Part shown: in pieces, positions 1 through 64,000 of the stretch
How positions within the stretch are numbered: position 1 is the stretch's first letter
Layout of the letters: the number at the start of each line of letters is the position of its first letter
Origin: a bacterium
GTDB taxonomy: Bacteria > Vulcanimicrobiota > Vulcanimicrobiia > Vulcanimicrobiales > SCRA01
Length of the DNA: 64,000 nucleotides
NCBI GenBank assembly: GCA_004298675.1
Contig: SCRI01000001.1
Span: 1 to 64,000 of the forward strand
Reading direction: 5' to 3'
Notes under the pieces: model-generated
Seen by the model: the letters and a program-made list of their open reading frames with translations, nothing else
Database searches by the model: none
Told to the model about the DNA's origin: nothing
Position numbers and translations under genes: made by a program

Positions 1-592
1 AGAGGTCGTTGGCGTTCTGGGCGTTCGCCGCCACCTGCGAGACGGAGGTCGCCATCTCGGCGATGGCGCTGGCCACGCCGTTGACCGTGTCGGCGAGGCC
101 GCCCATGGTGCCGGAGATCGAGCGGATCGACGCCACCATCTGCTCGACGGCGGCCGCCTCGCTCTCGACGTCCGTGTAGAGCCGGCGGGCCGTCTCGACC
201 TTGGCCCCGGTCGTGTCGACCTGGCCGAGGTCTTCCCGCAGGCGGCGCGAGGCCTCGTGTTGGCGAAGGGCCGACTCCTTGATCTGCTCGTGCCGCTCGA
301 CCAGGTCCTGCGCGCCCTTGCCCAGGGCCAGGACGCGCGTGCGCGCCTCCATCACCAGGTGCTGCGCCGCAGCGTTGGCATCCGCCAGAGCGGATTCGAA
401 GGCGTCCTCGGCCCGTTGCCGTGCGCGCGCGGCCAAGAAGGCCCCCAAGAGCGCGGTGGCGGCCGCCGCCAAGGCCAGCCCCGCGCCGACCCAACCGGCG
501 TGCTTGACGTGGGCCGCCAGGGCCACGGCGGCCAGCATGGCCAGCGCGGCGGCCGACCACATGACAATGGAAAGGCGCTTGATCTCGGTCAT
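1..592 (-). CDS. Methyl-accepting chemotaxis protein, 3' end beyond window
   Basis: Reads leftward out of the window with an open frame from an ATG at 590-592, preceded by GGAG about 12 bases upstream. The N-terminus (MTEIKRLSIVMWSAAALAML) and residues to about 55 give two closely spaced hydrophobic segments with almost no periplasmic loop. A long helical stretch rich in Ala, Glu and Arg follows. The last visible part (GGLADTVNGVASAIAEMATS, then VSQVAANAQNAND) has the heptad pattern of an MCP signalling domain (AIxEMxxSxxQVAxNA). The receptor would feed CheA/CheW, but no che gene is visible here. There is no external ligand-binding domain, so it may sense a cytoplasmic or membrane signal. The family is clear; the signal is unknown. 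Confidence 0.8.
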   Translation of the reverse strand, partial: MTEIKRLSIVMWSAAALAMLAAVALAAHVKHAGWVGAGLALAAAATALLGAFLAARARQRAEDAFESALADANAAAQHLVMEARTRVLALGKGAQDLVERHEQIKESALRQHEASRRLREDLGQVDTTGAKVETARRLYTDVESEAAAVEQMVASIRSISGTMGGLADTVNGVASAIAEMATSVSQVAANAQNANDL

Positions 593-641
593 TAGGATTC
601 CCGGCTCCTTCAGCGGCGCGTGTATGAAAAGGGGTTCAACC

Positions 642-671
642 TTGACATCGGCACGCACGAGCGGCTAAAAT
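642..671 (+). promoter_or_regulatory. Sigma-70-type promoter for rplM-rpsI
   Basis: A perfect -35 hexamer TTGACA (642-647) is followed after 18 bases by TAAAAT (666-671). The predicted start is near 678, leaving a leader of roughly 65 bases before rplM. The leader contains a short inverted repeat (TCGCC...GGCGA) that might form a hairpin. Ribosomal protein leaders often carry autoregulatory sites, but I cannot identify one here. Confidence 0.7.
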
Positions 672-742
672 AGCGCGGTTCGGATTCGCCGGCCCGGGAG
701 TCTGGCGAGCCTCCGCTTCAGTTTGCCATAAGCGAGAAATCG

Positions 743-1180
743 ATGTCGAGCCGCACCTTCGTCCTCCGTCAGGAGGACGCCCATCACGACTGGTTTATCG
801 TGGACGCCGAGGGACAGCGCCTTGGTCTCCTGGCAGCGCGCGTTGCACGCGTGCTGACGGGGAAGCACAAGGCCACCTACACGCCCCACACGGACGCCGG
901 TGACCACGTCGTGGTGATCAACGCCGAGAAGATCGAGCTCTCGGGCGCGAAGTGGACGCAGAAAGTCTATCGCAGCCATTCGGGATACCCCGGCGGTCTC
1001 CACGAGGAGACGGCACAGCAGGTCCGTCAAGAGCATCCGGAGCGCTTGATCGAGCGCGCGGTGCGCGGCATGCTGGCGCCCAACAAGCTGCGTGGCGCGC
1101 GCATGAACCGCCTGAAGGTCTACGTGGGCGGGAGCCACCCGCACAGTGGCCAGAATCCGCAGCCGTTGGCTGAGCGGTAA
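743..1180 (+). CDS. rplM: 50S ribosomal protein L13
   Basis: The 145-residue product is normal length for L13, an early-assembling large-subunit protein that binds 23S rRNA. Diagnostic segments are WFIVDAEGQRLGLLAARVA near the N-terminus, HKATYTPHTDAGDHVVVINA in the middle, and the AVRGMLAPNKLRGARMNRLKVY region near the C-terminus. It is followed after 12 bases by rpsI, the usual bacterial pair. A strong promoter lies upstream at 642-671. The Shine-Dalgarno before the ATG is weak (AGCGAGAAATCG). Confidence 0.97.
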   Translation: MSSRTFVLRQEDAHHDWFIVDAEGQRLGLLAARVARVLTGKHKATYTPHTDAGDHVVVINAEKIELSGAKWTQKVYRSHSGYPGGLHEETAQQVRQEHPERLIERAVRGMLAPNKLRGARMNRLKVYVGGSHPHSGQNPQPLAER

Positions 1181-1192
1181 CTGAGAGGAAAT

Positions 1193-1582
1193 ATGTCGGA
1201 GTACTATCAGGGCACAGGGCGTCGCAAGGAGTCGATCGCGCGCGTGCGTCTCTTCTTGGGCCAGGGACAGATCGTCGTCAACAACAAGCCGATCGAAAGC
1301 TACTTCCCGCGCGAGACGCTGCGCCAGATCGTCAACCAGCCGCTCGAGGCCACGCAGAGCATTGGGCGCTTCGACATCAAAGTGACCGCTGAAGGCGGCG
1401 GGGTGGCGGGTCAGGCCGGCGCCGTGCGCCACGGCATCGCGCGCGCGCTGGTGTCGATGGACGAGACGCTGCGCCCGGTGCTGCGCCGTGCCGGACTCCT
1501 CACGCGCGACCCGCGTGAGAAGGAGTCGAAGAAGTACGGCCGCAAGCGCGCACGCAAGCGCTTCCAGTTCTCCAAGCGCTAA
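1193..1582 (+). CDS. rpsI: 30S ribosomal protein S9
   Basis: The 129-residue S9 protein starts with the family signature [18 protein letters not shown] and ends in the basic tail [17 protein letters not shown], whose last residues reach the ribosomal P site. The central part ([19 protein letters not shown]) is the conserved S9 core. A good ribosome binding site (GAGAGGAAAT) precedes the ATG. It is co-transcribed with rplM. The gene ends 17 bases from the convergent cyclase gene. Confidence 0.97.
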
Positions 1583-1599
1583 CGTCCGCTGCCGCCCCT

Positions 1600-3210
1600 T
1601 TATGCTTGGCGTTCCGGCGCGATGTCGTAGACTGCGACGGGGTCGTCGCGGCCCTTGATCTTCGCCAGCATGCGCTCGCCCTCGAAACGTGACTGGGCGA
1701 GGCGGTAGGTCGTCTCGTCGCAGAGGATGTGGCGTGCCGGGGCCGCTGCTTGCAGGCGCGAGGCGAGGTTGACGGCGTCTCCGATGACCGTGTATTCCAT
1801 GCGCTTGGAGGAGCCGATGTTGCCGGCCACGACCTCTCCGGTGGCGACTCCGACGCTGATCTCCAGCGGAACGCTGAAGCTGCCGTGGAGTTGCCCCACT
1901 AGGCGCTGCAGCGACACCGCCGCCTCGAGCGCCCGTTTGGCATCGTCCGGACGCACGCGCGGCGGCCCGAAGATCGCCATGAGACCGTCGCCGTAAAACT
2001 TGTCCAGGAGGCCGTCGTGTTCGAAGACGGCGCCGACGGCGCGGTCGAGATAGGTATTGAGCAGATCCACCACGTGTTCCGGCTCCATCTGCGTCGAGAG
2101 CCGCGTGAAGCCGCGGATGTCGGCGAAGAGCATCGTGGCCATACAGCGTTCGCCGCCCAGCTGCACCCCCTCGGGATCGTGGACCAGCGCCTGCACCACG
2201 TGGGGCGCAAGGTAGCGCGAGAACGTCTCCTCGACGCGGCGCGAGCGTTTCAGCTGCTCGGCGTGCGCCATCTCCAGAGCTCGCTGCTCGGTGCGGTCGG
2301 AGACCAGCAGCGCCAAGCCGGTGGAGTCGCCGGCGGGGCCGCGCAACGGCGCGGCCGTGAGCTGCAGTACCAGCGCGCCACGGGTAGGATGGCGTCCCGT
2401 GGCTTCGAACGCGGCGCGTTCGCCGGCGCTGGTGCCGAAGCTCTCCAGCAAGCGGCCGATGCCTGGAATCAGCGCCTCCAGCACCCGCCACTCTTTCCCC
2501 AGCATCGCCTCGGCGGAGACGCCGAACGTGCGCTCGGCGGCACGGTTGAAGGTGGTGAGGTGGCCGCCCTCGTCGAGCGTCACGACGCCGCTGGCGATCG
2601 ACTCCAAGATGTTTGCCTGCAGGTCGCGCAGTGCCGTGATCTCCTGCAGTTGGGCGCGCTGGCGCTCGTAGAGGCGCGCGTTCTCGATGGCCATCGCGGC
2701 TTGGTTGGTGAAGCTCTGCAAGAGCGCGGGGTCGCGGCGGTTGAAGAGCCCCGGCAGTACGCGCGAGTCCAAGTAGACCACGCCCACGACGTGCGAGCGC
2801 ACTTTGAGCGGTACGCAGACGATGGAACGGATGTGGAGCGTGACGATGGAGTGCTGGGCATTGAAACGCGGGTCGCTTTGCGCGTCGGTAGTGATCACCG
2901 GCTGGCCCGTTGCGACGACGCGCTCCACGATCGAGCGGCTGACGCGCAGATCCTCGTCGCGCTCCACTTGGTCCTGATCCAAGTTGTGGGTGATGACGAG
3001 CTCGAGCTTCTCGCGGCCCTCGTCGGCGAGCATGAGGAAGCCGCGCTCGGCCGCCATCACTTCCACGGCGAGGTTGAGCACCGCGCGCAGGATCTCACCG
3101 AGATCTAGCGAGGCGACGATCGTCTCGCTCACGCGCGCAAGCGTCTCGGCCCGCTTGCGTTCCAGTTCGTAGAGGGCGCGCAGCTCCTCGAGCGAGTCGC
3201 CGTGTTCCAT
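1600..3210 (-). CDS. Adenylate/guanylate cyclase with GAF and PAS sensor domains
   Basis: A 536-residue soluble signalling enzyme. Residues about 20-180 form a GAF domain, and about 195-310 a PAS domain (ITALRDLQANILESIASGVV onward). About 345-520 is a class III nucleotidyl cyclase domain. The metal-binding aspartates lie in MLFADIRGFTRLS and KFYGDGLMAIFGPP, and VGVATGEVVAGNIGS follows. It should make cAMP or cGMP in response to a small ligand or redox/gas signal; the sequence does not fix the nucleotide. It is divergent from the export operon, separated by only 64 bases, so shared regulation is possible but unproven. Confidence 0.92.
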   Translation of the reverse strand: MEHGDSLEELRALYELERKRAETLARVSETIVASLDLGEILRAVLNLAVEVMAAERGFLMLADEGREKLELVITHNLDQDQVERDEDLRVSRSIVERVVATGQPVITTDAQSDPRFNAQHSIVTLHIRSIVCVPLKVRSHVVGVVYLDSRVLPGLFNRRDPALLQSFTNQAAMAIENARLYERQRAQLQEITALRDLQANILESIASGVVTLDEGGHLTTFNRAAERTFGVSAEAMLGKEWRVLEALIPGIGRLLESFGTSAGERAAFEATGRHPTRGALVLQLTAAPLRGPAGDSTGLALLVSDRTEQRALEMAHAEQLKRSRRVEETFSRYLAPHVVQALVHDPEGVQLGGERCMATMLFADIRGFTRLSTQMEPEHVVDLLNTYLDRAVGAVFEHDGLLDKFYGDGLMAIFGPPRVRPDDAKRALEAAVSLQRLVGQLHGSFSVPLEISVGVATGEVVAGNIGSSKRMEYTVIGDAVNLASRLQAAAPARHILCDETTYRLAQSRFEGERMLAKIKGRDDPVAVYDIAPERQA

Positions 3211-3274
3211 TGGAGCGGGCGTTCGGCAGTCCCCTGGACATCCCTCGGCAACAGCGCGAGGCTACCATCGCGCC

Positions 3275-3493
3275 ATGGATTGCATCGGAGCACCCGTCTT
3301 GCTTGCCGCGGCGAGTGCCGCGTCTGACGAACGTCAGCGCTTGGCGCACGAGGTCGTCGCGGCCGGTGCCGCTCGCGGCGGCTCGCGGGACGCGGCACTT
3401 GCCGGCCTTGCGCGCAATGCGCTGTTCGAGCAGGCGGTGCTGGCCGCCATCCGCGCGCGTTTGGGTGAAGCCAAGGCGGCGGTGCGCCCGTGA
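3275..3493 (+). CDS. Miniature FlgB-like proximal rod protein
   Basis: A 72-residue protein in the position FlgB normally holds, directly before flgC and overlapping it by 4 bases (GTGA). FlgB is usually about 130 residues. The N-terminal part (LLAAASAASDERQRLAHEVV) resembles the FlgB N-terminal helix (Aax.RQxvLAxNIAN). The C-terminal part (AGLARNALFEQAVLAAIRAR, then LGEAKAAV) resembles its C-terminal helix. The intervening 50-60 residues and the ANNIANxxTPGY motif are missing. I read it as a rod protein reduced to its paired D0 helices. This rests on position and helix pattern, so the call is tentative; an unrelated small helical protein is the alternative. Confidence 0.5.
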   Translation: MDCIGAPVLLAAASAASDERQRLAHEVVAAGAARGGSRDAALAGLARNALFEQAVLAAIRARLGEAKAAVRP

Positions 3494-3891
3494 GCGAGTT
3501 CGACCTCTTCCGCCTTGCCGGCAGCGGCATGGATGCGCAGCGCGTGGCTTTGGACGTGGCGGCCGAGAACATCGCCAGCGCCGACGCTTGGACCGCTCGC
3601 GGCGTGTACCGGCGCAAAGTCGTCACGCTCAGCGCCGGTGGTGGCTTCGACGGTCTGGTGCGGGCCCGCGTGCGCGAGACCAACGACCCCGTACGCTGGC
3701 ACTACGATCCCGGGGATCCGCGCGCGCAGCGCGTGGGAAGCCATCGCGGCTACGTCGCGCTCTCGCCGGTCGACACGGTGGAGCAGATGGTGGCGCTCTT
3801 GAGCGCGGAGCGCGGCTACGAGGCCGATGCCGCCGTGCTCGACGCCGTCAAGTCCGGGATCACGCATGCCTTAGAGGTGGAACGTCCGTGA
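3490..3891 (+). CDS. flgC: FlgC-like proximal rod protein
   Basis: The 133-residue product is close to normal FlgC length. The N-terminal helix region (LAGSGMDAQRVALDVAAENI) matches the ASGLxAQRxRxDVxAxNIAN motif of rod proteins. The middle has VYRRKVVTL, and then DPVRWHYDPGDPRAQ, like FlgC's P..xVYDPxHPdA. The C-terminal helix (PVDTVEQMVALLSAERGYEA) matches FlgC's VdxVxEMVxMisAxRaYeAN. FlgC forms part of the axial rod above the FliE adaptor. The GTG start overlaps the upstream gene, and its stop overlaps fliE. Confidence 0.85.
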   Translation: MSEFDLFRLAGSGMDAQRVALDVAAENIASADAWTARGVYRRKVVTLSAGGGFDGLVRARVRETNDPVRWHYDPGDPRAQRVGSHRGYVALSPVDTVEQMVALLSAERGYEADAAVLDAVKSGITHALEVERP

Positions 3892-4205
3892 GCGGCGAGC
3901 TGCTGGTGCCAGACCTGCCGGTAGCCGCACCTTCCTCCGCCCCCGTGGCCGCCGTGCCGTTGGATGCTCCGCAAACTGGGGACGACGGCGGCGGCTTCGC
4001 GACGGCGCTCGCGCGCGCGGTCGAAGGTCTGGGCGGCGGCCTGCGCCGCGCCGACACCGCGGAGCGTGCGCTGGCGGCGGGTCATGGATCGATTGCGCAC
4101 GCGGCGATCGCGCGTGCCGAGGCCGACGCGGAGGTCGCCGTGGCCGCGGCACTGGTCGACCACGTGGCGCGCGCGTTGAACGTTATCGCGCAGATGCAGG
4201 TCTAG
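3888..4205 (+). CDS. fliE: FliE-like MS-ring/rod adaptor
   Basis: A 105-residue protein from a GTG start that overlaps the flgC stop. The second half (FATALARAVEGLGGGLRRAD... to ARALNVIAQMQV) follows the FliE pattern: F...L..A...V, a glycine-centred turn (AAGHGSIAHAAIARAEADAE), then a long helix ending in I.xMQV. FliE joins the MS ring to the rod and is among the first exported substrates. The N-terminal 35 residues are low-complexity Ala/Pro. Identity is supported by position between flgC and fliF. Confidence 0.82.
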   Translation: MSGELLVPDLPVAAPSSAPVAAVPLDAPQTGDDGGGFATALARAVEGLGGGLRRADTAERALAAGHGSIAHAAIARAEADAEVAVAAALVDHVARALNVIAQMQV

Positions 4206-4209
4206 GGCT

Positions 4210-5691
4210 GTGGCAGGCGCGCCCTGGAACGCCGCGCTCGCGTTGCTGCCGGCGTGGTGGCGCGGGCGCTCGCCGCGCCTGCGCGCCACGCTCGCGGCGT
4301 GCGCCGCGCTCGCAGCGGTTGTCGCGGCCGCGGCAGCCTTCGCCCTGCGCGACACGAGCCTACCGCTGTTCGCCGGCACCTTGCGTCCCGCGCAGGTGGC
4401 CGAAGTCGGCGACCGTCTTGCGAGCTGGGGGATCCCCTTCCGCACGAGTGCCGACAACGTCGAGGTTCCGCGTGCGCTGCGCCGTGCTACGCTGCTGCGG
4501 TTGGCGTTGGCCGGCGTCCCCCAGCGCCCGCTGCCTTCGAGTCTGGAGACGCTCGCCGATGCCGGGCCCTTGACCCCCGATCGCGTGCTCGAGGTGCGCC
4601 AGCGTGCGGGGTTGGAGGGCGAGATCGCGCAGTCGCTGCGCACGCTCGAAGGCATCTTCGACGCGCGTGTCATCATCGCACCCGGACATGCGGCTACCTT
4701 TGCCGACGAGGCAGCCACGCCCGCCACGGCCAGCGTGCGCATCTCGCCGCGCGCCGGCAGTGCGCTAGACGCGGCGCGTGTGCAGGCCGTGCGCGCCTTC
4801 GTGGCCGCCGCGGTGCCGGGGCTGCTCCCGGAGCGCGTGCAGGTGCTCGACGATCGCGGCGAAGCCTTCGACGCCGCCACTGCCGCACCGGGCGAGGATA
4901 GCCTGGAGGCACGGCTGCAGAGTGCGCTCGATCGCGTCGAAGGGCTGGGTGCCACGCTCGTGCGCGTGCATGTGGTGCGTGCCGATGATGCGCGCGAACT
5001 GCTGCTGCGGCGCATCGTTCCGGCGGGTGGCGCGCTGCGCAGCGAGAGCGCGCAAGAGGAGTATCGCAACGGCGGCGGCGCCTATCGCAGCGGACATAAC
5101 GCCGCACAAGACGGGAGTGACGAGCGCGAGGAGCGCGCGCAGCTTCCCTCCGGCCGGATACGGCGCGTCTCCATCGCCGTCTTCGTCGACCGCTCGCGCG
5201 CGGGCGATCTCTCGAAGATCCGCGAGTTGGTCGAGGGCGCCGCCGCCGTCGATCCGCGCCGCGGCGACGAGGTGCGCGTCGAGGCGTTGGAGTTCGCGCA
5301 CCCGCTTCCAGTTACGCCGCGCTCGCCCGTACCGTTGCTGCTCGCGGCGCTGCTGCCGGCGCTCCTGGTCGGGGCGTCGCTGATCGTGGCGGCACTGCTC
5401 GCGCGACCGTTGGCGGCGCTGCTGGCGGAGGCGCTGCGCGGCGCCGGACTGCGCCGCGCCGTGGAGCGCACGCCGCCGCCGCTGGCGGAGGCGCGGCGTC
5501 TGCGCGCGGCGCTCGACGTCGAGCCGCCTCACGCCGCTGCCGCCGTCATCTCGGCGCTGCCGGCCTCCACGGCCGTGGCCGTGCTCGACCTCTACCCCGC
5601 GGAGGAGCGCGAGCGCATCGTGCGCCGGATGGCCACGGCCCGCGCCGACGCGATCCCGTCACTGGAGAGCATCCTTGGCAAGTATTCGTAG
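4210..5691 (+). CDS. fliF: FliF-like MS-ring protein with a FliG middle-domain-like C-terminus
   Basis: A 493-residue MS-ring protein. There is a membrane segment at about 27-46 and the FliF ring-building region follows (LPLFAGTLRPAQVAEVGDRL; LADAGPLTPDRVLEVRQRAG; LEGEIAQSLRTLEGIFDARV). A second membrane segment lies near 374-397. The C-terminal 60 residues do not look like the usual FliF tail that docks FliG. Residues 438-493 (EPPHAAAAVISALPASTAVA, then VLDLYPAEERERIVRRMATA) read like the FliG middle domain (EHPQxIAxxLxxLxxxxAAxVLxxLPxxxxxxVxRRIAxx). No separate fliG with a torque-generating C-terminal domain is present. The GTG start follows fliE by 4 bases; the end overlaps fliH by 17. Confidence 0.88.
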   Translation: MAGAPWNAALALLPAWWRGRSPRLRATLAACAALAAVVAAAAAFALRDTSLPLFAGTLRPAQVAEVGDRLASWGIPFRTSADNVEVPRALRRATLLRLALAGVPQRPLPSSLETLADAGPLTPDRVLEVRQRAGLEGEIAQSLRTLEGIFDARVIIAPGHAATFADEAATPATASVRISPRAGSALDAARVQAVRAFVAAAVPGLLPERVQVLDDRGEAFDAATAAPGEDSLEARLQSALDRVEGLGATLVRVHVVRADDARELLLRRIVPAGGALRSESAQEEYRNGGGAYRSGHNAAQDGSDEREERAQLPSGRIRRVSIAVFVDRSRAGDLSKIRELVEGAAAVDPRRGDEVRVEALEFAHPLPVTPRSPVPLLLAALLPALLVGASLIVAALLARPLAALLAEALRGAGLRRAVERTPPPLAEARRLRAALDVEPPHAAAAVISALPASTAVAVLDLYPAEERERIVRRMATARADAIPSLESILGKYS

Positions 5692-6211
5692 TGCATCCCT
5701 GGCCTTGTCCGTACCGCTCGAAGACGGCGCCGGCTTTCGGCGCTACCTGCGCGCTGCATCCACGCCGCATTTGGCTGAGCCTGTTGCCTCGCCGGCCGTC
5801 TCTGCGGCTGTCCCGGCCTTGGAGCGCTGCGACGAGGAAGACGAAGCGGTCAGCTGCGCACTGCGTTTCCGCGCTGCGTTGCGAGAGGCGTTCGAACGCG
5901 AGCTGGCGGGCCTCTTTGGAGATCTGGCGGCGCGGGTCGTGGCGCGCGAACTACGCCTAGCGCCGGCGGATTTGGAGGCGATCGCCCGCGCCGTGCTCGA
6001 GCATCGCGGCGAGGGCGAGCCGCTGGCGCTGCGCGCCGCGCCCGAGGACGGCGAGCGCCTGCGCGAACTCGTGCGCGAGCACGGTCTCGCGCTGGTGTTC
6101 GATGAATGCATGCACCCGGGCGACGTCATGCTCGAGCTGCGTTGCGGCGCACTGGAGAGCACGCTAGCGACGCGCCTCGACGGCGTGCTGGCGTGCCGCG
6201 GTGCGGCGTGA
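5675..6211 (+). CDS. fliH: FliH-like export ATPase stator
   Basis: A 178-residue protein between fliF and fliI, the classic FliH position. The region around 60-110 (SCALRFRAALREAFERELAG, then LFGDLAARVVARELRL) is a charged helix like the FliH/SctL dimer stalk. The C-terminal part (PEDGERLRELVREHGLALVF then DECMHPGDVMLELRCGALES) matches the FliH domain that binds FliI (D...pGgc.vet..G.iDa). The in-frame start chosen is TTG at 5675, inside the end of fliF; other starts are possible. The Gly-rich repeat of many FliH proteins is absent. It should tether the ATPase to the C ring and the FlhA gate. Confidence 0.78.
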   Translation: MASIRSASLALSVPLEDGAGFRRYLRAASTPHLAEPVASPAVSAAVPALERCDEEDEAVSCALRFRAALREAFERELAGLFGDLAARVVARELRLAPADLEAIARAVLEHRGEGEPLALRAAPEDGERLRELVREHGLALVFDECMHPGDVMLELRCGALESTLATRLDGVLACRGAA

Positions 6212-7485
6212 GAGTGCGTGCGCACGGGTGCATCAGCGCCGCGGGTGTGGGCTCGTACGAGGCCCGACTCCCCGCGGTCGGCGTGGGCTGCGGTGTGGTG
6301 ATCGCCGCGGCGGACGGCGCGCGTGAGGGTATCGTGACGGCGGTGCGGCACGAATGCGTGCGTATCGCGCCGCTGGACGATGCGCACGGCGTTCGTGCCG
6401 GTGCGGCCGTGACGGCGCAGCTGCAGGCGCCGGAAGTGGTGTTGGGCGTGGCGGCGCTGGGACGCGCGGTCGATGCGCGCGGAGCGCCGATCGACGGTGG
6501 TCCGCCCGTGCGCGGGCGGCGGCTGCCGCTGGAGCGTGTGCCTCCGCCGCCGTTGTCGCGCGGGAACAGCGCGCGCCCCTGCTGGACCGGCGTGCGGGCC
6601 ATCGACGCGTTGATGACGCTTGCGCGCGGGCAGCGCGTCGGTATTTTCGGCGCCGCGGGCGTGGGCAAGTCGACGCTGCTGCAGGGTATCGTGCGCTACG
6701 CGCGCGCCGACGCAACGGTGGTGGCACTGATCGGCGAACGGGGACGCGAGGTGTCGGGTTGGCTCGAGGCGTTGGGCGAGGCGCGTGCGCGTACGACGCT
6801 GATCTGTGCCACCGCCGATCAGCCGCCGGCGCTGCGTGCTCGCGCGCCGCTGGCAGCGATGGCGCAGGCAGAGGATCTGCGCCGGCACGGGCTGCACGTG
6901 GTGCTGATCGTCGATTCGCTGGCGCGCTACTGCGCGGCGTTGCGGGAGCTGGCGGCGGCCAATGGTGAGACGACGGCGTTGCGGGGCCATCCGCCGTCGT
7001 CGTTCGCCGCGCTCGGGCGTCTGCTCGAACGCGCGGGCTGCGAAGGAGCAGGGGCGATTACGGCGATCTGCAGCGTCCTGGTCGAAGGTGACGACGAGCG
7101 CGAGCCCGTTGCCGATGCGGCGCGGGCGCTGCTCGACGGCCACCTCGTGCTCTCGCGGCGGTTGGCCGAGGCTGGGCGCTTCCCGGCGCTGGATCCGTTG
7201 GCGTCGTGCAGCCGTCTCTTCGCGGAGGTGGCGGAGGCAGGGCACGCCCGCGCCGCCGCGGTCTTGCGGCGGGCCCTGGCGGCCCTCGAGGGGGCGCGCG
7301 ACCTGCGGGCGGTGGGCGCCTACGTCCCCGGCGGCGACCCGCTCCTGGATAGCGCCGTCGCCGCCGAGGGCGATATCGAAGCCTTTCTGCGCCAGGGCGC
7401 GGAGGCCAGCCCGCGCGGGTACACGCTCACCCGGTTGGCTCAACTCGCCGCGGAACTCTGCCGAACGGAAGAGGGAGCATCGTGA
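6208..7485 (+). CDS. fliI: FliI-type III secretion ATPase
   Basis: A 425-residue hexameric ATPase that unfolds and releases substrates at the export gate. Walker A is GAAGVGKST at about 148-156, followed by the catalytic-glutamate segment ALIGERGREVSGW. Walker B is VVLIVDSLARY (D about 236). RPCWTGVRAIDALMTLARGQ is the family signature before the P-loop. A GTG start at 6208 overlaps the fliH stop and removes a non-homologous extension that an earlier in-frame ATG would add. No FliJ-type stalk gene follows, unlike in flagella. It overlaps the transglycosylase gene by 4 bases. Confidence 0.95.
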   Translation: MRVRAHGCISAAGVGSYEARLPAVGVGCGVVIAAADGAREGIVTAVRHECVRIAPLDDAHGVRAGAAVTAQLQAPEVVLGVAALGRAVDARGAPIDGGPPVRGRRLPLERVPPPPLSRGNSARPCWTGVRAIDALMTLARGQRVGIFGAAGVGKSTLLQGIVRYARADATVVALIGERGREVSGWLEALGEARARTTLICATADQPPALRARAPLAAMAQAEDLRRHGLHVVLIVDSLARYCAALRELAAANGETTALRGHPPSSFAALGRLLERAGCEGAGAITAICSVLVEGDDEREPVADAARALLDGHLVLSRRLAEAGRFPALDPLASCSRLFAEVAEAGHARAAAVLRRALAALEGARDLRAVGAYVPGGDPLLDSAVAAEGDIEAFLRQGAEASPRGYTLTRLAQLAAELCRTEEGAS

Positions 7486-8042
7486 ATATCTTCACCGACT
7501 TGAGTACCTGTCTGAGCCGCATCGCTCAGATCACCGGCGTTCCTCAGAGCGCGCCGGTACCGGCGCCGGAGACCGCCGGTGGCTCCACGTTTGCGGACGT
7601 GTTGCGCCAGACGCTGGGCAGCGCGGGGGGCGCGTTCTATCCAACCGGGCGCTCGACGTACCGGCAGATGGTCGACGCCAGCGCCGCTCGCTGGAATGTG
7701 GATCCGGCACTAGTCAACGCGGTGATCGCCAACGAGTCGGGATTCGATCCCCAAGCCACCTCGAAAGTCGGTGCGATGGGGCTGATGCAGCTCATGCCGG
7801 CGACGGCGGCCGGCCTGGGCGTCAGCGACCCCTACGATCCCCAGCAGAACGTCGCGGGGGGCGTGCGCTACCTGCGTGGCCTGCTCGATCGCTTCAACGG
7901 CGACGTTTCGCTGGCCGTGGCCGCGTACAATGCAGGTCCAGGGGCGGTGGAGAAGTATGGCGGCGTCCCCCCGTACAAGGAGACGCAGCAGTATGTGGCG
8001 GCCGTGCTGGACTCCTACCGGCGCTACCAGGGCACGCCTTAA
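7482..8042 (+). CDS. Lytic transglycosylase (SLT domain) in the export operon
   Basis: A 186-residue protein. Residues about 60-180 form an SLT-type (goose-lysozyme-like) domain with the catalytic Glu in NAVIANESGFDPQATS, then GAMGLMQLMPATAAGLGV and LAVAAYNAGPGAVEKYGG. It should cut peptidoglycan glycan strands to let the rod or secretion channel through, the job FlgJ or VirB1/IagB-type enzymes do elsewhere. The first 55 residues are not a signal peptide (MNIFTDLSTCLSRIAQITGV), so it may leave the cell through the export gate. It overlaps fliI by 4 bases and the protease gene by about 50. Confidence 0.92.
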   Translation: MNIFTDLSTCLSRIAQITGVPQSAPVPAPETAGGSTFADVLRQTLGSAGGAFYPTGRSTYRQMVDASAARWNVDPALVNAVIANESGFDPQATSKVGAMGLMQLMPATAAGLGVSDPYDPQQNVAGGVRYLRGLLDRFNGDVSLAVAAYNAGPGAVEKYGGVPPYKETQQYVAAVLDSYRRYQGTP

Positions 8043-9636
8043 GCGCTCGCTCTGCGCGGGTCTGATGTGTGCGGCGGCGGCTCTCACTGCGCCGGCGCGA
8101 GCCCTTGCCGATCCCTCTCCGTCACAAATCCTCGCGCTGCACGCGCAGGTGATGCATCGCTCCGCGGTAACCGCGGGGCCAGGCGGCACGGAGATTCGCG
8201 GGCGCATCGATTCCGGCGGCCTTACCGGCACATTTACGGACGATCGCCTGGGCCTCGAGTCGCGTAGCGAGCTGGACCTGGGGCCGATCGTCGATCTCAC
8301 CGTCGACGACGGAACGCACATCTGGAAGAGCGACGAGAACGGCGACGTCTGGGAGTTGACCGGCGTCCTGCGCGCGCGCAGCCTCACGGCGCGTTCCATT
8401 GCGTTCGAAGCCTATGCGACGGATCCGGCGCAGGCCGAGTACGCCGGTCGTGCCGACTCCCAGGGGCGTCCGTGTTATGCCTTCTACGTTCGTGCCCCCG
8501 GCGGTGACCGTCAACGCATCTGCATCGACGCCAAGAGCTATCTGCTCGACAGCCACGAGTTCGACGACGGTGATCAGCCGGCCACGCTGACGTTCAGCGA
8601 CTACCGCACGGTCGACGGAGTGCCGCTGGCGCTGCGCGTGCGTGAAGCCTTCGCCTACTCCAAACACGCGCTGGTGTTCACGGTCGAGCACGTGCGCGAG
8701 AATGTCGCCCTGGCCCCGTCGCTCTTCGCGCGTCCGCCTGCGCGGAGCATCGAGCTGCAGGCGCGCCGCGTCGTGGTGCCGATGCGCCGCACGCACAGCG
8801 GCTACGAAGTTCCCGTGCAGATCGCCGGGCATGCGTACTGGTTTCTGCTGGATTCAGGGACGCAGGGCATCGTCGTCGATCGCAGCGTCGCGGCGGCGGC
8901 CGGCGTCGCCGTGACGGGGCAGCTGCGTGCCGTTGGGGCGCGCGCCATCGACGGCTTGGGCATGGCACGCCTCGCGACGCTTGCCGTAGGCGGTGCCACG
9001 TTGCGCGATGTGACGGTGGGCGTGCTCGACTTCAGCTCCGTCTCCGGCGGCACGTTCGCGGCGGCCGGCGTGTTGGGGTTTCCGTTCTTCGACGCTGCCG
9101 TCGTGCGCATGGATTCCCACGCACTGACGCTCGAGATCTCGGCGCCCGGCGATATCGGCGCGTCAGGCGGCGGCGAGCGTCTCGCGGTTCAGTTGGACCG
9201 CCGCGTGCCCGTGGTCGAAGGGGGGCTCGATGGCCAGAGCCGGCGCGACTCCTTCCTGATCGATACCGGCTCGTCGGCCGAGTTGCTGCTCTACCAGCGC
9301 TTCGCGCGAGCGCACCCGGACATCGTCTCTCTCGTCACGCCGGCGCGAACCGGCAGCGCCCTGGGCGGCACGCTCACGCTGCACGACGCAACGCTGGCGC
9401 AGCTGACGCTGGGCTCGGTTGCACTCTATAACGTGCGCGCTACCGTGGTCTTGGCCGAGCGTGGCGCCTTCGCCGATCCCTACGACGCCGGCAGCGTCGG
9501 CATGGGCATCTTGCGCGGCTTCGTCGTGACCTTCGACGAACCCGCGGGTGCGCTCTATCTGCAGCGCGGCGCGGACTTCGACGACGGCCGCTTCCGCCCG
9601 GAGTACGATCCCTCGGGTCTGCCGCCAATCCGCTGA
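7993..9636 (+). CDS. Secreted pepsin/retropepsin-like aspartic protease with LolA-like N-domain
   Basis: A 547-residue protein from an ATG at 7993. The N-terminus has basic residues, a hydrophobic core and an AxA-type site (ending TAPARALA), a good Sec signal peptide. Residues about 45-250 look like a LolA/RseB-like half-barrel (VMHRSAVT, IRGRIDSGGLTGTF, LTFSDYRTVDGVPLALRVRE). Residues about 265-545 hold two copies of a retropepsin-like unit, each with a catalytic motif: FLLDSGTQGIVVDRS (D287) and FLIDTGSSAELLL (D424). A second hydrophobic hydrophobic-Gly motif follows each unit (GVLGFPFF, GMGILRGFV). Substrate and role are unknown. It lies between the transglycosylase and the FliK-like gene, so it may process secreted components. 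It is not part of any standard flagellar set. Confidence 0.8.
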   Translation: MWRPCWTPTGATRARLKRSLCAGLMCAAAALTAPARALADPSPSQILALHAQVMHRSAVTAGPGGTEIRGRIDSGGLTGTFTDDRLGLESRSELDLGPIVDLTVDDGTHIWKSDENGDVWELTGVLRARSLTARSIAFEAYATDPAQAEYAGRADSQGRPCYAFYVRAPGGDRQRICIDAKSYLLDSHEFDDGDQPATLTFSDYRTVDGVPLALRVREAFAYSKHALVFTVEHVRENVALAPSLFARPPARSIELQARRVVVPMRRTHSGYEVPVQIAGHAYWFLLDSGTQGIVVDRSVAAAAGVAVTGQLRAVGARAIDGLGMARLATLAVGGATLRDVTVGVLDFSSVSGGTFAAAGVLGFPFFDAAVVRMDSHALTLEISAPGDIGASGGGERLAVQLDRRVPVVEGGLDGQSRRDSFLIDTGSSAELLLYQRFARAHPDIVSLVTPARTGSALGGTLTLHDATLAQLTLGSVALYNVRATVVLAERGAFADPYDAGSVGMGILRGFVVTFDEPAGALYLQRGADFDDGRFRPEYDPSGLPPIR

Positions 9637-9691
9637 GAGCGGGCCATCACGCGGACATCAGGTGGTAACGCTGCCGCGCGAGCATGGCGTC

Positions 9692-10267
9692 ATGGAGCAT
9701 GCAGTCTTCGCCGATCTCTCCAACCTCCAGCTCGTCCTGACGCGCTTCGTCTACGAGAACCGTGCCGCGCTGCCCATCTCATGGCGGCACGCACTTGGCT
9801 TCCGGCGTAGCCTGGCGTTGGCGCAGGGCGGTCCGCGCCGCGATCCTCCCGCGGCGCTACGGCCACCGGCGCCTCGCGAGCACGGCGCGACGCAGGTGCG
9901 TGCGGTGGCAGAGCGTCGCGATCCGGCGTCGCGCGGGGCGTCGCTGCGCACGCCTGACGCAGCGGCAGGCGACGCTACCGTGACGAACGCCTGCGCGCGC
10001 CGGTCCGCGTCCGCGGGCGAGCGCCTTGCGGTACTGGTCGCGGCCACCGTCGCGCAGCGGCGCGCGTGCTGCACGCTGGACCTTACGCGTGAAGGACTGG
10101 GGCGAGTGCAAGTCTACGTACGGGCGCACGGAGCGCGCGTCGATTGCGCCGTGCTCTGCTCGCGCGAAGCGCAGCCGGCCGTCGACCGTGCCTTGATACA
10201 AGCGCGCGAGCGGTTAGCGCGCAGCGGGGTGGCGCTGGTGGCAGCACCACATGGCGTGGCATCGTGA
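9692..10267 (+). CDS. FliK/SctP-like substrate-length control protein
   Basis: A 191-residue protein. The first 110 residues are Arg/Ala/Pro-rich and probably disordered. The C-terminal part (CCTLDLTREGLGRVQVYVRA... then AQPAVDRALIQARERLARSG) follows the flagellar hook-length control domain pattern: lxLxPxxLGxVxVxxxxxxxxxxVxxxxexxxxxxxLxxxLxxLxxxLxxxGxxl. FliK/SctP proteins measure rod, hook or needle length and switch FlhB specificity. Position between secreted components and rod genes fits. The start is uncertain: an in-frame GTG at 9662 is the alternative. Because no hook gene is present, what it would measure is unclear. Confidence 0.65.
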   Translation: MEHAVFADLSNLQLVLTRFVYENRAALPISWRHALGFRRSLALAQGGPRRDPPAALRPPAPREHGATQVRAVAERRDPASRGASLRTPDAAAGDATVTNACARRSASAGERLAVLVAATVAQRRACCTLDLTREGLGRVQVYVRAHGARVDCAVLCSREAQPAVDRALIQARERLARSGVALVAAPHGVAS

Positions 10268-10941
10268 GCGACGTCGCCGTCGGGCGCGTCGAGCAACGTC
10301 TAGAGGCGTTGCGTAGCGACGCGCTGCATGCGTACGACCCTGCCTACCGGCCGCTCGACGGACGTGCCGCGACACCCGTAGGCGAACCCTCGCCGCAGGC
10401 TAACCTCCAGGCGCCGCTGACCTGCCACGCGCCGGCCGGAACGTTCTTGGTGCTGGCCGCCGCCGACGGCAGCCGCTCCTACGTGCGCGATGCGGCACTT
10501 TCCCTGCGGAACGGACACGTCGTGGACGGTGACGGGCTGGCGCTGTTGGGCTACCCGCGCGGTGCCGCCGCAGGCGTGGTGGAGCGCCTGCGGATCCCCG
10601 GCCGGGACGGCTTGCTGGCGCGTGCGGTGGCGCTGCGCATCGAGCGCGACGGGAGCCTGAGTTACGCGCGACGCACGTTCGACACACAGGGGCGAGAGTC
10701 GACGCAGTGGCTGTGTGCGGGCCGGCTGGCATTGGCTGCATTCGATGGCGGCATCGCGCGCGTTGCGGCGCCGGGCGAGCAATCTCTCCCGCTGCTGGAC
10801 CCGCGGGCGCAGGGCGGACGCGTCGACCTGCCGCGTGCGCTCGAGCGCTTGCAGGAGGCCTATCTGCAGCTCGACGCGCTGAGAGCGGCGCGCACGGCGC
10901 AAGACGCGGGGGAGCGCACGGCGCTGGGCATGGTGAAGTGA
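10264..10941 (+). CDS. FlgF/FlgG-like rod protein lacking the D0 motif
   Basis: A 225-residue protein. The centre (SRSYVRDAALSLRNGHVVDG, then DGLALLGYPRG) matches the FlgE/F/G segment (YTRxGxFxxdxxGxLvxxdGxxvlG). AGRLALAAFDGGIARVAAPG resembles the later FlgF/G segment (lGxixLAxFxNxxGLxxxGxN). The conserved N-terminal D0 helix with its NNxAN motif, and the typical C-terminal EM..MI..QRaYe helix, are absent or strongly changed. The C-terminus is an amphipathic helix (LERLQEAYLQLDALRAARTA). It is probably an axial component above FlgC. The GTG start overlaps the FliK-like gene and its end overlaps the FliM-like gene. Confidence 0.7.
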   Translation: MSDVAVGRVEQRLEALRSDALHAYDPAYRPLDGRAATPVGEPSPQANLQAPLTCHAPAGTFLVLAAADGSRSYVRDAALSLRNGHVVDGDGLALLGYPRGAAAGVVERLRIPGRDGLLARAVALRIERDGSLSYARRTFDTQGRESTQWLCAGRLALAAFDGGIARVAAPGEQSLPLLDPRAQGGRVDLPRALERLQEAYLQLDALRAARTAQDAGERTALGMVK

Positions 10942-11702
10942 GGGCGCCCGCGCGGATCAAGCCGTGGCCTGCGCCGGGGCGCCGGCTCGCGGCGAACGCG
11001 AGCGCGATGCTGCTGGCGCAGGCTGCGCATGGATTGACGGCGCACCTGCGCGGCCTGCTGCATGTCGAGATCGCTCCGCGTGCGCTGGAACCTCGCCTCA
11101 TCGAGCCGGCCTGGCTGGAGCCGCTGCTGGACGCGTGCGTGGTCCAGGGTTGGCGCGCGGAGTACGGTGAAGTGGCAACCGTGCTCGATGCGGCCTCGGC
11201 CCAGGCCTGCGCCGGCGCGGCGCTGGGGGCAGCCGATGCGGCCCACGGCGGACCGCTCTCGCCGCTGGAGCGCGAGGTTGCGTGCGCCGTCGTGAAGGGC
11301 GCACTGCCCGCGCTGCGCCCGTTGTGCGGCGAGATCCGCGGCTCGGCCGACGTGGCGCCGGCGGCGGGCGACCTCTTCGTGGAGTTTGCGTTAGGACCGT
11401 TGCCTGCCGCCTCGCTCGCGCTGGTCCTGCGCCCAGCGCCGATGCTCCCGGGCCCGCCGTTGGACGTGGAGTCTTTGGCCGAAGTACCGATGACACTCTC
11501 GGTGGAGCTTGCGCGCGGCGGCATCGCATTGGGCGAGCTGGCCGGGCTGGGTGTCGGCGACGTCCTGGTCTTGGATACGCAGGTTGGTGATGACGCGGTG
11601 CTCAAAGTAGGCGGCGAGTCCGCGTTCGCCGGTGAAGCGGGAGTCAAGGGTGGGCGGGCGGCCTTCGCGGTGCGCGGGGCGCTCGGAAGAAAGGTGGAGT
11701 AG
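10938..11702 (+). CDS. Reduced FliM/SctQ-like C-ring protein (SPOA domain)
   Basis: A 254-residue protein. The last 80 residues form an SPOA domain: [20 protein letters not shown], then [21 protein letters not shown] domains build the lower cytoplasmic ring with FliN. The N-terminal 170 residues lack the FliM CheY-binding motif (xxSQxEIDxLL) and the GGxxG segment that contacts FliG. This architecture is closer to SctQ of non-flagellar systems or to FliY without a phosphatase domain. It lies 4 bases before fliN. It would act as a sorting platform rather than a rotor switch. Confidence 0.72.
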
Positions 11703-11706
11703 CAGC

Positions 11707-12000
11707 ATGGCCCAGGCACAAGCGCGATCGGGAACGGCGGCCGGCGCGCTCGACGGACGCAATCTCGATCTGCTGATGAACGTCTCGCTGGTCGTGACGG
11801 CCGAGCTTGGACGCACGAAGATGCCGGTGCGCGATATCTTGAAGTTGGCCGTCGGCTCGGTGATCGAGCTCGACCGGCTCGCCAGCGGACCCGTGGACGT
11901 CTTAGTGAACGACAAGCTCGTGGCGCGCGGAGAGGTCGTCTCGGTGGACGACAACTTCGGCGTGCGCGTGCAGGAGATCATCGACAAGCCCAGCGCCTAA
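11707..12000 (+). CDS. fliN: FliN-type C-ring protein
   Basis: A 97-residue SPOA protein of normal FliN length. [20 protein letters not shown], then [20 protein letters not shown] and [20 protein letters not shown], match FliN almost throughout. It builds the cytoplasmic ring with the upstream FliM-like protein and binds FliH to deliver the ATPase. The ATG at 11707 has GGTGGAG just upstream. An earlier in-frame start inside the previous gene would add a poor extension. This is the most conserved C-ring member in the operon. Confidence 0.93.
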
Positions 12001-12004
12001 ACGG

Positions 12005-12718
12005 ATGCGCGGCGGTAACGCCGCGTTCACACTGCCGGCGCAGCATGGCAGCGTGGACTCGACGCTGCAGCTCTTCACCACCACGGCCTCCGGGAATCCC
12101 ACGCTTCCGCTTCAACTGCTCTTCGGCGTCGCGGCACTCTCCGCGGCGCCGTTTCTCTTGGTGAGCGTCACCTCGTTCGTGCGTATCGTGGTCGTGCTCT
12201 CGCTGGTGCGCTCCGCGATCGGTGCGCAGACGCTACCGCCGGCGGCCGTGGTGACGGCGTTGGCGCTGCTGTTGACCTTCCTGGTGATGACTCCGACGCT
12301 GCGCACGATCTCGCGCGACGCGATCGCTCCGTATGCGGCGCACCGCATCGGTGACGGCGAGTTCGTCCGGCGCGCGATGCAGCCGCTGCGCGCCTTCATG
12401 CTGCGCCAAACGCATCGCGGCGATCTCGAGCTCTTCGCCCGCGCCGCACACCTGCGCCCCGCCGAGGCCGCCGGCAATCCGAGTTACGTGCTGGTGCCGG
12501 CGTTCGTCGTCGGCGAGCTGCGTAGCGCCTTCGCGATCGGCTTCGCGGTCTATCTCCCTTTTCTGGTGATCGACTTGGTGATCTCCGCGGTGTTGATGGG
12601 TCTGGGCATGGTGATGCTCTCTCCAACGGTCGTCTCGCTGCCGGTGAAGCTGCTGCTGTTCGTGATGGTCGACGGCTGGGCGCTGCTGGCGGGCTCGCTC
12701 GTGAGCTCGTATCGATGA
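12005..12718 (+). CDS. fliP: FliP/SctR export gate protein
   Basis: A 237-residue membrane protein and core of the FliPQR export gate. Diagnostic segments are SVTSFVRIVVVLSLVRSAIG, then LLTFLVMTPTLRTISRDAIA. PFLVIDLVISAVLMGLGMVM and LSPTVVSLPVKLLLFVMVDG near the C-terminus match the FliP signatures. The N-terminus is a short hydrophilic stretch rather than a clear cleavable signal. It starts 4 bases after fliN and overlaps fliQ by 4. No fliO gene is present. Confidence 0.95.
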   Translation: MRGGNAAFTLPAQHGSVDSTLQLFTTTASGNPTLPLQLLFGVAALSAAPFLLVSVTSFVRIVVVLSLVRSAIGAQTLPPAAVVTALALLLTFLVMTPTLRTISRDAIAPYAAHRIGDGEFVRRAMQPLRAFMLRQTHRGDLELFARAAHLRPAEAAGNPSYVLVPAFVVGELRSAFAIGFAVYLPFLVIDLVISAVLMGLGMVMLSPTVVSLPVKLLLFVMVDGWALLAGSLVSSYR

Positions 12719-12987
12719 CCGAGGTGGCCGGCGCGCTGGCGCGTCATGCGCTGATCGTCTGCGCCTTGCTCGCGCTGCCCGCGCTGGGCGTGGCCGCCGC
12801 AGTGGGCCTCGCCGTCGCCTTGCTGCAGGCGGCCACGCAGGTGCAGGAACAGACCGTGGCGCTGCTCCCCAAGCTCGTGGTGACGGGCACCGTGATCGCG
12901 CTGGGCGGCGGCTTCGCGATGGCCGCGGTGGCCGCGCTCTTCCACGACGCCATCAGCGCCGTGCCGTTGCTGGTGGGCTCACCGTGA
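12715..12987 (+). CDS. fliQ: FliQ/SctS export gate protein
   Basis: The 90-residue product is the standard size for this two-helix gate subunit. The first membrane helix (ALIVCALLALPALGVAAAVG) is followed by the conserved loop LAVALLQAATQVQEQTVALLP, which matches FliQ (xvxxxQAxTQixExTLsfiPK). The second helix is VVTGTVIALGGGFAMAAVAA. It packs around FliP and FliR. ATGA and GTGA overlaps couple it to both neighbours. Confidence 0.93.
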   Translation: MTEVAGALARHALIVCALLALPALGVAAAVGLAVALLQAATQVQEQTVALLPKLVVTGTVIALGGGFAMAAVAALFHDAISAVPLLVGSP

Positions 12988-13694
12988 GCGCGACGGTCGT
13001 GTTGACCGCCGCGCGCGTCGCGGGCTTCTTGGCACGCGCGCCGGGCTTCTCGCATCCGGCGGTGCCGCACGCCGTGCGCGCGGTCTGCGCCGTCGCGCTG
13101 GCGGTGCCGCTTGCACACGGGCTGCCGCAAGCGGCTGACCGTACGGTAGGTGCCTTCGCGCTGTTGGCGGAGTTCGCGCTGGGGGCGCTGCTGGGGCAGG
13201 CCGCCGGAGCCTTCTACGACGGCGCCTTGGCTGCGGGGCGCCTCTTGGACGACTACGCGGGCGTGCGCATTCTCTACCCCACCAGCGGCGTCAGCGGCGG
13301 CGGCTTCGGCCGCCTGTACGGCGCGCTCTTCGTGGCCGTGTTCTTCTTGGCGCGCGGCTACGCGCCCCTGGTGGCCGCATTGGCGCGCAGCCTGCGCGAG
13401 CTCCCGCCGGGGGCGCAACTCTCGGGCCTGCAGCTCACTGCGTATGCTGCCGCTCTGCCCGGACTCGTGGTGCGCGCGGCGCTCGAGGTGGCCGGCCCAG
13501 CGCTCTTGGCTACCTTTGCGGCACAGGTGTTTCTGGGCACCCTGCAGCGCGTGGTGCCGCGTGCCTCCACGTTCATGCTCTCGTTTCCGTTCTCGTTCGG
13601 TGCGGCGTTGACGACCGTGGTGCTGCTGGCACCGGCGGCGGCACGCCTGGCGACGCATCTGCAGCTGGGCCCCTGGCGGGCGCTGGTGCGGTGA
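12984..13694 (+). CDS. fliR: FliR/SctT export gate protein
   Basis: A 236-residue polytopic protein that completes the FliPQR gate. The start RVAGFLARAPGFSHPAVPHA resembles FliR (RxxxlfxxaPxfgxxxvPxxvk). ALLAEFALGALLGQAAGAFYD matches xGlxlGfxxxlxxxaxxxAG. AALPGLVVRAALEVAGPALL then VVPRASTFMLSFPFSFGAAL match the C-terminal FliR motif (PqxnvfxxgxPlkixxGl). It lies between fliQ and flhB with 4-base overlaps. Confidence 0.9.
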   Translation: MSATVVLTAARVAGFLARAPGFSHPAVPHAVRAVCAVALAVPLAHGLPQAADRTVGAFALLAEFALGALLGQAAGAFYDGALAAGRLLDDYAGVRILYPTSGVSGGGFGRLYGALFVAVFFLARGYAPLVAALARSLRELPPGAQLSGLQLTAYAAALPGLVVRAALEVAGPALLATFAAQVFLGTLQRVVPRASTFMLSFPFSFGAALTTVVLLAPAAARLATHLQLGPWRALVR

Positions 13695-14707
13695 GCGCGC
13701 AGGGCGAGCACGAGCCGACGCGCCGGCGGCTCGAGCGCGCCGCCTCTGAAGGCGACGTCGCGCGTTCGGTCGAGGCGTTCGGGCTGGCCGCCTTTGCAAT
13801 GGCGGGAGGCGCGCTCGCACTGCTGCTGCCGGCGCTCCTCGCCGCGGCACGCGCGCTGCTGATCCAAGCACTCGGCGGACACGGGGCGAGCGCCGCGACC
13901 GTGTTGCTGCTGGCGGCAGAGGGCGGTGCGATCTGTGCCTGCGCGGCCGGCGGAGCACTGGCGGCGGGGGCGCTGCAGACCCGCCTCATGCCGCGCGCGG
14001 TCGTGCTGGCGCCGCGCTGGGAGCGGCTCAACCCCGCCGAGGGCATCAAGCGCCAGTTCAACCGCGAAGCGGCGCTCCACCTCGCGCGCTGGATCGCGCT
14101 GGCAGTTGCCGTCGCGGTGTGCGGCTTGAACGCGCTGCGCGCCGCAGTGGGTGCGACGCTGAGCGGCGATCCCGCGGCGGCGCTGGAGGCGGCGCGACGC
14201 GTCTGTGGCGCGCTCTTTGTGCCCGCGCTGCTGCTGGGCGGCGCCGGTGCGCTGTGGGAATACGCCACGGCTCGCAGCGCGCGGTTACGCCGGCTGCGGA
14301 TGTCGCGCGACGAGCTGAAACGCGAGCTGCGCGAGAGCGAGGGCGATCCGCATCAGCGTGCGCGACGTGCGCGTCTGCATCGTTCGTTGCGCGCGGGCCT
14401 GGCGGCCGTGCGCGATGCGACGGTGCTCGTCGTCAACCCGACGCATGTGGCGGTGGCGCTGCGCTACGACCCGGAGACGGTGGCGGTACCGGTGGTGACC
14501 TGCAAGGGCGCCGATGAGCGCGCGGCGGCGCTGCGTCTGGCCGCGCACCGCCACGGCGTGCCGATCGTCGAGGAGCCCGCGCTGGCGCGGCTGCTCCATG
14601 CCACCGTCGCAGTGGGCGCGGCGATACCGGAGAACGCTTTCACCGCCGTGGCTATCGTGATCGCCGCGGTGCTGCGCGAGGCGCGCCGCGCGGAGCAACC
14701 GGCATGA
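13691..14707 (+). CDS. flhB: FlhB/SctU export switch protein
   Basis: A 338-residue protein. Four membrane segments lie in the first 210 residues. The N-terminus EHEPTRRRLERAASEGDVAR corresponds to the FlhB start (EKTExPTxKKlxdAREkGqva.S). The linker MSRDELKRELRESEGDPHQR matches MskxEvkxExKexEGdP. The self-cleavage motif NPTH is intact at about 249-252, followed by VAVALRYDP. Cleavage between N and P switches substrate class, so an intact site means substrate switching is still possible. It overlaps fliR and flhA by 4 bases. Confidence 0.96.
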   Translation: MSAQGEHEPTRRRLERAASEGDVARSVEAFGLAAFAMAGGALALLLPALLAAARALLIQALGGHGASAATVLLLAAEGGAICACAAGGALAAGALQTRLMPRAVVLAPRWERLNPAEGIKRQFNREAALHLARWIALAVAVAVCGLNALRAAVGATLSGDPAAALEAARRVCGALFVPALLLGGAGALWEYATARSARLRRLRMSRDELKRELRESEGDPHQRARRARLHRSLRAGLAAVRDATVLVVNPTHVAVALRYDPETVAVPVVTCKGADERAAALRLAAHRHGVPIVEEPALARLLHATVAVGAAIPENAFTAVAIVIAAVLREARRAEQPA

Positions 14708-16695
14708 GGTACGCCTTTGCCGCGTTGCTGCTCTCGATCGTCGCGATGTTGATCGTGCCGCTGCCGCCGGCGCTGCTCGACGTGCTGCTGGCCGTGAACG
14801 TGCTGGGCAGCGCCTGCGTCCTGCTGCTCTCGATCGGCGTGAGCGATCCGCTGGAGTTTGCGGCGTTTGCACCCGCGCTCTTGCTGGCCACGCTCTTTCG
14901 GCTGGCGCTCGACGTTTCGGCGACGCGCTTGATCCTCACGCAAGGCAGTCAACCCGGAGGCGCGGGCTCGATCATCCCCGCCTTCGGCGCGTTCGTCGTG
15001 CGCGGTAATGTCGTGGTGGGACTGGTGATCTTCGCCATCCTGGTGACGATCCAGTTCGTGGTGGTGACGCACGGCGCGCAGCGCGTGGCGGAGGTGGCCG
15101 CACGCTTTACCCTCGACGCGCTGCCCGGCAAGCAGATGGCCGTCGACGCCGAGTTGCACGCCGGCGCGATCGACGTGGAGACGGCGCGCAAGCGCCGCTT
15201 GGCCGTGCAGCGGGAGGCGGATTTCTTCGGCAGCATGGAGGGTGCCGGCAAGTTCGTGCGGGGCGATGCCGTGGCGTCGCTCGTGATTGTGGCGGTCAAT
15301 ATCGTGGGCGGGCTGATCGTCGGCGTGTTCTACGAGCGCCTCTCACCGGCACAGGCCTTCGCGACCTACGCGCTGCTCACCGTGGGCAACGCGCTGCTGA
15401 CGACCTTGCCCGCGTTTCTCATCTCCACCGCGATGGGGATGATGGTAACGCGCGTCGCGACCGATGGCGACCTGGGAGCCGATCTCGCCGCGGCGCTCCT
15501 GCGCCGGCCGGAGGTGCTGCGCGCGGCCGGGGTGTTGATGGGTGTGTTGGCACTGATCCCGGCGCTGCCCCGCGCCACCTTCGCGCTGTTGGGCGCGTTG
15601 TGCTGGGTGGCGGCGAGCCTGGCCGAGCGCGGCCACGCGGAGCAGGCGCGGGAGGCCGAGCGCGGCCGGGCGGCGGAGCAGCGCGCACGCCTGCGCCGTC
15701 CGGAGACGGCGCTCGGACTGGTGGGTGTCGACGCGGTGGCGATCGACGTCGGTGCCGCGCTGGTGCCGCTCCTGGATGGAGCGCTCGGCGAGGCGCTGCT
15801 GGAGAAAGTCGGCGAGGTGCGCCGCCAACTTGCCGGCGACTGCGGCATCGTGCTCCCCGGCGTGCACCTGCGCGACGACCTGTTGCTGGACGATACGGGT
15901 TACGCCGTGCGCGTGCGTGACGAGGTCGTGGCGCGCGGCAGCCTGCGTCTGGACGCGCTGCTAGCGATCGGGGACCCCGCGCTGCTCATGCGTCACCCTG
16001 GAGAGCGGTTGATCGACCCCGTTTTTGGGCTGCCCGCGCTCTGGATCGAACCAGACGCCCGTGCCGCGCTGGAACGCGCGGGCGCGTTGGTCTTCGATCC
16101 GGTGAGTGTGCTGGGCTCGCATCTGGCGGCCGCGGCGCGCGAGCACGCGGCGGCGCTCTTCGGGCGCCAGGAGTTCGCAACGCTCTTGGAACATCTGCGC
16201 GCGGCCGTGCCCGCGTTGATCAAGGAGGTGGGTGGAGAGCCGTTGCCGCAGCCGCTGGCGCATCGCGTCTTCACGCGCCTGCTCTCCGAAGGTATCTGGC
16301 CGCGCGATCCCGTGGCGATTTTGGAGGAGCTCGTGGAGTGCGCGCGCGCGAGCCAGGATCTGGAGGCGCTGTTGGAGCGCGCGCGGCGCGTCGCGGTGCC
16401 ACCGCACGTGCGCGCTCAGACCCGCGGCAGCCGGCTGGAGGCGTTCGTGGTCGATGGAGCGCTCGAGGCGGCTCTGGAGCGCGATGGCGCCGGCGATCCG
16501 GCGCTGCTCCTGGAGCTGCGCGAGCGGCTGAGCGCCTATCGCGAGCGGATGCGCGCGCAGGGCGGCCACGCTTGCGTCGTCTGTACCTCGGTGGTGCGCC
16601 CGCGCCTGGCCTCGCTGCTGGCGCGCCTGCAGCCGCGCCTCCCCGTCTACGCGTACGCCGAGCTTCCCGCCGCGCTGGCGGTTATCGCGGCCTAG
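14704..16695 (+). CDS. flhA: FlhA/SctV export gate protein
   Basis: A 663-residue product. The first 300 residues carry about eight membrane helices with LFRLALDVSATRLILTQG, AFVVRGNVVVGLVIFAIL, the FHIPEP-type loop ARFTLDALPGKQMAVDAELH and then EADFFGSMEGAGKFVRGDAV. The cytoplasmic half (about 340-663) is the nonameric ring that receives substrate-chaperone complexes and includes LQRLLSEGIWPRDPVAILEE-like conserved text (RVFTRLLSEGIWPRDPVAIL). The ring forms the proton-driven gate. It is the last gene of the operon and shares its CTAG stop tetranucleotide with the convergent fur gene. Confidence 0.96.
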   Translation: MRYAFAALLLSIVAMLIVPLPPALLDVLLAVNVLGSACVLLLSIGVSDPLEFAAFAPALLLATLFRLALDVSATRLILTQGSQPGGAGSIIPAFGAFVVRGNVVVGLVIFAILVTIQFVVVTHGAQRVAEVAARFTLDALPGKQMAVDAELHAGAIDVETARKRRLAVQREADFFGSMEGAGKFVRGDAVASLVIVAVNIVGGLIVGVFYERLSPAQAFATYALLTVGNALLTTLPAFLISTAMGMMVTRVATDGDLGADLAAALLRRPEVLRAAGVLMGVLALIPALPRATFALLGALCWVAASLAERGHAEQAREAERGRAAEQRARLRRPETALGLVGVDAVAIDVGAALVPLLDGALGEALLEKVGEVRRQLAGDCGIVLPGVHLRDDLLLDDTGYAVRVRDEVVARGSLRLDALLAIGDPALLMRHPGERLIDPVFGLPALWIEPDARAALERAGALVFDPVSVLGSHLAAAAREHAAALFGRQEFATLLEHLRAAVPALIKEVGGEPLPQPLAHRVFTRLLSEGIWPRDPVAILEELVECARASQDLEALLERARRVAVPPHVRAQTRGSRLEAFVVDGALEAALERDGAGDPALLLELRERLSAYRERMRAQGGHACVVCTSVVRPRLASLLARLQPRLPVYAYAELPAALAVIAA

Positions 16696-17117
16696 TGCCG
16701 TCCGTTGCGGCAGCGGCGGCAGAGGCCGCTGACCTGAAGCTTGAAATCGCCGGCCTCGAATCCGACGCCGGCAGCGATTTCGCCGACCAGCTCCGCCAAA
16801 TGGGGAGCCTCGACGTCGGAGAGCTGCTGACAACGCGTGCACAGCAGGTGGTGGTGCTTGTCGAGGCGGGCCTCGTAGCGCGCGGCGGTGCCGGGATACT
16901 GCACCATCTGAACCAGCCCCAGCTCGCGCAGCAGATCGAGTGTCCGATAGATCGTCGCCAGGCCGAGGGAGGGGAGCTCCGCTTTGGCCCGTTCGCGGAT
17001 CTCCTCCGCGTCCAGATGGCCGCCGTCGGTTTGGAGCACCCGCAAGACCGCGGCGCGCTGCCGAGTCAGCCGATAGCGGGATTGGATCAAGCCCGCATCG
17101 GCATCCACTGCATTCAT
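16692..17117 (-). CDS. Fur/PerR-family metal-responsive regulator
   Basis: A 141-residue product. The N-terminal winged helix has RYRLTRQRAAVLRVLQTDGG and the recognition region LGLATIYRTLDLLRELGLVQ. The C-terminal dimerisation part has the histidine run KHHHLLCTRCQQLSDVEAPH and a second CxxC (CRRCRNGRH), so a structural zinc site is expected. Which metal or peroxide it senses (Fe, Zn or PerR-type) cannot be fixed from this alone. It is divergent from secD with about 200 bases between them and convergent with flhA. Confidence 0.93.
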   Translation of the reverse strand: MNAVDADAGLIQSRYRLTRQRAAVLRVLQTDGGHLDAEEIRERAKAELPSLGLATIYRTLDLLRELGLVQMVQYPGTAARYEARLDKHHHLLCTRCQQLSDVEAPHLAELVGEIAAGVGFEAGDFKLQVSGLCRRCRNGRH

Positions 17118-17201
17118 CTTCCCGGCCCCATTCCGGGGTGGCCGTCCCTGGTCCCCCCGGCAGAATTTTCAGCCGTGTGGCGGCTTGCCGGTGGCCCGCG
17201 C

Positions 17202-17230
17202 TTGCACCGTCGACCCCTACCTGCTAGAAT
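17202..17230 (+). promoter_or_regulatory. Extended -10 sigma-70 promoter for secD-secF
   Basis: TTGCAC (17202-17207), a 17-base spacer, then TAGAAT (17225-17230) preceded by TGC, which makes an extended -10 element. The predicted start is near 17237, leaving about 75 bases of leader before secD. This is one of the clearest promoters in the window. Confidence 0.7.
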
Positions 17231-17314
17231 CCTTGGGGTTCTTACGGTGGCGCCGCTCTCGGAGCCGCCGTCAAAGTTCTCTCCCTGCCGCTAACCGGTG
17301 TGATTCATCACGTC

Positions 17315-18595
17315 ATGACCTGGAACCATTGGAAGAATCCGATCAAGGCGCTACTCGTCGTGGCGATCCTCGCCATCAGCACGTGGGCGATCCTGCCGAT
17401 TCAGAACAAGATTCATCTCGGCCTCGACTTGCAGGGCGGCATGAGCGTGCTGCTCCAGTTGGAGGCGACGCCCGAGGTGCCCAAGATCACCAAACAGGTG
17501 CAGAACCAGGTTCAAACCGTCATCCAGAACCGTATCAACGGCCTGGGCGTGAGCGAGCCGGTCCTGGCCGAAGTGGGGAGCGATCGCCTGCTGGTGCAGT
17601 TGCCCGGGGTCAAGGATCCCGACGAAGCTTTGCGCACCTTGAAAGAGGCGGCGATCCTCGAGTTCAAGATCTGCCCGACGACGGTCGTGGCGCGCGCCGA
17701 GGGTGACAAGGCCTATGGTGACAGCCCCGCCGGCGCCTACAAGGACTGCGGCAAGACCGTCTACTCCGGCGCGGATCTCAAGGGCGCGCAGCCGTCGCCC
17801 GACCAGTTGGGGACGGGCTGGCGCATCCTCTTCCAGACCAAGAACCCGGGCAAATTCGGCCGGCTCACGCAGGACAACATGGGTAAGCCGCTGGGCATCT
17901 TCTTGGATCGCAAGTACGTCTCGGCTCCCACGATCAACGGTGTGATCACCTCCGACGGCGAGATCACCGGCAGCTTCTCGCAAGAGGACGTGACCCGCAT
18001 CGCCAACGAGCTCGCCGCCGGCGCGCTGCCCGTGCCCACGCGCATCATCGAGAACGAGACCGTCGGCCCCACGCTTGGAAAGGTCGACCTGATCAAGTCG
18101 CTCTATGCGGCGATGGTGGGGCTGGCGCTCGTGGTCGTGTTCATGGTCGCCGTCTATCGCGTTCCCGGACTGTTGGCGGACTTCGCGCTGGCGATCTACG
18201 TCTTGATGATGCTGGCGCTGCTGGCGGAGAGCAAAGCGGTGCTCACGCTCCCCGGTATCGCGGGCTTCGTCCTCTCGATCGGCATGGCCGTCGATGCCAA
18301 CGTGCTGATCTTCGAACGGCTCAAAGAGGAGATTTGGGCTGGAAAGACGCTGCGCGGCGCCGTCAAGACCGGCTTTGCACGCGCGTATAGCTCCGTTTTC
18401 GACAGCCATATCACCACCATCGTGGGTGCGGCGGTGCTCTGGATGTTGGGTACCGGTACGGTCAAGGGCTTCGCCTACACGCTGTTCTGGGGAACGGTGC
18501 TGTCGCTGCTGACGGCGGTCTTCATCACGCGTTTCTTCACCGACTTGGTGGTGGACAACGACATGGTGAGCAGTCACAAGGCGTACGGGGCGTAA
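17315..18595 (+). CDS. secD: Protein translocase subunit SecD
   Basis: A 426-residue product from ATG 17315; an in-frame GTG at 17300 would add five residues. A membrane helix near 10-30 is followed by LGLDLQGGMSVLLQLEA, the SecD P1 signature. Five membrane helices in the last 180 residues include GMAVDANVLIFERLKEEIWA, the conserved transmembrane motif. With SecF it uses the proton motive force to pull proteins across after SecYEG. It is shorter than the E. coli protein and similar to other compact SecD proteins. secF follows after 4 bases. Confidence 0.95.
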   Translation: MTWNHWKNPIKALLVVAILAISTWAILPIQNKIHLGLDLQGGMSVLLQLEATPEVPKITKQVQNQVQTVIQNRINGLGVSEPVLAEVGSDRLLVQLPGVKDPDEALRTLKEAAILEFKICPTTVVARAEGDKAYGDSPAGAYKDCGKTVYSGADLKGAQPSPDQLGTGWRILFQTKNPGKFGRLTQDNMGKPLGIFLDRKYVSAPTINGVITSDGEITGSFSQEDVTRIANELAAGALPVPTRIIENETVGPTLGKVDLIKSLYAAMVGLALVVVFMVAVYRVPGLLADFALAIYVLMMLALLAESKAVLTLPGIAGFVLSIGMAVDANVLIFERLKEEIWAGKTLRGAVKTGFARAYSSVFDSHITTIVGAAVLWMLGTGTVKGFAYTLFWGTVLSLLTAVFITRFFTDLVVDNDMVSSHKAYGA

Positions 18596-18599
18596 GCGG

Positions 18600-19925
18600 A
18601 TGAACTTCCGGAATCGCAAGTGGGACATCGTCAAGCTGCTGCCGCTGGTCGGCCGGGTCTCCTTGGCGATCATCGTGATCGGCTGGGCCTACGGCCTGAC
18701 GATGAACCATCCCTCGCCGCTGCGTTTGGGGCTCTCGTTCACCGGCGGCACCGCGCTCAACGTGAAGTTCGATCGTACGGTCAGCGTGCCGGACGTACGT
18801 ACCGCGCTCAAAGCCGTGCCGATCGTCCAGCCCGACGGCAAAACCGAAGTGGTGGACATCTCCAGCTCTACCGTCACGCTGGCCACCAAGCCCGGCGATG
18901 CCCAACCCAACGACCGCGCCGTCATCGAGACGCAGCGCGCGTTGGGCTCGGATCCCGGCTCTATCTTCCGGGCGCTGGAGAAGGCTGGACCCGTCGATCG
19001 CAAGGACTCCGAGATCAACTCGATCGGTCCGGCGCTCTCGCGCGAGTATCTGCTGAAGGCGGTCGAGGCGCTGCTCATCGCCATCGCCATTCAGTTCATC
19101 TACATCGCGTTCCGGTTCGGCTGGAACTACATCTTCGGCGTGGTGACGGTGATCGCGCTCGTGCGCGACGCCTTGATGATGGTGGGCGTCTACGCGCTCT
19201 TCAATCAGCGTGCCGACGATGCGTTCCTCGCCGCGTTGCTGACCGTGGTCGGCTACTCGGTGATGGATACGATCGTCATCTTCGACCGGATCCGCGAGAA
19301 CACGAAGCTGATGGCGGGCCAGGCGTATCGCCACATCGTGAACGTCTCGATCCTGCAGACGATGACGCGCTCGATCAATACGCTGGCGACGGTGGTCGTG
19401 ACGTTGGTGGCGCTGTTGGCGTTCGGCGGCGTCACCCTCAAGAGTTTCGCCTTCGCGCTGCTGGTGGGCATCTGCTCCGGTGGCTACCACTCGATCTTTT
19501 TCTCCGCGCCGCTGGTGGAGGCGCTACGTGAGAAGCAGTTGGAGAAGGCGCGCCAAGAGCGTGCCGCGGCGCGCGCGGCGGGAGAGGCGACCAAGCCCAA
19601 GAGCGCGCTGGACGAGCACGAGCGCGACGATCTGGCGGTGAGCCAGGCGCGCCGGGAGCGCCGTCAGCGTACCAAGGACGAGCGCCGCAAGTCCAAGGGT
19701 GTCCAACCCGAGCGCTATCGCCGCAAGCGTACGGTCGCAGCGACGCACAGCGCTCCGGTCGAGGCGGAGGAGGAGTCCGTAGCGCCGGAGGAGTTCGTCG
19801 ATCCGTTGGATGCGGAGCGCGCGGGCATTCACGAGCGCGAGCTGGAGCTGGGTCACGAACCGATCGTGCTGCACCTCGATGAGGGACCGGCCGCGCCCTC
19901 CGAAGCGGGCAAGGGCGAGCCCTAG
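18600..19925 (+). CDS. secF: Protein translocase subunit SecF with long charged C-terminal tail
   Basis: A 441-residue product. The first 315 residues are a normal SecF: LGLSFTGGTALNVKFDRTVS near the start, then NSIGPALSREYLLKAVEALL. VGYSVMDTIVIFDRIRENTK is the conserved helix motif, and LLVGICSGGYHSIFFSAPLV closes the membrane part. About 120 further cytoplasmic residues follow, first very basic (QARRERRQRTKDERRKSKGV) and then acidic (EAEEESVAPEEFVDPLDAER). Most SecF proteins end soon after the last helix. The tail might bind nucleic acid, ribosomes or membrane lipids; that is a guess. Confidence 0.94.
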   Translation: MNFRNRKWDIVKLLPLVGRVSLAIIVIGWAYGLTMNHPSPLRLGLSFTGGTALNVKFDRTVSVPDVRTALKAVPIVQPDGKTEVVDISSSTVTLATKPGDAQPNDRAVIETQRALGSDPGSIFRALEKAGPVDRKDSEINSIGPALSREYLLKAVEALLIAIAIQFIYIAFRFGWNYIFGVVTVIALVRDALMMVGVYALFNQRADDAFLAALLTVVGYSVMDTIVIFDRIRENTKLMAGQAYRHIVNVSILQTMTRSINTLATVVVTLVALLAFGGVTLKSFAFALLVGICSGGYHSIFFSAPLVEALREKQLEKARQERAAARAAGEATKPKSALDEHERDDLAVSQARRERRQRTKDERRKSKGVQPERYRRKRTVAATHSAPVEAEEESVAPEEFVDPLDAERAGIHERELELGHEPIVLHLDEGPAAPSEAGKGEP

Positions 19926-20000
19926 GGGCGACTTCGGCCATCGGCGAACTCCCCGCCGGGCACTCTCGCGCGTTTGCTCGAAATTGAGGAGATAGTCGAG

Positions 20001-21662
20001 ATGGCGAAGACGAGTTACGTCAGCGGCACGTCGGGTCGTCCGTTGATCGGCGAGACGATCGGGGGATTCTTCGACCGGATCGCGAATCAGCATGCCGCAC
20101 GCGAGGCGCTGGTCTCACGCCACCAGGGATTGCGCTATACGTATGGCGAGCTGAAACACCAGACGGACCGCCTAGCCAAGGCCTGCATCGCCGCCGGCAT
20201 CGGCGAGGGCGAACGGGTCGGCATCTGGTCGCCCAATAATGCCGAGTGGGTCGTGACGCAGTTCGGAACCCCCAAGGCCGGCGTCATCCTCGTCAACATC
20301 AACCCCGCCTACCGTACCAGCGAGCTGCAGTACGCACTGCGCCAAAGCGGCTGCGCGTATCTGATCTTGGCCGAACGCTTCAAGAGCAGCGACTATCTGG
20401 CGATGCTGGCCGAGGTGCGCGACACCCTCCCCGACTTGCGCGGCGTGGTCGTCCTGGGCGAGTCCCGGGTGCCCGGTAGTCAGACCTGGGAAGAGTTTCT
20501 GGCGCTGGGCGACGGCGTCGGCGACGAGGCGCTGGCGGCGCGTCAAGACGAGTGCGATTTCGACGACGCCATCAACATCCAGTACACTTCGGGAACCACC
20601 GGCTTCCCCAAGGGCGCCACGCTCTCGCACCACAACATCCTGAATAACGGCTTCTTCATCGGCGAGACGCTGCGCTACACGGCGCAAGACCGTGTCTGCA
20701 TCCCCGTACCGTTCTACCACTGCTTTGGCATGGTGCTCGGCAACCTCGCCTGCATCACGCATGCCTCCGCGATGGTCCTTCCCAGCGACTCCTTCGATCC
20801 GCTCTCGTGTCTGGAGACGGTACAGGCGGAGCACTGCACCTCGCTCTACGGCGTGCCGACGATGTTCATCGCGGAGTTGGATCATCCGCGCTTCAAAGAG
20901 TTCGACCTGCGCTCCCTGCGGACCGGGATCATGGCGGGCTCGCCCTGCCCCATCGAAGTGATGAAGCGCGTCATCAGCGAGATGCACATGACCGAGGTGA
21001 CGATCTGTTACGGCATGACCGAAACCTCTCCGGTCTCGACGCAGTCGCATGTCGACGACCCGCTGGAGAAGCGCGTCTCGACGGTGGGCCTGATCCATCC
21101 CTTCGCGGAGATCAAGATCGTCGATCCGGGCAGCGGGCAAACGGTTCCGCGCGGTAGCGCGGGGGAGCTGTGCACGCGCGGTTATCTGGTGATGTTGGGC
21201 TACTGGAACAACCCCGAGGCCACCGCGCATGCCATCGATCGTGCGCGCTGGATGCACACCGGCGATCTAGCGACGATGGACGAAGAGGGCTACGTCAACA
21301 TCGTCGGCCGCATCAAGGACATGATCATCCGCGGCGGAGAGAACGTCTATCCGCGCGAGATCGAGGAGTTCCTCTACACCAATTCCAAGATTGCCGACGT
21401 TCAAGTGATCGGCGTCCCCGATGCCAAGTACGGCGAGGAGATCTGCGCCTGGGTAAAGGTGCGCGAAGGCTGCACGCTTACCGAGGAGGAGGTCAAGGAG
21501 TTCTGCCGGGGCAAGATCGCCCACTACAAGATCCCGCGCTATGTGAAGTTCGCCGAGAGCTTCCCGATGACGGTCACCGGCAAGATCCAGAAGTTCAAGA
21601 TGCGCGAGATCTCCACGCAGGAGCTTGGATTGGAGTCGGCCGCCTCGATCCAGACCGCCTAG
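20001..21662 (+). CDS. Acyl-CoA synthetase (AMP-binding, FadD-like)
   Basis: A 553-residue adenylate-forming enzyme. The ATP-binding motif is [20 protein letters not shown] (Tyr about 195). [16 protein letters not shown] is the A5 region. [20 protein letters not shown] then [20 protein letters not shown] are the A7-A8 core and hinge. The C-terminal lysine lies in [14 protein letters not shown]. It activates a medium- or long-chain fatty acid as acyl-AMP and then acyl-CoA. The ATG at 20001 has GAGGAG about 10 bases upstream; an upstream TTG is less likely. It is followed after 7 bases by a PilZ gene, so the two may share a transcript. Confidence 0.93.
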
Positions 21663-21669
21663 GATAGAC

Positions 21670-22407
21670 GTGACGACGAATCGCCGACGGTACTTTCGTC
21701 AACCGGTTGCGTTACCCGTGCGCGTGCGTGTCGTGAACGGCGGCGCGTGGCCGGCGGTGACGCTCGATCTCTCCGCGCGGGGAACACGACTCCTCGCGCC
21801 CGAGGGCTTGCTCGCCGGAGGCAAGGTGCAACTGACGCTCGGCGAGGGCGAGGGCGAGGGCGTGCGGCTGCGCGCCACCGTCTTGGGGGCGCGCCCGGTC
21901 GCCGACCGCTTTGAGATCCGCATGGTTTTCGAGGCTCTGGTTCCGGAAGTGGAAGAGCTCTTGCACCGGGAGGTGCATGCGGCGCAGCGGCGCGAGTTGC
22001 GCGCGCGCTCGGAGTGGCGCGACGTGTGTCTCACGCCCGCCGATCCGGTAACCCCCGCACCCGCGACAGACGGCGAACGCAGACGTTCGCGCCGCGTGCG
22101 CATCGACGAGAGCGTGCGCATTCACGTCGGCACCGCCTACGTGGGGGCGCGCATCGTCGACATCTCGTCGGGCGGCGCGAAGATCCGGCTGGCTCAGGTC
22201 ATGCGCGTGGACGAGCGGATGGCGTTACCGATTCCCGGCTCCGACGCCGAGATTCGCGCGGTGGTGCGCTCGGTGCGCGTGCGCGCACGGGACCTGCACT
22301 TCGAGATCGGCGTGCGTTTCGAGTTCGGCGACCAATACGAGGCGCGGGCCCTACGCGAATACGTCGCGACGCTGCGCCGCGCCGCGGAGGCGCGCGCCAC
22401 AGCGTAA
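21670..22407 (+). CDS. Tandem PilZ-domain protein (predicted c-di-GMP receptor)
   Basis: A 245-residue protein from GTG 21670 with two PilZ domains. The first (about 3-95) has NRRRYFRQPV and TLDLSARGTRLL, fitting RxxxR and (D/N)xSxxG. The second (about 135-235) has RRRSRRVRIDESVRI and IVDISSGGAKIRL, again with both motifs. Both domains therefore look competent to bind c-di-GMP. There is no attached output domain, so it probably works by protein contact. The c-di-GMP enzyme at 37273-39828 and the exopolysaccharide locus are plausible partners, inferred only from presence in the same window. Confidence 0.88.
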   Translation: MTTNRRRYFRQPVALPVRVRVVNGGAWPAVTLDLSARGTRLLAPEGLLAGGKVQLTLGEGEGEGVRLRATVLGARPVADRFEIRMVFEALVPEVEELLHREVHAAQRRELRARSEWRDVCLTPADPVTPAPATDGERRRSRRVRIDESVRIHVGTAYVGARIVDISSGGAKIRLAQVMRVDERMALPIPGSDAEIRAVVRSVRVRARDLHFEIGVRFEFGDQYEARALREYVATLRRAAEARATA

Positions 22408-22411
22408 GCGT

Positions 22412-23956
22412 CTAGTCGACGGAGAAGCGGCGCGCATCGTACCCCGTGGAGCCGGCGGGATATGAAGCGGTTGAAGCCGCCGTCTGCACCGCCCCGGTCC
22501 CATCGGTGGCGCGCACGAGCGCGCTGACTTGGCTGCCCCGGCGCGCCTGTCGGGTTAGATACCAGAGCGTCCACGTGTAGGGCGAGAGCGGACGTTCCAA
22601 TTCGGCGGGCAGCCACGTTGCGCCGCCGTCGGTGGAGAGCTCCACGCGCTTGATCCCGCGGGTGCCGGCAAAGGCCACGCCGCCAAAGGTGAGGTCCGGA
22701 GTAACGCGCTGGTGCTCCGTTGGGAGATCGATGCGCGAGGTCGTCTTCACCAGGGCCTCGGTGCTCCAACCCTGTTTCTCCCAGAAGCCCTCCACGGGCG
22801 CCTGGACCGGCTCGATCGTGCGCAGCCACTTGGGGTTCTTCATGCCGTAGCGGCCGGTCGTGATGATGCGGGCCGGGAAACCGTGCTTGCTGGGCAGCGG
22901 CTCGCCGTTCATGAGATAGACGACCAGCGTGGTGGGCTCCAGCGCCTGCTCCAGCGGCAGGCTCTCCACGTAGCCGTCCGCGCACGTGAAGGCGACCCAG
23001 CGCGCGGCGTCGCGCATGCCGGCGTGCCGCAGCAGATCGCGCAGCGGGACGCCGGTCCAGCGCGCCGTGCTCATGAGATGGCCGCCGACGTCGTTGCTGA
23101 TGCACTCCAGCGTGACGTACTCGCTGCGCGAGGGCAGCGCGCGCAACTGTTCGTACGAGAGCGTCACCGGATCCGCGACGAGTGGTCCTTGTATTCGCAG
23201 CGACCACGAGCGAGCGTCGACGACGGGGTCGAGGAAGTTCTTCGAGATGACGTAAAAGTCGCGGTTCGGGGTGAGCGCAGGCGTCAGGCTCGCCGGCGGT
23301 AAGCCGCGCACCACGCCGGGATGCGTATCGGCCACCTCGCCGAGATCGACGAGATCGCTTATCTCTAGCGGGCCTGCCGGCGCCGCGCTGCCGTGTTCAC
23401 CGAGGCCGCGCAGCGTACGCCCGATCTCGAGGGCCGCACCGGCCGCGAGCACGCCGCCGATGGCAGCCGCGGCCATGCCCAGGAAGCGCCGGCGCCCCTG
23501 CGCCGGCTGCCCGTAGCGCCCTGAGGCCTCCTCACCGAGCGCGGCACCCAGCAGCAGCCCCGCTGCGGCGGTCACTACCCCGTAGATCAGGAAGCCCGCC
23601 ACCACGCTGGGCGCGCCCGCCTCGCCGCCGAGCAACGCGCGCGCGAGCGCCGCGAGGACCGCTCCCAGCGCGGCGCCTGCGGCAAGCAGCGCCGGCGGAC
23701 GCAGCCGCGCGAGCGGCACCAGCAGCAGCGCCGCCACAACCCCAGCGACGACCTCCAGCCCCACCGTGCCGAGAAAGAAGAGCGGCTTGCCTACGAGCTG
23801 GAGCTTGTCGATCAAGAATCCGAACAGCGCCCCCGGCGTGATCGAGAGCATGCGGTCTGACAGGATCTGCGCCAGCGGCGGCGGCATCTCGAAGGACCAG
23901 ATCACCATGGCCAACGAGCCGAAGACTCCGGCTAGCGGCCAGCGCAGGCTCCTCAT
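22412..23956 (-). CDS. Membrane-anchored molybdopterin oxidoreductase (sulfite-oxidase/MsrP fold)
   Basis: A 514-residue protein. The first 145 residues hold about four membrane helices. An internal twin-arginine-like stretch follows (RRRFLGMAAAAIGG at about 155-168). The periplasmic catalytic domain covers about 210-400. The molybdenum ligand is C285 in YVTLECISNDVGG, followed by TARWTGVPLRDLLRHAGMRD and PARIITTGRYGMKNPKWLRT, as in the sulfite oxidase family. A dimerisation Ig-like domain follows (FGGVAFAGTRGIKRVELSTD). The substrate is unknown: sulfite, methionine sulfoxide or another oxide. It is convergent with the PilZ gene. Confidence 0.88.
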   Translation of the reverse strand: MRSLRWPLAGVFGSLAMVIWSFEMPPPLAQILSDRMLSITPGALFGFLIDKLQLVGKPLFFLGTVGLEVVAGVVAALLLVPLARLRPPALLAAGAALGAVLAALARALLGGEAGAPSVVAGFLIYGVVTAAAGLLLGAALGEEASGRYGQPAQGRRRFLGMAAAAIGGVLAAGAALEIGRTLRGLGEHGSAAPAGPLEISDLVDLGEVADTHPGVVRGLPPASLTPALTPNRDFYVISKNFLDPVVDARSWSLRIQGPLVADPVTLSYEQLRALPSRSEYVTLECISNDVGGHLMSTARWTGVPLRDLLRHAGMRDAARWVAFTCADGYVESLPLEQALEPTTLVVYLMNGEPLPSKHGFPARIITTGRYGMKNPKWLRTIEPVQAPVEGFWEKQGWSTEALVKTTSRIDLPTEHQRVTPDLTFGGVAFAGTRGIKRVELSTDGGATWLPAELERPLSPYTWTLWYLTRQARRGSQVSALVRATDGTGAVQTAASTASYPAGSTGYDARRFSVD

Positions 23957-24033
23957 ACGCGTCCCCCTTCACGTACGGCGCGCCGTCATGGGCTTGATAT
24001 CCATAACGCGCGCCGCTTGCGAAGAGTTCAGTC

Positions 24034-25308
24034 TTACGCCACCGCTCCCAGCCGTTGTGCGGCGTCCCGGCCGTCCACGTCGTGGAAGAAGCGATTGCCG
24101 GTCTCGGAGACGCCGTGTGCGGCCCAGGCGTCGTACTGCTTGGCGTTGACGGGGAAGTGCACGGTTGGCCCCACGGCATCACGATAGCTGACGGCACCCG
24201 GCTGGAAGCGTGCCGACTCGCGGTCCGCGAGGACGAGGTGGTCGACGGCCTCGGCCGCGGCGGCGGCGGCGTGCCGCAGTTGGTCGGGAAGGCGTGCATC
24301 GCGGGCCAGGCTGCCGTAGAGCGCCTCGGCGGGGCGGTCGGCGTTCCACGGCAGCGTGGGGTCGTCCTCGAAGCGAGCCATACCGCGCGTCTGCATGCCG
24401 TCCTGAGCAATCGCGGCGGTCTCGCGATTGCCCGCGCTGTCGTGGGGTAGTGCGGCGATGCCGTCGTTGACCGCGCGTACCGCCTGCTCCATGGCGGCGA
24501 TCTTTCCGGGCGCGAGATCGAGCACGTTGAAGGCCGCGGCGGGATGATAGCCGGCGCCGTCCAGGTGGTAGCGGCGATCCATGACCGCATCGACGACGCC
24601 TTGCGCGAGCGCGCGCGGGTCATCGCCACCGCGCTGCACGGCTTGCGCGACCTCGCCGGAGGGAACGCCCGGCGCGATCATCGTCTCCGGGGAGGCGGCC
24701 AGATACTGAACGCCCGCGCGCGAGAGCTCCTCCGCGAAGCCGAGCGTCGACATCAGGCATTGGTTGGCCACGACGCCTTCGACGTGGCGCTGGTCGTCCG
24801 GGTGCAGTGCATTGTAGGCGGCTGTGCCGTTGGCGATCGCCTGCGCCATGGCCGGCATCGCCATCAAGGCGTGCGCGGAGTCGGCCTCCAAACCTCCGCC
24901 ATCGCCGCCGCCGTGGTCTACCAGTTCGATCCAGACGTCCTGCTGGCCGCCGCGTGCATGCGCCGTCTCCAACGTGCGCTCGACGAAGCGCGCCAACTCT
25001 TGGGGTGAGGCCATGTCGGCCGCGGCACGCGCGCTCCACTGCGCGCGACCGCCGGCGATCGTGCCGTCTTCGGTATGCAGCGCGCCGTCGTGCGAGCCCT
25101 GATGGGTCGTGTTCTCCACGACGAACGCTACCCGCCCGTCTTGCGCCGAGGCGCGCCGGGCCGAGTCGATGGTGGCCGACTGCACGCGATCCAGGTTGTT
25201 GTCGCCGTCACGGTAGATGCCGTAGACGACGTCGCGCGGTGATTTGGGGCCGCGCTCCCGAGCGATCTCGATCAACGATTCCTCCGCTGCAGATGGTGGT
25301 TGCCCCAT
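24034..25308 (-). CDS. Clostripain-family (C11) cysteine peptidase
   Basis: A 424-residue product from the ATG at 25306-25308. The frame stays open further upstream, but that part is basic, non-homologous and runs over the next gene. The catalytic histidine is H132 in IELVDHGGGDGGG and the catalytic cysteine C184 in ANQCLMSTLGFAEELS, the H/C dyad pattern of family C11 (DHGxG, CLMxxxExxxEL). VVYGIYRDGDNNLD near the N-terminus is the usual C11 start (xxYxaaDNNLe). C11 enzymes cleave after Arg or Lys and usually self-activate. There is no signal peptide and no lipobox, so it looks cytoplasmic or non-classically exported. Confidence 0.85.
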   Translation of the reverse strand: MGQPPSAAEESLIEIARERGPKSPRDVVYGIYRDGDNNLDRVQSATIDSARRASAQDGRVAFVVENTTHQGSHDGALHTEDGTIAGGRAQWSARAAADMASPQELARFVERTLETAHARGGQQDVWIELVDHGGGDGGGLEADSAHALMAMPAMAQAIANGTAAYNALHPDDQRHVEGVVANQCLMSTLGFAEELSRAGVQYLAASPETMIAPGVPSGEVAQAVQRGGDDPRALAQGVVDAVMDRRYHLDGAGYHPAAAFNVLDLAPGKIAAMEQAVRAVNDGIAALPHDSAGNRETAAIAQDGMQTRGMARFEDDPTLPWNADRPAEALYGSLARDARLPDQLRHAAAAAAEAVDHLVLADRESARFQPGAVSYRDAVGPTVHFPVNAKQYDAWAAHGVSETGNRFFHDVDGRDAAQRLGAVA

Positions 25309-25351
25309 CCATCTGCGCGGAGGAAGCCGCTTGGAAAGACCTAGGCCCGGC

Positions 25352-25543
25352 TCAGCTCTCGTCCGTGTGCTTGACCTGGTCGAGCTTCTCTTGCGCCGAG
25401 TGACGCAGCTCTTCGGCCTTCTCTTCGGCGGCATGCGCCATCTCTTGCGCCGTGTGCGTCATCTCACCGGCCTTCTTGGTGGCCTCCTCGAGCTTCTCGC
25501 CGGCTTTCCCCGCGAGTTCTTTCGCCTTGTCGATAAATGACAT
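25352..25543 (-). CDS. Small helical MT0933-like/CsbD-like protein
   Basis: A 63-residue protein from the ATG at 25541-25543 with GAGAGGG upstream. It opens MSFIDKAKELAGKAGEKLEE and continues as one long charged helix with 11-residue-type repeats (A.E.A....H.A.EK). The start resembles the MT0933-like antitoxin family (MGxxDKAKDxxxK) and LEA-like stress proteins. No partner toxin is visible. A general stress or desiccation role is as likely as an antitoxin role. It lies 43 bases upstream of the C11 peptidase on the same strand and is divergent from the phosphotransferase gene. Confidence 0.65.
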   Translation of the reverse strand: MSFIDKAKELAGKAGEKLEEATKKAGEMTHTAQEMAHAAEEKAEELRHSAQEKLDQVKHTDES

Positions 25544-25651
25544 CTCATGCCCTCTCGGAATTTGGGTGGGCGGGTTATACCCATGCCGCACGCGCCGCAA
25601 TCGCGGAGCAAGGAGGCTGCGGTGGCAGCAGGGCTAAATAGCGCTAGGTCC

Positions 25652-26698
25652 ATGGCTCACGACGATCTCACGCGGGCGCAGCCCCTCGACATCGAGCGGC
25701 CTAGCGAACTCCTGGCATACCTACGCCGCAGCGGATACATCGCCGCAGGCGAGGAGCCGCGTATCCGCGTGCTGGCCGGAGGCGTCTCGAACCGCACCGT
25801 GATGGTGGAGCGTGGGAGCGACGAAGCTTGGGTCATCAAGCAAGCGCTGGCAAAGCTGCGCGTGGCCGTGGAGTGGTTCAGCGATCCGTTGCGCATCCAT
25901 CGCGAGGCGCTTGGATTGCGCCTGCTTGCGCGCTTGGCGCCGCCGGGGAGCATCACCCCCTTCGTCTTCGAAGATCACGAGCACCACCTCTTCGCGATGG
26001 CCGCCGTGCCGCAGCCGCACGAAAACTGGAAGAGCATGCTCTTGGCCGGGCAGATCGAGCACGACCACGTGCGTCAGTTCGGGCAGCTGCTGGGAACGAT
26101 CCACCGCCGCGCGTGGGAGGAGCGTGCAGCGCTCGATCCCACGCTCGAGGATCGCGCCATCTTCGAGTCGCTGCGTCTAGAGCCGTACTATGCGTACACA
26201 GCCGGGCAGGTGGCGCCCGCGCAGGCGTTCCTCACGGGCCTAATCGCGCGCACGCGCGTGCGCCGGCTGACGCTGGTGCACGGTGACTACAGCCCGAAGA
26301 ACGTGCTCGTGCATGGCGGGCGCCTCGTGCTGCTGGATCACGAGGTCATCCACATCGGCGATCCGGCCTTCGATCTCGGCTTCAGCCTGACGCATCTGCT
26401 CAGCAAAGCGCACCATCTGCATCAGTACCGCCGCGCCTTCGCCCAGGCCGTGCAGACGTACTGGAGCAGCTACCTCGGCGCGCTGGGTGAGGCACCTTTC
26501 GCGGCGGGCCTGGAGCAGCATGCCGTTGCCAACACGCTGGGCTGTCTCTTGGCGCGGGTGGCGGGGCGCTCGCCGCTGGAGTACTTGAGCGAAGATGAAC
26601 GCGCGCGCCAGCGCGCGGCCGTGCTCGCGTTGATGGCGGAGCCGCCGGACAGCGTGAGCGCGCTGACCGAACGCTTTCTCGTGCTGATCGAGCGTTAG
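25652..26698 (+). CDS. APH/choline-kinase-family small-molecule phosphotransferase
   Basis: A 348-residue protein-kinase-like phosphotransferase. The glycine-loop area is IRVLAGGVSNRTVMVERGSD, and VIKQALAKLRV carries the ATP lysine. The catalytic loop is LTLVHGDYSPKNVLVHGGRL and the metal motif LLDHEVIHIGDPAFDLGFSL, with HxD and DxxxxxxGD as in aminoglycoside and methylthioribose kinases. The substrate is unknown. The ATG at 25652 was chosen because upstream sequence looks intergenic. It lies 16 bases before the enolase-family gene, so the two probably act on related phosphorylated compounds. Confidence 0.85.
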   Translation: MAHDDLTRAQPLDIERPSELLAYLRRSGYIAAGEEPRIRVLAGGVSNRTVMVERGSDEAWVIKQALAKLRVAVEWFSDPLRIHREALGLRLLARLAPPGSITPFVFEDHEHHLFAMAAVPQPHENWKSMLLAGQIEHDHVRQFGQLLGTIHRRAWEERAALDPTLEDRAIFESLRLEPYYAYTAGQVAPAQAFLTGLIARTRVRRLTLVHGDYSPKNVLVHGGRLVLLDHEVIHIGDPAFDLGFSLTHLLSKAHHLHQYRRAFAQAVQTYWSSYLGALGEAPFAAGLEQHAVANTLGCLLARVAGRSPLEYLSEDERARQRAAVLALMAEPPDSVSALTERFLVLIER

Positions 26699-26714
26699 GG
26701 AGAAAAGGAGAGCG

Positions 26715-27989
26715 ATGTCGACGATCGGGGCCCTGCACGCAACAGAGATCTTGGACAGTCGCGGGCGGCCGACGGTGAAGGTGAGCTGCACCCTGGCCGG
26801 CGGCGCGCACGCCGCCGTCTCGGTGCCGTCGGGCGCGTCAACCGGTCGCGCCGAGGCCCGCGAATTGCGCGACGGTGACCCCGCCCGCTACGGCGGCTTA
26901 GGCTGCCGCAAGGCCGTGGCGAACGTCGAGACGACGATTGCGACGGCGCTGCGCGGGCGCGCCTTCGCAGAGCAGCCCGCGCTCGATCGCGCGCTGCTGG
27001 AATTAGACGGAACCGCCGACAAGTCGCGGCTGGGAGCCAATGCGATGCTGGGCGTGTCGCTGGCCTTCGCGCGGGCGCAGGCATGCGAGCGCGGGCTCCC
27101 GCTGTATCGCCACTTCGCGGACCTGATCGGCACGCAGCCGTTGCACCTCCCCAGACTCACCGTCAACCTCTTCAGCGGCGGCAAGCACGCTGGCGGACAG
27201 GTTGCGATTCAAGACGTGCTGCTCGTACCCGGCGCCGCGACGATTGACGACGGGCTGGCGGCGCTCTACGCGGTCTATCAGGCGGCGGCGGCGCTGAGCG
27301 CGGAGCGCTACCATGCCCGCGCGCTGACGGCCGATGAGGGCGGCTTAGCGCCGCCGTTCGAGGATGCGCAGGCGATGCTCGCGACCGCGGTCGACGCCAT
27401 CGCGCGCGCTGGCCTGCGTCCCGGCGTCGAGATGTCGCTGGCGCTGGACGTGGCGTCGAGCCATTTCTATCGTGAGAGCCGCTACGAGCTTGACGGAAAT
27501 GCGCTGAGCGCGGGCGAGATGATCGCGCGCATCGAGGACTGGGTGAGGCGTTTTCCCATCGTCAGCGTGGAGGACGGTCTGGCGGAGGACGACTGGGAGC
27601 ACTGGCCGGAGCTGCACGGCGCGCTGCACGGACGCGCGCTGACGCTGGGCGACGATCTCTTGTGCACCAATCCCGCGCGCATTCGCCGCGCCGTCGCCGA
27701 GAACTGTGCCGATGCATTGCTGCTCAAGGTCAATCAGATCGGCACGCTCAGCGAGGCCGCCGACGCGTATGCGCTAGCACGCGCAGCGGGGTGGCGCGTC
27801 ACGGTGAGCGCGCGCAGCGGCGAGACCGAGGACGACTGGCTCGCTGATCTAGCCGTCGGTTGGAGCGCCGATCAGATCAAGGTCGGCTCGATCACGCACT
27901 CGGAGCGGCTGGCGAAGTACAACCGCCTGCTGGAGATCGAGCGCGAGACGAGGCTGCCGACCGTGGCATGGCCCAGCGTGGTGACCTAG
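26715..27989 (+). CDS. eno: Enolase-family protein with altered active-site residues
   Basis: A 424-residue protein with the full enolase fold: ATEILDSRGRPTVKVSC at the start, VPSGASTGRAEARELRDGD, LGANAMLGVSLAFARAQA, the magnesium ligands near ADEGGLAPPF, VSVEDGLAEDDW and LGDDLLCTNP, and the catalytic lysine region LLLKVNQIGTLSEA. Two usually conserved positions differ. The motif SHRSGETED reads SARSGETED, losing the substrate-contacting histidine. QEF in the segment after the GGxHA loop reads QDV, changing a catalytic-site Glu to Asp. It may be the housekeeping phosphopyruvate hydratase of this lineage or a paralogue with another substrate. A strong AAGGAG lies 4 bases before the ATG. Confidence 0.85.
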   Translation: MSTIGALHATEILDSRGRPTVKVSCTLAGGAHAAVSVPSGASTGRAEARELRDGDPARYGGLGCRKAVANVETTIATALRGRAFAEQPALDRALLELDGTADKSRLGANAMLGVSLAFARAQACERGLPLYRHFADLIGTQPLHLPRLTVNLFSGGKHAGGQVAIQDVLLVPGAATIDDGLAALYAVYQAAAALSAERYHARALTADEGGLAPPFEDAQAMLATAVDAIARAGLRPGVEMSLALDVASSHFYRESRYELDGNALSAGEMIARIEDWVRRFPIVSVEDGLAEDDWEHWPELHGALHGRALTLGDDLLCTNPARIRRAVAENCADALLLKVNQIGTLSEAADAYALARAAGWRVTVSARSGETEDDWLADLAVGWSADQIKVGSITHSERLAKYNRLLEIERETRLPTVAWPSVVT

Positions 27990-27994
27990 CGGCG

Positions 27995-28843
27995 TTACAT
28001 CGCGTCGCGCAGGCCGTCGCCCACGAGATTGAAGCCGAGCACCGTGATGAAGACCATGAAGCCGGGGAAGATCGCCAGCCACGGCATGCTCACGATGAAG
28101 GTCTGGGCGTTGGTGAGCATGTTGCCCCAGCTCGGGATCGGCGGCTGAACTCCAAAGCCGAGAAAACTCATCACCGCTTCGGTGACGATGGCCTGACCCA
28201 TGAGGATCGTACCTGCCACGATCAGCGGTGCGATAGCGTTAGGCGTGATCGTGCGCAGCAGGATGCGCCAGGACGGGCTGCCGATGGCATGCGCCGCTTC
28301 GACGTATTCGCGCGGTTTGATGCTCAAGACCTGACTGCGCATCAGGCGCGCCGGCACCATCCAGTTGGAAAGCCCGATGATGAACGCGATGGAGAGCACG
28401 CCCGGCGGAAAGACCACCGAGAGCAGCAGCAGCAGGAACAGCGAGGGTATCGAGAGCGCCACGTCCACCACACGCATGAGGGCGAAGTCGGTGGCGCCGC
28501 CCAGCCACCCGGAAATCGCACCCACCGTACCGCCGATGCCGATGCCAACCACCATCGAGAGAAATCCGACCAGGATAGAGATGCGTCCACCGTAGAGGAT
28601 ACGCGTTAACTCGTCGCGGCCAAGGTCGTCGGCGCCCATGAGGTGATGGAGACTCGGGCCCTTGCCAAACGCCAGGAAGTCGATGGTGGTGGGGTTCTTG
28701 GCCCAAAGCACGGGCCCGGCAATGCAGAGCACGCTGACGACGATGAGGATGAGGGTGCCGATCAGGGCGTTGCGGTGATGAAGGTAGCGGTACCAGAACG
28801 TGCGGCGCTCCTGCAGGGCGTTGTCGGTCATCGCGATCTCCAT
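27995..28843 (-). CDS. Peptide/nickel-type ABC transporter permease (DppC/OppC-like)
   Basis: A 282-residue inner-membrane permease. An N-terminal hydrophilic arm with RRTFWYRYLHHRNALIG is followed by a first helix. HLMGADDLGRDELTRILYGG is the conserved DppC/OppC segment, and five more helices include the EAA loop EAAHAIGSPSWRILLRTITP that docks the ATPase. It pairs with the DppB-like gene just upstream, whose stop overlaps this start (ATGA). No ATPase gene lies in the cluster. The C-terminus converges on the enolase gene with 5 bases between. Confidence 0.92.
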   Translation of the reverse strand: MEIAMTDNALQERRTFWYRYLHHRNALIGTLILIVVSVLCIAGPVLWAKNPTTIDFLAFGKGPSLHHLMGADDLGRDELTRILYGGRISILVGFLSMVVGIGIGGTVGAISGWLGGATDFALMRVVDVALSIPSLFLLLLLSVVFPPGVLSIAFIIGLSNWMVPARLMRSQVLSIKPREYVEAAHAIGSPSWRILLRTITPNAIAPLIVAGTILMGQAIVTEAVMSFLGFGVQPPIPSWGNMLTNAQTFIVSMPWLAIFPGFMVFITVLGFNLVGDGLRDAM

Positions 28844-29796
28844 CAGTTGTACTTGATCCGCGGATCGAGCACGGCGTACAGGACGTCCGCCAAGATATTC
28901 AGGAGAATGACGAGGATGGAGACCAGGACCGCGATGCCGACGACGACCGGATAGTTGCCCTCGCGCAGCGAGTCGTAGAAGAGCCGCCCCATGCCCGGCC
29001 AGGCGAAGACGGTCTCGGTGACCAGCGCGCCGGAGAGCAGATAGGCGGCGTCGAGCGTCAGCACGGTGACCACCGGAATCAACGCATTGCGCAGCGCGTG
29101 CTTGAGGACCACCTCCCCTTCGCTCAGCCCCTTGGCGCGGGCCGTGCGGATGTAGTCCTGACCGATGACCTCCAGCATGCTCGCGCGCACGTAGCGGCTC
29201 TCCTGGGCCAGCGTGAAGGCCGCGAGGACGAACATCGGGAGGATGAGGTGGCGCAGGTTGTCGACGATCGAGAACGGCTGGCCGGCGGTGGCCATTCCCG
29301 CCGTCGGCAGCCAGTGCAGTTGCGCGCCGAAGAGCATGATGACCAGGATGCCGAGCCAGAAGATCGGCATCGACATGCCGGCATACGAGAGCACCGTGAC
29401 GACGTAGTCGAAGAGCGAGTCGCGCCGCAACGCGGAGAGGATGCCGAACGCAAACGCAAGCGCGACGGAGAGGGCGAACGAGAAGCCCATCAGCTCCAGC
29501 GTGGCGGGGATGCGATCACCGATCACCGCGAGCACAGGGCGGCCGTCGCCGAAGGAGTTGCCGAAGTCTCCGCGCACCGCCTTGCCGAGCCACTCCACGT
29601 ACTGCACGTAGACCGGCTTGTCCAACCCGAGCTGCACGGTCAGATGCTGGAGTTGCTCCGGCGTCACCGATGCCGTGTTCAAGTACATCGCCAGCGGTCC
29701 GCCTGGAAGGTGGTGCGCCAGAAAGAAGATCACGATCGTGATGCCAAACACCAGGGGGATGCTGAGCAGCAGCCGCCTGATGACGTACGTCCCCAT
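28843..29796 (-). CDS. Peptide/nickel-type ABC transporter permease (DppB/OppB-like)
   Basis: A 317-residue permease from the ATG at 29794-29796 with GAGAG upstream. MGTYVIRRLLLSIPLVFGIT at the N-terminus and VYVQYVEWLGKAVRGDFGNS are DppB signatures. The EAA loop is YIRTARAKGLSEGEVVLKHA, ending ALRNALIPVVTV. Six helices fit the family. It should form the translocation pore with the DppC-like partner and receive oligopeptides or similar solutes from the binding protein encoded upstream. Confidence 0.93.
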   Translation of the reverse strand: MGTYVIRRLLLSIPLVFGITIVIFFLAHHLPGGPLAMYLNTASVTPEQLQHLTVQLGLDKPVYVQYVEWLGKAVRGDFGNSFGDGRPVLAVIGDRIPATLELMGFSFALSVALAFAFGILSALRRDSLFDYVVTVLSYAGMSMPIFWLGILVIMLFGAQLHWLPTAGMATAGQPFSIVDNLRHLILPMFVLAAFTLAQESRYVRASMLEVIGQDYIRTARAKGLSEGEVVLKHALRNALIPVVTVLTLDAAYLLSGALVTETVFAWPGMGRLFYDSLREGNYPVVVGIAVLVSILVILLNILADVLYAVLDPRIKYN

Positions 29797-29830
29797 GCTC
29801 TCTCCTCGTACGAGCGGGCCGGCGATACGA

Positions 29831-29860
29831 TAGGAGGGTGCCCGTGCGGGCACCCTCCTA
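29831..29860 (-). terminator. Perfect 14-bp hairpin between binding-protein and permease genes
   Basis: A 30-base perfect palindrome with two central bases: arms TAGGAGGGTGCCCG and CGGGCACCCTCCTA. It sits just after the binding-protein stop and before the permease start, and has no U-run. Such intercistronic hairpins often protect the upstream message so that more binding protein than permease is made. An attenuating terminator is the other option. Confidence 0.65.
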
Positions 29861-29874
29861 GCATTGCCGTGAGA

Positions 29875-31512
29875 CTACTTGCCGATGAACCAGTCGGTGA
29901 CGTCCCAGGTCGGCTGGACGTATCCGTTTGGCGAGAAGCCCTCGAGATGGCTGGTCGCGAGAATGCCCTTGGGCGAGTAGTAGAAGAGGCTAGGCATCTC
30001 CTCGTGCTCGATGGCGCTGATCTTGTTGAAGATGGCCTTGCGCTCGGAGCGATCGGTTGCGGCTTCTTCCTGCTGCAGCAACGGATCGATGCGCTTGTCG
30101 CACCATGACCCGTAGTTGGAGCCATGCGGCGGAATCGCGTTGCACGAATCGGCGCGGTAGATGCGCAGATCCGGATCCGGTCCTCCGGTGGCTTCGTACT
30201 CGGCGATCTGGAACTGCCCGTGGAAGAGGATGTTGCCGAAGAAGATATTGGCCGGGTAGTTGTGGATGTCGATCTTCACCCCGACCTGGCCGAGCTGTTG
30301 CTGGATGATCTGCTCGGTCTCCTCACGCCATGGGTTGCCGGCGGTGGTCGAGTAGGTGAGCACGAGCTGCTTGCCGTCCTTCACGCGCACGCCGCCAGGG
30401 CCCATCTTCCAACCGGCCGCATCCAACAGCGCTCCGGCCTTTTTGGGATCGTAGGGATAGGGCTTGATCGCCGCGTCGAAGCTCCAATACATGGGAATCT
30501 GCGAGTCGGCCGTGGGCGTGGCCTTACCCTGCCAGACGTGATCGACGATGGCTTGGCGGTCGATGCCGTACTCCAAGGCCTCGCGCACGCGCTTGTCCTG
30601 CAGCACGGGATCCTTGAAGTTGAGCTGGCCCCACTCCCACGCCGACTGCTCGTAGAAGTGCAGCTTGACCGCGGGATTGCTCGACAGCGTCGAGACTTGC
30701 TGGATCGGCACGAAGGTGTAGAGGTTCACGCTCCCAGCCTGAATGCTGGAGAGGATCGTGTTCTGATCCGGCATGATCTGAAAGACGATCTTCTTGAGCT
30801 TGGGCTGCTTGCCGTAGTAGTGCGGGTTGGCTACGACGGTGATCGCCGCACCGTGCTTCCACGACTCGAACATGTAGGGGCCGAGAGCGGCGCTGGGCGC
30901 GTAGTTGAAGGGCGCCTTGTTGACGTCGGTCGAGGCGACTTTGTCGAAGACGTGCGCCGGGATGATGCCCATCTGCACGGCCGACCAACAGGTGGTCAAG
31001 AACGGCGCGTACGGGCGCTTCAAGGTGAAGCGGATGGTCTGCGGGTCGAGGACGTCGGCCTTGGACACTTGGTTGAAGCCGGCCGTCGTTAAGGCGTTGA
31101 CATGAGGATCGACCAGCAACTCGTAGGTCTTGAGCACGTCTTGCGCGGTGAAGGGCTGCCCGTCCGACCATTCGACGTGCGGGCGCAAGTGGAAGGTGTA
31201 GGTCAGGCCGTCCTTCGAGATGCCGCCGTTTTGAACGGTCGGCACCACGGCGGCGAGGTCCGGCGTGAGCTTACCGTCGGGCTGCACGCCGAACAGGTTG
31301 GGAAACATCGTCAGATCGACCATCGTTGCGAAGTCCATCTGCGGCCCCAGAATCGGGTTGAGGCTGGTGGGCTCTTCGTACATCGCGACGACGGCGGTGT
31401 CCGAGCCCGGCGTGCTCTGGGCTGCGGCGGATGCGATCGGACCCGACCCGAGCGTGGCGAAGAGCAGCGTCAGCACACCGGCTGCCGCTTTCGCGGTTAT
31501 GTTCGCACTCAT
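29875..31512 (-). CDS. Peptide-type ABC transporter substrate-binding protein (SBP_bac_5)
   Basis: A 545-residue periplasmic binding protein. An N-terminal signal peptide ends near SGPIASAAAQS. VVAMYEEPTSLNPILGPQMD is the family opening. LRPHVEWSDGQPFTAQDVLK and VREALEYGIDRQAIVDHVWQ are the conserved SBP_bac_5 motifs. It would collect an oligopeptide or similar solute for the two permeases downstream. AAGGAG lies about 13 bases before the ATG. There is no lipobox, so it is a soluble periplasmic protein unless another anchor exists. Confidence 0.92.
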   Translation of the reverse strand: MSANITAKAAAGVLTLLFATLGSGPIASAAAQSTPGSDTAVVAMYEEPTSLNPILGPQMDFATMVDLTMFPNLFGVQPDGKLTPDLAAVVPTVQNGGISKDGLTYTFHLRPHVEWSDGQPFTAQDVLKTYELLVDPHVNALTTAGFNQVSKADVLDPQTIRFTLKRPYAPFLTTCWSAVQMGIIPAHVFDKVASTDVNKAPFNYAPSAALGPYMFESWKHGAAITVVANPHYYGKQPKLKKIVFQIMPDQNTILSSIQAGSVNLYTFVPIQQVSTLSSNPAVKLHFYEQSAWEWGQLNFKDPVLQDKRVREALEYGIDRQAIVDHVWQGKATPTADSQIPMYWSFDAAIKPYPYDPKKAGALLDAAGWKMGPGGVRVKDGKQLVLTYSTTAGNPWREETEQIIQQQLGQVGVKIDIHNYPANIFFGNILFHGQFQIAEYEATGGPDPDLRIYRADSCNAIPPHGSNYGSWCDKRIDPLLQQEEAATDRSERKAIFNKISAIEHEEMPSLFYYSPKGILATSHLEGFSPNGYVQPTWDVTDWFIGK

Positions 31513-31548
31513 GATGTCGTGGGTCTCCTTGCGGCAAATACGTAGGGT

Positions 31549-31596
31549 AGGAGGCGTTTGAACGCATGAACGGGGGCCTCCTCCCGCGTCAAACGC
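31549..31596. other. Two interleaved inverted repeats (pseudoknot-like arrangement)
   Basis: In the divergent intergenic space, AGGAGGC (31549-31555) pairs with GCCTCCT (31576-31582), and GCGTTTGA (31554-31561) pairs with TCAAACGC (31589-31596). The order is A-B-A'-B', which in RNA is an H-type pseudoknot and in DNA could be overlapping operators. The arms share two bases, so both stems cannot be fully formed together. No known riboswitch is recognised. Confidence 0.35.
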
Positions 31597-31691
31597 GCTC
31601 TGGTCTGGGCGAAACCACTGAGGCCACGCCGCATGTTTGGAGTGTAGAGGCGGAGTTCGTCTCTACGTTTCTTCATCTAAGGACAAACATC

Positions 31692-32327
31692 ATGATCAAG
31701 TTCTCGAAATATGCGCTCTCGATGGGCGCCGCACTGGCAACGCTGGCGCTGGCCGCACCGTCGTTCGGAGCGACGGCGCACGCGCGCTTTAGCGACGTGC
31801 CGGCGTCGAATGCCGCCCACGCCAGCTCGTTTACCGGGGCTCCGGACCTCCCGTTGACGCTGGCGCTGGTTGAGGCCGGCAATGGCCCCAAGGCGTTCAA
31901 GAGCGGCACGCTCGTCGGCGTCTTGGGGGGCGATCAAACCAAGGCCGAGGTAGCCAAGCTCACGAAGCAGTTCGGGTCTTCGAACGTGCAGTCGTTCTTG
32001 ACGGTCTTCGATTTCGCCGTGGACGATTCGCTCAAGATCGTCACCGCGAAGCACGTCGCGCTGCCCGCGCAGCCCGAGCCCGCGCCCACCGATGGTAAGG
32101 CGCTGGCGGTGGCTCTCTTCAAGGGCGGCGAGCTGCCCAGCGGGAGTTTCAATGTCGAGTATCTCTTCGACCGGCTGCTGACGCATCCGATCCACGTCGA
32201 AGTGATGGATGACGTCGATGCGAAGTACGGCCCGAAGGCCGATGCGAACTTCCACGTCATTCTGCAGCAGGCGATGGTGGATCTGGGCGCGCTCTATCAC
32301 GGCGGCGCCGCGGCGGCCGCTAAGTAG
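31692..32327 (+). CDS. Secreted protein of unknown function
   Basis: A 211-residue protein from the ATG at 31692 with AAGGA upstream. The N-terminus MIKFSKYALSMGAALATLAL then AAPSFGATAHA is a clear Sec signal peptide. The mature part has a charged middle (DQTKAEVAKLTKQFGSSNVQ), a beta-like stretch (FLTVFDFAVDDSLKIVTAKH), a proline-rich linker (LPAQPEPAPT) and a helical end (DANFHVILQQAMVDLGALYH). I do not recognise a family. It lies upstream of apt but with its own signals, and divergent from the peptide transporter. Confidence 0.75.
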   Translation: MIKFSKYALSMGAALATLALAAPSFGATAHARFSDVPASNAAHASSFTGAPDLPLTLALVEAGNGPKAFKSGTLVGVLGGDQTKAEVAKLTKQFGSSNVQSFLTVFDFAVDDSLKIVTAKHVALPAQPEPAPTDGKALAVALFKGGELPSGSFNVEYLFDRLLTHPIHVEVMDDVDAKYGPKADANFHVILQQAMVDLGALYHGGAAAAAK

Positions 32328-32436
32328 GCATCACGGTAACGGCGGAACCGTGCCCGTTGGCGCGACTCCGCCGTCGCCTTCCGGCGTATCTGGACGCAGA
32401 GGGGCCGCTTTGCCCCGGCCCGAAGCCACCCTCTCC

Positions 32437-32952
32437 ATGGTGGAACTCGAGACGTATATCCGCGCGATTCCGGATTTCCCGATCCCTGGGATACTGTTTC
32501 GCGACATTACCCCGCTGCTGCGCGACGGCAACGCCTTCCGGCGCTCCGTCGACCTCTTCGCGCAGACCTATCGCGACAAGAAGATCGACTACGTCGTGGG
32601 GATCGAGGCGCGTGGCTACATGCTGGGTGCGCCGACGGCCTACGCCATCGGTGCGGGCTTCGTTCCGGTGCGGAAGCCCGGTAAGCTTCCCGGCGCGCGC
32701 CACACCGAAGAGTACGCACTAGAGTATGGCACCAATACGCTCGAGATCCACGCCGACGCCGTGGGCCAAGGGCAGCGCGTCGTCGTGATCGACGACTTGC
32801 TTGCGACGGGTGGCACGGCGGGCGCGACGCGCCGTCTGTTGGAGAAGCTGGGTGCGAAGATCGTCGGCTTCGGCTTCCTCGTCGAGCTGGCCGAGCTCAA
32901 CGGGCGCAGATCGCTCGACGGAATCGACGTCACGAGCTTCATCCGCTACTAA
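32437..32952 (+). CDS. apt: Adenine phosphoribosyltransferase
   Basis: A 171-residue purine-salvage enzyme turning adenine and PRPP into AMP. AIPDFPIPGILFRDITPLLR is the APRT N-terminal signature. VGIEARGYMLGAPTAYAIGA with VPVRKPGKLPG follows. The PRPP loop is VVVIDDLLATGGTAGATRRL. Length matches the family. The start ATG at 32437 excludes non-homologous upstream codons. The stop is 7 bases from the predicted start of the DUF1537 kinase gene. Confidence 0.95.
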   Translation: MVELETYIRAIPDFPIPGILFRDITPLLRDGNAFRRSVDLFAQTYRDKKIDYVVGIEARGYMLGAPTAYAIGAGFVPVRKPGKLPGARHTEEYALEYGTNTLEIHADAVGQGQRVVVIDDLLATGGTAGATRRLLEKLGAKIVGFGFLVELAELNGRRSLDGIDVTSFIRY

Positions 32953-32959
32953 CGGTCCG

Positions 32960-33910
32960 CTGTTCGCTCTCATTGTCGCTGACGACCTTACCGGTGCGGC
33001 GGAGGTTGCCGCGGCGCTGGCCCGCGCCGCCGGGGTGCCTCAGCGCATCGTCTTGAGCGGCCGCGCGCCGCACGTGGGGGACGTGGTGCTGCTGCCCGTG
33101 CGGCGCGGCGGCACGAAGCGCGCGCGCTTACTGGCGCAGAACGTCGCGTTGCCCGGGCAAGGCATGATCTTCGTCAAGATCGACTCAACGCTGCGTGGGC
33201 CGTGGGTGGAACTGGTCGAGACGCTGGCGACGCGTTTAGGCGCCGAACCGCTGCTTTGTCCGGCGTTTCCCGCGCGCGGACGGACGTTGGAGAACGGTCT
33301 CCCGATGGTTGAGGGGGTGCCGCTCTTCGAAAGTACGAGCTTGGCGGAGCTGATCGCCGCACGCGCACCCGCGCTGCGCTGCAGCATCCCCGACGCGCGC
33401 AGCGATGACGATCTCGACGCCGTGGCGCGCGGCGCGGCGGCCGCGGAGCGGCGTCTCGTAGTCGGCAGTGCCGGTCTGGCTGAGGCGTTTGCGCGCGTGA
33501 CGGGCTCTGCTGACGAATGCGCACCGCTGGCTGACGCTCCGGCTGCGCGCGGGCCGGTGGTGGTGGCGGCGGGGAGCCGCGCGGCCGCCACGGCGCGTCA
33601 AGTCGCGCAGCTTGGCGATCGTGCCGTGGTGTTGCGCGGCAAGGCGTTGCGGATGCTGGCGCGTGCGGCGGTAGAGGCGGCGCACGGGGGCACGCTGATC
33701 GCATGCGGCGGCGAGACGGCGCTGCAGATACTGCATGCGCTGCGCGTGCGCGTGCTGATGGTGTACGGCGAGGTTGCGCCGGCGGTGGTGCTGGCGCGGC
33801 CCCGCAATCGCGATCTCACGCTGCTCACGAAGTCGGGGTCGCTTGGCCAAGACGACGCGCTGGTCGCGGCCTTGGAGGCGCTCGCCCTCCTGGAACGAAG
33901 GGGCGCGTGA
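32960..33910 (+). CDS. Four-carbon acid sugar kinase (DUF1537, DtnK/OtnK-like)
   Basis: About 316 residues. The N-terminal domain starts ALIVADDLTGAAEVAAALAR, the DUF1537 signature, with VKIDSTLRGPW after it. The C-terminal nucleotide-binding domain has LVVGSAGLAEAF, VVVAAGSRAAATARQV and LIACGGETALQILHALRVRV, then LLTKSGSLGQDDAL. Such kinases phosphorylate four-carbon acid sugars such as D-threonate, D-erythronate or related acids. No ATG or well-placed GTG/TTG lies before the conserved start; CTG at 32960 or ATT at 32972 are candidates. The stop overlaps the pdxA2 ATG. Confidence 0.87.
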   Translation: MFALIVADDLTGAAEVAAALARAAGVPQRIVLSGRAPHVGDVVLLPVRRGGTKRARLLAQNVALPGQGMIFVKIDSTLRGPWVELVETLATRLGAEPLLCPAFPARGRTLENGLPMVEGVPLFESTSLAELIAARAPALRCSIPDARSDDDLDAVARGAAAAERRLVVGSAGLAEAFARVTGSADECAPLADAPAARGPVVVAAGSRAAATARQVAQLGDRAVVLRGKALRMLARAAVEAAHGGTLIACGGETALQILHALRVRVLMVYGEVAPAVVLARPRNRDLTLLTKSGSLGQDDALVAALEALALLERRGA

Positions 33911-34893
33911 TGGAGCAGCCGATCGCCGTCACCATGGGCGATCCCGCCGGCATCGGGCCGGAGATCGTCGCCAAAGTCATCGACGCCCACGCGGACGAGC
34001 CGCTCGTAGCCGTGGGCCACGTGCGCGCAATAACGGACCTGAACTTGGAGTTGAGCCATCCGGTCCGCGCCGTATCGGAGCCCTCGCAATGGCGTCCGGG
34101 CAGCATCTCCGTCATCGAGCCCTCCGTACCGTATCGCGCTCCCCGCATCGGCGTCGCCGGTGCCGCGGGCGGCGCGTTGGCGTTAGCATATCTGGATGCC
34201 GCGATCGCTCTGGCGCGCGACGAGCGCGTCGGCGCCATGGTGACGGCACCCATCTCGAAGGAGGCGGTGAACCTCGCCGGCGTCCCGTTCACCGGGCACA
34301 CCGAGCATATCGCCGCAGCCTTCGGCGCGCGCGGCCGCGAGCGTATGCTGCTCGTGACCGAGCGTCTGCGCATCGTCCACGTGACCACCCATCAGGCACT
34401 GGCGAGCGTCTCCGCCGCGCTCACGCGGGAACGCGTGTTGGAGACCATCCGCGTGGCCCACCGCGCCGCGGTCATGCTGGGCGACGAACGCCGCCGCGTT
34501 GCGGTTGCCGGCTTCAATCCGCATGCGGGTGAAGGCGGGTTGTTCGGTGAGGAGGAGCAGCGGGCCATTGGCCCGGCCGTCGCGGCGGCGCGCGGTGAGG
34601 GCATTGACGCCAGCGGCCCTTGGCCGCCCGACACCGTCTTCGCCCGCGCCTTCGCCGGCGAGTTCGATATCGTCGTCGCGATGTATCACGATCAAGGGCA
34701 CATCCCGGCCAAATTGCTGGGCATCGAGCTGGGCGTCAACGTGACGTTGGGTCTGCCGATTGTGCGCACCTCGGTCGATCACGGCACGGCCTACGATATC
34801 GCGGGGCGCGGAATCGCCCGCACGGAGAGTTTGGAGCGGGCGCTGGCCGTGGCGCGGCGCATGGCCCTGCGCCGCACCGCCGCCGCAGGCTAG
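33910..34893 (+). CDS. pdxA2: PdxA2-type 4-phospho-threonate/erythronate dehydrogenase
   Basis: A 327-residue product. VTMGDPAGIGPEIVAK near the N-terminus is the PdxA-family signature. The metal histidines lie in FTGHTEHIAA, AMYHDQGHIPAKLLG and TSVDHGTAYDIAGRG. Paired immediately after a DUF1537 kinase (TGATG overlap), it fits the PdxA2 group, which oxidises and decarboxylates 4-phospho-threonate or -erythronate to dihydroxyacetone phosphate rather than making pyridoxine. A dual role in pyridoxal phosphate synthesis is not excluded. No sugar-acid transporter or epimerase lies nearby. Confidence 0.86.
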   Translation: MEQPIAVTMGDPAGIGPEIVAKVIDAHADEPLVAVGHVRAITDLNLELSHPVRAVSEPSQWRPGSISVIEPSVPYRAPRIGVAGAAGGALALAYLDAAIALARDERVGAMVTAPISKEAVNLAGVPFTGHTEHIAAAFGARGRERMLLVTERLRIVHVTTHQALASVSAALTRERVLETIRVAHRAAVMLGDERRRVAVAGFNPHAGEGGLFGEEEQRAIGPAVAAARGEGIDASGPWPPDTVFARAFAGEFDIVVAMYHDQGHIPAKLLGIELGVNVTLGLPIVRTSVDHGTAYDIAGRGIARTESLERALAVARRMALRRTAAAG

Positions 34894-34912
34894 AACGGGC
34901 TCCCCCTCCAAA

Positions 34913-34928
34913 GCAAACGTACGTTTGC
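34913..34928. promoter_or_regulatory. 16-bp perfect palindrome, possible operator upstream of rel
   Basis: GCAAACGTACGTTTGC reads the same on both strands. It lies 18 bases after the pdxA2 stop and about 50 bases before the rel start, next to possible promoter hexamers (TTGCGC at 34940, CACAAT at 34963). It may bind a dimeric regulator. Without a U-run it is a poor terminator. Confidence 0.4.
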
Positions 34929-34980
34929 CAGCCGGCGCTTTGCGCGATGCAACGGGTTATGGCACAATGAGGGGAAACCC

Positions 34981-37164
34981 ATGGAGACCGAGCAGGCGCC
35001 CCACCCGGTTGATGCGCTCGCAGCGCGCATCAAGACCTACGATCCAACCCTCGACGAGGGCTGGCTTCGCAGCGTCTATGATTTTGCCGACGGCGCCCAC
35101 AAGGGGCAGTTGCGCGCCTCCGGGGAGCCCTACATCGCCCATCCGCTGGCGGTGGCCGAAGTGCTGGGCGAGCTGGAGATGGATCGCGCGACGATCGCCG
35201 CCGCCCTTCTGCATGACGTCGTCGAAGACACGCTGGTCTCGAACGAGGAGGTCTGCGAGGCCTTCGGTGCGGAGATCGCCGGCTTGGTCGACGGCGTCAC
35301 GAAGCTGACGCGCATTCCCTACCAGTCGAAAGAGGACGCGCAGGTCGAGAACCTGCGCAAGATGTTCATGGCGATGGCCAAGGACATCCGCGTCATCATC
35401 GTCAAGCTGTCCGACCGTCTGCACAACATGCGTACGCTCTCCTCGCTGCCGCCGGCCAAACAGCAGACCATCGCGCGCGAGACGCTGGAGATCTACGCGC
35501 CCATCGCGCACCGTCTGGGCATCTGGAAGATCAAGTGGGATCTCGAGGATCTGGCACTGCGCTATCTGGATCCCTCGGCCTATCGCGATATCTCGGAGCG
35601 CGTGGCCAAGAAGCGCACGGAGCGCGAGCAGATCGTCACGTCCGTCGTCGCCGAGTTCAAGGAACGCTTTGCCGAGCTCTCGATCCGGGCCGAGGTCACC
35701 GGGCGCCCCAAGCACTTCTACTCGATCTACCAGAAGCTGAAGAAGGGCCGTGACTTCGCGTCGATCTACGATCTCACCGCCGTGCGCGTGATCGTCGATA
35801 CCGTGAAGGACTGTTACGGCGTGTTGGGCGTCATTCACTCGATGTGGAAGCCGATCCCAGGGCGCTTCAAAGACTACATCGCGATGCCCAAGCCCAACAT
35901 GTACCAGTCCCTGCACACGACGGTGGTGGGACCGGCGGGCGACCCGCTGGAGGTGCAGATCCGCACCTGGGAGATGCACCGCACCAGCGAGTACGGCATC
36001 GCGGCGCACTGGCGTTATAAAGAGGGAACCAAACCGCACGAGTACGAGGAGAAGCTCTCCTGGCTCCGCTCGCTGCTGGAGTGGCAGAACGACATGCGCG
36101 ATTCGCGCACGTTCATGGAGAATCTCAAGCTCGATCTCTTCGATAGTCAGGTCTTCGTCTTCTCGCCCAAAGGCGACGTCTTCGAGCTGCCCAGTGGCGG
36201 CTCTCCGCTCGACTTCGCCTACCAGGTGCACACCAACGTCGGCCATCACTGCGTCGGAGCGAAAGTCAACGGCAAGATCGTGCCGCTGGACTACCAGTTC
36301 AAGAACGGTGACATCTGCGAGATCCTGGTCAACAAGAGCTCGGCGGGGCCGTCGCTGGACTGGCTCTCAATCGTGCGCACGTCCGGCGCCAAGCACAAGA
36401 TCAAGGCTTGGTTCCGTAAGGAGCGCAAGTCCGAGAACGTGATCCTCGGACAGGAGGCGCTGGAGCGGGAGATGGCGCGCCAGGGCGTGCGCCCCGATGC
36501 CGGCCGCGGCGAGCTGATGGAGCGCATCGCCGCGCGCATGAACTACACCGCGGTGACGGATCTCTACGCCGCCATCGGCTTCGGTGACGCCAGCGCCGCT
36601 TCGGTGGTACAGCGCCTACGCGAAGAGGCCAAGCAAGAGAACGTCATCGACATCTCCACGGTGCAGCGCGCCGCGCCCAAGCGTGCGCCGCGCACGCGCA
36701 GCGGCATCGTCGTGCCGGGCGTCGAGGACGTGTTGGTGCGCCTGGCCAAGTGCTGCAGCCCCGTGCCAGGCGATCCCATCATCGGTTTCGTGACGATCGG
36801 CAAGGGCGTGTCGGTTCATCGTGCCGACTGTCCAAACGTCGGTTACATGAACGGAACGCCGGAGCGTTTCGTGGAGGTGGCTTGGGCGCAGCGCGGCGAG
36901 TCGGTCCACTTCGTCGACGTCGAGATCGAAGCGTATGACCGTGCCGGCCTGCTCCAGGAAGTCATGGGCATCTGTGCCGAGCTGAAAACCAATGCCAGTT
37001 CGGTCACCGCGCGCGTGAAGCGCGATAAGAGCGCCGTCATCAGTCTAACGGTGGGCATCTCGAACCTCCAGCACCTCGACACGCTGCTGCGGCGCTTCGC
37101 CGCGCTCAAGGAGGTGCGCAACGTGTATCGGGTCACCAAGCGCGAAGCCCGCGCCAACCCGTGA
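34981..37164 (+). CDS. rel: Bifunctional (p)ppGpp synthetase/hydrolase
   Basis: A 727-residue Rel/SpoT protein. The HD hydrolase domain spans about 45-200 with AALLHDVVEDTLVSNEE. The synthetase domain (about 235-350) has VTGRPKHFYSIYQKLKKGRD, YGVLGVIHSMWKPIPGRFKD and then YQSLHTTVVG. A TGS domain follows (VFVFSPKGDVFELPSGGSPL). CCSPVPGDPIIGFVTIGKGV is the zinc-finger region, and an ACT domain lies at about 650-720. Both catalytic halves look intact. It makes and breaks the starvation alarmone on stalled ribosomes. GAGGGG lies 6 bases before the ATG. Confidence 0.95.
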   Translation: METEQAPHPVDALAARIKTYDPTLDEGWLRSVYDFADGAHKGQLRASGEPYIAHPLAVAEVLGELEMDRATIAAALLHDVVEDTLVSNEEVCEAFGAEIAGLVDGVTKLTRIPYQSKEDAQVENLRKMFMAMAKDIRVIIVKLSDRLHNMRTLSSLPPAKQQTIARETLEIYAPIAHRLGIWKIKWDLEDLALRYLDPSAYRDISERVAKKRTEREQIVTSVVAEFKERFAELSIRAEVTGRPKHFYSIYQKLKKGRDFASIYDLTAVRVIVDTVKDCYGVLGVIHSMWKPIPGRFKDYIAMPKPNMYQSLHTTVVGPAGDPLEVQIRTWEMHRTSEYGIAAHWRYKEGTKPHEYEEKLSWLRSLLEWQNDMRDSRTFMENLKLDLFDSQVFVFSPKGDVFELPSGGSPLDFAYQVHTNVGHHCVGAKVNGKIVPLDYQFKNGDICEILVNKSSAGPSLDWLSIVRTSGAKHKIKAWFRKERKSENVILGQEALEREMARQGVRPDAGRGELMERIAARMNYTAVTDLYAAIGFGDASAASVVQRLREEAKQENVIDISTVQRAAPKRAPRTRSGIVVPGVEDVLVRLAKCCSPVPGDPIIGFVTIGKGVSVHRADCPNVGYMNGTPERFVEVAWAQRGESVHFVDVEIEAYDRAGLLQEVMGICAELKTNASSVTARVKRDKSAVISLTVGISNLQHLDTLLRRFAALKEVRNVYRVTKREARANP

Positions 37165-37256
37165 CGTTCCGTTGGGCTGCAGCTTCGTCCGTCGTCGCTC
37201 GTGTACGGTTAAAAGTACACGTCGCTCCTCCGTCCTTGCTTCGCCTCAACGGAACG
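37165..37256. terminator. Inverted-repeat region between convergent rel and GGDEF/HD-GYP genes
   Basis: Immediately after the rel stop, CGTTCCGTTG (37165-37174) is matched by CAACGGAACG (37247-37256). Inside is a tight hairpin, CGTGTAC-ggttaaaa-GTACACG (37200-37221). The convergent gene's stop follows at 37273. The inner hairpin could end transcription in either direction. The outer 10-bp repeats might instead mark a small mobile remnant, for which I see no target duplication. Confidence 0.45.
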
Positions 37257-37272
37257 CCACGGGCGTGGTCGG

Positions 37273-39828
37273 CTAGGAGTCGAAGAGGCTGCGGAACGTC
37301 GTGACGTAGTCCGCGTCGAATTGGCGGCCGGCGCAGCGGCGTAGCTCCTCCTTGGCGGCGTCGTCGCTGATGGCCTTATGGTACGGGCGGTCGAGCACCA
37401 TCGCGGAGAAGGCGTCGATGATGGTGACCAGGCGCGCGATGGACGGAATGGCCTGGCCCGCCAAGCCGTACGGGTAGCCGTGGCCGTCGATGCGCTCGTG
37501 ATGATGTAGAACGGCAAGCGAAGCGATGTCCATGCCGTCGATCCCCCGCACCAACTCGTATCCCAACATCGTGTGGCGCTGCATGATCTTGCGCTCGGCG
37601 GACGTTAGCGTACTGGGTTTGGAGATGATGGAATCGGGGATGCAGATCTTGCCGACGTCGTGCAGCAGGCTGCCTAGAAAGAGCGCGCGCGTCATCTCGC
37701 CGTCGAGCCCGAGTGCCGCGGCGAAATCGAGCGCGGTTTCTCCGACGAAGTGGATGTGCGCCCGCGTGTACAGGTCCTTGCGCAAGATCGCGACGAGCAG
37801 GCCTTCCTGCGCATCGCTGAGCTCAGGGTGGGGCCGTCCCGATGCAGACGAGATACGCACTTGGACGCCGTTGCGCTCCGACTCGAGACGCTCGTCGGCG
37901 CAGGCGACGAGCGTCTCGCGCGTCGTGCCGTCCATGGGCGCCACGGCGATGCCGGCGGAGCACGAAATGGGGATCGGTGCGCCCGTCGGGCTCTCGAGCG
38001 GCGAGGCGGCGAGTTGCGCCCGCAGCCGCTCCAGGAATGCTTGTGCGGCTTCGCTTCCGCCGTCGGGCAGCGCGATTAGAAACTCGTCGCCGCCGTAGCG
38101 CGCGGCGAGGTCGCCAGAGCCGCAGGCGGCGCGAATGCAGAGTGCGACGAGGCGCAGTGCTTCGTCGCCCACGTGATGGCCGAAGGTCGTGTTGAAAAGC
38201 CGGAAGGCCTCGACGTCGAGCAAGACGACGGCCACGTTCGAGCCACGCTCGGCCAGCATGCGTTCCAGACCTGCCATGATCGCGCGATGATTGAGTAGGT
38301 TGGTGAGCGGATCGCGATTGGAACGCTCGGCGTCGGCCGCGAAACTCTTGGCGTTGTTCAACGCGACGCCGGCCTGTTCGCCGATGGCAATGAGCAGATC
38401 GGCGCGCGAAGCGGGATAGGCACCCTCACGCGGGCTTCCGCAATGGAGCACGCCTAGCATCGTATCGCCCGCCCGCAACGCAACGATGGCCACGGATTTG
38501 AGGTCGGGACGCAGATCGGCAGGTACGCCGGCGGCCTCCATCTGCGCGCGGGTGTCGCAGATGAGTGGCTGCCCATCGCGTGCCACTTGGAGCATGCGCG
38601 GTGAGGGAACGTCGCGCTCCTCTAACGGCTTGTCGACGCCGTTGTGGTAGTGGTGGACCATGTGGAGCGGCTCGCTTCCACCGCCCAGTGCGATAAAGAT
38701 GTCGGGAGAGTCGACCAGTAAGCGCGTTTGCCGGCACACTTCTTCGAAGATGCGCGCGGGCTGGACGGCCTGCGCGAGTGCCCGCGCCACGCCTAACATT
38801 ACGCCCCGTTCGACCCGCGCGTTCTCGCTGGCGTGTTGGAGGCGCGAGCGGGCGATGGCGAGTGCCAGGCCTTCTGCAATCGGCTCCAGCAATGCGCGCT
38901 CGCGCGGGCCGAAAACAGCCGGCCGTTCGGATTGGAGCGAGACGACACCCAGTGTCTTCGTACCGGCCTGCAGCGGCGTGAAGATAGCGGAGGCGGGGGG
39001 ATGATCGGGCGCTTCGTCCCGGTCTACCTGACTGGCGCCGAATTTTCCCCAGTCTGAGGTGTGGCGGAAGAGGAGCGCCTGCCCCGTCGCCGCAACCGTC
39101 GGACCCGGGCCGGCGCTGCTCAAGGGGATGCGGATCGTCACCTCGCGCGGCAGACCCGATTCGTAGAGATAGAAGGCTTCCAGCTCGGCGCTCTGCGGCA
39201 GGGTGCGGGCGACCATCAATCCATCGAAGTCGATCGCGCGCGCCAGGCGTGTCCGCACGGCATCGCAGACGGCGAAGAGATCGGTCTCGCCGGCGATGCT
39301 CTGCAGCGTCTCGACCACGGTTTCCCAATCGCGGCTCGCGGTGTCGTTGTACTGCTCGAGACGGGCAATCTCCAAGAGCGCGGCGATGCGTTCCGCTGCG
39401 CTCTCGATCCGAGTAGCCGCGGCGGAGGCTTGCGGAGGCGAGTGAAACTGGGCCGTGAGCGCGCCGAGGATGTGCGCTTCAAACGCGATCGGCGCGATCA
39501 CCCGCGCCTCTTCGATCAAGGTCCTCCCGGTCGCGAAGACGGTGCCTTCCGGCCGGCCGTGAATGGTCGCGTCGCAGCTGTCACGTTCGACTGATCCCGC
39601 AACGGCCCGATCCAGACTGCATAGTGCGGCGCCATTGTCTCGCCAGACGGTCAGCTCGATCAGCCCTTGCGGCGCGAGCTCGTTCGACAACGCTGCGAGA
39701 GCGCGCTCGTAGGGGCTGCCGTTCAAAGCCTGCCCGCTGGCGGCGGCACTTCTGGTCGACCTCACCACCCTACCACAATCGGACGATTGAGCACGATTCT
39801 GAAGCCCTCCCAAAATAGTGCCATACAA
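37273..39828 (-). CDS. GAF-GGDEF-HD-GYP c-di-GMP turnover protein
   Basis: About 851 residues; the start is uncertain (TTG at 39828, or GTG near 39768). The order is an N-terminal variable region, GAF-like domains around 160-330 and 335-500, then GGDEF around 510-660 and HD-GYP around 680-850. The GGDEF loop is intact (ARYGGDEFLIAL), but the metal motif reads DVEAFRLFNTTFGHH rather than DxDxFKxxND. The HD-GYP part has LLHDVGKICIPDSI and LHHHERIDGHGYPYGL, so the phosphodiesterase looks active. It probably degrades c-di-GMP under GAF control; synthase activity is less certain. There are no membrane helices. Confidence 0.9.
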   Translation of the reverse strand: MYGTILGGLQNRAQSSDCGRVVRSTRSAAASGQALNGSPYERALAALSNELAPQGLIELTVWRDNGAALCSLDRAVAGSVERDSCDATIHGRPEGTVFATGRTLIEEARVIAPIAFEAHILGALTAQFHSPPQASAAATRIESAAERIAALLEIARLEQYNDTASRDWETVVETLQSIAGETDLFAVCDAVRTRLARAIDFDGLMVARTLPQSAELEAFYLYESGLPREVTIRIPLSSAGPGPTVAATGQALLFRHTSDWGKFGASQVDRDEAPDHPPASAIFTPLQAGTKTLGVVSLQSERPAVFGPRERALLEPIAEGLALAIARSRLQHASENARVERGVMLGVARALAQAVQPARIFEEVCRQTRLLVDSPDIFIALGGGSEPLHMVHHYHNGVDKPLEERDVPSPRMLQVARDGQPLICDTRAQMEAAGVPADLRPDLKSVAIVALRAGDTMLGVLHCGSPREGAYPASRADLLIAIGEQAGVALNNAKSFAADAERSNRDPLTNLLNHRAIMAGLERMLAERGSNVAVVLLDVEAFRLFNTTFGHHVGDEALRLVALCIRAACGSGDLAARYGGDEFLIALPDGGSEAAQAFLERLRAQLAASPLESPTGAPIPISCSAGIAVAPMDGTTRETLVACADERLESERNGVQVRISSASGRPHPELSDAQEGLLVAILRKDLYTRAHIHFVGETALDFAAALGLDGEMTRALFLGSLLHDVGKICIPDSIISKPSTLTSAERKIMQRHTMLGYELVRGIDGMDIASLAVLHHHERIDGHGYPYGLAGQAIPSIARLVTIIDAFSAMVLDRPYHKAISDDAAKEELRRCAGRQFDADYVTTFRSLFDS

Positions 39829-39844
39829 CTGAAGGAGTTACGCG

Positions 39845-39911
39845 GGTCAATGCGTGCCGGTGACTGCGCACACGGTAGTCCGGGCAAGCGGGTGACGGCC
39901 TAAGATTGACT
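39845..39911 (+). promoter_or_regulatory. Structured leader candidate upstream of LamG lipoprotein gene
   Basis: GGTCAAT (39845-39851) can pair with ATTGACT (39905-39911) to close a 53-base multiloop. Inside are GTGC/GCAC arms and a G-rich strand (CCGGGCAAGCGGGTGACGGCC). GGTGAC occurs twice. It lies about 75 bases before the lipoprotein ATG. I tried to fit it to c-di-GMP and cobalamin riboswitches and it does not match. It may be an RNA regulator or coincidental structure in GC-rich DNA. Confidence 0.3.
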
Positions 39912-39987
39912 GAACGAGGCGCCGTTCACGTAGGGCATGCTCCCGCATGCTTCCCCCCACTCGCACCACTAAGGAGTCCCCCAGCAC

Positions 39988-41805
39988 ATGCATCGCCCAT
40001 CCTATGCGTGGGTGTTGTTCGGTCTTGCCGCGCTCTCGCTAGCCGCCTGCGGCGGCGGTGGAGCAGGCTCCTCCGCCGGCACCCTTCCCCCCGCCATTGG
40101 GCAACCCAGCATCCGTGTACCCATGAGCACGCTGACGCCGGCCAGCACCCTAACCGCCCCAGCCTACGCGAGCGCCGTGCTTGCTGCCGGTCCCATCGCC
40201 TACTACCAGCTTGGCGACAGCGGGGCCACTGCCTACGATAGTTCCGGCAACAACCTCAACGGTAACGTCGGCTCGAGCGTTACCGAGCTGGCCACCGGAC
40301 TTCTCAGCGGCGGCGATAGCGCGATGCGCTTTCCCGGCACGCGCAGCGCGAGCGGTGTCGTCTCCGTTCCGGCCAACTCGAAGTTCGTGGTCGGCTCGAA
40401 GCTGACCATGGAGTTGCTGCTGCGCTTTACGGCGACTCCCGCGACGTACAGCGTGCCGTTGAGCTACGGTTCCGACTCCAGCTACGCACCGTATGACCTC
40501 TACTTCAAGAACGGGCGCATCGTGGCGCAGTTCAATTTGTCCTCCGGTGTGCTTACGGTGATGTCGTCCAGCGCCCTTCAGCCGAACGTTACGTATTACG
40601 TCGCCGCGACGTACAACGGTTCGACCGCAAGCCTCTACGTCAACGGTGCCGCCGTGGCTTCGAAGAATAAGAGCGGCACGCTCACTGGCTATAGCAACCA
40701 CTATGGCTTGAGCATCGGAGACGACGCCGGTTATAGCGACCCGGGCTTCGCTGGTACCGTAGACGACGTCGCGATTTACGCGATGGCGCTGTCGGCAACG
40801 ACGATTCAGTCTCACTACGCGGCGGCGACTACGGCGACGGCCGCATCGAGCCCAACTCCTGCCGCCGCGCCGACGCCGACTGCCGCGCCGGTGGCTTCCA
40901 CGTCGAGCACGAACGTCGCGACGTATGACGGCTGCCCCGTCTTCACGGCGGGCGACTGGTACAATGCTCCGGTCACGAGCGCGTCCGTGGATCCGAATTC
41001 GGCAGCTTACATCAACGGGAACTACTCGGCCGGCAATACGGGCGGAGCCGAAACGTATTTCCCGTCGTACGAGTATGTCAACGTCGCCGGGAGTGCGACG
41101 CAACTGCTCACGGTTCAACAGCAGGTGTCGTACCACACGTTTTCCGCACCGTATCCTTGGGCGCCGACGTTCAAGATCGAGGGTGCAGGTGACCATCACT
41201 CCATCGTGATCGATCCTACCCCGCACAACGGCTTCCCGGCCTGCCATCTCTATGAGGCCTACTCGACCACGTATAGCGCAACCACGAATACGCTCTCGGC
41301 CTTCAGCGGCTTCAATTGGGACCTGACCAAGCCGTGGGTCTCGCCGGCGAAGGACCAGCCCTCCGCGATGGCATCCGGCCTCTCGCTTTTTGCCGGAGCG
41401 ATCAAGTGGGAGGACATCCAAACCGGGGCCATCAACCACGCGCTCAACATCGCGCTCCCGGCCGGCACGGCGTGCTACCTATGCTTCGTGCAGCCGGCCA
41501 GCGATGCCGAGGGTTACGCCTTCAAGGGCAGCAGCTCGTACGAGATCCCTTACGGCGCGCATCTACGGCTGAAAGCTTCATTCGACGTCTCCCACTTCTC
41601 GGCGCAGGGACAGGCCGTGTTGAAGGCTCTCCAGACGTACGGTGCCTTCGTGGCCGATACCGGCAGCGCCATGGAGCTCTGGAACCTCACGCCGCTGGAC
41701 GGCAACAATACGCACTACGATGCCGCGGGCATCAACGCGGCGCTCGGGGCGTTGCGCATCACCGATTTCGACGTGCTCACGCTCCCCCCGATTCAGCACT
41801 TTTGA
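39988..41805 (+). CDS. Secreted lipoprotein with LamG domain and a C-terminal domain shared with 58668
   Basis: A 605-residue product. The signal sequence ends in a lipobox (LSLAAC|GGGG), so it is lipid-anchored. Residues about 60-270 form a LamG/concanavalin-like domain (VLAAGPIAYYQLGDSGATAY, then GFAGTVDDVAIYAMALSATT), normally a glycan or protein binder. A Pro/Ala/Thr linker (about 285-305) leads to a domain of about 295 residues starting NVATYDGCPVFTAGDWYN that recurs in the lipoprotein at 58668-59732. That domain's end (HLRLKASFDVSHFSAQGQAV, then LKALQTYGAFVADTG) is one I associate with uncharacterised secreted proteins. AAGGAG precedes the ATG. A role in binding or modifying the polysaccharide made next door is inferred. 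Confidence 0.85.
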   Translation: MHRPSYAWVLFGLAALSLAACGGGGAGSSAGTLPPAIGQPSIRVPMSTLTPASTLTAPAYASAVLAAGPIAYYQLGDSGATAYDSSGNNLNGNVGSSVTELATGLLSGGDSAMRFPGTRSASGVVSVPANSKFVVGSKLTMELLLRFTATPATYSVPLSYGSDSSYAPYDLYFKNGRIVAQFNLSSGVLTVMSSSALQPNVTYYVAATYNGSTASLYVNGAAVASKNKSGTLTGYSNHYGLSIGDDAGYSDPGFAGTVDDVAIYAMALSATTIQSHYAAATTATAASSPTPAAAPTPTAAPVASTSSTNVATYDGCPVFTAGDWYNAPVTSASVDPNSAAYINGNYSAGNTGGAETYFPSYEYVNVAGSATQLLTVQQQVSYHTFSAPYPWAPTFKIEGAGDHHSIVIDPTPHNGFPACHLYEAYSTTYSATTNTLSAFSGFNWDLTKPWVSPAKDQPSAMASGLSLFAGAIKWEDIQTGAINHALNIALPAGTACYLCFVQPASDAEGYAFKGSSSYEIPYGAHLRLKASFDVSHFSAQGQAVLKALQTYGAFVADTGSAMELWNLTPLDGNNTHYDAAGINAALGALRITDFDVLTLPPIQHF

Positions 41806-42754
41806 GGCGCCGGCCCTCTCCATTGCCGGCGTGCCGGGCGGAGCGGCGGCGTGCGTAGTCCAGCAGCGGGCCGATGGTGAATGACTCGCTCAAGGCATCG
41901 CAGGCCGTCGCGACGAGCGCGCTCTTGCGACGGAGGGGCGTCTCCATAGCGGGAAAGAACGCCAACTCCGGTACGTCCTCGCGGCTTAGGAAGTCCAACG
42001 GATGCAGCAAGATCGACGGCTCGGTGTTCGTCATCCGGCACAAGGCCAAAGCGAGGCTGAAGTAGCGGCGTGCCAAGTTCGTGGAGATCGCGCCCAAATA
42101 CAGCACGTAACTGACGTGTATCGGGATGCGCAGTATCGGCATGGTCGTGACCGGAATTTCGTTGATCACGCCTGCGTGCGTCTGCACGCGATGGAAGCGG
42201 TTGGGAGCGAAACCGTCGTTGAAGTTGCCGAACAGTCCCGCACGCTCCCGCAAGGCTGCTTGGCCGAGTCTGGCGGTCTTGAAGTAGTAGGCGCGCGCAA
42301 GCGGCCCGATGAACGTGGGCAGGATGGAGGCATCGTAGGCGTAGCCACGGTGAGCCAAGACGCGTTGGATGGCACCCGCCCGTGCAAATCCAGGCGCACG
42401 AAAGCCAAGCGGGTGCCACCCTGTTACGTCTTCGATGGCGGCCTCGGCGCGGGCGATCTCCTCGTCGATGCTCTTTTCGTCGCGTACGTTCAGCCAAGGC
42501 TCGTGGTGAAAGGAGTGGTTGCCGATCTCATGGCCGGCGGCGGCGATGGACTCGATGGCGCTGGAATTCTTCTCTAGCGCGGCATCTTGTCCGACCACGA
42601 AGATCGTGATCCGCAGGCGCCGCTCGGCGAGAAAGGCCAAGACTCGCGGGACGACCACGTTCAGGTAGGAAGGAAACGACTCCCAACCGCGATCGCCGTG
42701 CGTCTTCATGTAGGCCCACTGGTTGTCGAGATCCAGTGAAAGGGTTGCGTTCAC
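41777..42754 (-). CDS. Polysaccharide deacetylase (NodB-like)
   Basis: A 325-residue product from a GTG at 42752-42754 that overlaps the upstream oxidoreductase stop. LSLDLDNQWAYMKTHGDRGW is the first conserved motif with the catalytic Asp region. AAGHEIGNHSFHHEPW is the HxxxH metal motif (MT2), and WHPLGFRAPGFARAGAIQ is MT3. It should remove N-acetyl groups from a polysaccharide or a lipid-linked intermediate. There is no signal peptide, so it may act in the cytoplasm on a lipid-linked sugar. Its end overlaps the end of the convergent lipoprotein gene by 29 bases. Confidence 0.87.
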   Translation of the reverse strand: MNATLSLDLDNQWAYMKTHGDRGWESFPSYLNVVVPRVLAFLAERRLRITIFVVGQDAALEKNSSAIESIAAAGHEIGNHSFHHEPWLNVRDEKSIDEEIARAEAAIEDVTGWHPLGFRAPGFARAGAIQRVLAHRGYAYDASILPTFIGPLARAYYFKTARLGQAALRERAGLFGNFNDGFAPNRFHRVQTHAGVINEIPVTTMPILRIPIHVSYVLYLGAISTNLARRYFSLALALCRMTNTEPSILLHPLDFLSREDVPELAFFPAMETPLRRKSALVATACDALSESFTIGPLLDYARRRSARHAGNGEGRRLKSAESGGA

Positions 42755-43791
42755 GAAACTTCGGCGCGTACCATGGCACGCAGCGGAATGACGTCTTCCA
42801 TCGCGCTGCGGATCGATTCCCAACGGGTGCGGTCGAGTGCGGCGTAGGCGGCGCTGATCACCTCCACTGAAGCTAGCGCGTCCAGCGGAGTGATGAGCAG
42901 GTCGCCGGTTCCAACGATGGCGTCGCAGAAGTTCTCGATTTGGTTGCGGAATGCGGCAACTTTGTCGTAACCGCTCCCGAAGACGCACCACTCCGCGGAA
43001 TTGGAGCGATGGTAGCGCGATTCTTTCCAGCCGACCAGGATGGCGCCGCCGCTCCCATAGATGTGGAGAAACGTACCGAGCTCCTTGTCGATGCTCCAAG
43101 ATAGGTCCGTGGTTCCGATGACGCCGCTGGCACTGCGGACGTAGAGCCGGACGGTGTCCTCTACCGGGAGCCCCTGAATGCGCTTGGCCTCGAAAATCTG
43201 CACGTCAGTGAGGGCGCCTAGGAAGTAGCGCAGCAGGTCGACGGAGTGGGTGCCGTTGTCGATCAGGACGCCGCCGCCGCTCATCTTCGAGTCGCTGTTC
43301 CAGCGCCGCGACATGTCCACGCGTGAGGTGAAGGCATTCTCAATGAGGACGATGTCTCCGATTTCACCGCTCAGGGCTATCTCGCGAGCCCGCTGAACGT
43401 CGCGTACGTAGCGAAACTTCGAAGCCATCGTGAAGATCGAGCCGCTGGAGCGAGCGGCCGCGAGGATACGTTTGGCGCTGGGCACGCTGATCGTCAGCGG
43501 CTTCTCGCAGAGTACCGCGACGCCGCGATTGAGGAAGTAGACCGCCAGAGACTCGTGCGTGCACGGCGGCGTACAGATGACGACGGCATCGAGCCGTTCC
43601 GCCGTGGCCATCTCCTCGAACGACGCATACGCCGTGGCGCCGATGCGCTGGGCGAAGGACGCCGCGGCGGCGGTATCGACGTCGCAGGCGGCCACGAGCC
43701 GGGCTCGTTCCAAGCCGCCGAAAGCGGCCTCGTACGATCTGGCGATGCCGCCGGTTCCGACGATCGCGAAACGAAGCGGATAGACCATCAT
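42751..43791 (-). CDS. Gfo/Idh/MocA-family sugar oxidoreductase
   Basis: A 346-residue product. The Rossmann domain starts LRFAIVGTGGIARSYEAAFG (GxGxxA), and VAVLCEKPLTISVPSAKRIL carries the EKP motif. GGGVLIDNGTHSVDLLRYFL carries the family DxGxHxxD-type segment with the catalytic histidine. It should oxidise or reduce a sugar nucleotide or lipid-linked sugar with NAD(P). It lies between the GT2 and deacetylase genes with 4-base overlaps on both sides, so the three are translationally coupled and probably decorate the same sugar. Confidence 0.89.
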   Translation of the reverse strand: MMVYPLRFAIVGTGGIARSYEAAFGGLERARLVAACDVDTAAAASFAQRIGATAYASFEEMATAERLDAVVICTPPCTHESLAVYFLNRGVAVLCEKPLTISVPSAKRILAAARSSGSIFTMASKFRYVRDVQRAREIALSGEIGDIVLIENAFTSRVDMSRRWNSDSKMSGGGVLIDNGTHSVDLLRYFLGALTDVQIFEAKRIQGLPVEDTVRLYVRSASGVIGTTDLSWSIDKELGTFLHIYGSGGAILVGWKESRYHRSNSAEWCVFGSGYDKVAAFRNQIENFCDAIVGTGDLLITPLDALASVEVISAAYAALDRTRWESIRSAMEDVIPLRAMVRAEVS

Positions 43792-44762
43792 GATACTCGC
43801 CTCTGAAACCAGAGCCTGCCCGCGAAAGCCGTGATCTGTCCCGCGAGTACGGCTACGCTGGCATATTGGATGACGACGACCGCGAGGGTGACGCCGGCAA
43901 AGGCCGCGGGGGGGACGCGTAGGAAGAGCAGGACGATAACCGTCAACGGCAGCAGCCCGGGCACCAGGCCCGGGATGCCCAGCCACAGTGCCGGCCGGTA
44001 CGCGAGTCCAGCTTGCAGGATCCGCAACGTCTGTGCCGTTACACGTCGCGGGTAAAGCCGCGCGCCTGCTTGTGCGCGCTGCCTGCTCCACTCTAGACGC
44101 GCGGGGACCTCGACGACCTTGGCACCACAGCGCAACGCCGCGAAGAGCATCTCGGGATTCGCCTCCATGCCATCCGAGGTTGGCCCGAGCGCCGGTAGTA
44201 CGGCGGCGCGATACGCGCGCACCATGCAGGTCAGCGTGCGCAGCCGGGCATTGACGGCCAGGGAGAGAAAGCGATTGGCCTCGCGGCTGAGCAGCCTCCG
44301 TATCCACGGCACGTTGACCACGCTACCCCCGGGCATGTACACGGAGGCTAAAGCGATGTCGGCGCGCTCGTCCACTAACGTCTCGACCAGGCGAATAGCC
44401 TCCGCCGGCGCATAGCTGAGATCCGCGTCGAGCGTCACGACGTAGCGGCCGCGTGCTCGAGCGAAGCCCGTACGTAAGGCGGCCCCTAGACCACGATTGC
44501 CGTCGTGACGCAGCAGCGTGATGGCAGCATGCCGGCGCGCCGTCTCTTCTGCGGCGTCGTAGGTACCGTCGGTGCTGCCGTCGTCGACGACGATCAGCTC
44601 GAAACGGTAGCGTCCGCGGTAGGCCTCGGTGCAGCGCAGGATCGACTCGAGGTTGGACGCCAGGGTCGCACCCTCGTTGTAGGCCGGGATCACGAGCGAA
44701 ACCAATACCGAGCAGGCCGGCTCTTCATCGGAGGCCGCGGACATGCTGGGACTCGCAATCAT
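43788..44762 (-). CDS. GT2-family glycosyltransferase with two C-terminal membrane helices
   Basis: A 324-residue product. SLVIPAYNEGATLASNLESI and ELIVVDDGSTDGTYDAAEET are the GT-A nucleotide-binding motifs. YVVTLDADLSYAPAEAIRLV carries the metal-binding DxD. The last 75 residues hold two hydrophobic segments (ALWLGIPGLVPGLLPLTVIV; FAGVTLAVVVIQYASVAVLA), a layout like DPM1/GtrB polyprenyl-phosphate sugar transferases. It may make a polyprenyl-phosphate sugar for transfer outside the membrane. It overlaps the Wzz/BY-kinase gene by 4 bases. Confidence 0.9.
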   Translation of the reverse strand: MIASPSMSAASDEEPACSVLVSLVIPAYNEGATLASNLESILRCTEAYRGRYRFELIVVDDGSTDGTYDAAEETARRHAAITLLRHDGNRGLGAALRTGFARARGRYVVTLDADLSYAPAEAIRLVETLVDERADIALASVYMPGGSVVNVPWIRRLLSREANRFLSLAVNARLRTLTCMVRAYRAAVLPALGPTSDGMEANPEMLFAALRCGAKVVEVPARLEWSRQRAQAGARLYPRRVTAQTLRILQAGLAYRPALWLGIPGLVPGLLPLTVIVLLFLRVPPAAFAGVTLAVVVIQYASVAVLAGQITAFAGRLWFQRRVS

Positions 44763-46957
44763 GCTGCGCCTTCGGGAAGCGCGCCGGCGGGTGGTGGCGA
44801 GAAGTAATCGCTGTAGTCTGAGTGCGCGGTCCGGGCACGGTTGAGGATCACCCCCACGACGTTGTGGATACCCAACGCGCTCAGCCGTTCGACGGCGTAA
44901 CGTGCGGCGCGCTCGTCCGTGCCGTTGGCGGAGATGACCAGCGCCGTCGCGTCGACCTTTGAGCCTACGATGAGCGCATCGGTGACGGGCACCAGTGCCG
45001 TGCAGTCGACGATGATCGTATTGTAGCCCTCGCGCGCCGACTCCAACAGCTCGTCGAAGCGTGAGGAGCGCAGGAGCGAGAACGGGGTCTCCGCCAGCGA
45101 TCCGCTCGTGAGCGCATCCAAGCCGTTGGAGATGTGATGTATGGAATCGGCCAGCGTCCGCGTGCCGCGCAGGACGTCGGCTAGCCCCACGTCGTTGCTC
45201 TCCCCGATCCGTCGATGCAGGGTGGGGCAGCGCATATCCGCGTCGATCAACAGTACCTTGGGTTGAACGTTGGCGAGCACGCTCGCGAGATGGAAGGCGA
45301 TGGTGGACTTACCGTCGCCCTTCGACGGACTGGTGACCGCCAACGTGCGGATGCTGCTCTCGCCTCCCAAACGTAGTGCCGTGCAGAGATGGAGCAGCGC
45401 TTCGAGCGTCATGGAGCGGATCCACGGCAACTCACGCTGCCGGCGCGGCTCCAGCTCCGGTATCTGCGTAAGGACCGAGAGACCCAGGATGCGCTCGATG
45501 TCAGTCTCGTCACGCAGCCGCCGCTCGAGCGCCTCCGCAAGCACGACCAGCGTTGAAGCGATGATCAGGCCAAGCAGTGCCGCCACCGCGACGTTGATCA
45601 GCAGGTTCGGGGTGAGCATCGCGCCCTCAGGCGTAGCCGCTTGCACGACCGTGACGTTGCTCACCGCCGTCGTTTGTGCCACGAGTGCATCGTTGTACTT
45701 CTGTTCCAGTGCGGCGACCACGTCGGCGGCCATCTTGGCCTGCTGTTGCAGATTGGCGATGGCGTTGGATTGCGCCGGAAGGCCTGCGATGACCGGCACC
45801 AGCGCCGCCAGCTGCCGCGCCACTTCGCGCAACTGCGCGTCGTCGCCCGCAATACGGGCCTGGTAGCCCGCGGCCTGCCCTTGCAGCGTCTGCACGATCG
45901 GATTGGGCGCCACCGTGACACCACTCTGCACGGATGCCGGCAACGCCGCGATCTGTCTCTCGAGTGCTTGACGCTGTTCTGTAAGGGCAATCACCTCTGG
46001 ATGCTTATCGGTATAGCGCCTCCGTGCCGCGGCCAACTGGACGTTGACGTCCGCCAGCTCCGAGCGCAACTGCGTCAAGGCCGGGTTGACCTGTGCCGTC
46101 GTGCTATTATCGACGCTGGCGGGTAACGTCGCGATCTGCGACTGGACGCTGCCGAGTAGTGCGCGCGCTTCGCGCTGGTCCAGCTTGATCGTGTCGGCTT
46201 TCGTCTGCAAGTCCGTTCTGTGCGTTAGCAGGCTTTGGGTCTGCGCGGTGACGTCGATGATCGAGTGCTTAGCCTGGTAAGCCGCGAGCGCCGTGGCGGT
46301 GTCGGCCTTGCGCCGCTCGGCGGCGGGCATCTCAGCCTTGAGGAAGTTCAAGGCGGTGGTTGCCTGTGACTGCACGAATTCGCGCTGACGCGCGACGAAC
46401 ACGGTTGCGAAATCGTTGGCGATCTTCGCCGCCGCGTCGGCTGTGCGCCAGCTCGCGGAGAGCTCTAGGATCGACGTGTTCACGATCGGCTTGACGTGGA
46501 TGCGCGTCAGCAGCCGGTCCGGCGTGATGTTCAGACCCAAATCGCCGGCGACACGGCCCGCGACGTCCGCCTGTTGGAGGAGTGCCGCGTACGTCTCCGT
46601 CGACTGCGCGCTCGTCGCGACCGCCAAGGCGTTGAGGATCGGCAGCATCGTGCCGTTGTCTTGGTTTGCGTTCGTGTTGCTGCCCGAGGCCTCGTTGCCG
46701 CCTACGAAGAGCCTGACGGTGGCCGTGTAGGTTTTGGGCACCAGCAGCGTCGCCACCGTGGCCAGCGCCACGAATCCAAGGAATACGAGGAAGAAAAGGC
46801 GGCGGTGCCGCGCGATTGCGGCGAAGAGCTCACCAACGTAGGCCGCTTCTTGGAAACCGTGCTCGCGCTCCTTGTGCCCGGATGGCGGAGTACCAGCAGG
46901 GAGCGCGCGCGCGCTCCGGCCGGTTCCGGAGATGCGTGACGTGTCGTTCTTCATCAT
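44759..46957 (-). CDS. Wzz-type chain-length regulator fused to BY-kinase
   Basis: A 732-residue product. The Wzz domain has a first helix near 55-75 (RRLFFLVFLGFVALATVATL), a large coiled-coil periplasmic part (AAARRRYTDKHPEVIALTEQ) and a second helix near 470-490. The cytoplasmic tyrosine kinase domain has Walker A SPSKGDGKST, Walker A' VLLIDADMRCPTLHRR and IVDCTALVPVTDALIVGSKV. The tail has only two closely spaced tyrosines (SDYSDYF), fewer than the usual cluster. It controls polymer length and export. It is co-directional with wza, whose stop overlaps its start. Confidence 0.92.
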   Translation of the reverse strand: MMKNDTSRISGTGRSARALPAGTPPSGHKEREHGFQEAAYVGELFAAIARHRRLFFLVFLGFVALATVATLLVPKTYTATVRLFVGGNEASGSNTNANQDNGTMLPILNALAVATSAQSTETYAALLQQADVAGRVAGDLGLNITPDRLLTRIHVKPIVNTSILELSASWRTADAAAKIANDFATVFVARQREFVQSQATTALNFLKAEMPAAERRKADTATALAAYQAKHSIIDVTAQTQSLLTHRTDLQTKADTIKLDQREARALLGSVQSQIATLPASVDNSTTAQVNPALTQLRSELADVNVQLAAARRRYTDKHPEVIALTEQRQALERQIAALPASVQSGVTVAPNPIVQTLQGQAAGYQARIAGDDAQLREVARQLAALVPVIAGLPAQSNAIANLQQQAKMAADVVAALEQKYNDALVAQTTAVSNVTVVQAATPEGAMLTPNLLINVAVAALLGLIIASTLVVLAEALERRLRDETDIERILGLSVLTQIPELEPRRQRELPWIRSMTLEALLHLCTALRLGGESSIRTLAVTSPSKGDGKSTIAFHLASVLANVQPKVLLIDADMRCPTLHRRIGESNDVGLADVLRGTRTLADSIHHISNGLDALTSGSLAETPFSLLRSSRFDELLESAREGYNTIIVDCTALVPVTDALIVGSKVDATALVISANGTDERAARYAVERLSALGIHNVVGVILNRARTAHSDYSDYFSPPPAGALPEGAA

Positions 46958-47874
46958 TAGAGCGCAATCCGCGAGAAGAGCAGGAAGAGCGTTTGCAGGG
47001 CCGATGTGCGATCGGTCTTCTTGGCCTGTGGGACGTACACGACATCGCCCTTGTGGAGAACCGGATCCGCGGTTAGGTCGCCGTGCCTCAACTCGCGATA
47101 GAGATCGTAGCTGATCGTCGACGTGCTACCGTTCGGCAGTACGCGCGTGACGTGCACGTTCGAGAGGTCGGCATACGAGTTCGTACTGTTGCCGGCCTTG
47201 GCGAGCGCCATCGAGAGACGATCGCCGTCGTTGACCTGGACGTCTCCGGGGTGGTCCACCGCTCCGAGGACCTGGACCACGAGGGGCAGCGGCCCCTTCA
47301 CGTAGACGACGGCATCCGAGGAGAGCAGCATGTTCAGCGAGACATCACCGGAGACCAAGAGCTTGTCAAGTGAAACGTCAACCGGCGCCCCGCCGTCTAG
47401 ACTCACGCGCGCGGTCGGGTAGGTGCCATTGGTTTCGCCGAGGCCGCCGGCTGCGGCGATCGCGTCGGTGAGGCGGCTAGTGCCGGGAAGCGAGTACTTG
47501 CCGGGCGTCTTCACGTCGCCGAGGACCAGCACGTTATCCGCGCCGACTGCAACCACCGCAACGGTCACCGCGGGATCGCGCAGGTAGGTGTGCAGGCCCG
47601 ATTGCAGCGTGGCCGTCACCTCGGCTACCGTCTTTCCGCCGACCCCAACCTTGCCAACCAATGGGTAGGCGACTGTGCCATCCGGCGCCACCGTCACGGT
47701 TTGGGTGAGCGCCTGTTCTCCGAGAACGGAGATGGCAAGCTGATCACCGGGATGCACGCGGTAATTCGGCGCCGGTGCGGGTTGTGTTTCCGTAGCGGCG
47801 GCAACTGCGGCGTTGGTCAGCGAAAGCGCTAGCAGCGCAAGAGTCGCCATTGCTCGTTTCGCTCTTGTAACCAC
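46957..47874 (-). CDS. Wza-type polysaccharide export protein
   Basis: About 305 residues from the GTG at 47872-47874, or 297 from the ATG at 47848-47850. A signal peptide (MATLALLALSLTNAAVAAAT) is followed by the poly-export domain (YRVHPGDQLAISVLGEQALT, then DGTVAYPLVGKVGVGGKTVA). SLBB repeats follow (VLVLGDVKTPGKYSLPGTSR; LVVQVLGAVDHPGDVQVNDG). There is no lipobox cysteine, unlike E. coli Wza, and the C-terminal amphipathic helix that crosses the outer membrane is short (LQTLFLLFSRIAL). It should form the periplasmic and outer-membrane export channel. Confidence 0.9.
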   Translation of the reverse strand: MVTRAKRAMATLALLALSLTNAAVAAATETQPAPAPNYRVHPGDQLAISVLGEQALTQTVTVAPDGTVAYPLVGKVGVGGKTVAEVTATLQSGLHTYLRDPAVTVAVVAVGADNVLVLGDVKTPGKYSLPGTSRLTDAIAAAGGLGETNGTYPTARVSLDGGAPVDVSLDKLLVSGDVSLNMLLSSDAVVYVKGPLPLVVQVLGAVDHPGDVQVNDGDRLSMALAKAGNSTNSYADLSNVHVTRVLPNGSTSTISYDLYRELRHGDLTADPVLHKGDVVYVPQAKKTDRTSALQTLFLLFSRIAL

Positions 47875-47880
47875 GTGCTG

Positions 47881-47908
47881 ATTATATGACGACGCGCTTG
47901 ACGGACAA
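47881..47908 (-). promoter_or_regulatory. Promoter for the leftward wza-wzz block
   Basis: On the minus strand TTGTCC (47903-47908), a 16-base spacer and a consensus TATAAT (47881-47886). The predicted start falls about 7 bases further on, at or next to the GTG at 47874, which would make a leaderless transcript. Confidence 0.6.
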
Positions 47909-48069
47909 CAAGGGAGCAATGGCCGCGTGCGGGGCCTTATCGTCCTGTAGGACTCGGCACGAGCGGAGCACGCATGTTGCAACGCACCCTCAAATCGGAT
48001 TAGGACTGCGGGGAAATAGTTCCCTCGCATGGGCCTAACGGCACTCACGCCGACAGTTTTCGCAGCCGA

Positions 48070-48075
48070 TATAAT
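48070..48075 (+). promoter_or_regulatory. -10 element for the rightward glycosyltransferase block
   Basis: TATAAT at 48070-48075, 63 bases before the WcaJ-type ATG. No good -35 hexamer sits at the right distance, so activation by a regulator would be expected. A small hairpin (GGGAA-atag-TTCCC, 48011-48024) lies upstream. The remaining sequence between the two divergent blocks shows nothing I recognise. Confidence 0.4.
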
Positions 48076-48138
48076 CGCCGCAGAAGCGCCCGCGGCGTTG
48101 CCGGATTGGGAGTCGTACGGGTGGCTACTCGAACCGCG

Positions 48139-49578
48139 ATGCAGACATTGCAGAATACCATCGGCCTCGCACCCCCGGCGTCCCACGCCAAGCATGCGCC
48201 ACCCTCGTACTCGGGGACGTGGGTCGCCGTCCTCGTCGTCGCCGATCTCACCATGTTCCTCCTCTCCTCGCTGACCGCGACGGAGATCGGTCACCGCTAC
48301 TGGTACGGTGAGCGCTCGCTTCAGCGGGTCTTGATCGGCGACGGAGTCTTCATCGTACTCTGGCTGATCGTTTTCGAGCGTCTTGGTCTGTATCAGCGCA
48401 GCTACGCGCTCTCGGTCAAGGACGAGCTCTACTACACCATCACGGCCTTGGCGCTGGGCGTGCTCCCGCAACTGACTCTCTTCACGATCATCCCTGCGAT
48501 CTCGACGTCGCGCCTCGTGCTATTGCTTGCGCTGGCGTTCTCGATCGTCACGGTGGGAACGACACGAGCGGCGCTGCACGGACTGCGTTCAGCCAGCATG
48601 CTCAGGCGCCGGCGACGAGTGGCGATCGTGGGGCGCAGGGATCGTGCCGCACGCGCGGCGGCGCGCCTCGGCCTTGCTGCCAATGCAGAGTCCCTCATTA
48701 TCGAGGTGCCCGATCTCGACCGCTCGGTTGACGATATCCATGTCATCCGGGACGGAGACGTCGAGCGAGTGGGCTGGTTCGAGATGGCGCGGCGCTGGGG
48801 CTGTGACACGCTCATCATGACCGAGGTCGTTCCGCCGGCGGTCATGCCCTACTTGCTCGAGGCGGCGGCACGGGAGCATATCTTGTTCGCGATCGCGCCC
48901 CCGCGGTTGGAGTCTCGTGCCTACTCGCTCGCTCTGCAGAAGGACGGGCAGCAGGTCCTTATCGTGCCCTCGCAGTTGCGTGCGTGCACGCCGCGAGCGC
49001 GCCTCATGAAGAGGCTGCTCGACGTGGGAGTGGCGAGCCTGGCCGTCGTGCTAACCGCACCGATCATGCTGGCCGCCACCGTGGCCGTGTGGCTGGAGAG
49101 CGGTGCCCCCGTGATCTTCCGCCAAGAGCGGGTAGGGCTGCACGGTCAGGTCTTCGGGATTCTGAAGTTTCGCTCGATGCGTGTCGACGCGGAGCGCGGA
49201 ACCGGGGCCGTGTGGGCTCGTGCTGGCGACGACCGTAGAACCAGCGTCGGAGCGTTCCTGCGCCGGACCAGCATCGACGAGTTGCCACAATTGTTCAATG
49301 TCCTGCGCGGGGAGATGTCGCTGGTGGGACCGCGACCGGAGCGCCCGGTCTTCGTGGACGAATTCTGCCGGACATTACCGCGCTACGACGAGCGGCATCT
49401 GGTACCGCCGGGCATTACCGGCTGGGCGCAGATCCACATGCGCCGGCTGCTCGATCCAACGGATGCCGTAGAGAAGTTGAGTTTCGACCTATACTACATC
49501 GAACAGTGGAGCCTCTTCCTCGACGTCTCGGTACTGCTGCAGACGGCGATCGAAGTGCTCTTCCACCGTGCCGGCTAG
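48139..49578 (+). CDS. WcaJ-type initiating sugar-phosphate transferase
   Basis: A 479-residue product. Membrane helices occupy about 25-150 and a Rossmann-like CoA-binding domain follows (RRRRVAIVGRRDRAARAAAR). A membrane re-entrant helix lies near 295-320. The catalytic sugar-transferase domain has ESGAPVIFRQERVGLHGQVF, GILKFRSMRVDAERGTG, RTSIDELPQLFNVLRGEMSL and VGPRPERP, then PPGITGWAQI. It loads the first sugar-1-phosphate onto undecaprenyl phosphate. ATG 48139 is chosen; TTG 48106 and GTG 48121 are in frame upstream. Confidence 0.92.
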   Translation: MQTLQNTIGLAPPASHAKHAPPSYSGTWVAVLVVADLTMFLLSSLTATEIGHRYWYGERSLQRVLIGDGVFIVLWLIVFERLGLYQRSYALSVKDELYYTITALALGVLPQLTLFTIIPAISTSRLVLLLALAFSIVTVGTTRAALHGLRSASMLRRRRRVAIVGRRDRAARAAARLGLAANAESLIIEVPDLDRSVDDIHVIRDGDVERVGWFEMARRWGCDTLIMTEVVPPAVMPYLLEAAAREHILFAIAPPRLESRAYSLALQKDGQQVLIVPSQLRACTPRARLMKRLLDVGVASLAVVLTAPIMLAATVAVWLESGAPVIFRQERVGLHGQVFGILKFRSMRVDAERGTGAVWARAGDDRRTSVGAFLRRTSIDELPQLFNVLRGEMSLVGPRPERPVFVDEFCRTLPRYDERHLVPPGITGWAQIHMRRLLDPTDAVEKLSFDLYYIEQWSLFLDVSVLLQTAIEVLFHRAG

Positions 49579-49584
49579 GGACCG

Positions 49585-50736
49585 ATGAGCGGAATGCGCG
49601 TGCTGCACGTGATCCAAAGCCTCAAGGGATCGGGCGCCGAGACGCAGATCACCACGCTGCTGCCGCGCCTTCGCTCCCGGGAAGTCGAGGTCGGCGCGCT
49701 GAGCGTGTATGGGTCGGGCCTCAGCGTCGAAGAACGGGAACGTCTGGGCTGTCCCGTGATCGACTTGGGCCGGCGCCGGCGTAGCGACTACTCGTTTCCG
49801 GTGCGTTTGGTCAGCGAGATCCGGCGCTTTGCTCCTGACGTCGTGCACACGCACATGCACGTGGGCAAGTACTGGGGGCGCATGGCGGCGTTCGCGGCGA
49901 GAGTGCCGGTCGTGGTCCACACCGAGCACAACCCGTGCGACGCACGGCGCTCAGCGCTGGAGCGGACGATCGATCCCTTGCTGAGCCGGCGCAGCTCGTG
50001 TGTCGTCACCTTTCTCGAGGAGCAACGCGAGGTGCTGGCGCGAGTCGACGGCGTTCCACGCGAGCGCGTTGTCATCATTCCCAACGGCATCGAGCCGTGG
50101 CCGCTTCCCACCAGCGTTGAGCGCTCGGCTGCGCGTGCGAACCTGGGGCTGCGCGAGTGGGAGTTTGGGATCGTGGTCGTGGGCCGCTTGGAGTTTCAGA
50201 AGCATCAGGCGCTTGCGCTGCGGGCAATGGCCGCGCTGCCGGCCACGCAGTTGGAACGTGCGCGGCTGATCTTCATTGGGGCCGGTGGCGACGAGGCCGG
50301 CCTGCGAGCGCTGGCTCGCGAACTGGCGTTGAACGCGTTTGTGCGCTTCCTAGGGCGGCGCGGTGACGTGCGAGAGTTGTTGCCCGGCGCCGATCTCATG
50401 CTGATGACCTCACGCTTCGAAGGCATGCCGCTGGCGCTCATCGAGGCGATGCTCTCGGCGGTCCCGATCGTCACGACGCCATGGTTAGGAGCGCGTAGCA
50501 TGGTTGGTGAGGGAGATTGCGGGGTCGTCACGCCGGCGGCGGAGCCACAGGCTGTCGCGTCGGCGTTGACGTGGGCACTGGGTGACGCCGAGCGCCGGTC
50601 CGCCATCGCGCGGCGCGCTCGCGAACGGGCCGCCGGCATCTACAATATCCACCGCATGGTCGAGGCGCATCGCACGCTTTACGAGCGGCTGCTGCAGGCC
50701 GCGCGCACGTCACCGGCGCGGGTGGCCTCGATATGA
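49585..50736 (+). CDS. GT4-family glycosyltransferase
   Basis: A 383-residue GT-B protein. MRVLHVIQSLKGSGAETQIT is the N-terminal GT4 motif. VVVGRLEFQKHQALALRAMA starts the C-terminal domain, and MTSRFEGMPLALIEAMLSAV is the E-x7-E donor-site motif. It adds one sugar to the growing repeat unit from an activated donor. It lies 7 bases after the WcaJ-type gene and overlaps the next transferase by 4. The donor and acceptor cannot be read from sequence. Confidence 0.9.
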   Translation: MSGMRVLHVIQSLKGSGAETQITTLLPRLRSREVEVGALSVYGSGLSVEERERLGCPVIDLGRRRRSDYSFPVRLVSEIRRFAPDVVHTHMHVGKYWGRMAAFAARVPVVVHTEHNPCDARRSALERTIDPLLSRRSSCVVTFLEEQREVLARVDGVPRERVVIIPNGIEPWPLPTSVERSAARANLGLREWEFGIVVVGRLEFQKHQALALRAMAALPATQLERARLIFIGAGGDEAGLRALARELALNAFVRFLGRRGDVRELLPGADLMLMTSRFEGMPLALIEAMLSAVPIVTTPWLGARSMVGEGDCGVVTPAAEPQAVASALTWALGDAERRSAIARRARERAAGIYNIHRMVEAHRTLYERLLQAARTSPARVASI

Positions 50737-51923
50737 AGGTGGCGTACCTTACCTCGCAGTTTCCGTTTGGCTTCGCGGAGGCGTTTCTCGAGGCTGAGGC
50801 TGCCGTACTCGCCGAGTTGTGTGGCGATCTCCTGGTGGTGCCGGCCAGGCCGAAGAGTCGCGAGAGCCGGTTCCCTGGTCTGCACGCGCGCTGCCTACGC
50901 CTGTCCGCGTATGCCCCTGGCACGATGTTCTTAGCGTTGCGCGAATTCGTGCGCAGTCCGGTCCGTGCGCTATCGCTGCTGATCCGGATCACTGGGGCGC
51001 GTTATCGCCGCAGCGCCAAGCTCAAGAACCTGATCCTCTTTCCGAAGGCGCTCGCCGTGGCGGGCGTGCTGCGCGCGCAACGGGTCGAGCATATTCATGC
51101 GCACTGGCTTTCGACGCCGTCGACCATTGCTTACCTGGCGGCGGAGCTGACCGGCATACCGTGGAGCTGCACCGCGCACCGCTTCGATATCTTCGAGGAT
51201 AACCTGCTCCCGGAAAAGATGAAGAGCGCCCGCTTCGTGCGCGTGATCTCCGCGCGCAGCCGGGCCTTGGTGGTCATGCGCAGGGACGGCGCCCCCTCGG
51301 AGCGCTGCACCGTCCTGCACATGGGCGTGGCGTTGGGCGCGGCTGCGCCGCAGCCTGGTCCGGGCCAAGGCTTGCGGTTGCTGTGCGCGGCGTCGCTGCG
51401 GCCGGTGAAGGGGCATCGCTATCTCGTCGACGCGCTCGCGCATCTGCGCGACCGCGGCATACCAGTCCACTGCGATCTCGTCGGTGAGGGTCCGCTGCGG
51501 ACCGAGCTCGCGCGGCAGATCCGCGCCCTGGCTCTGCCCGACCGGGTGTGCCTGCGCGGTAGCGTGCCTCACGACGTACTGCTGGCTGAGCTGGCCTCCG
51601 GAGCCTACGATCTGGCCGTGTTGGCGAGCACGGAGGCTGGAACCGAGTTCGAAGGCATTCCTGTTGCCCTCATGGAGGCGATGGCGGCGGGGGTACCGTG
51701 CGTGGCTACCGCCACAGGCAGCATCCCCGAGTTGATCGCTCCGGACAGCGGCTCGGTGCTCGTGCCTCAACGCGATGCGACGGCCCTGGCCGCGGCTATC
51801 GCTTCGTTCAGAGATCCCGCCTTCCGTGATTTGGCGGCACGCCAGGCGCGCGGGCGCATCGCCAGCGCGTTCGACGTGCACGACACGGCCGGCCGGCTCT
51901 ACCACATGATGGCGGTGACATGA
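50733..51923 (+). CDS. GT4-family glycosyltransferase
   Basis: A 396-residue product. The N-terminal domain begins KVAYLTSQFPFGFAEAFLEA, typical of GT4 enzymes in polysaccharide loci, with VEHIHAHWLSTPSTIAYLAA in the acceptor half. LRLLCAASLRPVKGHRYLVD starts the donor half. STEAGTEFEGIPVALMEAMA is the E-x7-E motif. Overlaps of 4 bases on both sides couple it to the neighbouring GT4 genes. A few Trp/Cys codons in the middle (IPWSCTAHRFDIFEDN) give it a different acceptor surface from its neighbours. Confidence 0.9.
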   Translation: MKVAYLTSQFPFGFAEAFLEAEAAVLAELCGDLLVVPARPKSRESRFPGLHARCLRLSAYAPGTMFLALREFVRSPVRALSLLIRITGARYRRSAKLKNLILFPKALAVAGVLRAQRVEHIHAHWLSTPSTIAYLAAELTGIPWSCTAHRFDIFEDNLLPEKMKSARFVRVISARSRALVVMRRDGAPSERCTVLHMGVALGAAAPQPGPGQGLRLLCAASLRPVKGHRYLVDALAHLRDRGIPVHCDLVGEGPLRTELARQIRALALPDRVCLRGSVPHDVLLAELASGAYDLAVLASTEAGTEFEGIPVALMEAMAAGVPCVATATGSIPELIAPDSGSVLVPQRDATALAAAIASFRDPAFRDLAARQARGRIASAFDVHDTAGRLYHMMAVT

Positions 51924-53119
51924 ACGTCTTGATGCTCACGCAGTTCTTCCCGCCCGAGTTGTGCGCCGCGAGCAATCGCAACGCGGCCGTGGCACAGCAG
52001 TTTCTGCGCTCCGGCCACGACGTTCACGTCGTCACGGGCTTTCCGAACTTTCCTAGCGGCGTCATCCCGAAGCACTACCGCGGTAAGACGATCTCGCGCG
52101 AGCGCGCCGGCGAGGCGCGCGTGACGCGGCTCTGGACGTTCGCATCACCGCGACGTTCCGCCGCCCTGCGCTTGCTCAACTGGGCCTCGTTGGCGGGATC
52201 GGCCAGCGCCTACCTGTCCGATCCGCGCATTCGCGCCGACGTCGTCTACGTCTCGAGCCCGCCGATCACGCTGGCACTACCGGCGCTGCTCGCCACCGCG
52301 CTGCGCGGCGCGCGGTTGGTGGTCGACATCCGTGACTCGTATCCGGAGGCCGCGATCCGGATGGGGATCTGGGATGCCGCCTCACCGGTCGCCCGCTGCG
52401 TTGGCTCCACCGCCGGCATGCTCTACCGGCGCGCGGTCTGCGTTGTGGCGGTGACTTCCGGCGTCCGGGACGAGATTGTCGCGCGTGGCTGCGATCCTCG
52501 CAAGGTGCTGCTTGCTCCTAACGGTTACGATTGCGTCGAGCCTAGTACCTCACCGCCGTACCTGCGTCGTGCAGATGAATTCCTCGCCGTCTTCGTCGGC
52601 AACTTTGGCCTAGCGGCAGGCATCGACGTCATCCTCGACGCCGCCGCGCTGGTGCCTGCCGATGCACGTATACGGATCGTCCTGGTGGGTGATGGCTGGG
52701 AGTTCTCGCGGGTCAGCGATCGAGTCAAGAGCGAGGGGCTGACCAACGTGGAGCTCTTGGGGGCGCGCGAGCGCACGGATGCGCTGGCGGCGCTGGCTGC
52801 CGCGGATATCTCTCTGGTACCGCTGCGGGCGGGGCTCGAGGACAGTCTGCCGACCAAGCTCTTCGACGCACTTGCCGTCGGCTGCCCGGCTCTCGTGAGT
52901 GCCAGTGGTGAGGCGGCGCGCTTCGTCGAGGAATCCGGCGGCGGCTGGAGCGTCCGCCCTGAAGATCCGCGGGCGCTGGCGGAGGCGTTGCTTGCCGTGG
53001 CCGGGGCCCCGGAAGAGCGGGCCCGGCGCGGCGCAGCCGGGCGGCGCTATGTCGAGGAGCGCTACGCGCGCTCGCGCAGCGCGGCGGCGATCGTTTCACG
53101 TGTGGAGGAGTGTGCATGA
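51920..53119 (+). CDS. GT4-family glycosyltransferase (WbuB-like)
   Basis: A 399-residue product. MNVLMLTQFFPPELCAASNR and VVTGFPNFPSGVIPKHYRGK are characteristic of WbuB-type transferases that act on amino-sugar donors. FVGNFGLAAGIDVILDAAAL and LGARERTDALAALAAADISL are in the donor domain, with LPTKLFDALAVGCPALVSAS replacing the classic E-x7-E by the WbuB-type version. It is followed by a cassette making an acetamido uronic acid donor, which could be its substrate (inference). Confidence 0.89.
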   Translation: MNVLMLTQFFPPELCAASNRNAAVAQQFLRSGHDVHVVTGFPNFPSGVIPKHYRGKTISRERAGEARVTRLWTFASPRRSAALRLLNWASLAGSASAYLSDPRIRADVVYVSSPPITLALPALLATALRGARLVVDIRDSYPEAAIRMGIWDAASPVARCVGSTAGMLYRRAVCVVAVTSGVRDEIVARGCDPRKVLLAPNGYDCVEPSTSPPYLRRADEFLAVFVGNFGLAAGIDVILDAAALVPADARIRIVLVGDGWEFSRVSDRVKSEGLTNVELLGARERTDALAALAAADISLVPLRAGLEDSLPTKLFDALAVGCPALVSASGEAARFVEESGGGWSVRPEDPRALAEALLAVAGAPEERARRGAAGRRYVEERYARSRSAAAIVSRVEECA

Positions 53120-54462
53120 GCGTCATCGATCCCGCCGCGCTGACCTTCGATCATCGTACGCGCCTTAAAGATGCGTTCATCTCGCGCACCGCCACGGTGG
53201 GGGTGGTCGGCATGGGGTACGTGGGGTTACCGCTTGCCGTGGAGAAGGCGAAGGTGGGTTTTCACGTGGTCGGCTTCGATCGCAGCGTCGACCGCGTCAC
53301 AAAGGTCAGCCGCGCCGAGAACTACATCGCCGACGTTGCCGATGCCGAGTTGCGTGAAGCCGTGGACCTAGGACTCCTCACGGCCACGACGGATTACACG
53401 GCGCTGCAACGCTGCGACGCTATCATCATCTGCGTTCCCACCCCGCTGACCGCCAACCGGGATCCGGATATCTCCTACATCCGCAACGTCGGCGCCAAGA
53501 TCGCGCATGTGCTGCGCCCGGGTCAGTTGATCTGTCTGGAAAGCACCACCTATCCCGGTACGACCGAAGAGGTGCTCCTGCCCCTGCTTACGGCGAGCGG
53601 CATGGTCGTCGGACAGGACTTCTTCTTGGCGTTCTCCCCGGAGCGCGTAGATCCGGGCAATCGCCGCTATACCACCAAGAACACGAACAAGCTCGTCGGC
53701 GGTGTTACGCCGGCCTGCCTCGACGTAGCCAGCACGTTTTACGAACAGACCATTCAAACGGTGCTGCGCGTGCCCTCGCCGCGGGTTGCGGAGATGGCTA
53801 AGGTCTTCGAGAACACCTTCCGCGCCGTCAACATCGCCTTGGTCAACGAGATGGCCCTGTTGTGCGATCGTATGAACATCGGCATCTGGGACGTCATCGA
53901 GGCCGCGGCCACCAAGCCGTTCGGCATCATGCGATTCGAGCCCGGGCCTGGTGTAGGCGGGCATTGCATTCCGGTCGATCCGTTTTACCTCACCTGGAAG
54001 GCGCGTGAGTATGACTTCCATACCCGCTTCATCGAGCTGGCGGGCGAAATCAACCTCCAGATGCCCTACTTCGTGCGCGAGAAGATCGTACGCGCGCTAA
54101 GCGAGCGCGGTATCGCGCTGCGACGCGCCCGCATCTTGGTGATCGGCGTTGCCTACAAGCGGGACGTTGCTGATTGCCGTGAATCGCCGGCACTCAAAGT
54201 GCTGGAGCTGCTCGAGAACGACGGCGCCGATGTCTCCTATCACGATCCGTTCGTGCCGCGCTGCCGCCTCCGTGGCGGCGCGCTGCGCCGTTCGGTGCCG
54301 CTGTCTTTGGAACGGCTGCGCCAGGCAGACTGCGTGGTGGTTCTCACCAGCCACTCCGGCATCGATTGGCAGCAGGTGGTCAAACAGTCCAACCTCGTGA
54401 TCGATACCCGGAACTCGACGCGCGATGCACGCGCCGGTGCTAAGAACGTGGTGCTGCTATGA
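53116..54462 (+). CDS. wbpA: UDP-N-acetylglucosamine 6-dehydrogenase (WbpA-like)
   Basis: A 448-residue nucleotide-sugar dehydrogenase. NAD-binding starts TVGVVGMGYVGLPLAVEKAK. LICLESTTYPGTTEEVLLPL and FFLAFSPERVDPGNRRYTTK are typical of the WbpA/WecC-like group. The catalytic cysteine lies in GPGVGGHCIPVDPFYLTWKA. The C-terminal domain has ILVIGVAYKRDVADCRESPA. It would oxidise UDP-GlcNAc to UDP-GlcNAcA in two NAD steps, the first step of the downstream B-D-E pathway. GGAGG precedes the ATG, which overlaps the GT4 stop. Confidence 0.91.
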   Translation: MSVIDPAALTFDHRTRLKDAFISRTATVGVVGMGYVGLPLAVEKAKVGFHVVGFDRSVDRVTKVSRAENYIADVADAELREAVDLGLLTATTDYTALQRCDAIIICVPTPLTANRDPDISYIRNVGAKIAHVLRPGQLICLESTTYPGTTEEVLLPLLTASGMVVGQDFFLAFSPERVDPGNRRYTTKNTNKLVGGVTPACLDVASTFYEQTIQTVLRVPSPRVAEMAKVFENTFRAVNIALVNEMALLCDRMNIGIWDVIEAAATKPFGIMRFEPGPGVGGHCIPVDPFYLTWKAREYDFHTRFIELAGEINLQMPYFVREKIVRALSERGIALRRARILVIGVAYKRDVADCRESPALKVLELLENDGADVSYHDPFVPRCRLRGGALRRSVPLSLERLRQADCVVVLTSHSGIDWQQVVKQSNLVIDTRNSTRDARAGAKNVVLL

Positions 54463-55454
54463 GTATCTCTCCGATGCAGTTGGGCGTCATCGGTGCGGGC
54501 AACTGGGGCGCCAATCTCATTCGTAACTGTGCACAATTAGGCGTGCTCTACGTCGTCTGCGACACCTCGCCCACGGCTTTGGATGGTATCGAGGTCGACT
54601 ATCCGGGTGTGGTCACGACCACCGACGTCGATTCGCTGCTGCAGGAGCCGATTCACGGTGTGATCATCGCCGCGCCGGCACACCTGCACGCCATGCTCGG
54701 ACGGCGCGCGATCGCCGCGGGTAAGCACATCTTCGTCGAGAAGCCCTTCGCGCTCTCCGTTGCAGATGCCGAAGCGGTGGCGGGCGCGGCGGGGCAGGCA
54801 GGCCTAGAGTGCTTTGCGGGACACGTGCTGTTGTTTCACCCCGCCATCCGCCGGCTGCTCGAGCTCGTCCGCGGCGGCGCGATCGGCCGGATCGTCCACG
54901 TGCGTTCGCGGCGCACGGGCTTGGGCCGGCTGCGCGAGCATGAAAGCGTGTGGTGGAGCTATGCCCCGCACGACGTAGCCTTGGTGCTGGCGCTGCTGGG
55001 AACGCCGCCCACGTTGGTCAGCGGCGTGCAGCATCGTGCCTCCGGACACCCACTCGCCGATTTTGCGTATGCGGACTTCGAGTTTTCCGCAGGCGCCTCC
55101 GCTCACGTTGAGGTGACCTGGCTCGACCCCGAGCGCAGTTCTCGGCTCGACGTCTTCGGCGGGGACGGCGTCCTTTCGTTCAAAGACACTCCGGCCGGAG
55201 GAACGCTGACCCTGACTCGCTACGAGGTTACAACGAGCCAGCGAGGCGGACGCTCGATCGACAGCGGCCCCGTGGAGAACATCCCGTTCCAAATGGCTGA
55301 GCCGCTGCGTTGCGAGCTGGAGGCTTTTCTGGAGGCGGTTGCGACCGGGGCGGCCACGCCGTGCGATGCGCGGGCCGCCGTAGAAGTTGTTCGTGTTCTC
55401 TCCTCCCTCGATGCCCGTGCCCCCGTCTTCCGGGAGATGGCGGTCGCGTTATGA
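54459..55454 (+). CDS. wbpB: UDP-GlcNAcA 3-dehydrogenase (WbpB/WlbA-like)
   Basis: A 331-residue Gfo/Idh/MocA protein. [20 protein letters not shown] is the NAD loop and [20 protein letters not shown] the EKP motif. [20 protein letters not shown] supplies the H-D pair. In WbpB/WlbA enzymes it oxidises the 3-hydroxyl of UDP-GlcNAcA and recycles NADH with 2-oxoglutarate. Position between wbpA-like and wbpD/E-like genes supports the call. It overlaps both neighbours by 4 bases. Confidence 0.87.
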
Positions 55455-56047
55455 TGACGTCGGGTAGGCTCTACGTGGTGCATGAGTCGGCGTATGTCGA
55501 CGAGCCCTGCACCATCGGTGAGGGCACCACGATCTGGCATTTCTCGCACGTGATGAGGGATGCCAGGATCGGGCGGAACTGCCGCATCGGTCAGAATGTG
55601 TCGGTGGCGTCGCGTGCGATCATCGGCGACAATGTCAAGATCCAGAACAACGTCTCGATCTACGAAGGCGTGATCCTCGAGGACGACGTGTTCTGTGGGC
55701 CCAGCATGGTCTTTACGAACGTGGTTACGCCGCGTTCGCACGTGCCGCGTAACCAGCCCGGAGATTACCACCGGACCCTGGTCCGGCAGGGTGCGACGAT
55801 CGGGGCGAACGCAACGATCGTGTGCGGCGTGACGATCGGAGAGTACGCGTTCGTGGGTGCCGGAGCGGTCGTCACGCACGATGTTCCACCCTACGCGCTG
55901 GTCTTTGGCAACCCTGCGCGCCTGCGTGGATCCGTCTGTGCATGCGGTCTCACGCTGACGTTCGACCGCGAGCAAGCTACCTGCGCTGGCTGCTCTCGCT
56001 CGTATGAGTTGCGCGCCGGTTGCGTTCGAAGGATGGTCCCGCAATGA
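55451..56047 (+). CDS. wbpD: Left-handed beta-helix N-acetyltransferase (WbpD/WlbB-like)
   Basis: A 198-residue product. Hexapeptide repeats run through about 20-150 ([60 protein letters not shown]), with [20 protein letters not shown] as in WbpD. It should acetylate the 3-amino group of UDP-GlcNAc3NA with acetyl-CoA. The last 40 residues hold a CxC...CxxC zinc-ribbon-like tail ([23 protein letters not shown]), present in several WbpD relatives. Two ATGs (55451, 55454) overlap the upstream stop. Confidence 0.9.
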
Positions 56048-57159
56048 TCCCAATGCTCGATCTCGCCTTGCAATATGGCGCCCTCAAAGCCGATCTCGAT
56101 CGCGCGATCGCTGGCGTGCTGGAGAGCGGGCAGTTCATCAACGGACCAAACGTACGGGCGTTCGAGACGGAAGTCGCGGCGTACCTCGGCGTTACGCATG
56201 CGGTGGCCTTGAACTCGGGAACCGACGCCTTGCATCTCGCCCTGCGAGCCCTCGGCATCGGTCCGGGCGATGAGGTCATCACGACACCGTTTACCTTCGT
56301 GGCCACGACCGAGGCGATCGGGTTGGTGGGGGCGACGGCGGTCTTCGCCGATATCGATCCCCGTACGTACGCCCTCGATCCCTTGGAGATCGAGCGCCTG
56401 ATCACTCCCCGCACGAAGGCGCTCATACCCGTTCACCTCTATGGCGCGCCGGCCGATATGGAACGGATACTCGCGATTGCCCGGCAGCACGGCATCGCGG
56501 TGGTGGAAGACTGCGCCCAATCGATCGGGGCTCGAGCCGGCGGCCACCAGACCGGCACGCTGGGAGAGATCGGCTGCTTCAGCTTCTTCCCCTCGAAGAA
56601 TCTGGGTGCGTACGGCGACGGCGGCATGCTGGTCACGAATTCCGAGCGCATTGCAGCACGCGCGCGTGCGCTGCGGACTCATGGCGGCGCCGTGAAGTAC
56701 CGGCACGAAGAGCTCGGCGTAAACAGCCGCTTAGATGAGATCCAAGCGGCGATCCTACGGGTCAAACTGCCGCACCTCGAGACGTGGAACCTCCAACGGC
56801 GCGCGATCGCGCAGCGCTATAGCGACCAACTCCGCGACCTTCCGGCGGTCCAGGTCCCCTACGACCGGCCCGGCAGCCTGCCCGTCTATCACCAATATAC
56901 GATCCGCACCGAGCAACGGGATTCGTTACAGCGGATGCTGAGTGACGTGGGGATTCAAACCATGGTGTACTACCCCACGCCACTTCATCTTCAGCCGGTG
57001 AACGCGCACTTGAACTATCGCCCCGGCAGCCTTCCACAGGCCGAGCGTGCTGCCGCCGAAGTCCTCTCGCTCCCGATCTTTCCGGAACTCGGCGTGCGAG
57101 ATCAGGAGCGCGTCATCGCCGCCATCGCGATGGCCTGCCAGGCTACGGCGGACGTGTGA
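56044..57159 (+). CDS. wbpE: PLP-dependent sugar aminotransferase (WbpE/WlbC-like)
   Basis: A 371-residue DegT/DnrJ/EryC1 aminotransferase. [20 protein letters not shown] is the typical WbpE start, and [20 protein letters not shown] the cofactor region. The lysine that binds PLP is in [40 protein letters not shown] precedes it. It would convert the 3-keto sugar from the WbpB-like enzyme to UDP-GlcNAc3NA with glutamate. Together with the three genes before it the product is predicted to be UDP-2,3-diacetamido-2,3-dideoxy-glucuronic acid. No WbpI-type epimerase follows. Confidence 0.92.
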
Positions 57160-58501
57160 GCGCGTTGGCGGCCACGAGGCGCAGCTGAGCCGCGCTGGCG
57201 ATGACCAGCCACGCATATTTGTACGTAAAGAGGCCGATGAACATCGAGACGAAGATGAGGGCGATCACCGCGGCCTCCATCATCACGCGATCCTCGTAGA
57301 GCGGATGCTCCGGATCGATCCTGCGGAGATCGCGGAACACCGCAGCGAAGAATACGATGAGTAGCACGATCCCCACGATGCCCAGCTCGACGCCGATCTG
57401 CACCAGCAAGTTGTGCGGCGGGCTGGACCAGCCGTAGGGATGCGATTGCGGAGCCCTGAGATAGTAGTCGTTGTAGGCGCTCGAGAAGTTTCCCATACCG
57501 TAGCCCGCCAGCCAACGGTGCCGGAACGCCTCGAGTGCCACCGACCAGATCGAGAGCCGGCCCGACCCGCCGGATGCGATCGCGCGCCCAAAGCGCAGCC
57601 AGAGTGATGATTGTACCGAGAAGATGGCTACCACGGCGCAAAGCGTGACGATACCCATCTCTATTTTGTAACGCGTGCGCCAGAGGTAATAGAGGACGAT
57701 GACGGCCACTCCGAGGATCGCTTCGCGCGATCCACTGAGCGAGATCGCGGCGACGATCAGGGCGATGCCAGCAACGCCGGTTAGCTTGAGCAAAAGCCAG
57801 CGCGTACGCAGTGCCAGCATGGTCACGATCGCCAGTGGAAAGAGGAGTGCATCCGCGAATTGATTCGGGTCGATGGAAGAGCTGCCGGTTTGTACGACCA
57901 GGCGCGCCGCCAACAGGTTCCCGGCCACGTCGAAGGGCTGGCCGTAGAACTCTTTGATCCCGTACACGGCGGCGGCGATGCCACCGATGGCTCCCGCCGC
58001 AAGGATATAACGGTAATCGCGTGCGGATACGGGTGTGATGGCGATTGCGGCGTAAAGCAACATGATGCTCAGATATTGCGGCAGCGCGGTAGCGGTGTCG
58101 ATGCCGCTCACAGCCCAATAGGTGCTGGCAAAAGCCCAAGCAAAGAGCGCGAATAGGGCGTACAGGGCGCTGGGAGGCCGCGCGATGTGTTTCACCCGCA
58201 GGCACCAGAAGAACACGGCGAATCCGGAGAGGATGCCCAGCACCTTCGTCAGCGTTCCGAACGACGAAACGATCAGCAAATTGTCGAACGGAATCAGCAG
58301 GACGTAGAAGGCGTAGGGGAAGAGCAACGGACGCCTGAGCGCAACGTAACCCGCAAACGGGACGGCGATCAGTGCGGCCGCCGCGGCGATTCGCAGCGTG
58401 CTACCTTTTGCGAGCAGCAAGGCGCAAAGCACCGTAATCGCTGCAACCGCCAGCCATACGGCATCCATGCGGGTCCGTGCGAACGGCTTGACCATGAGCA
58501 T
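57143..58501 (-). CDS. O-antigen ligase/polymerase-family membrane protein (Wzy/WaaL-like)
   Basis: About 452 residues with ten or more membrane helices. The large periplasmic loop has WLAGYGMGNFSSAYNDYYLR and SSPPHNLLVQIGVELGIVGI, the Wzy_C-type motif with conserved His. It either polymerises repeat units (Wzy) or ligates chains to an acceptor (WaaL); these cannot be separated by sequence alone. It is the only such protein in the locus, so Wzy is the more useful guess. Its 3' end overlaps the wbpE-like gene by 17 bases. The ATG at about 58501 was chosen over upstream codons. Confidence 0.85.
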   Translation of the reverse strand: MLMVKPFARTRMDAVWLAVAAITVLCALLLAKGSTLRIAAAAALIAVPFAGYVALRRPLLFPYAFYVLLIPFDNLLIVSSFGTLTKVLGILSGFAVFFWCLRVKHIARPPSALYALFALFAWAFASTYWAVSGIDTATALPQYLSIMLLYAAIAITPVSARDYRYILAAGAIGGIAAAVYGIKEFYGQPFDVAGNLLAARLVVQTGSSSIDPNQFADALLFPLAIVTMLALRTRWLLLKLTGVAGIALIVAAISLSGSREAILGVAVIVLYYLWRTRYKIEMGIVTLCAVVAIFSVQSSLWLRFGRAIASGGSGRLSIWSVALEAFRHRWLAGYGMGNFSSAYNDYYLRAPQSHPYGWSSPPHNLLVQIGVELGIVGIVLLIVFFAAVFRDLRRIDPEHPLYEDRVMMEAAVIALIFVSMFIGLFTYKYAWLVIASAAQLRLVAANALTRPP

Positions 58502-58667
58502 ATCGTTCCCATCGTATCGATGCCGGAACGTGCTCCCGGACAACGTGGTCTAAAGCGACCAAGCCCTGCTCACACATTAGGACGAATGGCACTAGTAGGA
58601 TAGGGGCCGTTTGGACTATGCCGGAACGCGGGCCGCCGTACAGCACTGTCACAATGGAAGGCGGCTC

Positions 58668-59732
58668 ATGCCTCTCTCTCGTATCTCGCGTGCGATGTGC
58701 ATCGCGGCACTTTCGCTAACGGTATCGGCTCTGCTCGCGGCCTGCGGCGGCGGGGGCGGCGCAACGCCGCCGGTTGCCGTGAGTCCTTCATACGGAGCGG
58801 TATCGACGCCATCGCCCGTGCCGTATGGACCGCCTCCGGGCAGTGCCTCTGCCGGCAGCAACGTCGCGACGTTTGACGGTTGCTCCGTTTTCGCCGCTGG
58901 TGGCTGGTATAACAAGCCCATCGCGGGAACGCTACCCGATCCAAATAGCTCGACATACATCAATGGGGCCGTCGCTGCGGGCGCCACGGGCGGTTTGGAA
59001 ATGTACTTTCCGTCCAGTGAGTTCATCAACGTCGCGAGCTCGAGCACACCGCAGCTGACGGTCCAGCAGCAGGTGTCGTACCATCGCTTCTCCGCGCCGT
59101 ATCCGTGGGCGCCGAACTTCAAGATCGAACCAGCCGGTGACAGTCACGCGATCGTGCTCGATGCGTCAACGTGCCATCTGTATGAATCCTATGGGACGAG
59201 TTACAATGCGTCCAGCAATACGCTCACTGCGTTTAGCGGCGCGAATTGGGACCTCACCAAGCCGTTCGTCTCGATGCCGGCCGGGCAACCGTCGGCGATG
59301 GCCTCGGGGCTTTCGCTGTTCGCGGGCATGGTGAAATGGGAGGATGTGAGCAGCGGCGTGATCCGTCATGCTCTCAACATCGCCATACCCGCCGGAACCG
59401 CATGCAATCATTGCTACACCGCGCCCGCCAGTGCCGCCGAGGCCTACACCTTCAAGGGCAGCAGCGCCTACCAGATTCCATACGGCGCGCACTTGCGGTT
59501 GAAAGCGTCGTTCAATATCGCAGGTTTGAGTCCGCAGGCGCAGATCGTCGCTAAGGCGCTACAGACCTATGGAGCCTACATGGCGGATACGGGTTGCTGT
59601 CTGGAGCTGTGGCAGGCGCAGCCACTCGACGGCAACGATGCACACTGGAACTCCGCGGATCTGGCGACGCTCAATCGAATCCGGATGTCGGATTTCGAGG
59701 TCATGCCGGTGGGTCAGGTCACGCACTACTAA
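58668..59732 (+). CDS. Secreted lipoprotein paralogous to the C-terminal domain of the 39988 protein
   Basis: A 354-residue product. The lipobox (SALLAAC|GGGG) shows it is lipid-anchored. A short Ser/Pro linker follows, then a domain of about 295 residues beginning NVATFDGCSVFAAGGWYN. It matches the earlier lipoprotein closely through QLTVQQQVSYHRFSAPYPWA, NWDLTKPFVSMPAGQPSAMA, HALNIAIPAGTACNHCYTAP and AHLRLKASFNIAGLSPQAQI. It lacks the LamG domain of the other copy. Pairs of cysteines (CNHC, GCCLELW) suggest disulfides or metal binding. Function is unknown; a surface role related to the nearby polysaccharide is inferred. Confidence 0.85.
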   Translation: MPLSRISRAMCIAALSLTVSALLAACGGGGGATPPVAVSPSYGAVSTPSPVPYGPPPGSASAGSNVATFDGCSVFAAGGWYNKPIAGTLPDPNSSTYINGAVAAGATGGLEMYFPSSEFINVASSSTPQLTVQQQVSYHRFSAPYPWAPNFKIEPAGDSHAIVLDASTCHLYESYGTSYNASSNTLTAFSGANWDLTKPFVSMPAGQPSAMASGLSLFAGMVKWEDVSSGVIRHALNIAIPAGTACNHCYTAPASAAEAYTFKGSSAYQIPYGAHLRLKASFNIAGLSPQAQIVAKALQTYGAYMADTGCCLELWQAQPLDGNDAHWNSADLATLNRIRMSDFEVMPVGQVTHY

Positions 59733-59739
59733 GAGCGCC

Positions 59740-61275
59740 TCAGGGGGCGCGTTGCAAGAGCCGCAGCTCCGATCCGTAGAACGTCCTTGTCGCAAGCGTT
59801 CGATAGCGGCTGCGCACGTAGCGTTCGAGAACGTCGCAGCCGAAGTCGATGTTGAGGGCGTGGCAGTAGCGGCCGGTGACCAGCCATAGCGTGCGGTGCT
59901 CTCCGGGGATGGCCGCTATCCGTGTCGCAACCTGTGCGCCGTCGCGCAGGACAAAGCGGTCGACGTTATAGGTACGGAAGTCGACGGCGGTGGGAATCGG
60001 GACGATCGCGTTGGAACCGCGGTAGTAGTACGCGAGCGGGACGGCGTTCTCGGCTTCGAAGACGAGGACCGGCTGTCCAGGTTGCTCGTGCGACTCTAGA
60101 TAGGCCGTCAACCTGGCCCAGTCGCCGATCTTGGCCAGGGGACGGTACGTGACGGCGAGCGTGATCGCGCTGGATGCGAAAACCGTCAGCGCCAGGATGA
60201 CGACGGCGCGAGAGCGCACAGGCTCCCGGTAAAGCGTTGCCACGGAGAACGCGGTGATCAGCGTGGCTACAAAGAGCGAGGCCGCGTGACGAATGATGAG
60301 ATGCTCGCCGGCGGCGAAGACGGCCAACGCAAAGAGCGCGAAGTCGAGTGCGAGCATCGTTCCCATGAGCAGATTGGGCCTGGCGGGGGCGCGCAGACGC
60401 GCCGTTACGGCTCCCGCGGCTGCCATGAGGAGGAGTACGGTGTAGACCAGATGGTGATGCGGAATCGCGGTCAAGGGAAGGACGAACTGGAGGAGGTATT
60501 CCGCCAGGGCTTGCGCCGGCACCAACGGTGTGCTTGGAGCGATGAATGAGGCACGGAAGCCGGAGAGCTGTTGTGGCAGCAGGCGCAGCATCGGCAAGAA
60601 CGCGAGTGCCGTCACGACCACCGAGCCGGCGAAGCGCGTCAGCGCGAGCCGGCGCCGCAGCGGGAGCAGCAGGATACCCTGCGCGGCCACCAGTGCGAGC
60701 AGGTAGTATTGCGTGTAGGCGCTGACGACGCACAGCAGCGTGTAAGCGGCGAGAGCCCGGAGCGACGGCCGCGGCGTGAGAAAGGCGTCATAGTACGTCA
60801 GCAACAGCAGGGCCGAGAGGAGGATCACCAAGGCGTAGAGCCGGATCTCGACTGCCGCCCAGATCAGGAACGGATTGAAGGCGAAGGCGAGTATGATCCA
60901 CGCCGGCCGTGCTTCGGGCAGATAACGGCGCAGCAGCGCCGGGAGCAGCGCCACGACGCCGGCCGCACAGAGTACGGAGAAGAGACGCGCTACGACATAC
61001 GACGGACCGATGATGCGCCAGAGCGCCATGACGGCGAAATAGAACGGCGCGTTCTGCTCGAAGAAGACGGCCTGGTGGATTGCGTAGCGCAAACCATGCG
61101 ACGTCGACGCGAGGGTGTAGGCGTCGTCTTGCCAGACATTGAGCAGGTAGGCAAGCGGCAGCGTGATCAGTAAGTGAGCGCAGATCAAGGCCAGCGTGAC
61201 GGCGACAGGGCGAAGCCGGCTGCGCGTCTCGGCACTCCAGCCCTTAGCGCTCCAGGTGCGTTCGGACACGTTCAT
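59740..61275 (-). CDS. GT-C family membrane glycosyltransferase (PMT/ArnT-like)
   Basis: A 511-residue product with about ten membrane helices. The first periplasmic loop has NVWQDDAYTLASTSHG, the acidic pair typical of GT-C enzymes, then QNAPFYFAVMALWRIIGPSY. Such proteins transfer a sugar from a polyprenyl-phosphate donor on the outer face of the inner membrane; the GT2 protein at 43788 could make that donor. The C-terminal 110 residues form a soluble domain (LFVFEAENAVPLA-like: QPVLVFEAENAVPLAYYYRG). The ATG at about 61275 was chosen; there is no clear Shine-Dalgarno. Confidence 0.85.
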   Translation of the reverse strand: MNVSERTWSAKGWSAETRSRLRPVAVTLALICAHLLITLPLAYLLNVWQDDAYTLASTSHGLRYAIHQAVFFEQNAPFYFAVMALWRIIGPSYVVARLFSVLCAAGVVALLPALLRRYLPEARPAWIILAFAFNPFLIWAAVEIRLYALVILLSALLLLTYYDAFLTPRPSLRALAAYTLLCVVSAYTQYYLLALVAAQGILLLPLRRRLALTRFAGSVVVTALAFLPMLRLLPQQLSGFRASFIAPSTPLVPAQALAEYLLQFVLPLTAIPHHHLVYTVLLLMAAAGAVTARLRAPARPNLLMGTMLALDFALFALAVFAAGEHLIIRHAASLFVATLITAFSVATLYREPVRSRAVVILALTVFASSAITLAVTYRPLAKIGDWARLTAYLESHEQPGQPVLVFEAENAVPLAYYYRGSNAIVPIPTAVDFRTYNVDRFVLRDGAQVATRIAAIPGEHRTLWLVTGRYCHALNIDFGCDVLERYVRSRYRTLATRTFYGSELRLLQRAP

Positions 61276-61358
61276 AGTGTACCCGAAGATAGCCCTAATC
61301 CTGAATAGAGCATTAGACTCAAGCATTACTTGCGCGAACGTCGAACGCAGCCGTGATT

Positions 61359-62165
61359 ATGCGCCATCAAGGCAGCGTGATCGCCGGCGGGCACCTTGCC
61401 ACCGAGCAGCGGCCGCTGGACGTCGTGCTCTCGCTCGTGCCCGAGGCGCAGCGAGCGGCGCGCGCAATGCTCGGGCGGATCGCCCGCATCGCGCTGCTCG
61501 AGCCCGGATCCTCGATCGTTGACGTCGGCGCTTCACAAGGACTCTTTGTCGCGGCATGCGCGCGCATGGGATACCGCGCGGTTGGCGTTGAGCCGTGGAG
61601 CGACGCGCGTGCGATGGCGTACGAGGTGGCGGCGCACGAGGGTCTCGTGGTTGAGATGCTTGACGGATGCGCCGAAGCCTTGCCGTTGCAGTCCGAGTCC
61701 ATCGACGTCGTTCGCGCCAATAGCGTCATCGAGCATGTCACCGATGTCGATGCAGCATTCGCCGAGGCCTTCCGCGTGCTCAAACCCGGTGGTGTGTTCT
61801 GGTTTGCGACGGCCAGCAGCCTGTGTCCCAGGCAGGGCGAGATACGCGGCTTCCCGGCCTTCGGCTGGTACCCCGACCCGCTCAAACGGCATATCATGAT
61901 CTGGGCCAAAGAGCGCCGCCCCGATTTGATCGGTGGCACAGCGTTTCCAGCCCTGCACTGGTTCACGCCCGCCAAAGCCCGGCGCCTGCTCTGGCGCGCC
62001 GGCTTTGTGAGGGTCTACGATCGCTGGGATCTCCGCCTCCCAAGCGAAGGGGGACGACTCTACAAGCTCCTCTTGCTGGCCATTCGCAGCTCCTCATTGA
62101 CCAAGCTGCTCGCTGACCTGCTGGTGCCGTGCTGCTCGTTTGCCGCCATCAAACCACGGGCCTGA
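61359..62165 (+). CDS. SAM-dependent class I methyltransferase
   Basis: A 268-residue product. The SAM motif I is SSIVDVGASQGLFVAACARM, and VRANSVIEHVTDVDAAFAEA with FRVLKPGGVFWFAT are motifs typical of Methyltransf_11/23. WYPDPLKRHIMIWAKERRPD is outside the fold and may be an acceptor site. It probably methylates a sugar or lipid-linked intermediate of the locus. Start is ATG 61359 or GTG 61353. Gene order with the DUF2029-like gene downstream (5 bases) suggests a pair. Confidence 0.87.
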   Translation: MRHQGSVIAGGHLATEQRPLDVVLSLVPEAQRAARAMLGRIARIALLEPGSSIVDVGASQGLFVAACARMGYRAVGVEPWSDARAMAYEVAAHEGLVVEMLDGCAEALPLQSESIDVVRANSVIEHVTDVDAAFAEAFRVLKPGGVFWFATASSLCPRQGEIRGFPAFGWYPDPLKRHIMIWAKERRPDLIGGTAFPALHWFTPAKARRLLWRAGFVRVYDRWDLRLPSEGGRLYKLLLLAIRSSSLTKLLADLLVPCCSFAAIKPRA

Positions 62166-62170
62166 GGATC

Positions 62171-63592
62171 ATGCGCGACCTGGCCATCACGTTTGGTGAC
62201 GCGTGGCCGACGCTCTTCCTCGCCGCAGCCTTCGGCCTGCTCCTGAGCGCTAATCTCGGACACGAGAGGCTGGAGCAAGGGAGCTTCAAGGCGTTCTATT
62301 GCGCCGCCGCCGCGGTGTCTACCGGATCGAGTCCGTACCGTGTCGAGCCGCAGCGCACATGTTATCACGTGGTTGACACGCTAACACATCTTCCATCGAG
62401 CGCTGTCGAACCGGCGCCCCTACCTGGTTACGCATTGGCCCCGTTCATGCTGCTGATCAGGCTTCCGATCATCTCGGCGCAGTTGATCTTCACGTGGCTC
62501 AGCGTCGCCGCGCTCGCGATCACCGCCTTGCTCGTGGCGCGCGTCACGCAGCTGCAAGGCGTCGCCGTGCTGCTGGCACTGCTTCCCATAGGGTACCTCA
62601 ATATCGCCTACGGCGAAATTCCGTCGCTGGTAGTGGCCGTCATCACGGCGGCCGGATACCTTTTGACACGGCGGCGGTGGGTGGCGGCAGCACTACTTGC
62701 GGCGGCGTCGATGATCGAGCCGCACGTGGGCTTGGCCGTATGCGTGGCGCTGTTCGTGGCCTTCCCACGATGCAGACTGCCGCTGCTGCTTGCCGTTATC
62801 GCGCTGGCGGCTTTGAGTGTCTGGACGCTCGGTATCGAGCAGAACCTTCTCTATTTCAAGCGCGTGCTGCCGGCTCAGGCGGTCGCCGAGTTGGTGGCCA
62901 ACGATCAGTACAGCCTGAGCCGCGTTCTTTCGGTCCTCGGCGCGCCGGATCGTTGGGCACTGGCGGGTGGCACGCTCTCGTATATCGCGGTGCTGATGTT
63001 TGGCTGTTTCGCGGCGATAAGGGCGGCTCGAGCGCTGAAGAGACCGGAGCTGGTGGCGTGGTTGCCCGCAGCCGCGGTGCTCCTGGGCGGAACGTTCGTG
63101 CACGACGTTCAGATGATAGCGGCGTTGCCTGCGGCGTTCGCCCTTGCAGTCCGGGCGATACGCTTGCGCACGCTGGCCTGTGGGTCGCTTGCGGCGCTCA
63201 CCGTCGTTTGGTCGGCGTCTGGGGGGAGGCTGATGCTGCTATTCTCACTTTTTGCCATCCTGGTCGTGGCGGCGATCGCGCGCAGCGATTGGGCCACGGT
63301 ACGGAGCCGTACCGTTACCGTGTTGGTTGTCGGGGCAGGCGCTCTCGCGCTCCTCGCCGTCCATCCCCAGGTGTTCGACCACACTGGCGCCGCCGTGATC
63401 TCCGCGGCGATGTCGCAGCCGGATACCCTTGCAGCGCTGAATTGGGGGGCCTATTTGCGCTCCGTTCCGCAATTGAGCATCCCTAGACCAGACGTCGTGC
63501 TCTTGAAGATGCCCACCTGGGCGGCACTGATCTCGCTGCTAGCCGTGGCGGTCGCTAACGGCCGGCCAGTAGGTGCGCACCGAACGCGATGA
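62171..63592 (+). CDS. Polytopic membrane protein, DUF2029/GT87-like
   Basis: A 473-residue protein with about ten to eleven membrane helices. GSFKAFYCAAAAVSTGSSPY carries the loop typical of GT87/DUF2029 proteins (DF..YY.aA.a.l.G.dPY). RRRWVAAALLAAASMIEPHV and LLGGTFVHDVQMIAALPAAF follow the family layout. It probably is a polyprenyl-dependent mannosyl- or other glycosyltransferase. The acidic residue usually found before the FYxAA motif is not clear. The 3' end overlaps the convergent Amj-like gene by 38 bases. Confidence 0.72.
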   Translation: MRDLAITFGDAWPTLFLAAAFGLLLSANLGHERLEQGSFKAFYCAAAAVSTGSSPYRVEPQRTCYHVVDTLTHLPSSAVEPAPLPGYALAPFMLLIRLPIISAQLIFTWLSVAALAITALLVARVTQLQGVAVLLALLPIGYLNIAYGEIPSLVVAVITAAGYLLTRRRWVAAALLAAASMIEPHVGLAVCVALFVAFPRCRLPLLLAVIALAALSVWTLGIEQNLLYFKRVLPAQAVAELVANDQYSLSRVLSVLGAPDRWALAGGTLSYIAVLMFGCFAAIRAARALKRPELVAWLPAAAVLLGGTFVHDVQMIAALPAAFALAVRAIRLRTLACGSLAALTVVWSASGGRLMLLFSLFAILVVAAIARSDWATVRSRTVTVLVVGAGALALLAVHPQVFDHTGAAVISAAMSQPDTLAALNWGAYLRSVPQLSIPRPDVVLLKMPTWAALISLLAVAVANGRPVGAHRTR

Positions 63593-64000
63593 CCAGCGCG
63601 GCGGGGGTGAGCACGAGTTGCGAGAGGAGCATGCCCGCGAGCGTGGTGAGCGAGAGATACACGACGAGCGCCTTGACGTCGTCCACCGGACGCTGGCCGC
63701 GTACCGCCTCGTCGGTGATGATGGCGGAGCCGGGATCGACGATCAACGTATAGGAGATCATGGCGATGCCGTTGATTAGGCCGCTCGAGAGCAGCGCGGT
63801 ACGCGCCGCCGTTGGGTCCAGGACGCTGGCATAGGCGGCCGCGATCACGCCGATGGCGTAGACTCCGGTGACGACCACGTTAAAAAACAGGAGATCTTTG
63901 GGAACGTGGCGCGGTGAGAGGCGGCGCAGTGAACTGGCGGAGGGAAGCTTGGCGATCGTGCGTGCGATAGCGAACCCCGTGCGCGGCAGCAGTAAGCGCA
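63555..64000 (-). CDS. Amj-type lipid II flippase (DUF2837), 5' end beyond window
   Basis: The last 148 codons of a leftward gene whose start lies beyond 64000. SPRHVPKDLLFFNVVVTGVY, then AAYASVLDPTAARTALLSSG, LINGIAMISYTLIVDPGSAI and LAGMLLSQLVLTPAALVIAF match the C-terminal half of Amj (YdaH), an alternate to MurJ in Bacillus for flipping the peptidoglycan precursor. Three helices are visible. Next to a polysaccharide locus that lacks Wzx, it could also flip a lipid-linked repeat; this is speculation. Confidence 0.75.
   Translation of the reverse strand, partial: RLLLPRTGFAIARTIAKLPSASSLRRLSPRHVPKDLLFFNVVVTGVYAIGVIAAAYASVLDPTAARTALLSSGLINGIAMISYTLIVDPGSAIITDEAVRGQRPVDDVKALVVYLSLTTLAGMLLSQLVLTPAALVIAFGAHLLAGR

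Follow-up and report, generated by a model that had tools for sequence, protein, structure and literature searches.

A probable non-rotating, flagellum-derived type III export apparatus encoded by two loci of a Vulcanimicrobiota genome

Background

For the conversion of a motility organelle into a secretion device, the case has been built mainly on a single lineage, that of the injectisomes, together with an intermediate from the Myxococcales. The non-flagellar type III secretion systems (NF-T3SS) of Myxococcales ("Myxo"; the needleless T3SS* of Myxococcus xanthus) are vertically kept and lack motility parts, secretin, needle and translocon (PMC3459982; PMC12075869). Here we describe a compact system from the Vulcanimicrobiota. 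It consists of an operon in the window, which is the whole analysed stretch of 64,000 nucleotides, and of a second locus on contig C42, so it is wider than the window.

Gene content of the operon

The first-pass annotation had described 17 tightly coupled genes, and all of them were found at 3275-16695, with neighbours mostly overlapping by at most 4 bases. It had read them as export gate, ATPase complex, rings, inner rod and ruler. Pfam agrees with these flagellar-type parts and confirmed FlgC, FliE, FliF, FliH, FliI, the SLT transglycosylase, the aspartyl protease, FliM/FliN (SpoA), FliP, FliQ, FliR, FlhB and FlhA; the FliK-like and FlgE/F/G-like matches are weak and FlgB has none. The unrelated genes that close both ends, as had also been noticed, are a cyclase and fur.

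1600-3210: cyclase, one flank of the operon
3246..3277, + strand: promoter-like site CGGCAAC-N10-TACCAT-N6-ATG of the operon (motif score and exact pattern match)
3275..3493, + strand: very short FlgB-like protein of the proximal rod, 72 aa (no Pfam match; position and homologue)
3490..3891, + strand: FlgC proximal rod protein (PF06429 30.7 bits, PF00460 20.4 bits)
3888..4205, + strand: FliE MS-ring/rod junction protein (PF02049 27.2 bits)
4210..5691, + strand: FliF MS-ring protein with FliG middle domain fused C-terminally (PF01514 93, PF08345 43, PF14841 28.4 bits)
5675..6211, + strand: FliH ATPase regulator (PF02108 32.8 bits)
6214..7485, + strand: FliI export ATPase (PF00006 228 bits, PF18269 56 bits)
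7482..8042, + strand: lytic transglycosylase, SLT (PF01464 109 bits)
8065..9636, + strand: retropepsin-type aspartyl protease, accessory, start uncertain (PF13650 63 bits)
9662..10267, + strand: FliK-like ruler/switch protein (weak match, PF02120 22.8 bits, under the cut-off of 29.8; conserved position)
10264..10941, + strand: FlgE/F/G-family axial protein, reduced N-terminus (LlgE_F_G_D1 15.9 bits, weak; alignment)
10938..11702, + strand: FliM-like SpoA protein lacking the CheY-binding N-terminal peptide (PF01052 54.5 bits, no PF02154)
11707..12000, + strand: FliN (PF01052 94 bits; above NCBIfam fliN cut-off)
12005..12718, + strand: FliP export gate (PF00813 239 bits; above NCBIfam fliP cut-off)
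12715..12987, + strand: FliQ export gate (PF01313 68 bits)
12984..13694, + strand: FliR export gate (PF01311 103 bits)
13691..14707, + strand: FlhB export gate/switch, NPTH motif present (PF01312 240 bits)
14704..16695, + strand: FlhA export gate (PF00771 648 bits; trees)
16692-17117: fur, other flank of the operon

The first gene is named FlgB because of its position and because a longer, better-preserved homologue with a FlgB-type N-terminus was found in another order. The FlgE/F/G-like protein scores 28.0 bits in one relative, and alignment identifies as its counterpart a FlgE-like protein of other classes, 270-283 aa long. The loss of the CheY-binding peptide from the FliM-like protein was also judged from a comparison of N-termini. 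In FliI, the P-loop and the catalytic Glu region are intact (GAAGVGKST, GERGRE). Only FliP and FliN pass the curated flagellar equivalog cut-offs; FlhA (617 vs 772), FlhB (186 vs 349), FliI (403 vs 619) and FliF (68 vs 130) score below them.

Between cyclase and fur we found no flagellin, hook-cap, FlgK/L, FlgH/I, FliO, FliJ, MotA/B or complete FliG, in line with the missing genes listed earlier, with the exception that a part of FliG is present. Residues 429-477 of FliF match FliG_M (PF14841) with 28.4 bits against a curated cut-off of 25, so FliG is not wholly absent and its middle domain survives on the FliF C-terminus, where it spans residues about 429-484. The structure predicted for this tail agrees to 0.9 A over 50 columns with FliG_M in the FliG-FliM complex 4fq0, and the fusion is conserved among compact systems. 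The FliG middle domain is the dock of FliM, and a natural FliF-FliG fusion suggests a route from a rotor to a fixed sorting platform.

The earlier statement that injectisome secretin and needle genes are lacking holds for the operon and for the C42 locus, where Pfam recovered no SctC, SctD or SctF. Tip, translocon and chaperone genes are missing from both, and no outer-membrane exit (L-ring, P-ring, secretin or another) is encoded there either. This lack of an exit gene was counted against the export reading, given that the likely relative Vulcanimicrobium alpinum has an LPS outer membrane (PMC9758169).

Some parts vary among carriers. The SLT transglycosylase, without an evident signal peptide, is a candidate export substrate for wall penetration and was found in 12 of the 22 compact loci tabulated; the aspartyl protease is present in 11 of the 22. 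Both had been noted as foreign to standard sets, which is too strong for the transglycosylase, as other classes of the phylum carry it at the same position, while the protease is variable. The NPTH motif of FlhB is kept in 16/23 compact sequences and altered in 7/23, so the FlhB-based switch may fail in some carriers. The altered NPTH motifs, the absence of SLT from about half of the loci and an exact sister group that is not firm were also counted against the export reading.

A second locus with the same promoter motif

The C42 locus encodes FlgF, FlgG, a 52-aa protein, a FliA-like sigma factor and a 98-aa protein, and the arrangement of FlgF and FlgG beside the sigma factor is conserved. We trained a promoter motif on other genera, with the genus of the window held out, and scanned 136 upstream regions of the window genome (shuffle maximum 12.0 bits). 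The two apparatus operons ranked at the top with 21.8 and 21.5 bits, the latter being the window operon (rank 2 of 136), and the next region scored 6.2. We unite the two loci because this held-out motif ranks both first. The site of the window operon has an upstream half-repeat, GGACAT, 11 bases 5', and the operon start is predicted to be leaderless. In two genomes in which metF separates fliQ from fliP, the motif is also found upstream of fliQ.

A search for effectors by the strict promoter pattern gave just two matches in the window genome beyond the apparatus operons themselves, one opening a 23-codon ORF and the other on C81. It yielded no convincing further member, and this outcome too was counted against the export reading. 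The model predicted for the 98-aa protein (pLDDT 66) was too poor for a structure search; its gene persists in genomes from which the export gate has been lost, and its link with the system is therefore not a strict one. The 52-aa protein was considered as FlgJ on a resemblance by eye only, has no Pfam match, and this assignment was rejected.

Phylogenetic placement

References from other phyla were used for the trees, and the Myxo sequences themselves were not included. Compact systems form one clade (100/100), and its grouping with the cell's own flagellum is rejected (p=0.001 for FlhA, p=0.0009 for four proteins). The first-pass annotation had proposed to look for a position inside the ordinary flagella of motile relatives, and no such nesting was seen. 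The best trees place the compact system on the flagellar side, away from SctV/N/R/U (100/100), although AU tests do not reject a clade of compact and Sct proteins (p=0.095 for FlhA, p=0.41 for four proteins). For FlhA, FliP, FliR, FliF and FliI, flagellar models give higher scores than injectisome models, whereas FlhB is slightly better with SctU (197 vs 186 bits). In the FlhA tree, a fuller system of other classes of the phylum (system A) is the sister of the compact clade (100/99); four-protein and larger trees give no firm exact sister group. The presumed derivation from a flagellum is supported more by which genes are present and how they are ordered than by the trees.

Distribution and selection

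A complete ordinary flagellum is encoded elsewhere in the window genome (contigs C38, C53, C64 and C84). The first-pass annotation had named such a finding as grounds against its reading, yet we do not take it as a refutation because the compact system is of a different lineage and is kept by 23 flagellum-less genomes. Among 27 relatives that have none of flagellin, FliG_C, MotB and FlgH, 23 retain the compact gate, as do 26/28 genomes with all four, so the system is independent of the flagellum. All four markers are absent from each of the 23 compact-only genomes, one of which is probably that of the cultured V. alpinum, in which no flagella were seen (PMC9758169). Conserved across two orders of one class, the system is nearly universal in its class, and most members of the order keep it, even flagellum-less ones; it is lost in 4/61 relatives, with remnants left.

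Each of the 17 genes is under purifying selection (dN/dS 0.075-0.32), and the ATPase motifs are intact in all compact sequences aligned. Promoter and gene order are conserved across families and orders; the synteny check proposed earlier showed the operon order to be conserved in relatives and shared by the fuller version in other classes.

Proposed function and alternatives

The compact system is a lineage separate from the cell's flagellum, spread over two orders, under purifying selection, kept without a flagellum and marked by one motif on two loci. We consider it rather probable that the operon and the C42 locus encode a dedicated type III export apparatus that derives from a flagellum and does not rotate. 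The suggestion of a separate non-flagellar secretion lineage is supported, as far as sequence can tell, by the rejected own-flagellum grouping and the 23 flagellum-less keepers, secretion itself being a presumed function.

Judged from its sequence, the system most likely builds a rod through peptidoglycan. FliF would form the ring in the membrane, and the FliG middle domain fused to it would directly hold a FliM/FliN sorting platform without a torque or switch part. FliH/FliI and the FlhA-FlhB-FliPQR gate would export FliE, FlgB, FlgC, FlgF, FlgG and the FlgE/F/G-like protein of the operon, which could form a short rod while the transglycosylase opens peptidoglycan. The FliK/FlhB switch may then admit putative late substrates into the periplasm, or outside via a putative outer-membrane exit. 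The origin would lie in reduction of the phylum's second, ancient flagellar-type system.

The product could instead be a short rod- or hook-like appendage which exports only its own axial parts and serves anchoring or sensing, not effector secretion. Every recognisable exported protein is indeed axial, the promoter search yielded only apparatus operons, and FlgF and FlgG are conserved beside the sigma factor. However, the ruler and the FlhB NPTH motif (16/23) suggest a switch to late substrates, and the linked sigma factor is FliA-like, a type which in flagella serves late genes; we judge such an appendage unlikely. It is more doubtful still that the compact system lies within, or is sister to, the injectisome lineage. 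The AU values and the FlhB preference for SctU speak for it, but the best trees and the model scores of the five other proteins favour the flagellar side, FlgB/C/F/G, FliE, FliG_M and a FliF with PF08345 are present, SctC, SctD and SctF are absent from operon and C42 locus, and the gene order is that of the phylum's other flagellar-type system. Similarly improbable is the idea that a stem form of the passage from flagellum to injectisome has survived here, with a rod, without a secretin and as sister to all injectisomes; if true, the phylum would have kept, in one group, both the more complete flagellar-type form and the reduced descendant that turned to secretion.

Reduction of FlgB, FliM and FliG and the losses with remnants in 4/61 relatives could point to a decaying flagellar relic, but dN/dS is well below 1 in 17/17 genes, the ATPase motifs are intact, and promoter and gene order are conserved across families and orders. 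We reject this very improbable reading on the dN/dS values, intact motifs and conserved promoter. The complete flagellum in the window genome might suggest an accessory part of that same flagellum, an idea hardly credible and contradicted by the system's presence in 23 genomes without any flagellum.

Read as a dedicated export apparatus, the compact system looks as if nature had converted a flagellum into a secretion device without motility a second time, independently. The stages of this conversion would still be living, one in other classes as the fuller flagellar-type system, the other in a single class as the reduced, rod-only form, which persists there without a flagellum. With V. alpinum a probable carrier is already cultured, so the apparatus, its substrates and the outer-membrane passage are open to direct experiment.

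Comparison with known systems

With the bacterial flagellum, the compact system has in common FliF, FliE, FlgB/C/F/G, FliH/I, FliM/N, FliPQR, FlhA/B, a FliK-like ruler and gene order. The export gate, MS ring and rod proteins are present in the operon and the C42 locus, but neither locus has a flagellin filament, hook cap, stator or complete FliG. The compact system also differs from the flagellum in lacking the junction, L/P rings, torque-generating FliG, FliO, FliJ and the CheY site on FliM, in having FliG_M fused to FliF, and in most parts scoring under curated flagellar cut-offs.

The fuller system A shares the order SLT-FliK-FlgE-like-FliM-FliN-(FliO)-FliP-Q-R-FlhB-FlhA and a FliM without the CheY site; unlike the compact system, it has FliG and a FlgE-like protein in complete form, FliJ, FliO and a FliM with a recognisable middle domain. 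Injectisomes have homologous gate, ATPase and ring cores and do not rotate, as predicted for the compact system, but they possess SctC, SctD, SctF, tip, translocon and chaperones, none of which occurs in either compact locus. The Myxo systems resemble it in being T3SS that are passed on vertically and have no motility parts, secretin, needle or translocon. They lack FlgB, FlgC, FliE and FliG, whereas the compact system keeps FlgC, FliE, a FlgB-like protein and the FliG_M domain; and they root the NF-T3SS tree, whereas the compact system lies outside injectisomes in the best trees, which did not include Myxo sequences.

Operon structure and conservation

The operon of the compact export system was correctly delimited in the first-pass annotation, with 17 genes between a cyclase gene and fur.

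Features in the window
1600-3210, minus: GAF-PAS adenylate/guanylate cyclase gene, flanking the operon
3275-16695, plus: operon, in the order FlgB-like, FlgC, FliE, FliF, FliH, FliI, transglycosylase, aspartyl protease, FliK-like, FlgE/F/G-like, FliM, FliN, FliP, FliQ, FliR, FlhB, FlhA
16692-17117, minus: fur, flanking the operon on the other side

Next in line after this region are secD and secF. Gene order is conserved over more than 20 compact loci. The operon of the sister order is in two pieces, broken at the transglycosylase/FliK junction, and metF lies between fliP and fliQ in the other family of the window's order (loci L038-L042, L047 and L173-L191), where these genes are also parted by further insertions. 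In several genera, and in duplicate in the sister order, a cyclase gene likewise stands divergently next to the operon (L176, L177, L187, L194, L195, L196 and L198); it is a candidate regulator. Elsewhere in the window (46957-57159), the genes resemble, by eye, a polysaccharide export/biosynthesis cluster with glycosyltransferases.

All 17 genes are under purifying selection, with dN/dS of 0.075 to 0.32 between two species of the window's genus. The P-loop and the GERGRE/GERARE motif of FliI are intact in every compact sequence aligned. The FlhB autocleavage motif NPTH is present in 16 of 23 compact sequences, and one residue is altered in the remaining ones, giving NPEH, NPAH, NPSH or NPRH (genomes G006, G011, G017, G027, G033, G075 and G119).

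Our first reading had the coordinates and gene count right but missed a FliG domain at the end of FliF. Residues 429-477 of the FliF C-terminus match the FliG middle domain with 28.4 bits (cut-off 25). Every compact FliF of the order keeps this tail; in the sister order it is degenerate, still recognisable by eye. When the tail was modelled with AlphaFold (pLDDT 77), the closest PDB structure was the middle domain of FliG from the FliG-FliM complex 4fq0, superposing at 0.9 A over 50 columns with a probability of 1.00; the Foldseek E-value is 0.17 owing to the shortness of the tail.

A second locus with a shared promoter motif

Two further rod-type proteins are encoded elsewhere in genomes having the compact system only. 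In the window's genome they lie on contig C42.

Second locus (L048), contig C42, 1880-4349, minus
FlgF-like protein, 201 aa
FlgG-like protein, 244 aa
52-aa protein
Sigma factor, nearest family FliA/WhiG (124 bits, under its cut-off of 190)
98-aa protein without known relatives

The cluster was found again in relatives, beside glycolysis genes. A promoter motif, CGGtcAC-N10-TAnnnT-N6-ATG, was learned upstream of flgB and flgF at 28 loci, all from genera other than the window's, which was held out. Among 136 upstream regions of the window's genome, it ranked the C42 operon (21.8 bits) and the window operon (21.5 bits) on top; the next-best region scored 6.2 bits, and the highest score among 5,000 shuffles was 12.0. 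The exact pattern occurred 41 times in 16 genomes, against 5 for the reversed control. The two loci therefore very probably form one regulon. The fliQ gene has its own upstream copy of the motif in two genomes where metF parts it from fliP.

Relationship to the ordinary flagellum

The compact system had been proposed as a non-flagellar lineage without filament, hook or motor genes, yet a complete ordinary flagellum is encoded elsewhere in the genome.

Ordinary flagellum, by contig
C53: FlgB, FlgC, weak FliE-like gene
C84: FliF to FliJ
C64: FliK, FlgD, FlgE, MotA, MotB, FliM, FliY, FliO, FliPQR, FlhB, FlhA
C38: FlgF/G, FlgA, FlgH, FlgI, FlgJ, FlgK, FlgL, flagellin, FliD

We scored 61 genomes of the order for flagellin, FliG_C, MotB and FlgH, and for the compact system by its FlhA. 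All four markers were found in 28 genomes, 26 of them with compact FlhA; 27 genomes lacked all four, and compact FlhA is still kept in 23 of these. The compact system therefore does not depend on a flagellum, and its proposed separateness stands in this respect. One of the 23 genomes that keep it without the markers, G004, carries two type II reaction-centre genes; the window's genome belongs to a different family of the order. Vulcanimicrobium alpinum WC8-2 has anoxygenic type II reaction centres and an LPS outer membrane; flagella were not observed, and a flagellin gene is absent (PMC9758169).

Compact FlhA and FliF are both missing in four of the 61 genomes (G009, G016, G035 and G039), three of them in one genus. 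G035 retains FlgF/FlgG-like genes, and G035 and G039 the 98-aa gene. Genome G014 has two compact systems (L033 and L034), whose FlhA proteins share 55% and 51% identity with that of the window, and an ordinary-type FlhA, with no flagellin match. Among large genomes of other classes (5-8 Mb; G065, G134-G137, G074; L077, L080), several have at least eight FlhA genes each, eight being the most candidates scored in the majority of them; at least two copies look solitary, without adjoining export genes.

Origin of the compact system

Compact FlhA forms a single clade (100/100) whose branching follows the taxonomy of the two orders. Its sister in the FlhA tree (100/99) is system A, a fuller flagellar-type system of other classes of Vulcanimicrobiota, with the order FliE, FliF, complete FliG, FliH, FliI, FliJ, transglycosylase, FliK, FlgE-like (270-283 aa), FliM, FliN, FliO, FliPQR, FlhB, FlhA. 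System A has no Mot genes, coexists with a separate ordinary flagellum in at least one genome, and its FliM lacks the CheY-binding peptide that ordinary FliM has. The joined FlhA, FliI, FliP and FlhB tree places the compact clade (100/100) on the flagellar side, with an unsure sister (77/68 for system A).

Grouping with the genome's own flagellum was rejected (p=0.001 and 0.0009), and as against that flagellum the lineage is indeed separate. Grouping with injectisomes was not rejected (p=0.095 and 0.41), and most compact parts score under the NCBIfam cut-offs of flagellar and injectisome families alike. Because the tests leave the injectisome grouping standing, descent from a flagellar-type system, which we favour, is argued mainly from shared gene order and gene content (rod proteins, FliE, the FliG domain and the two-part FliF).

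Proposed working and known systems

By analogy with established flagellar biology, the fused FliG domain would anchor FliM/FliN with no rotor, and FliE and the rod proteins would be exported through FliH/FliI and the gate. The transglycosylase may open the wall, and a FliK/FlhB switch could afterwards admit late substrates.

No L-ring or secretin gene is present in the window operon or the C42 locus. The needleless T3SS* of Myxococcus xanthus acts together with a pilus in predation, so a secretin-less system can function (PMC12075869). We found no description of a type III system in Vulcanimicrobiota in the literature searched, subscription papers being outside its reach. Abby and Rocha described a Myxococcales intermediate without FlgB, FlgC, FliE, FliG, FlgH, MotAB and secretin (PMC3459982). 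The compact system, in contrast, retains rod proteins and a FliG domain; it is a case distinct from that intermediate and probably independent of it.
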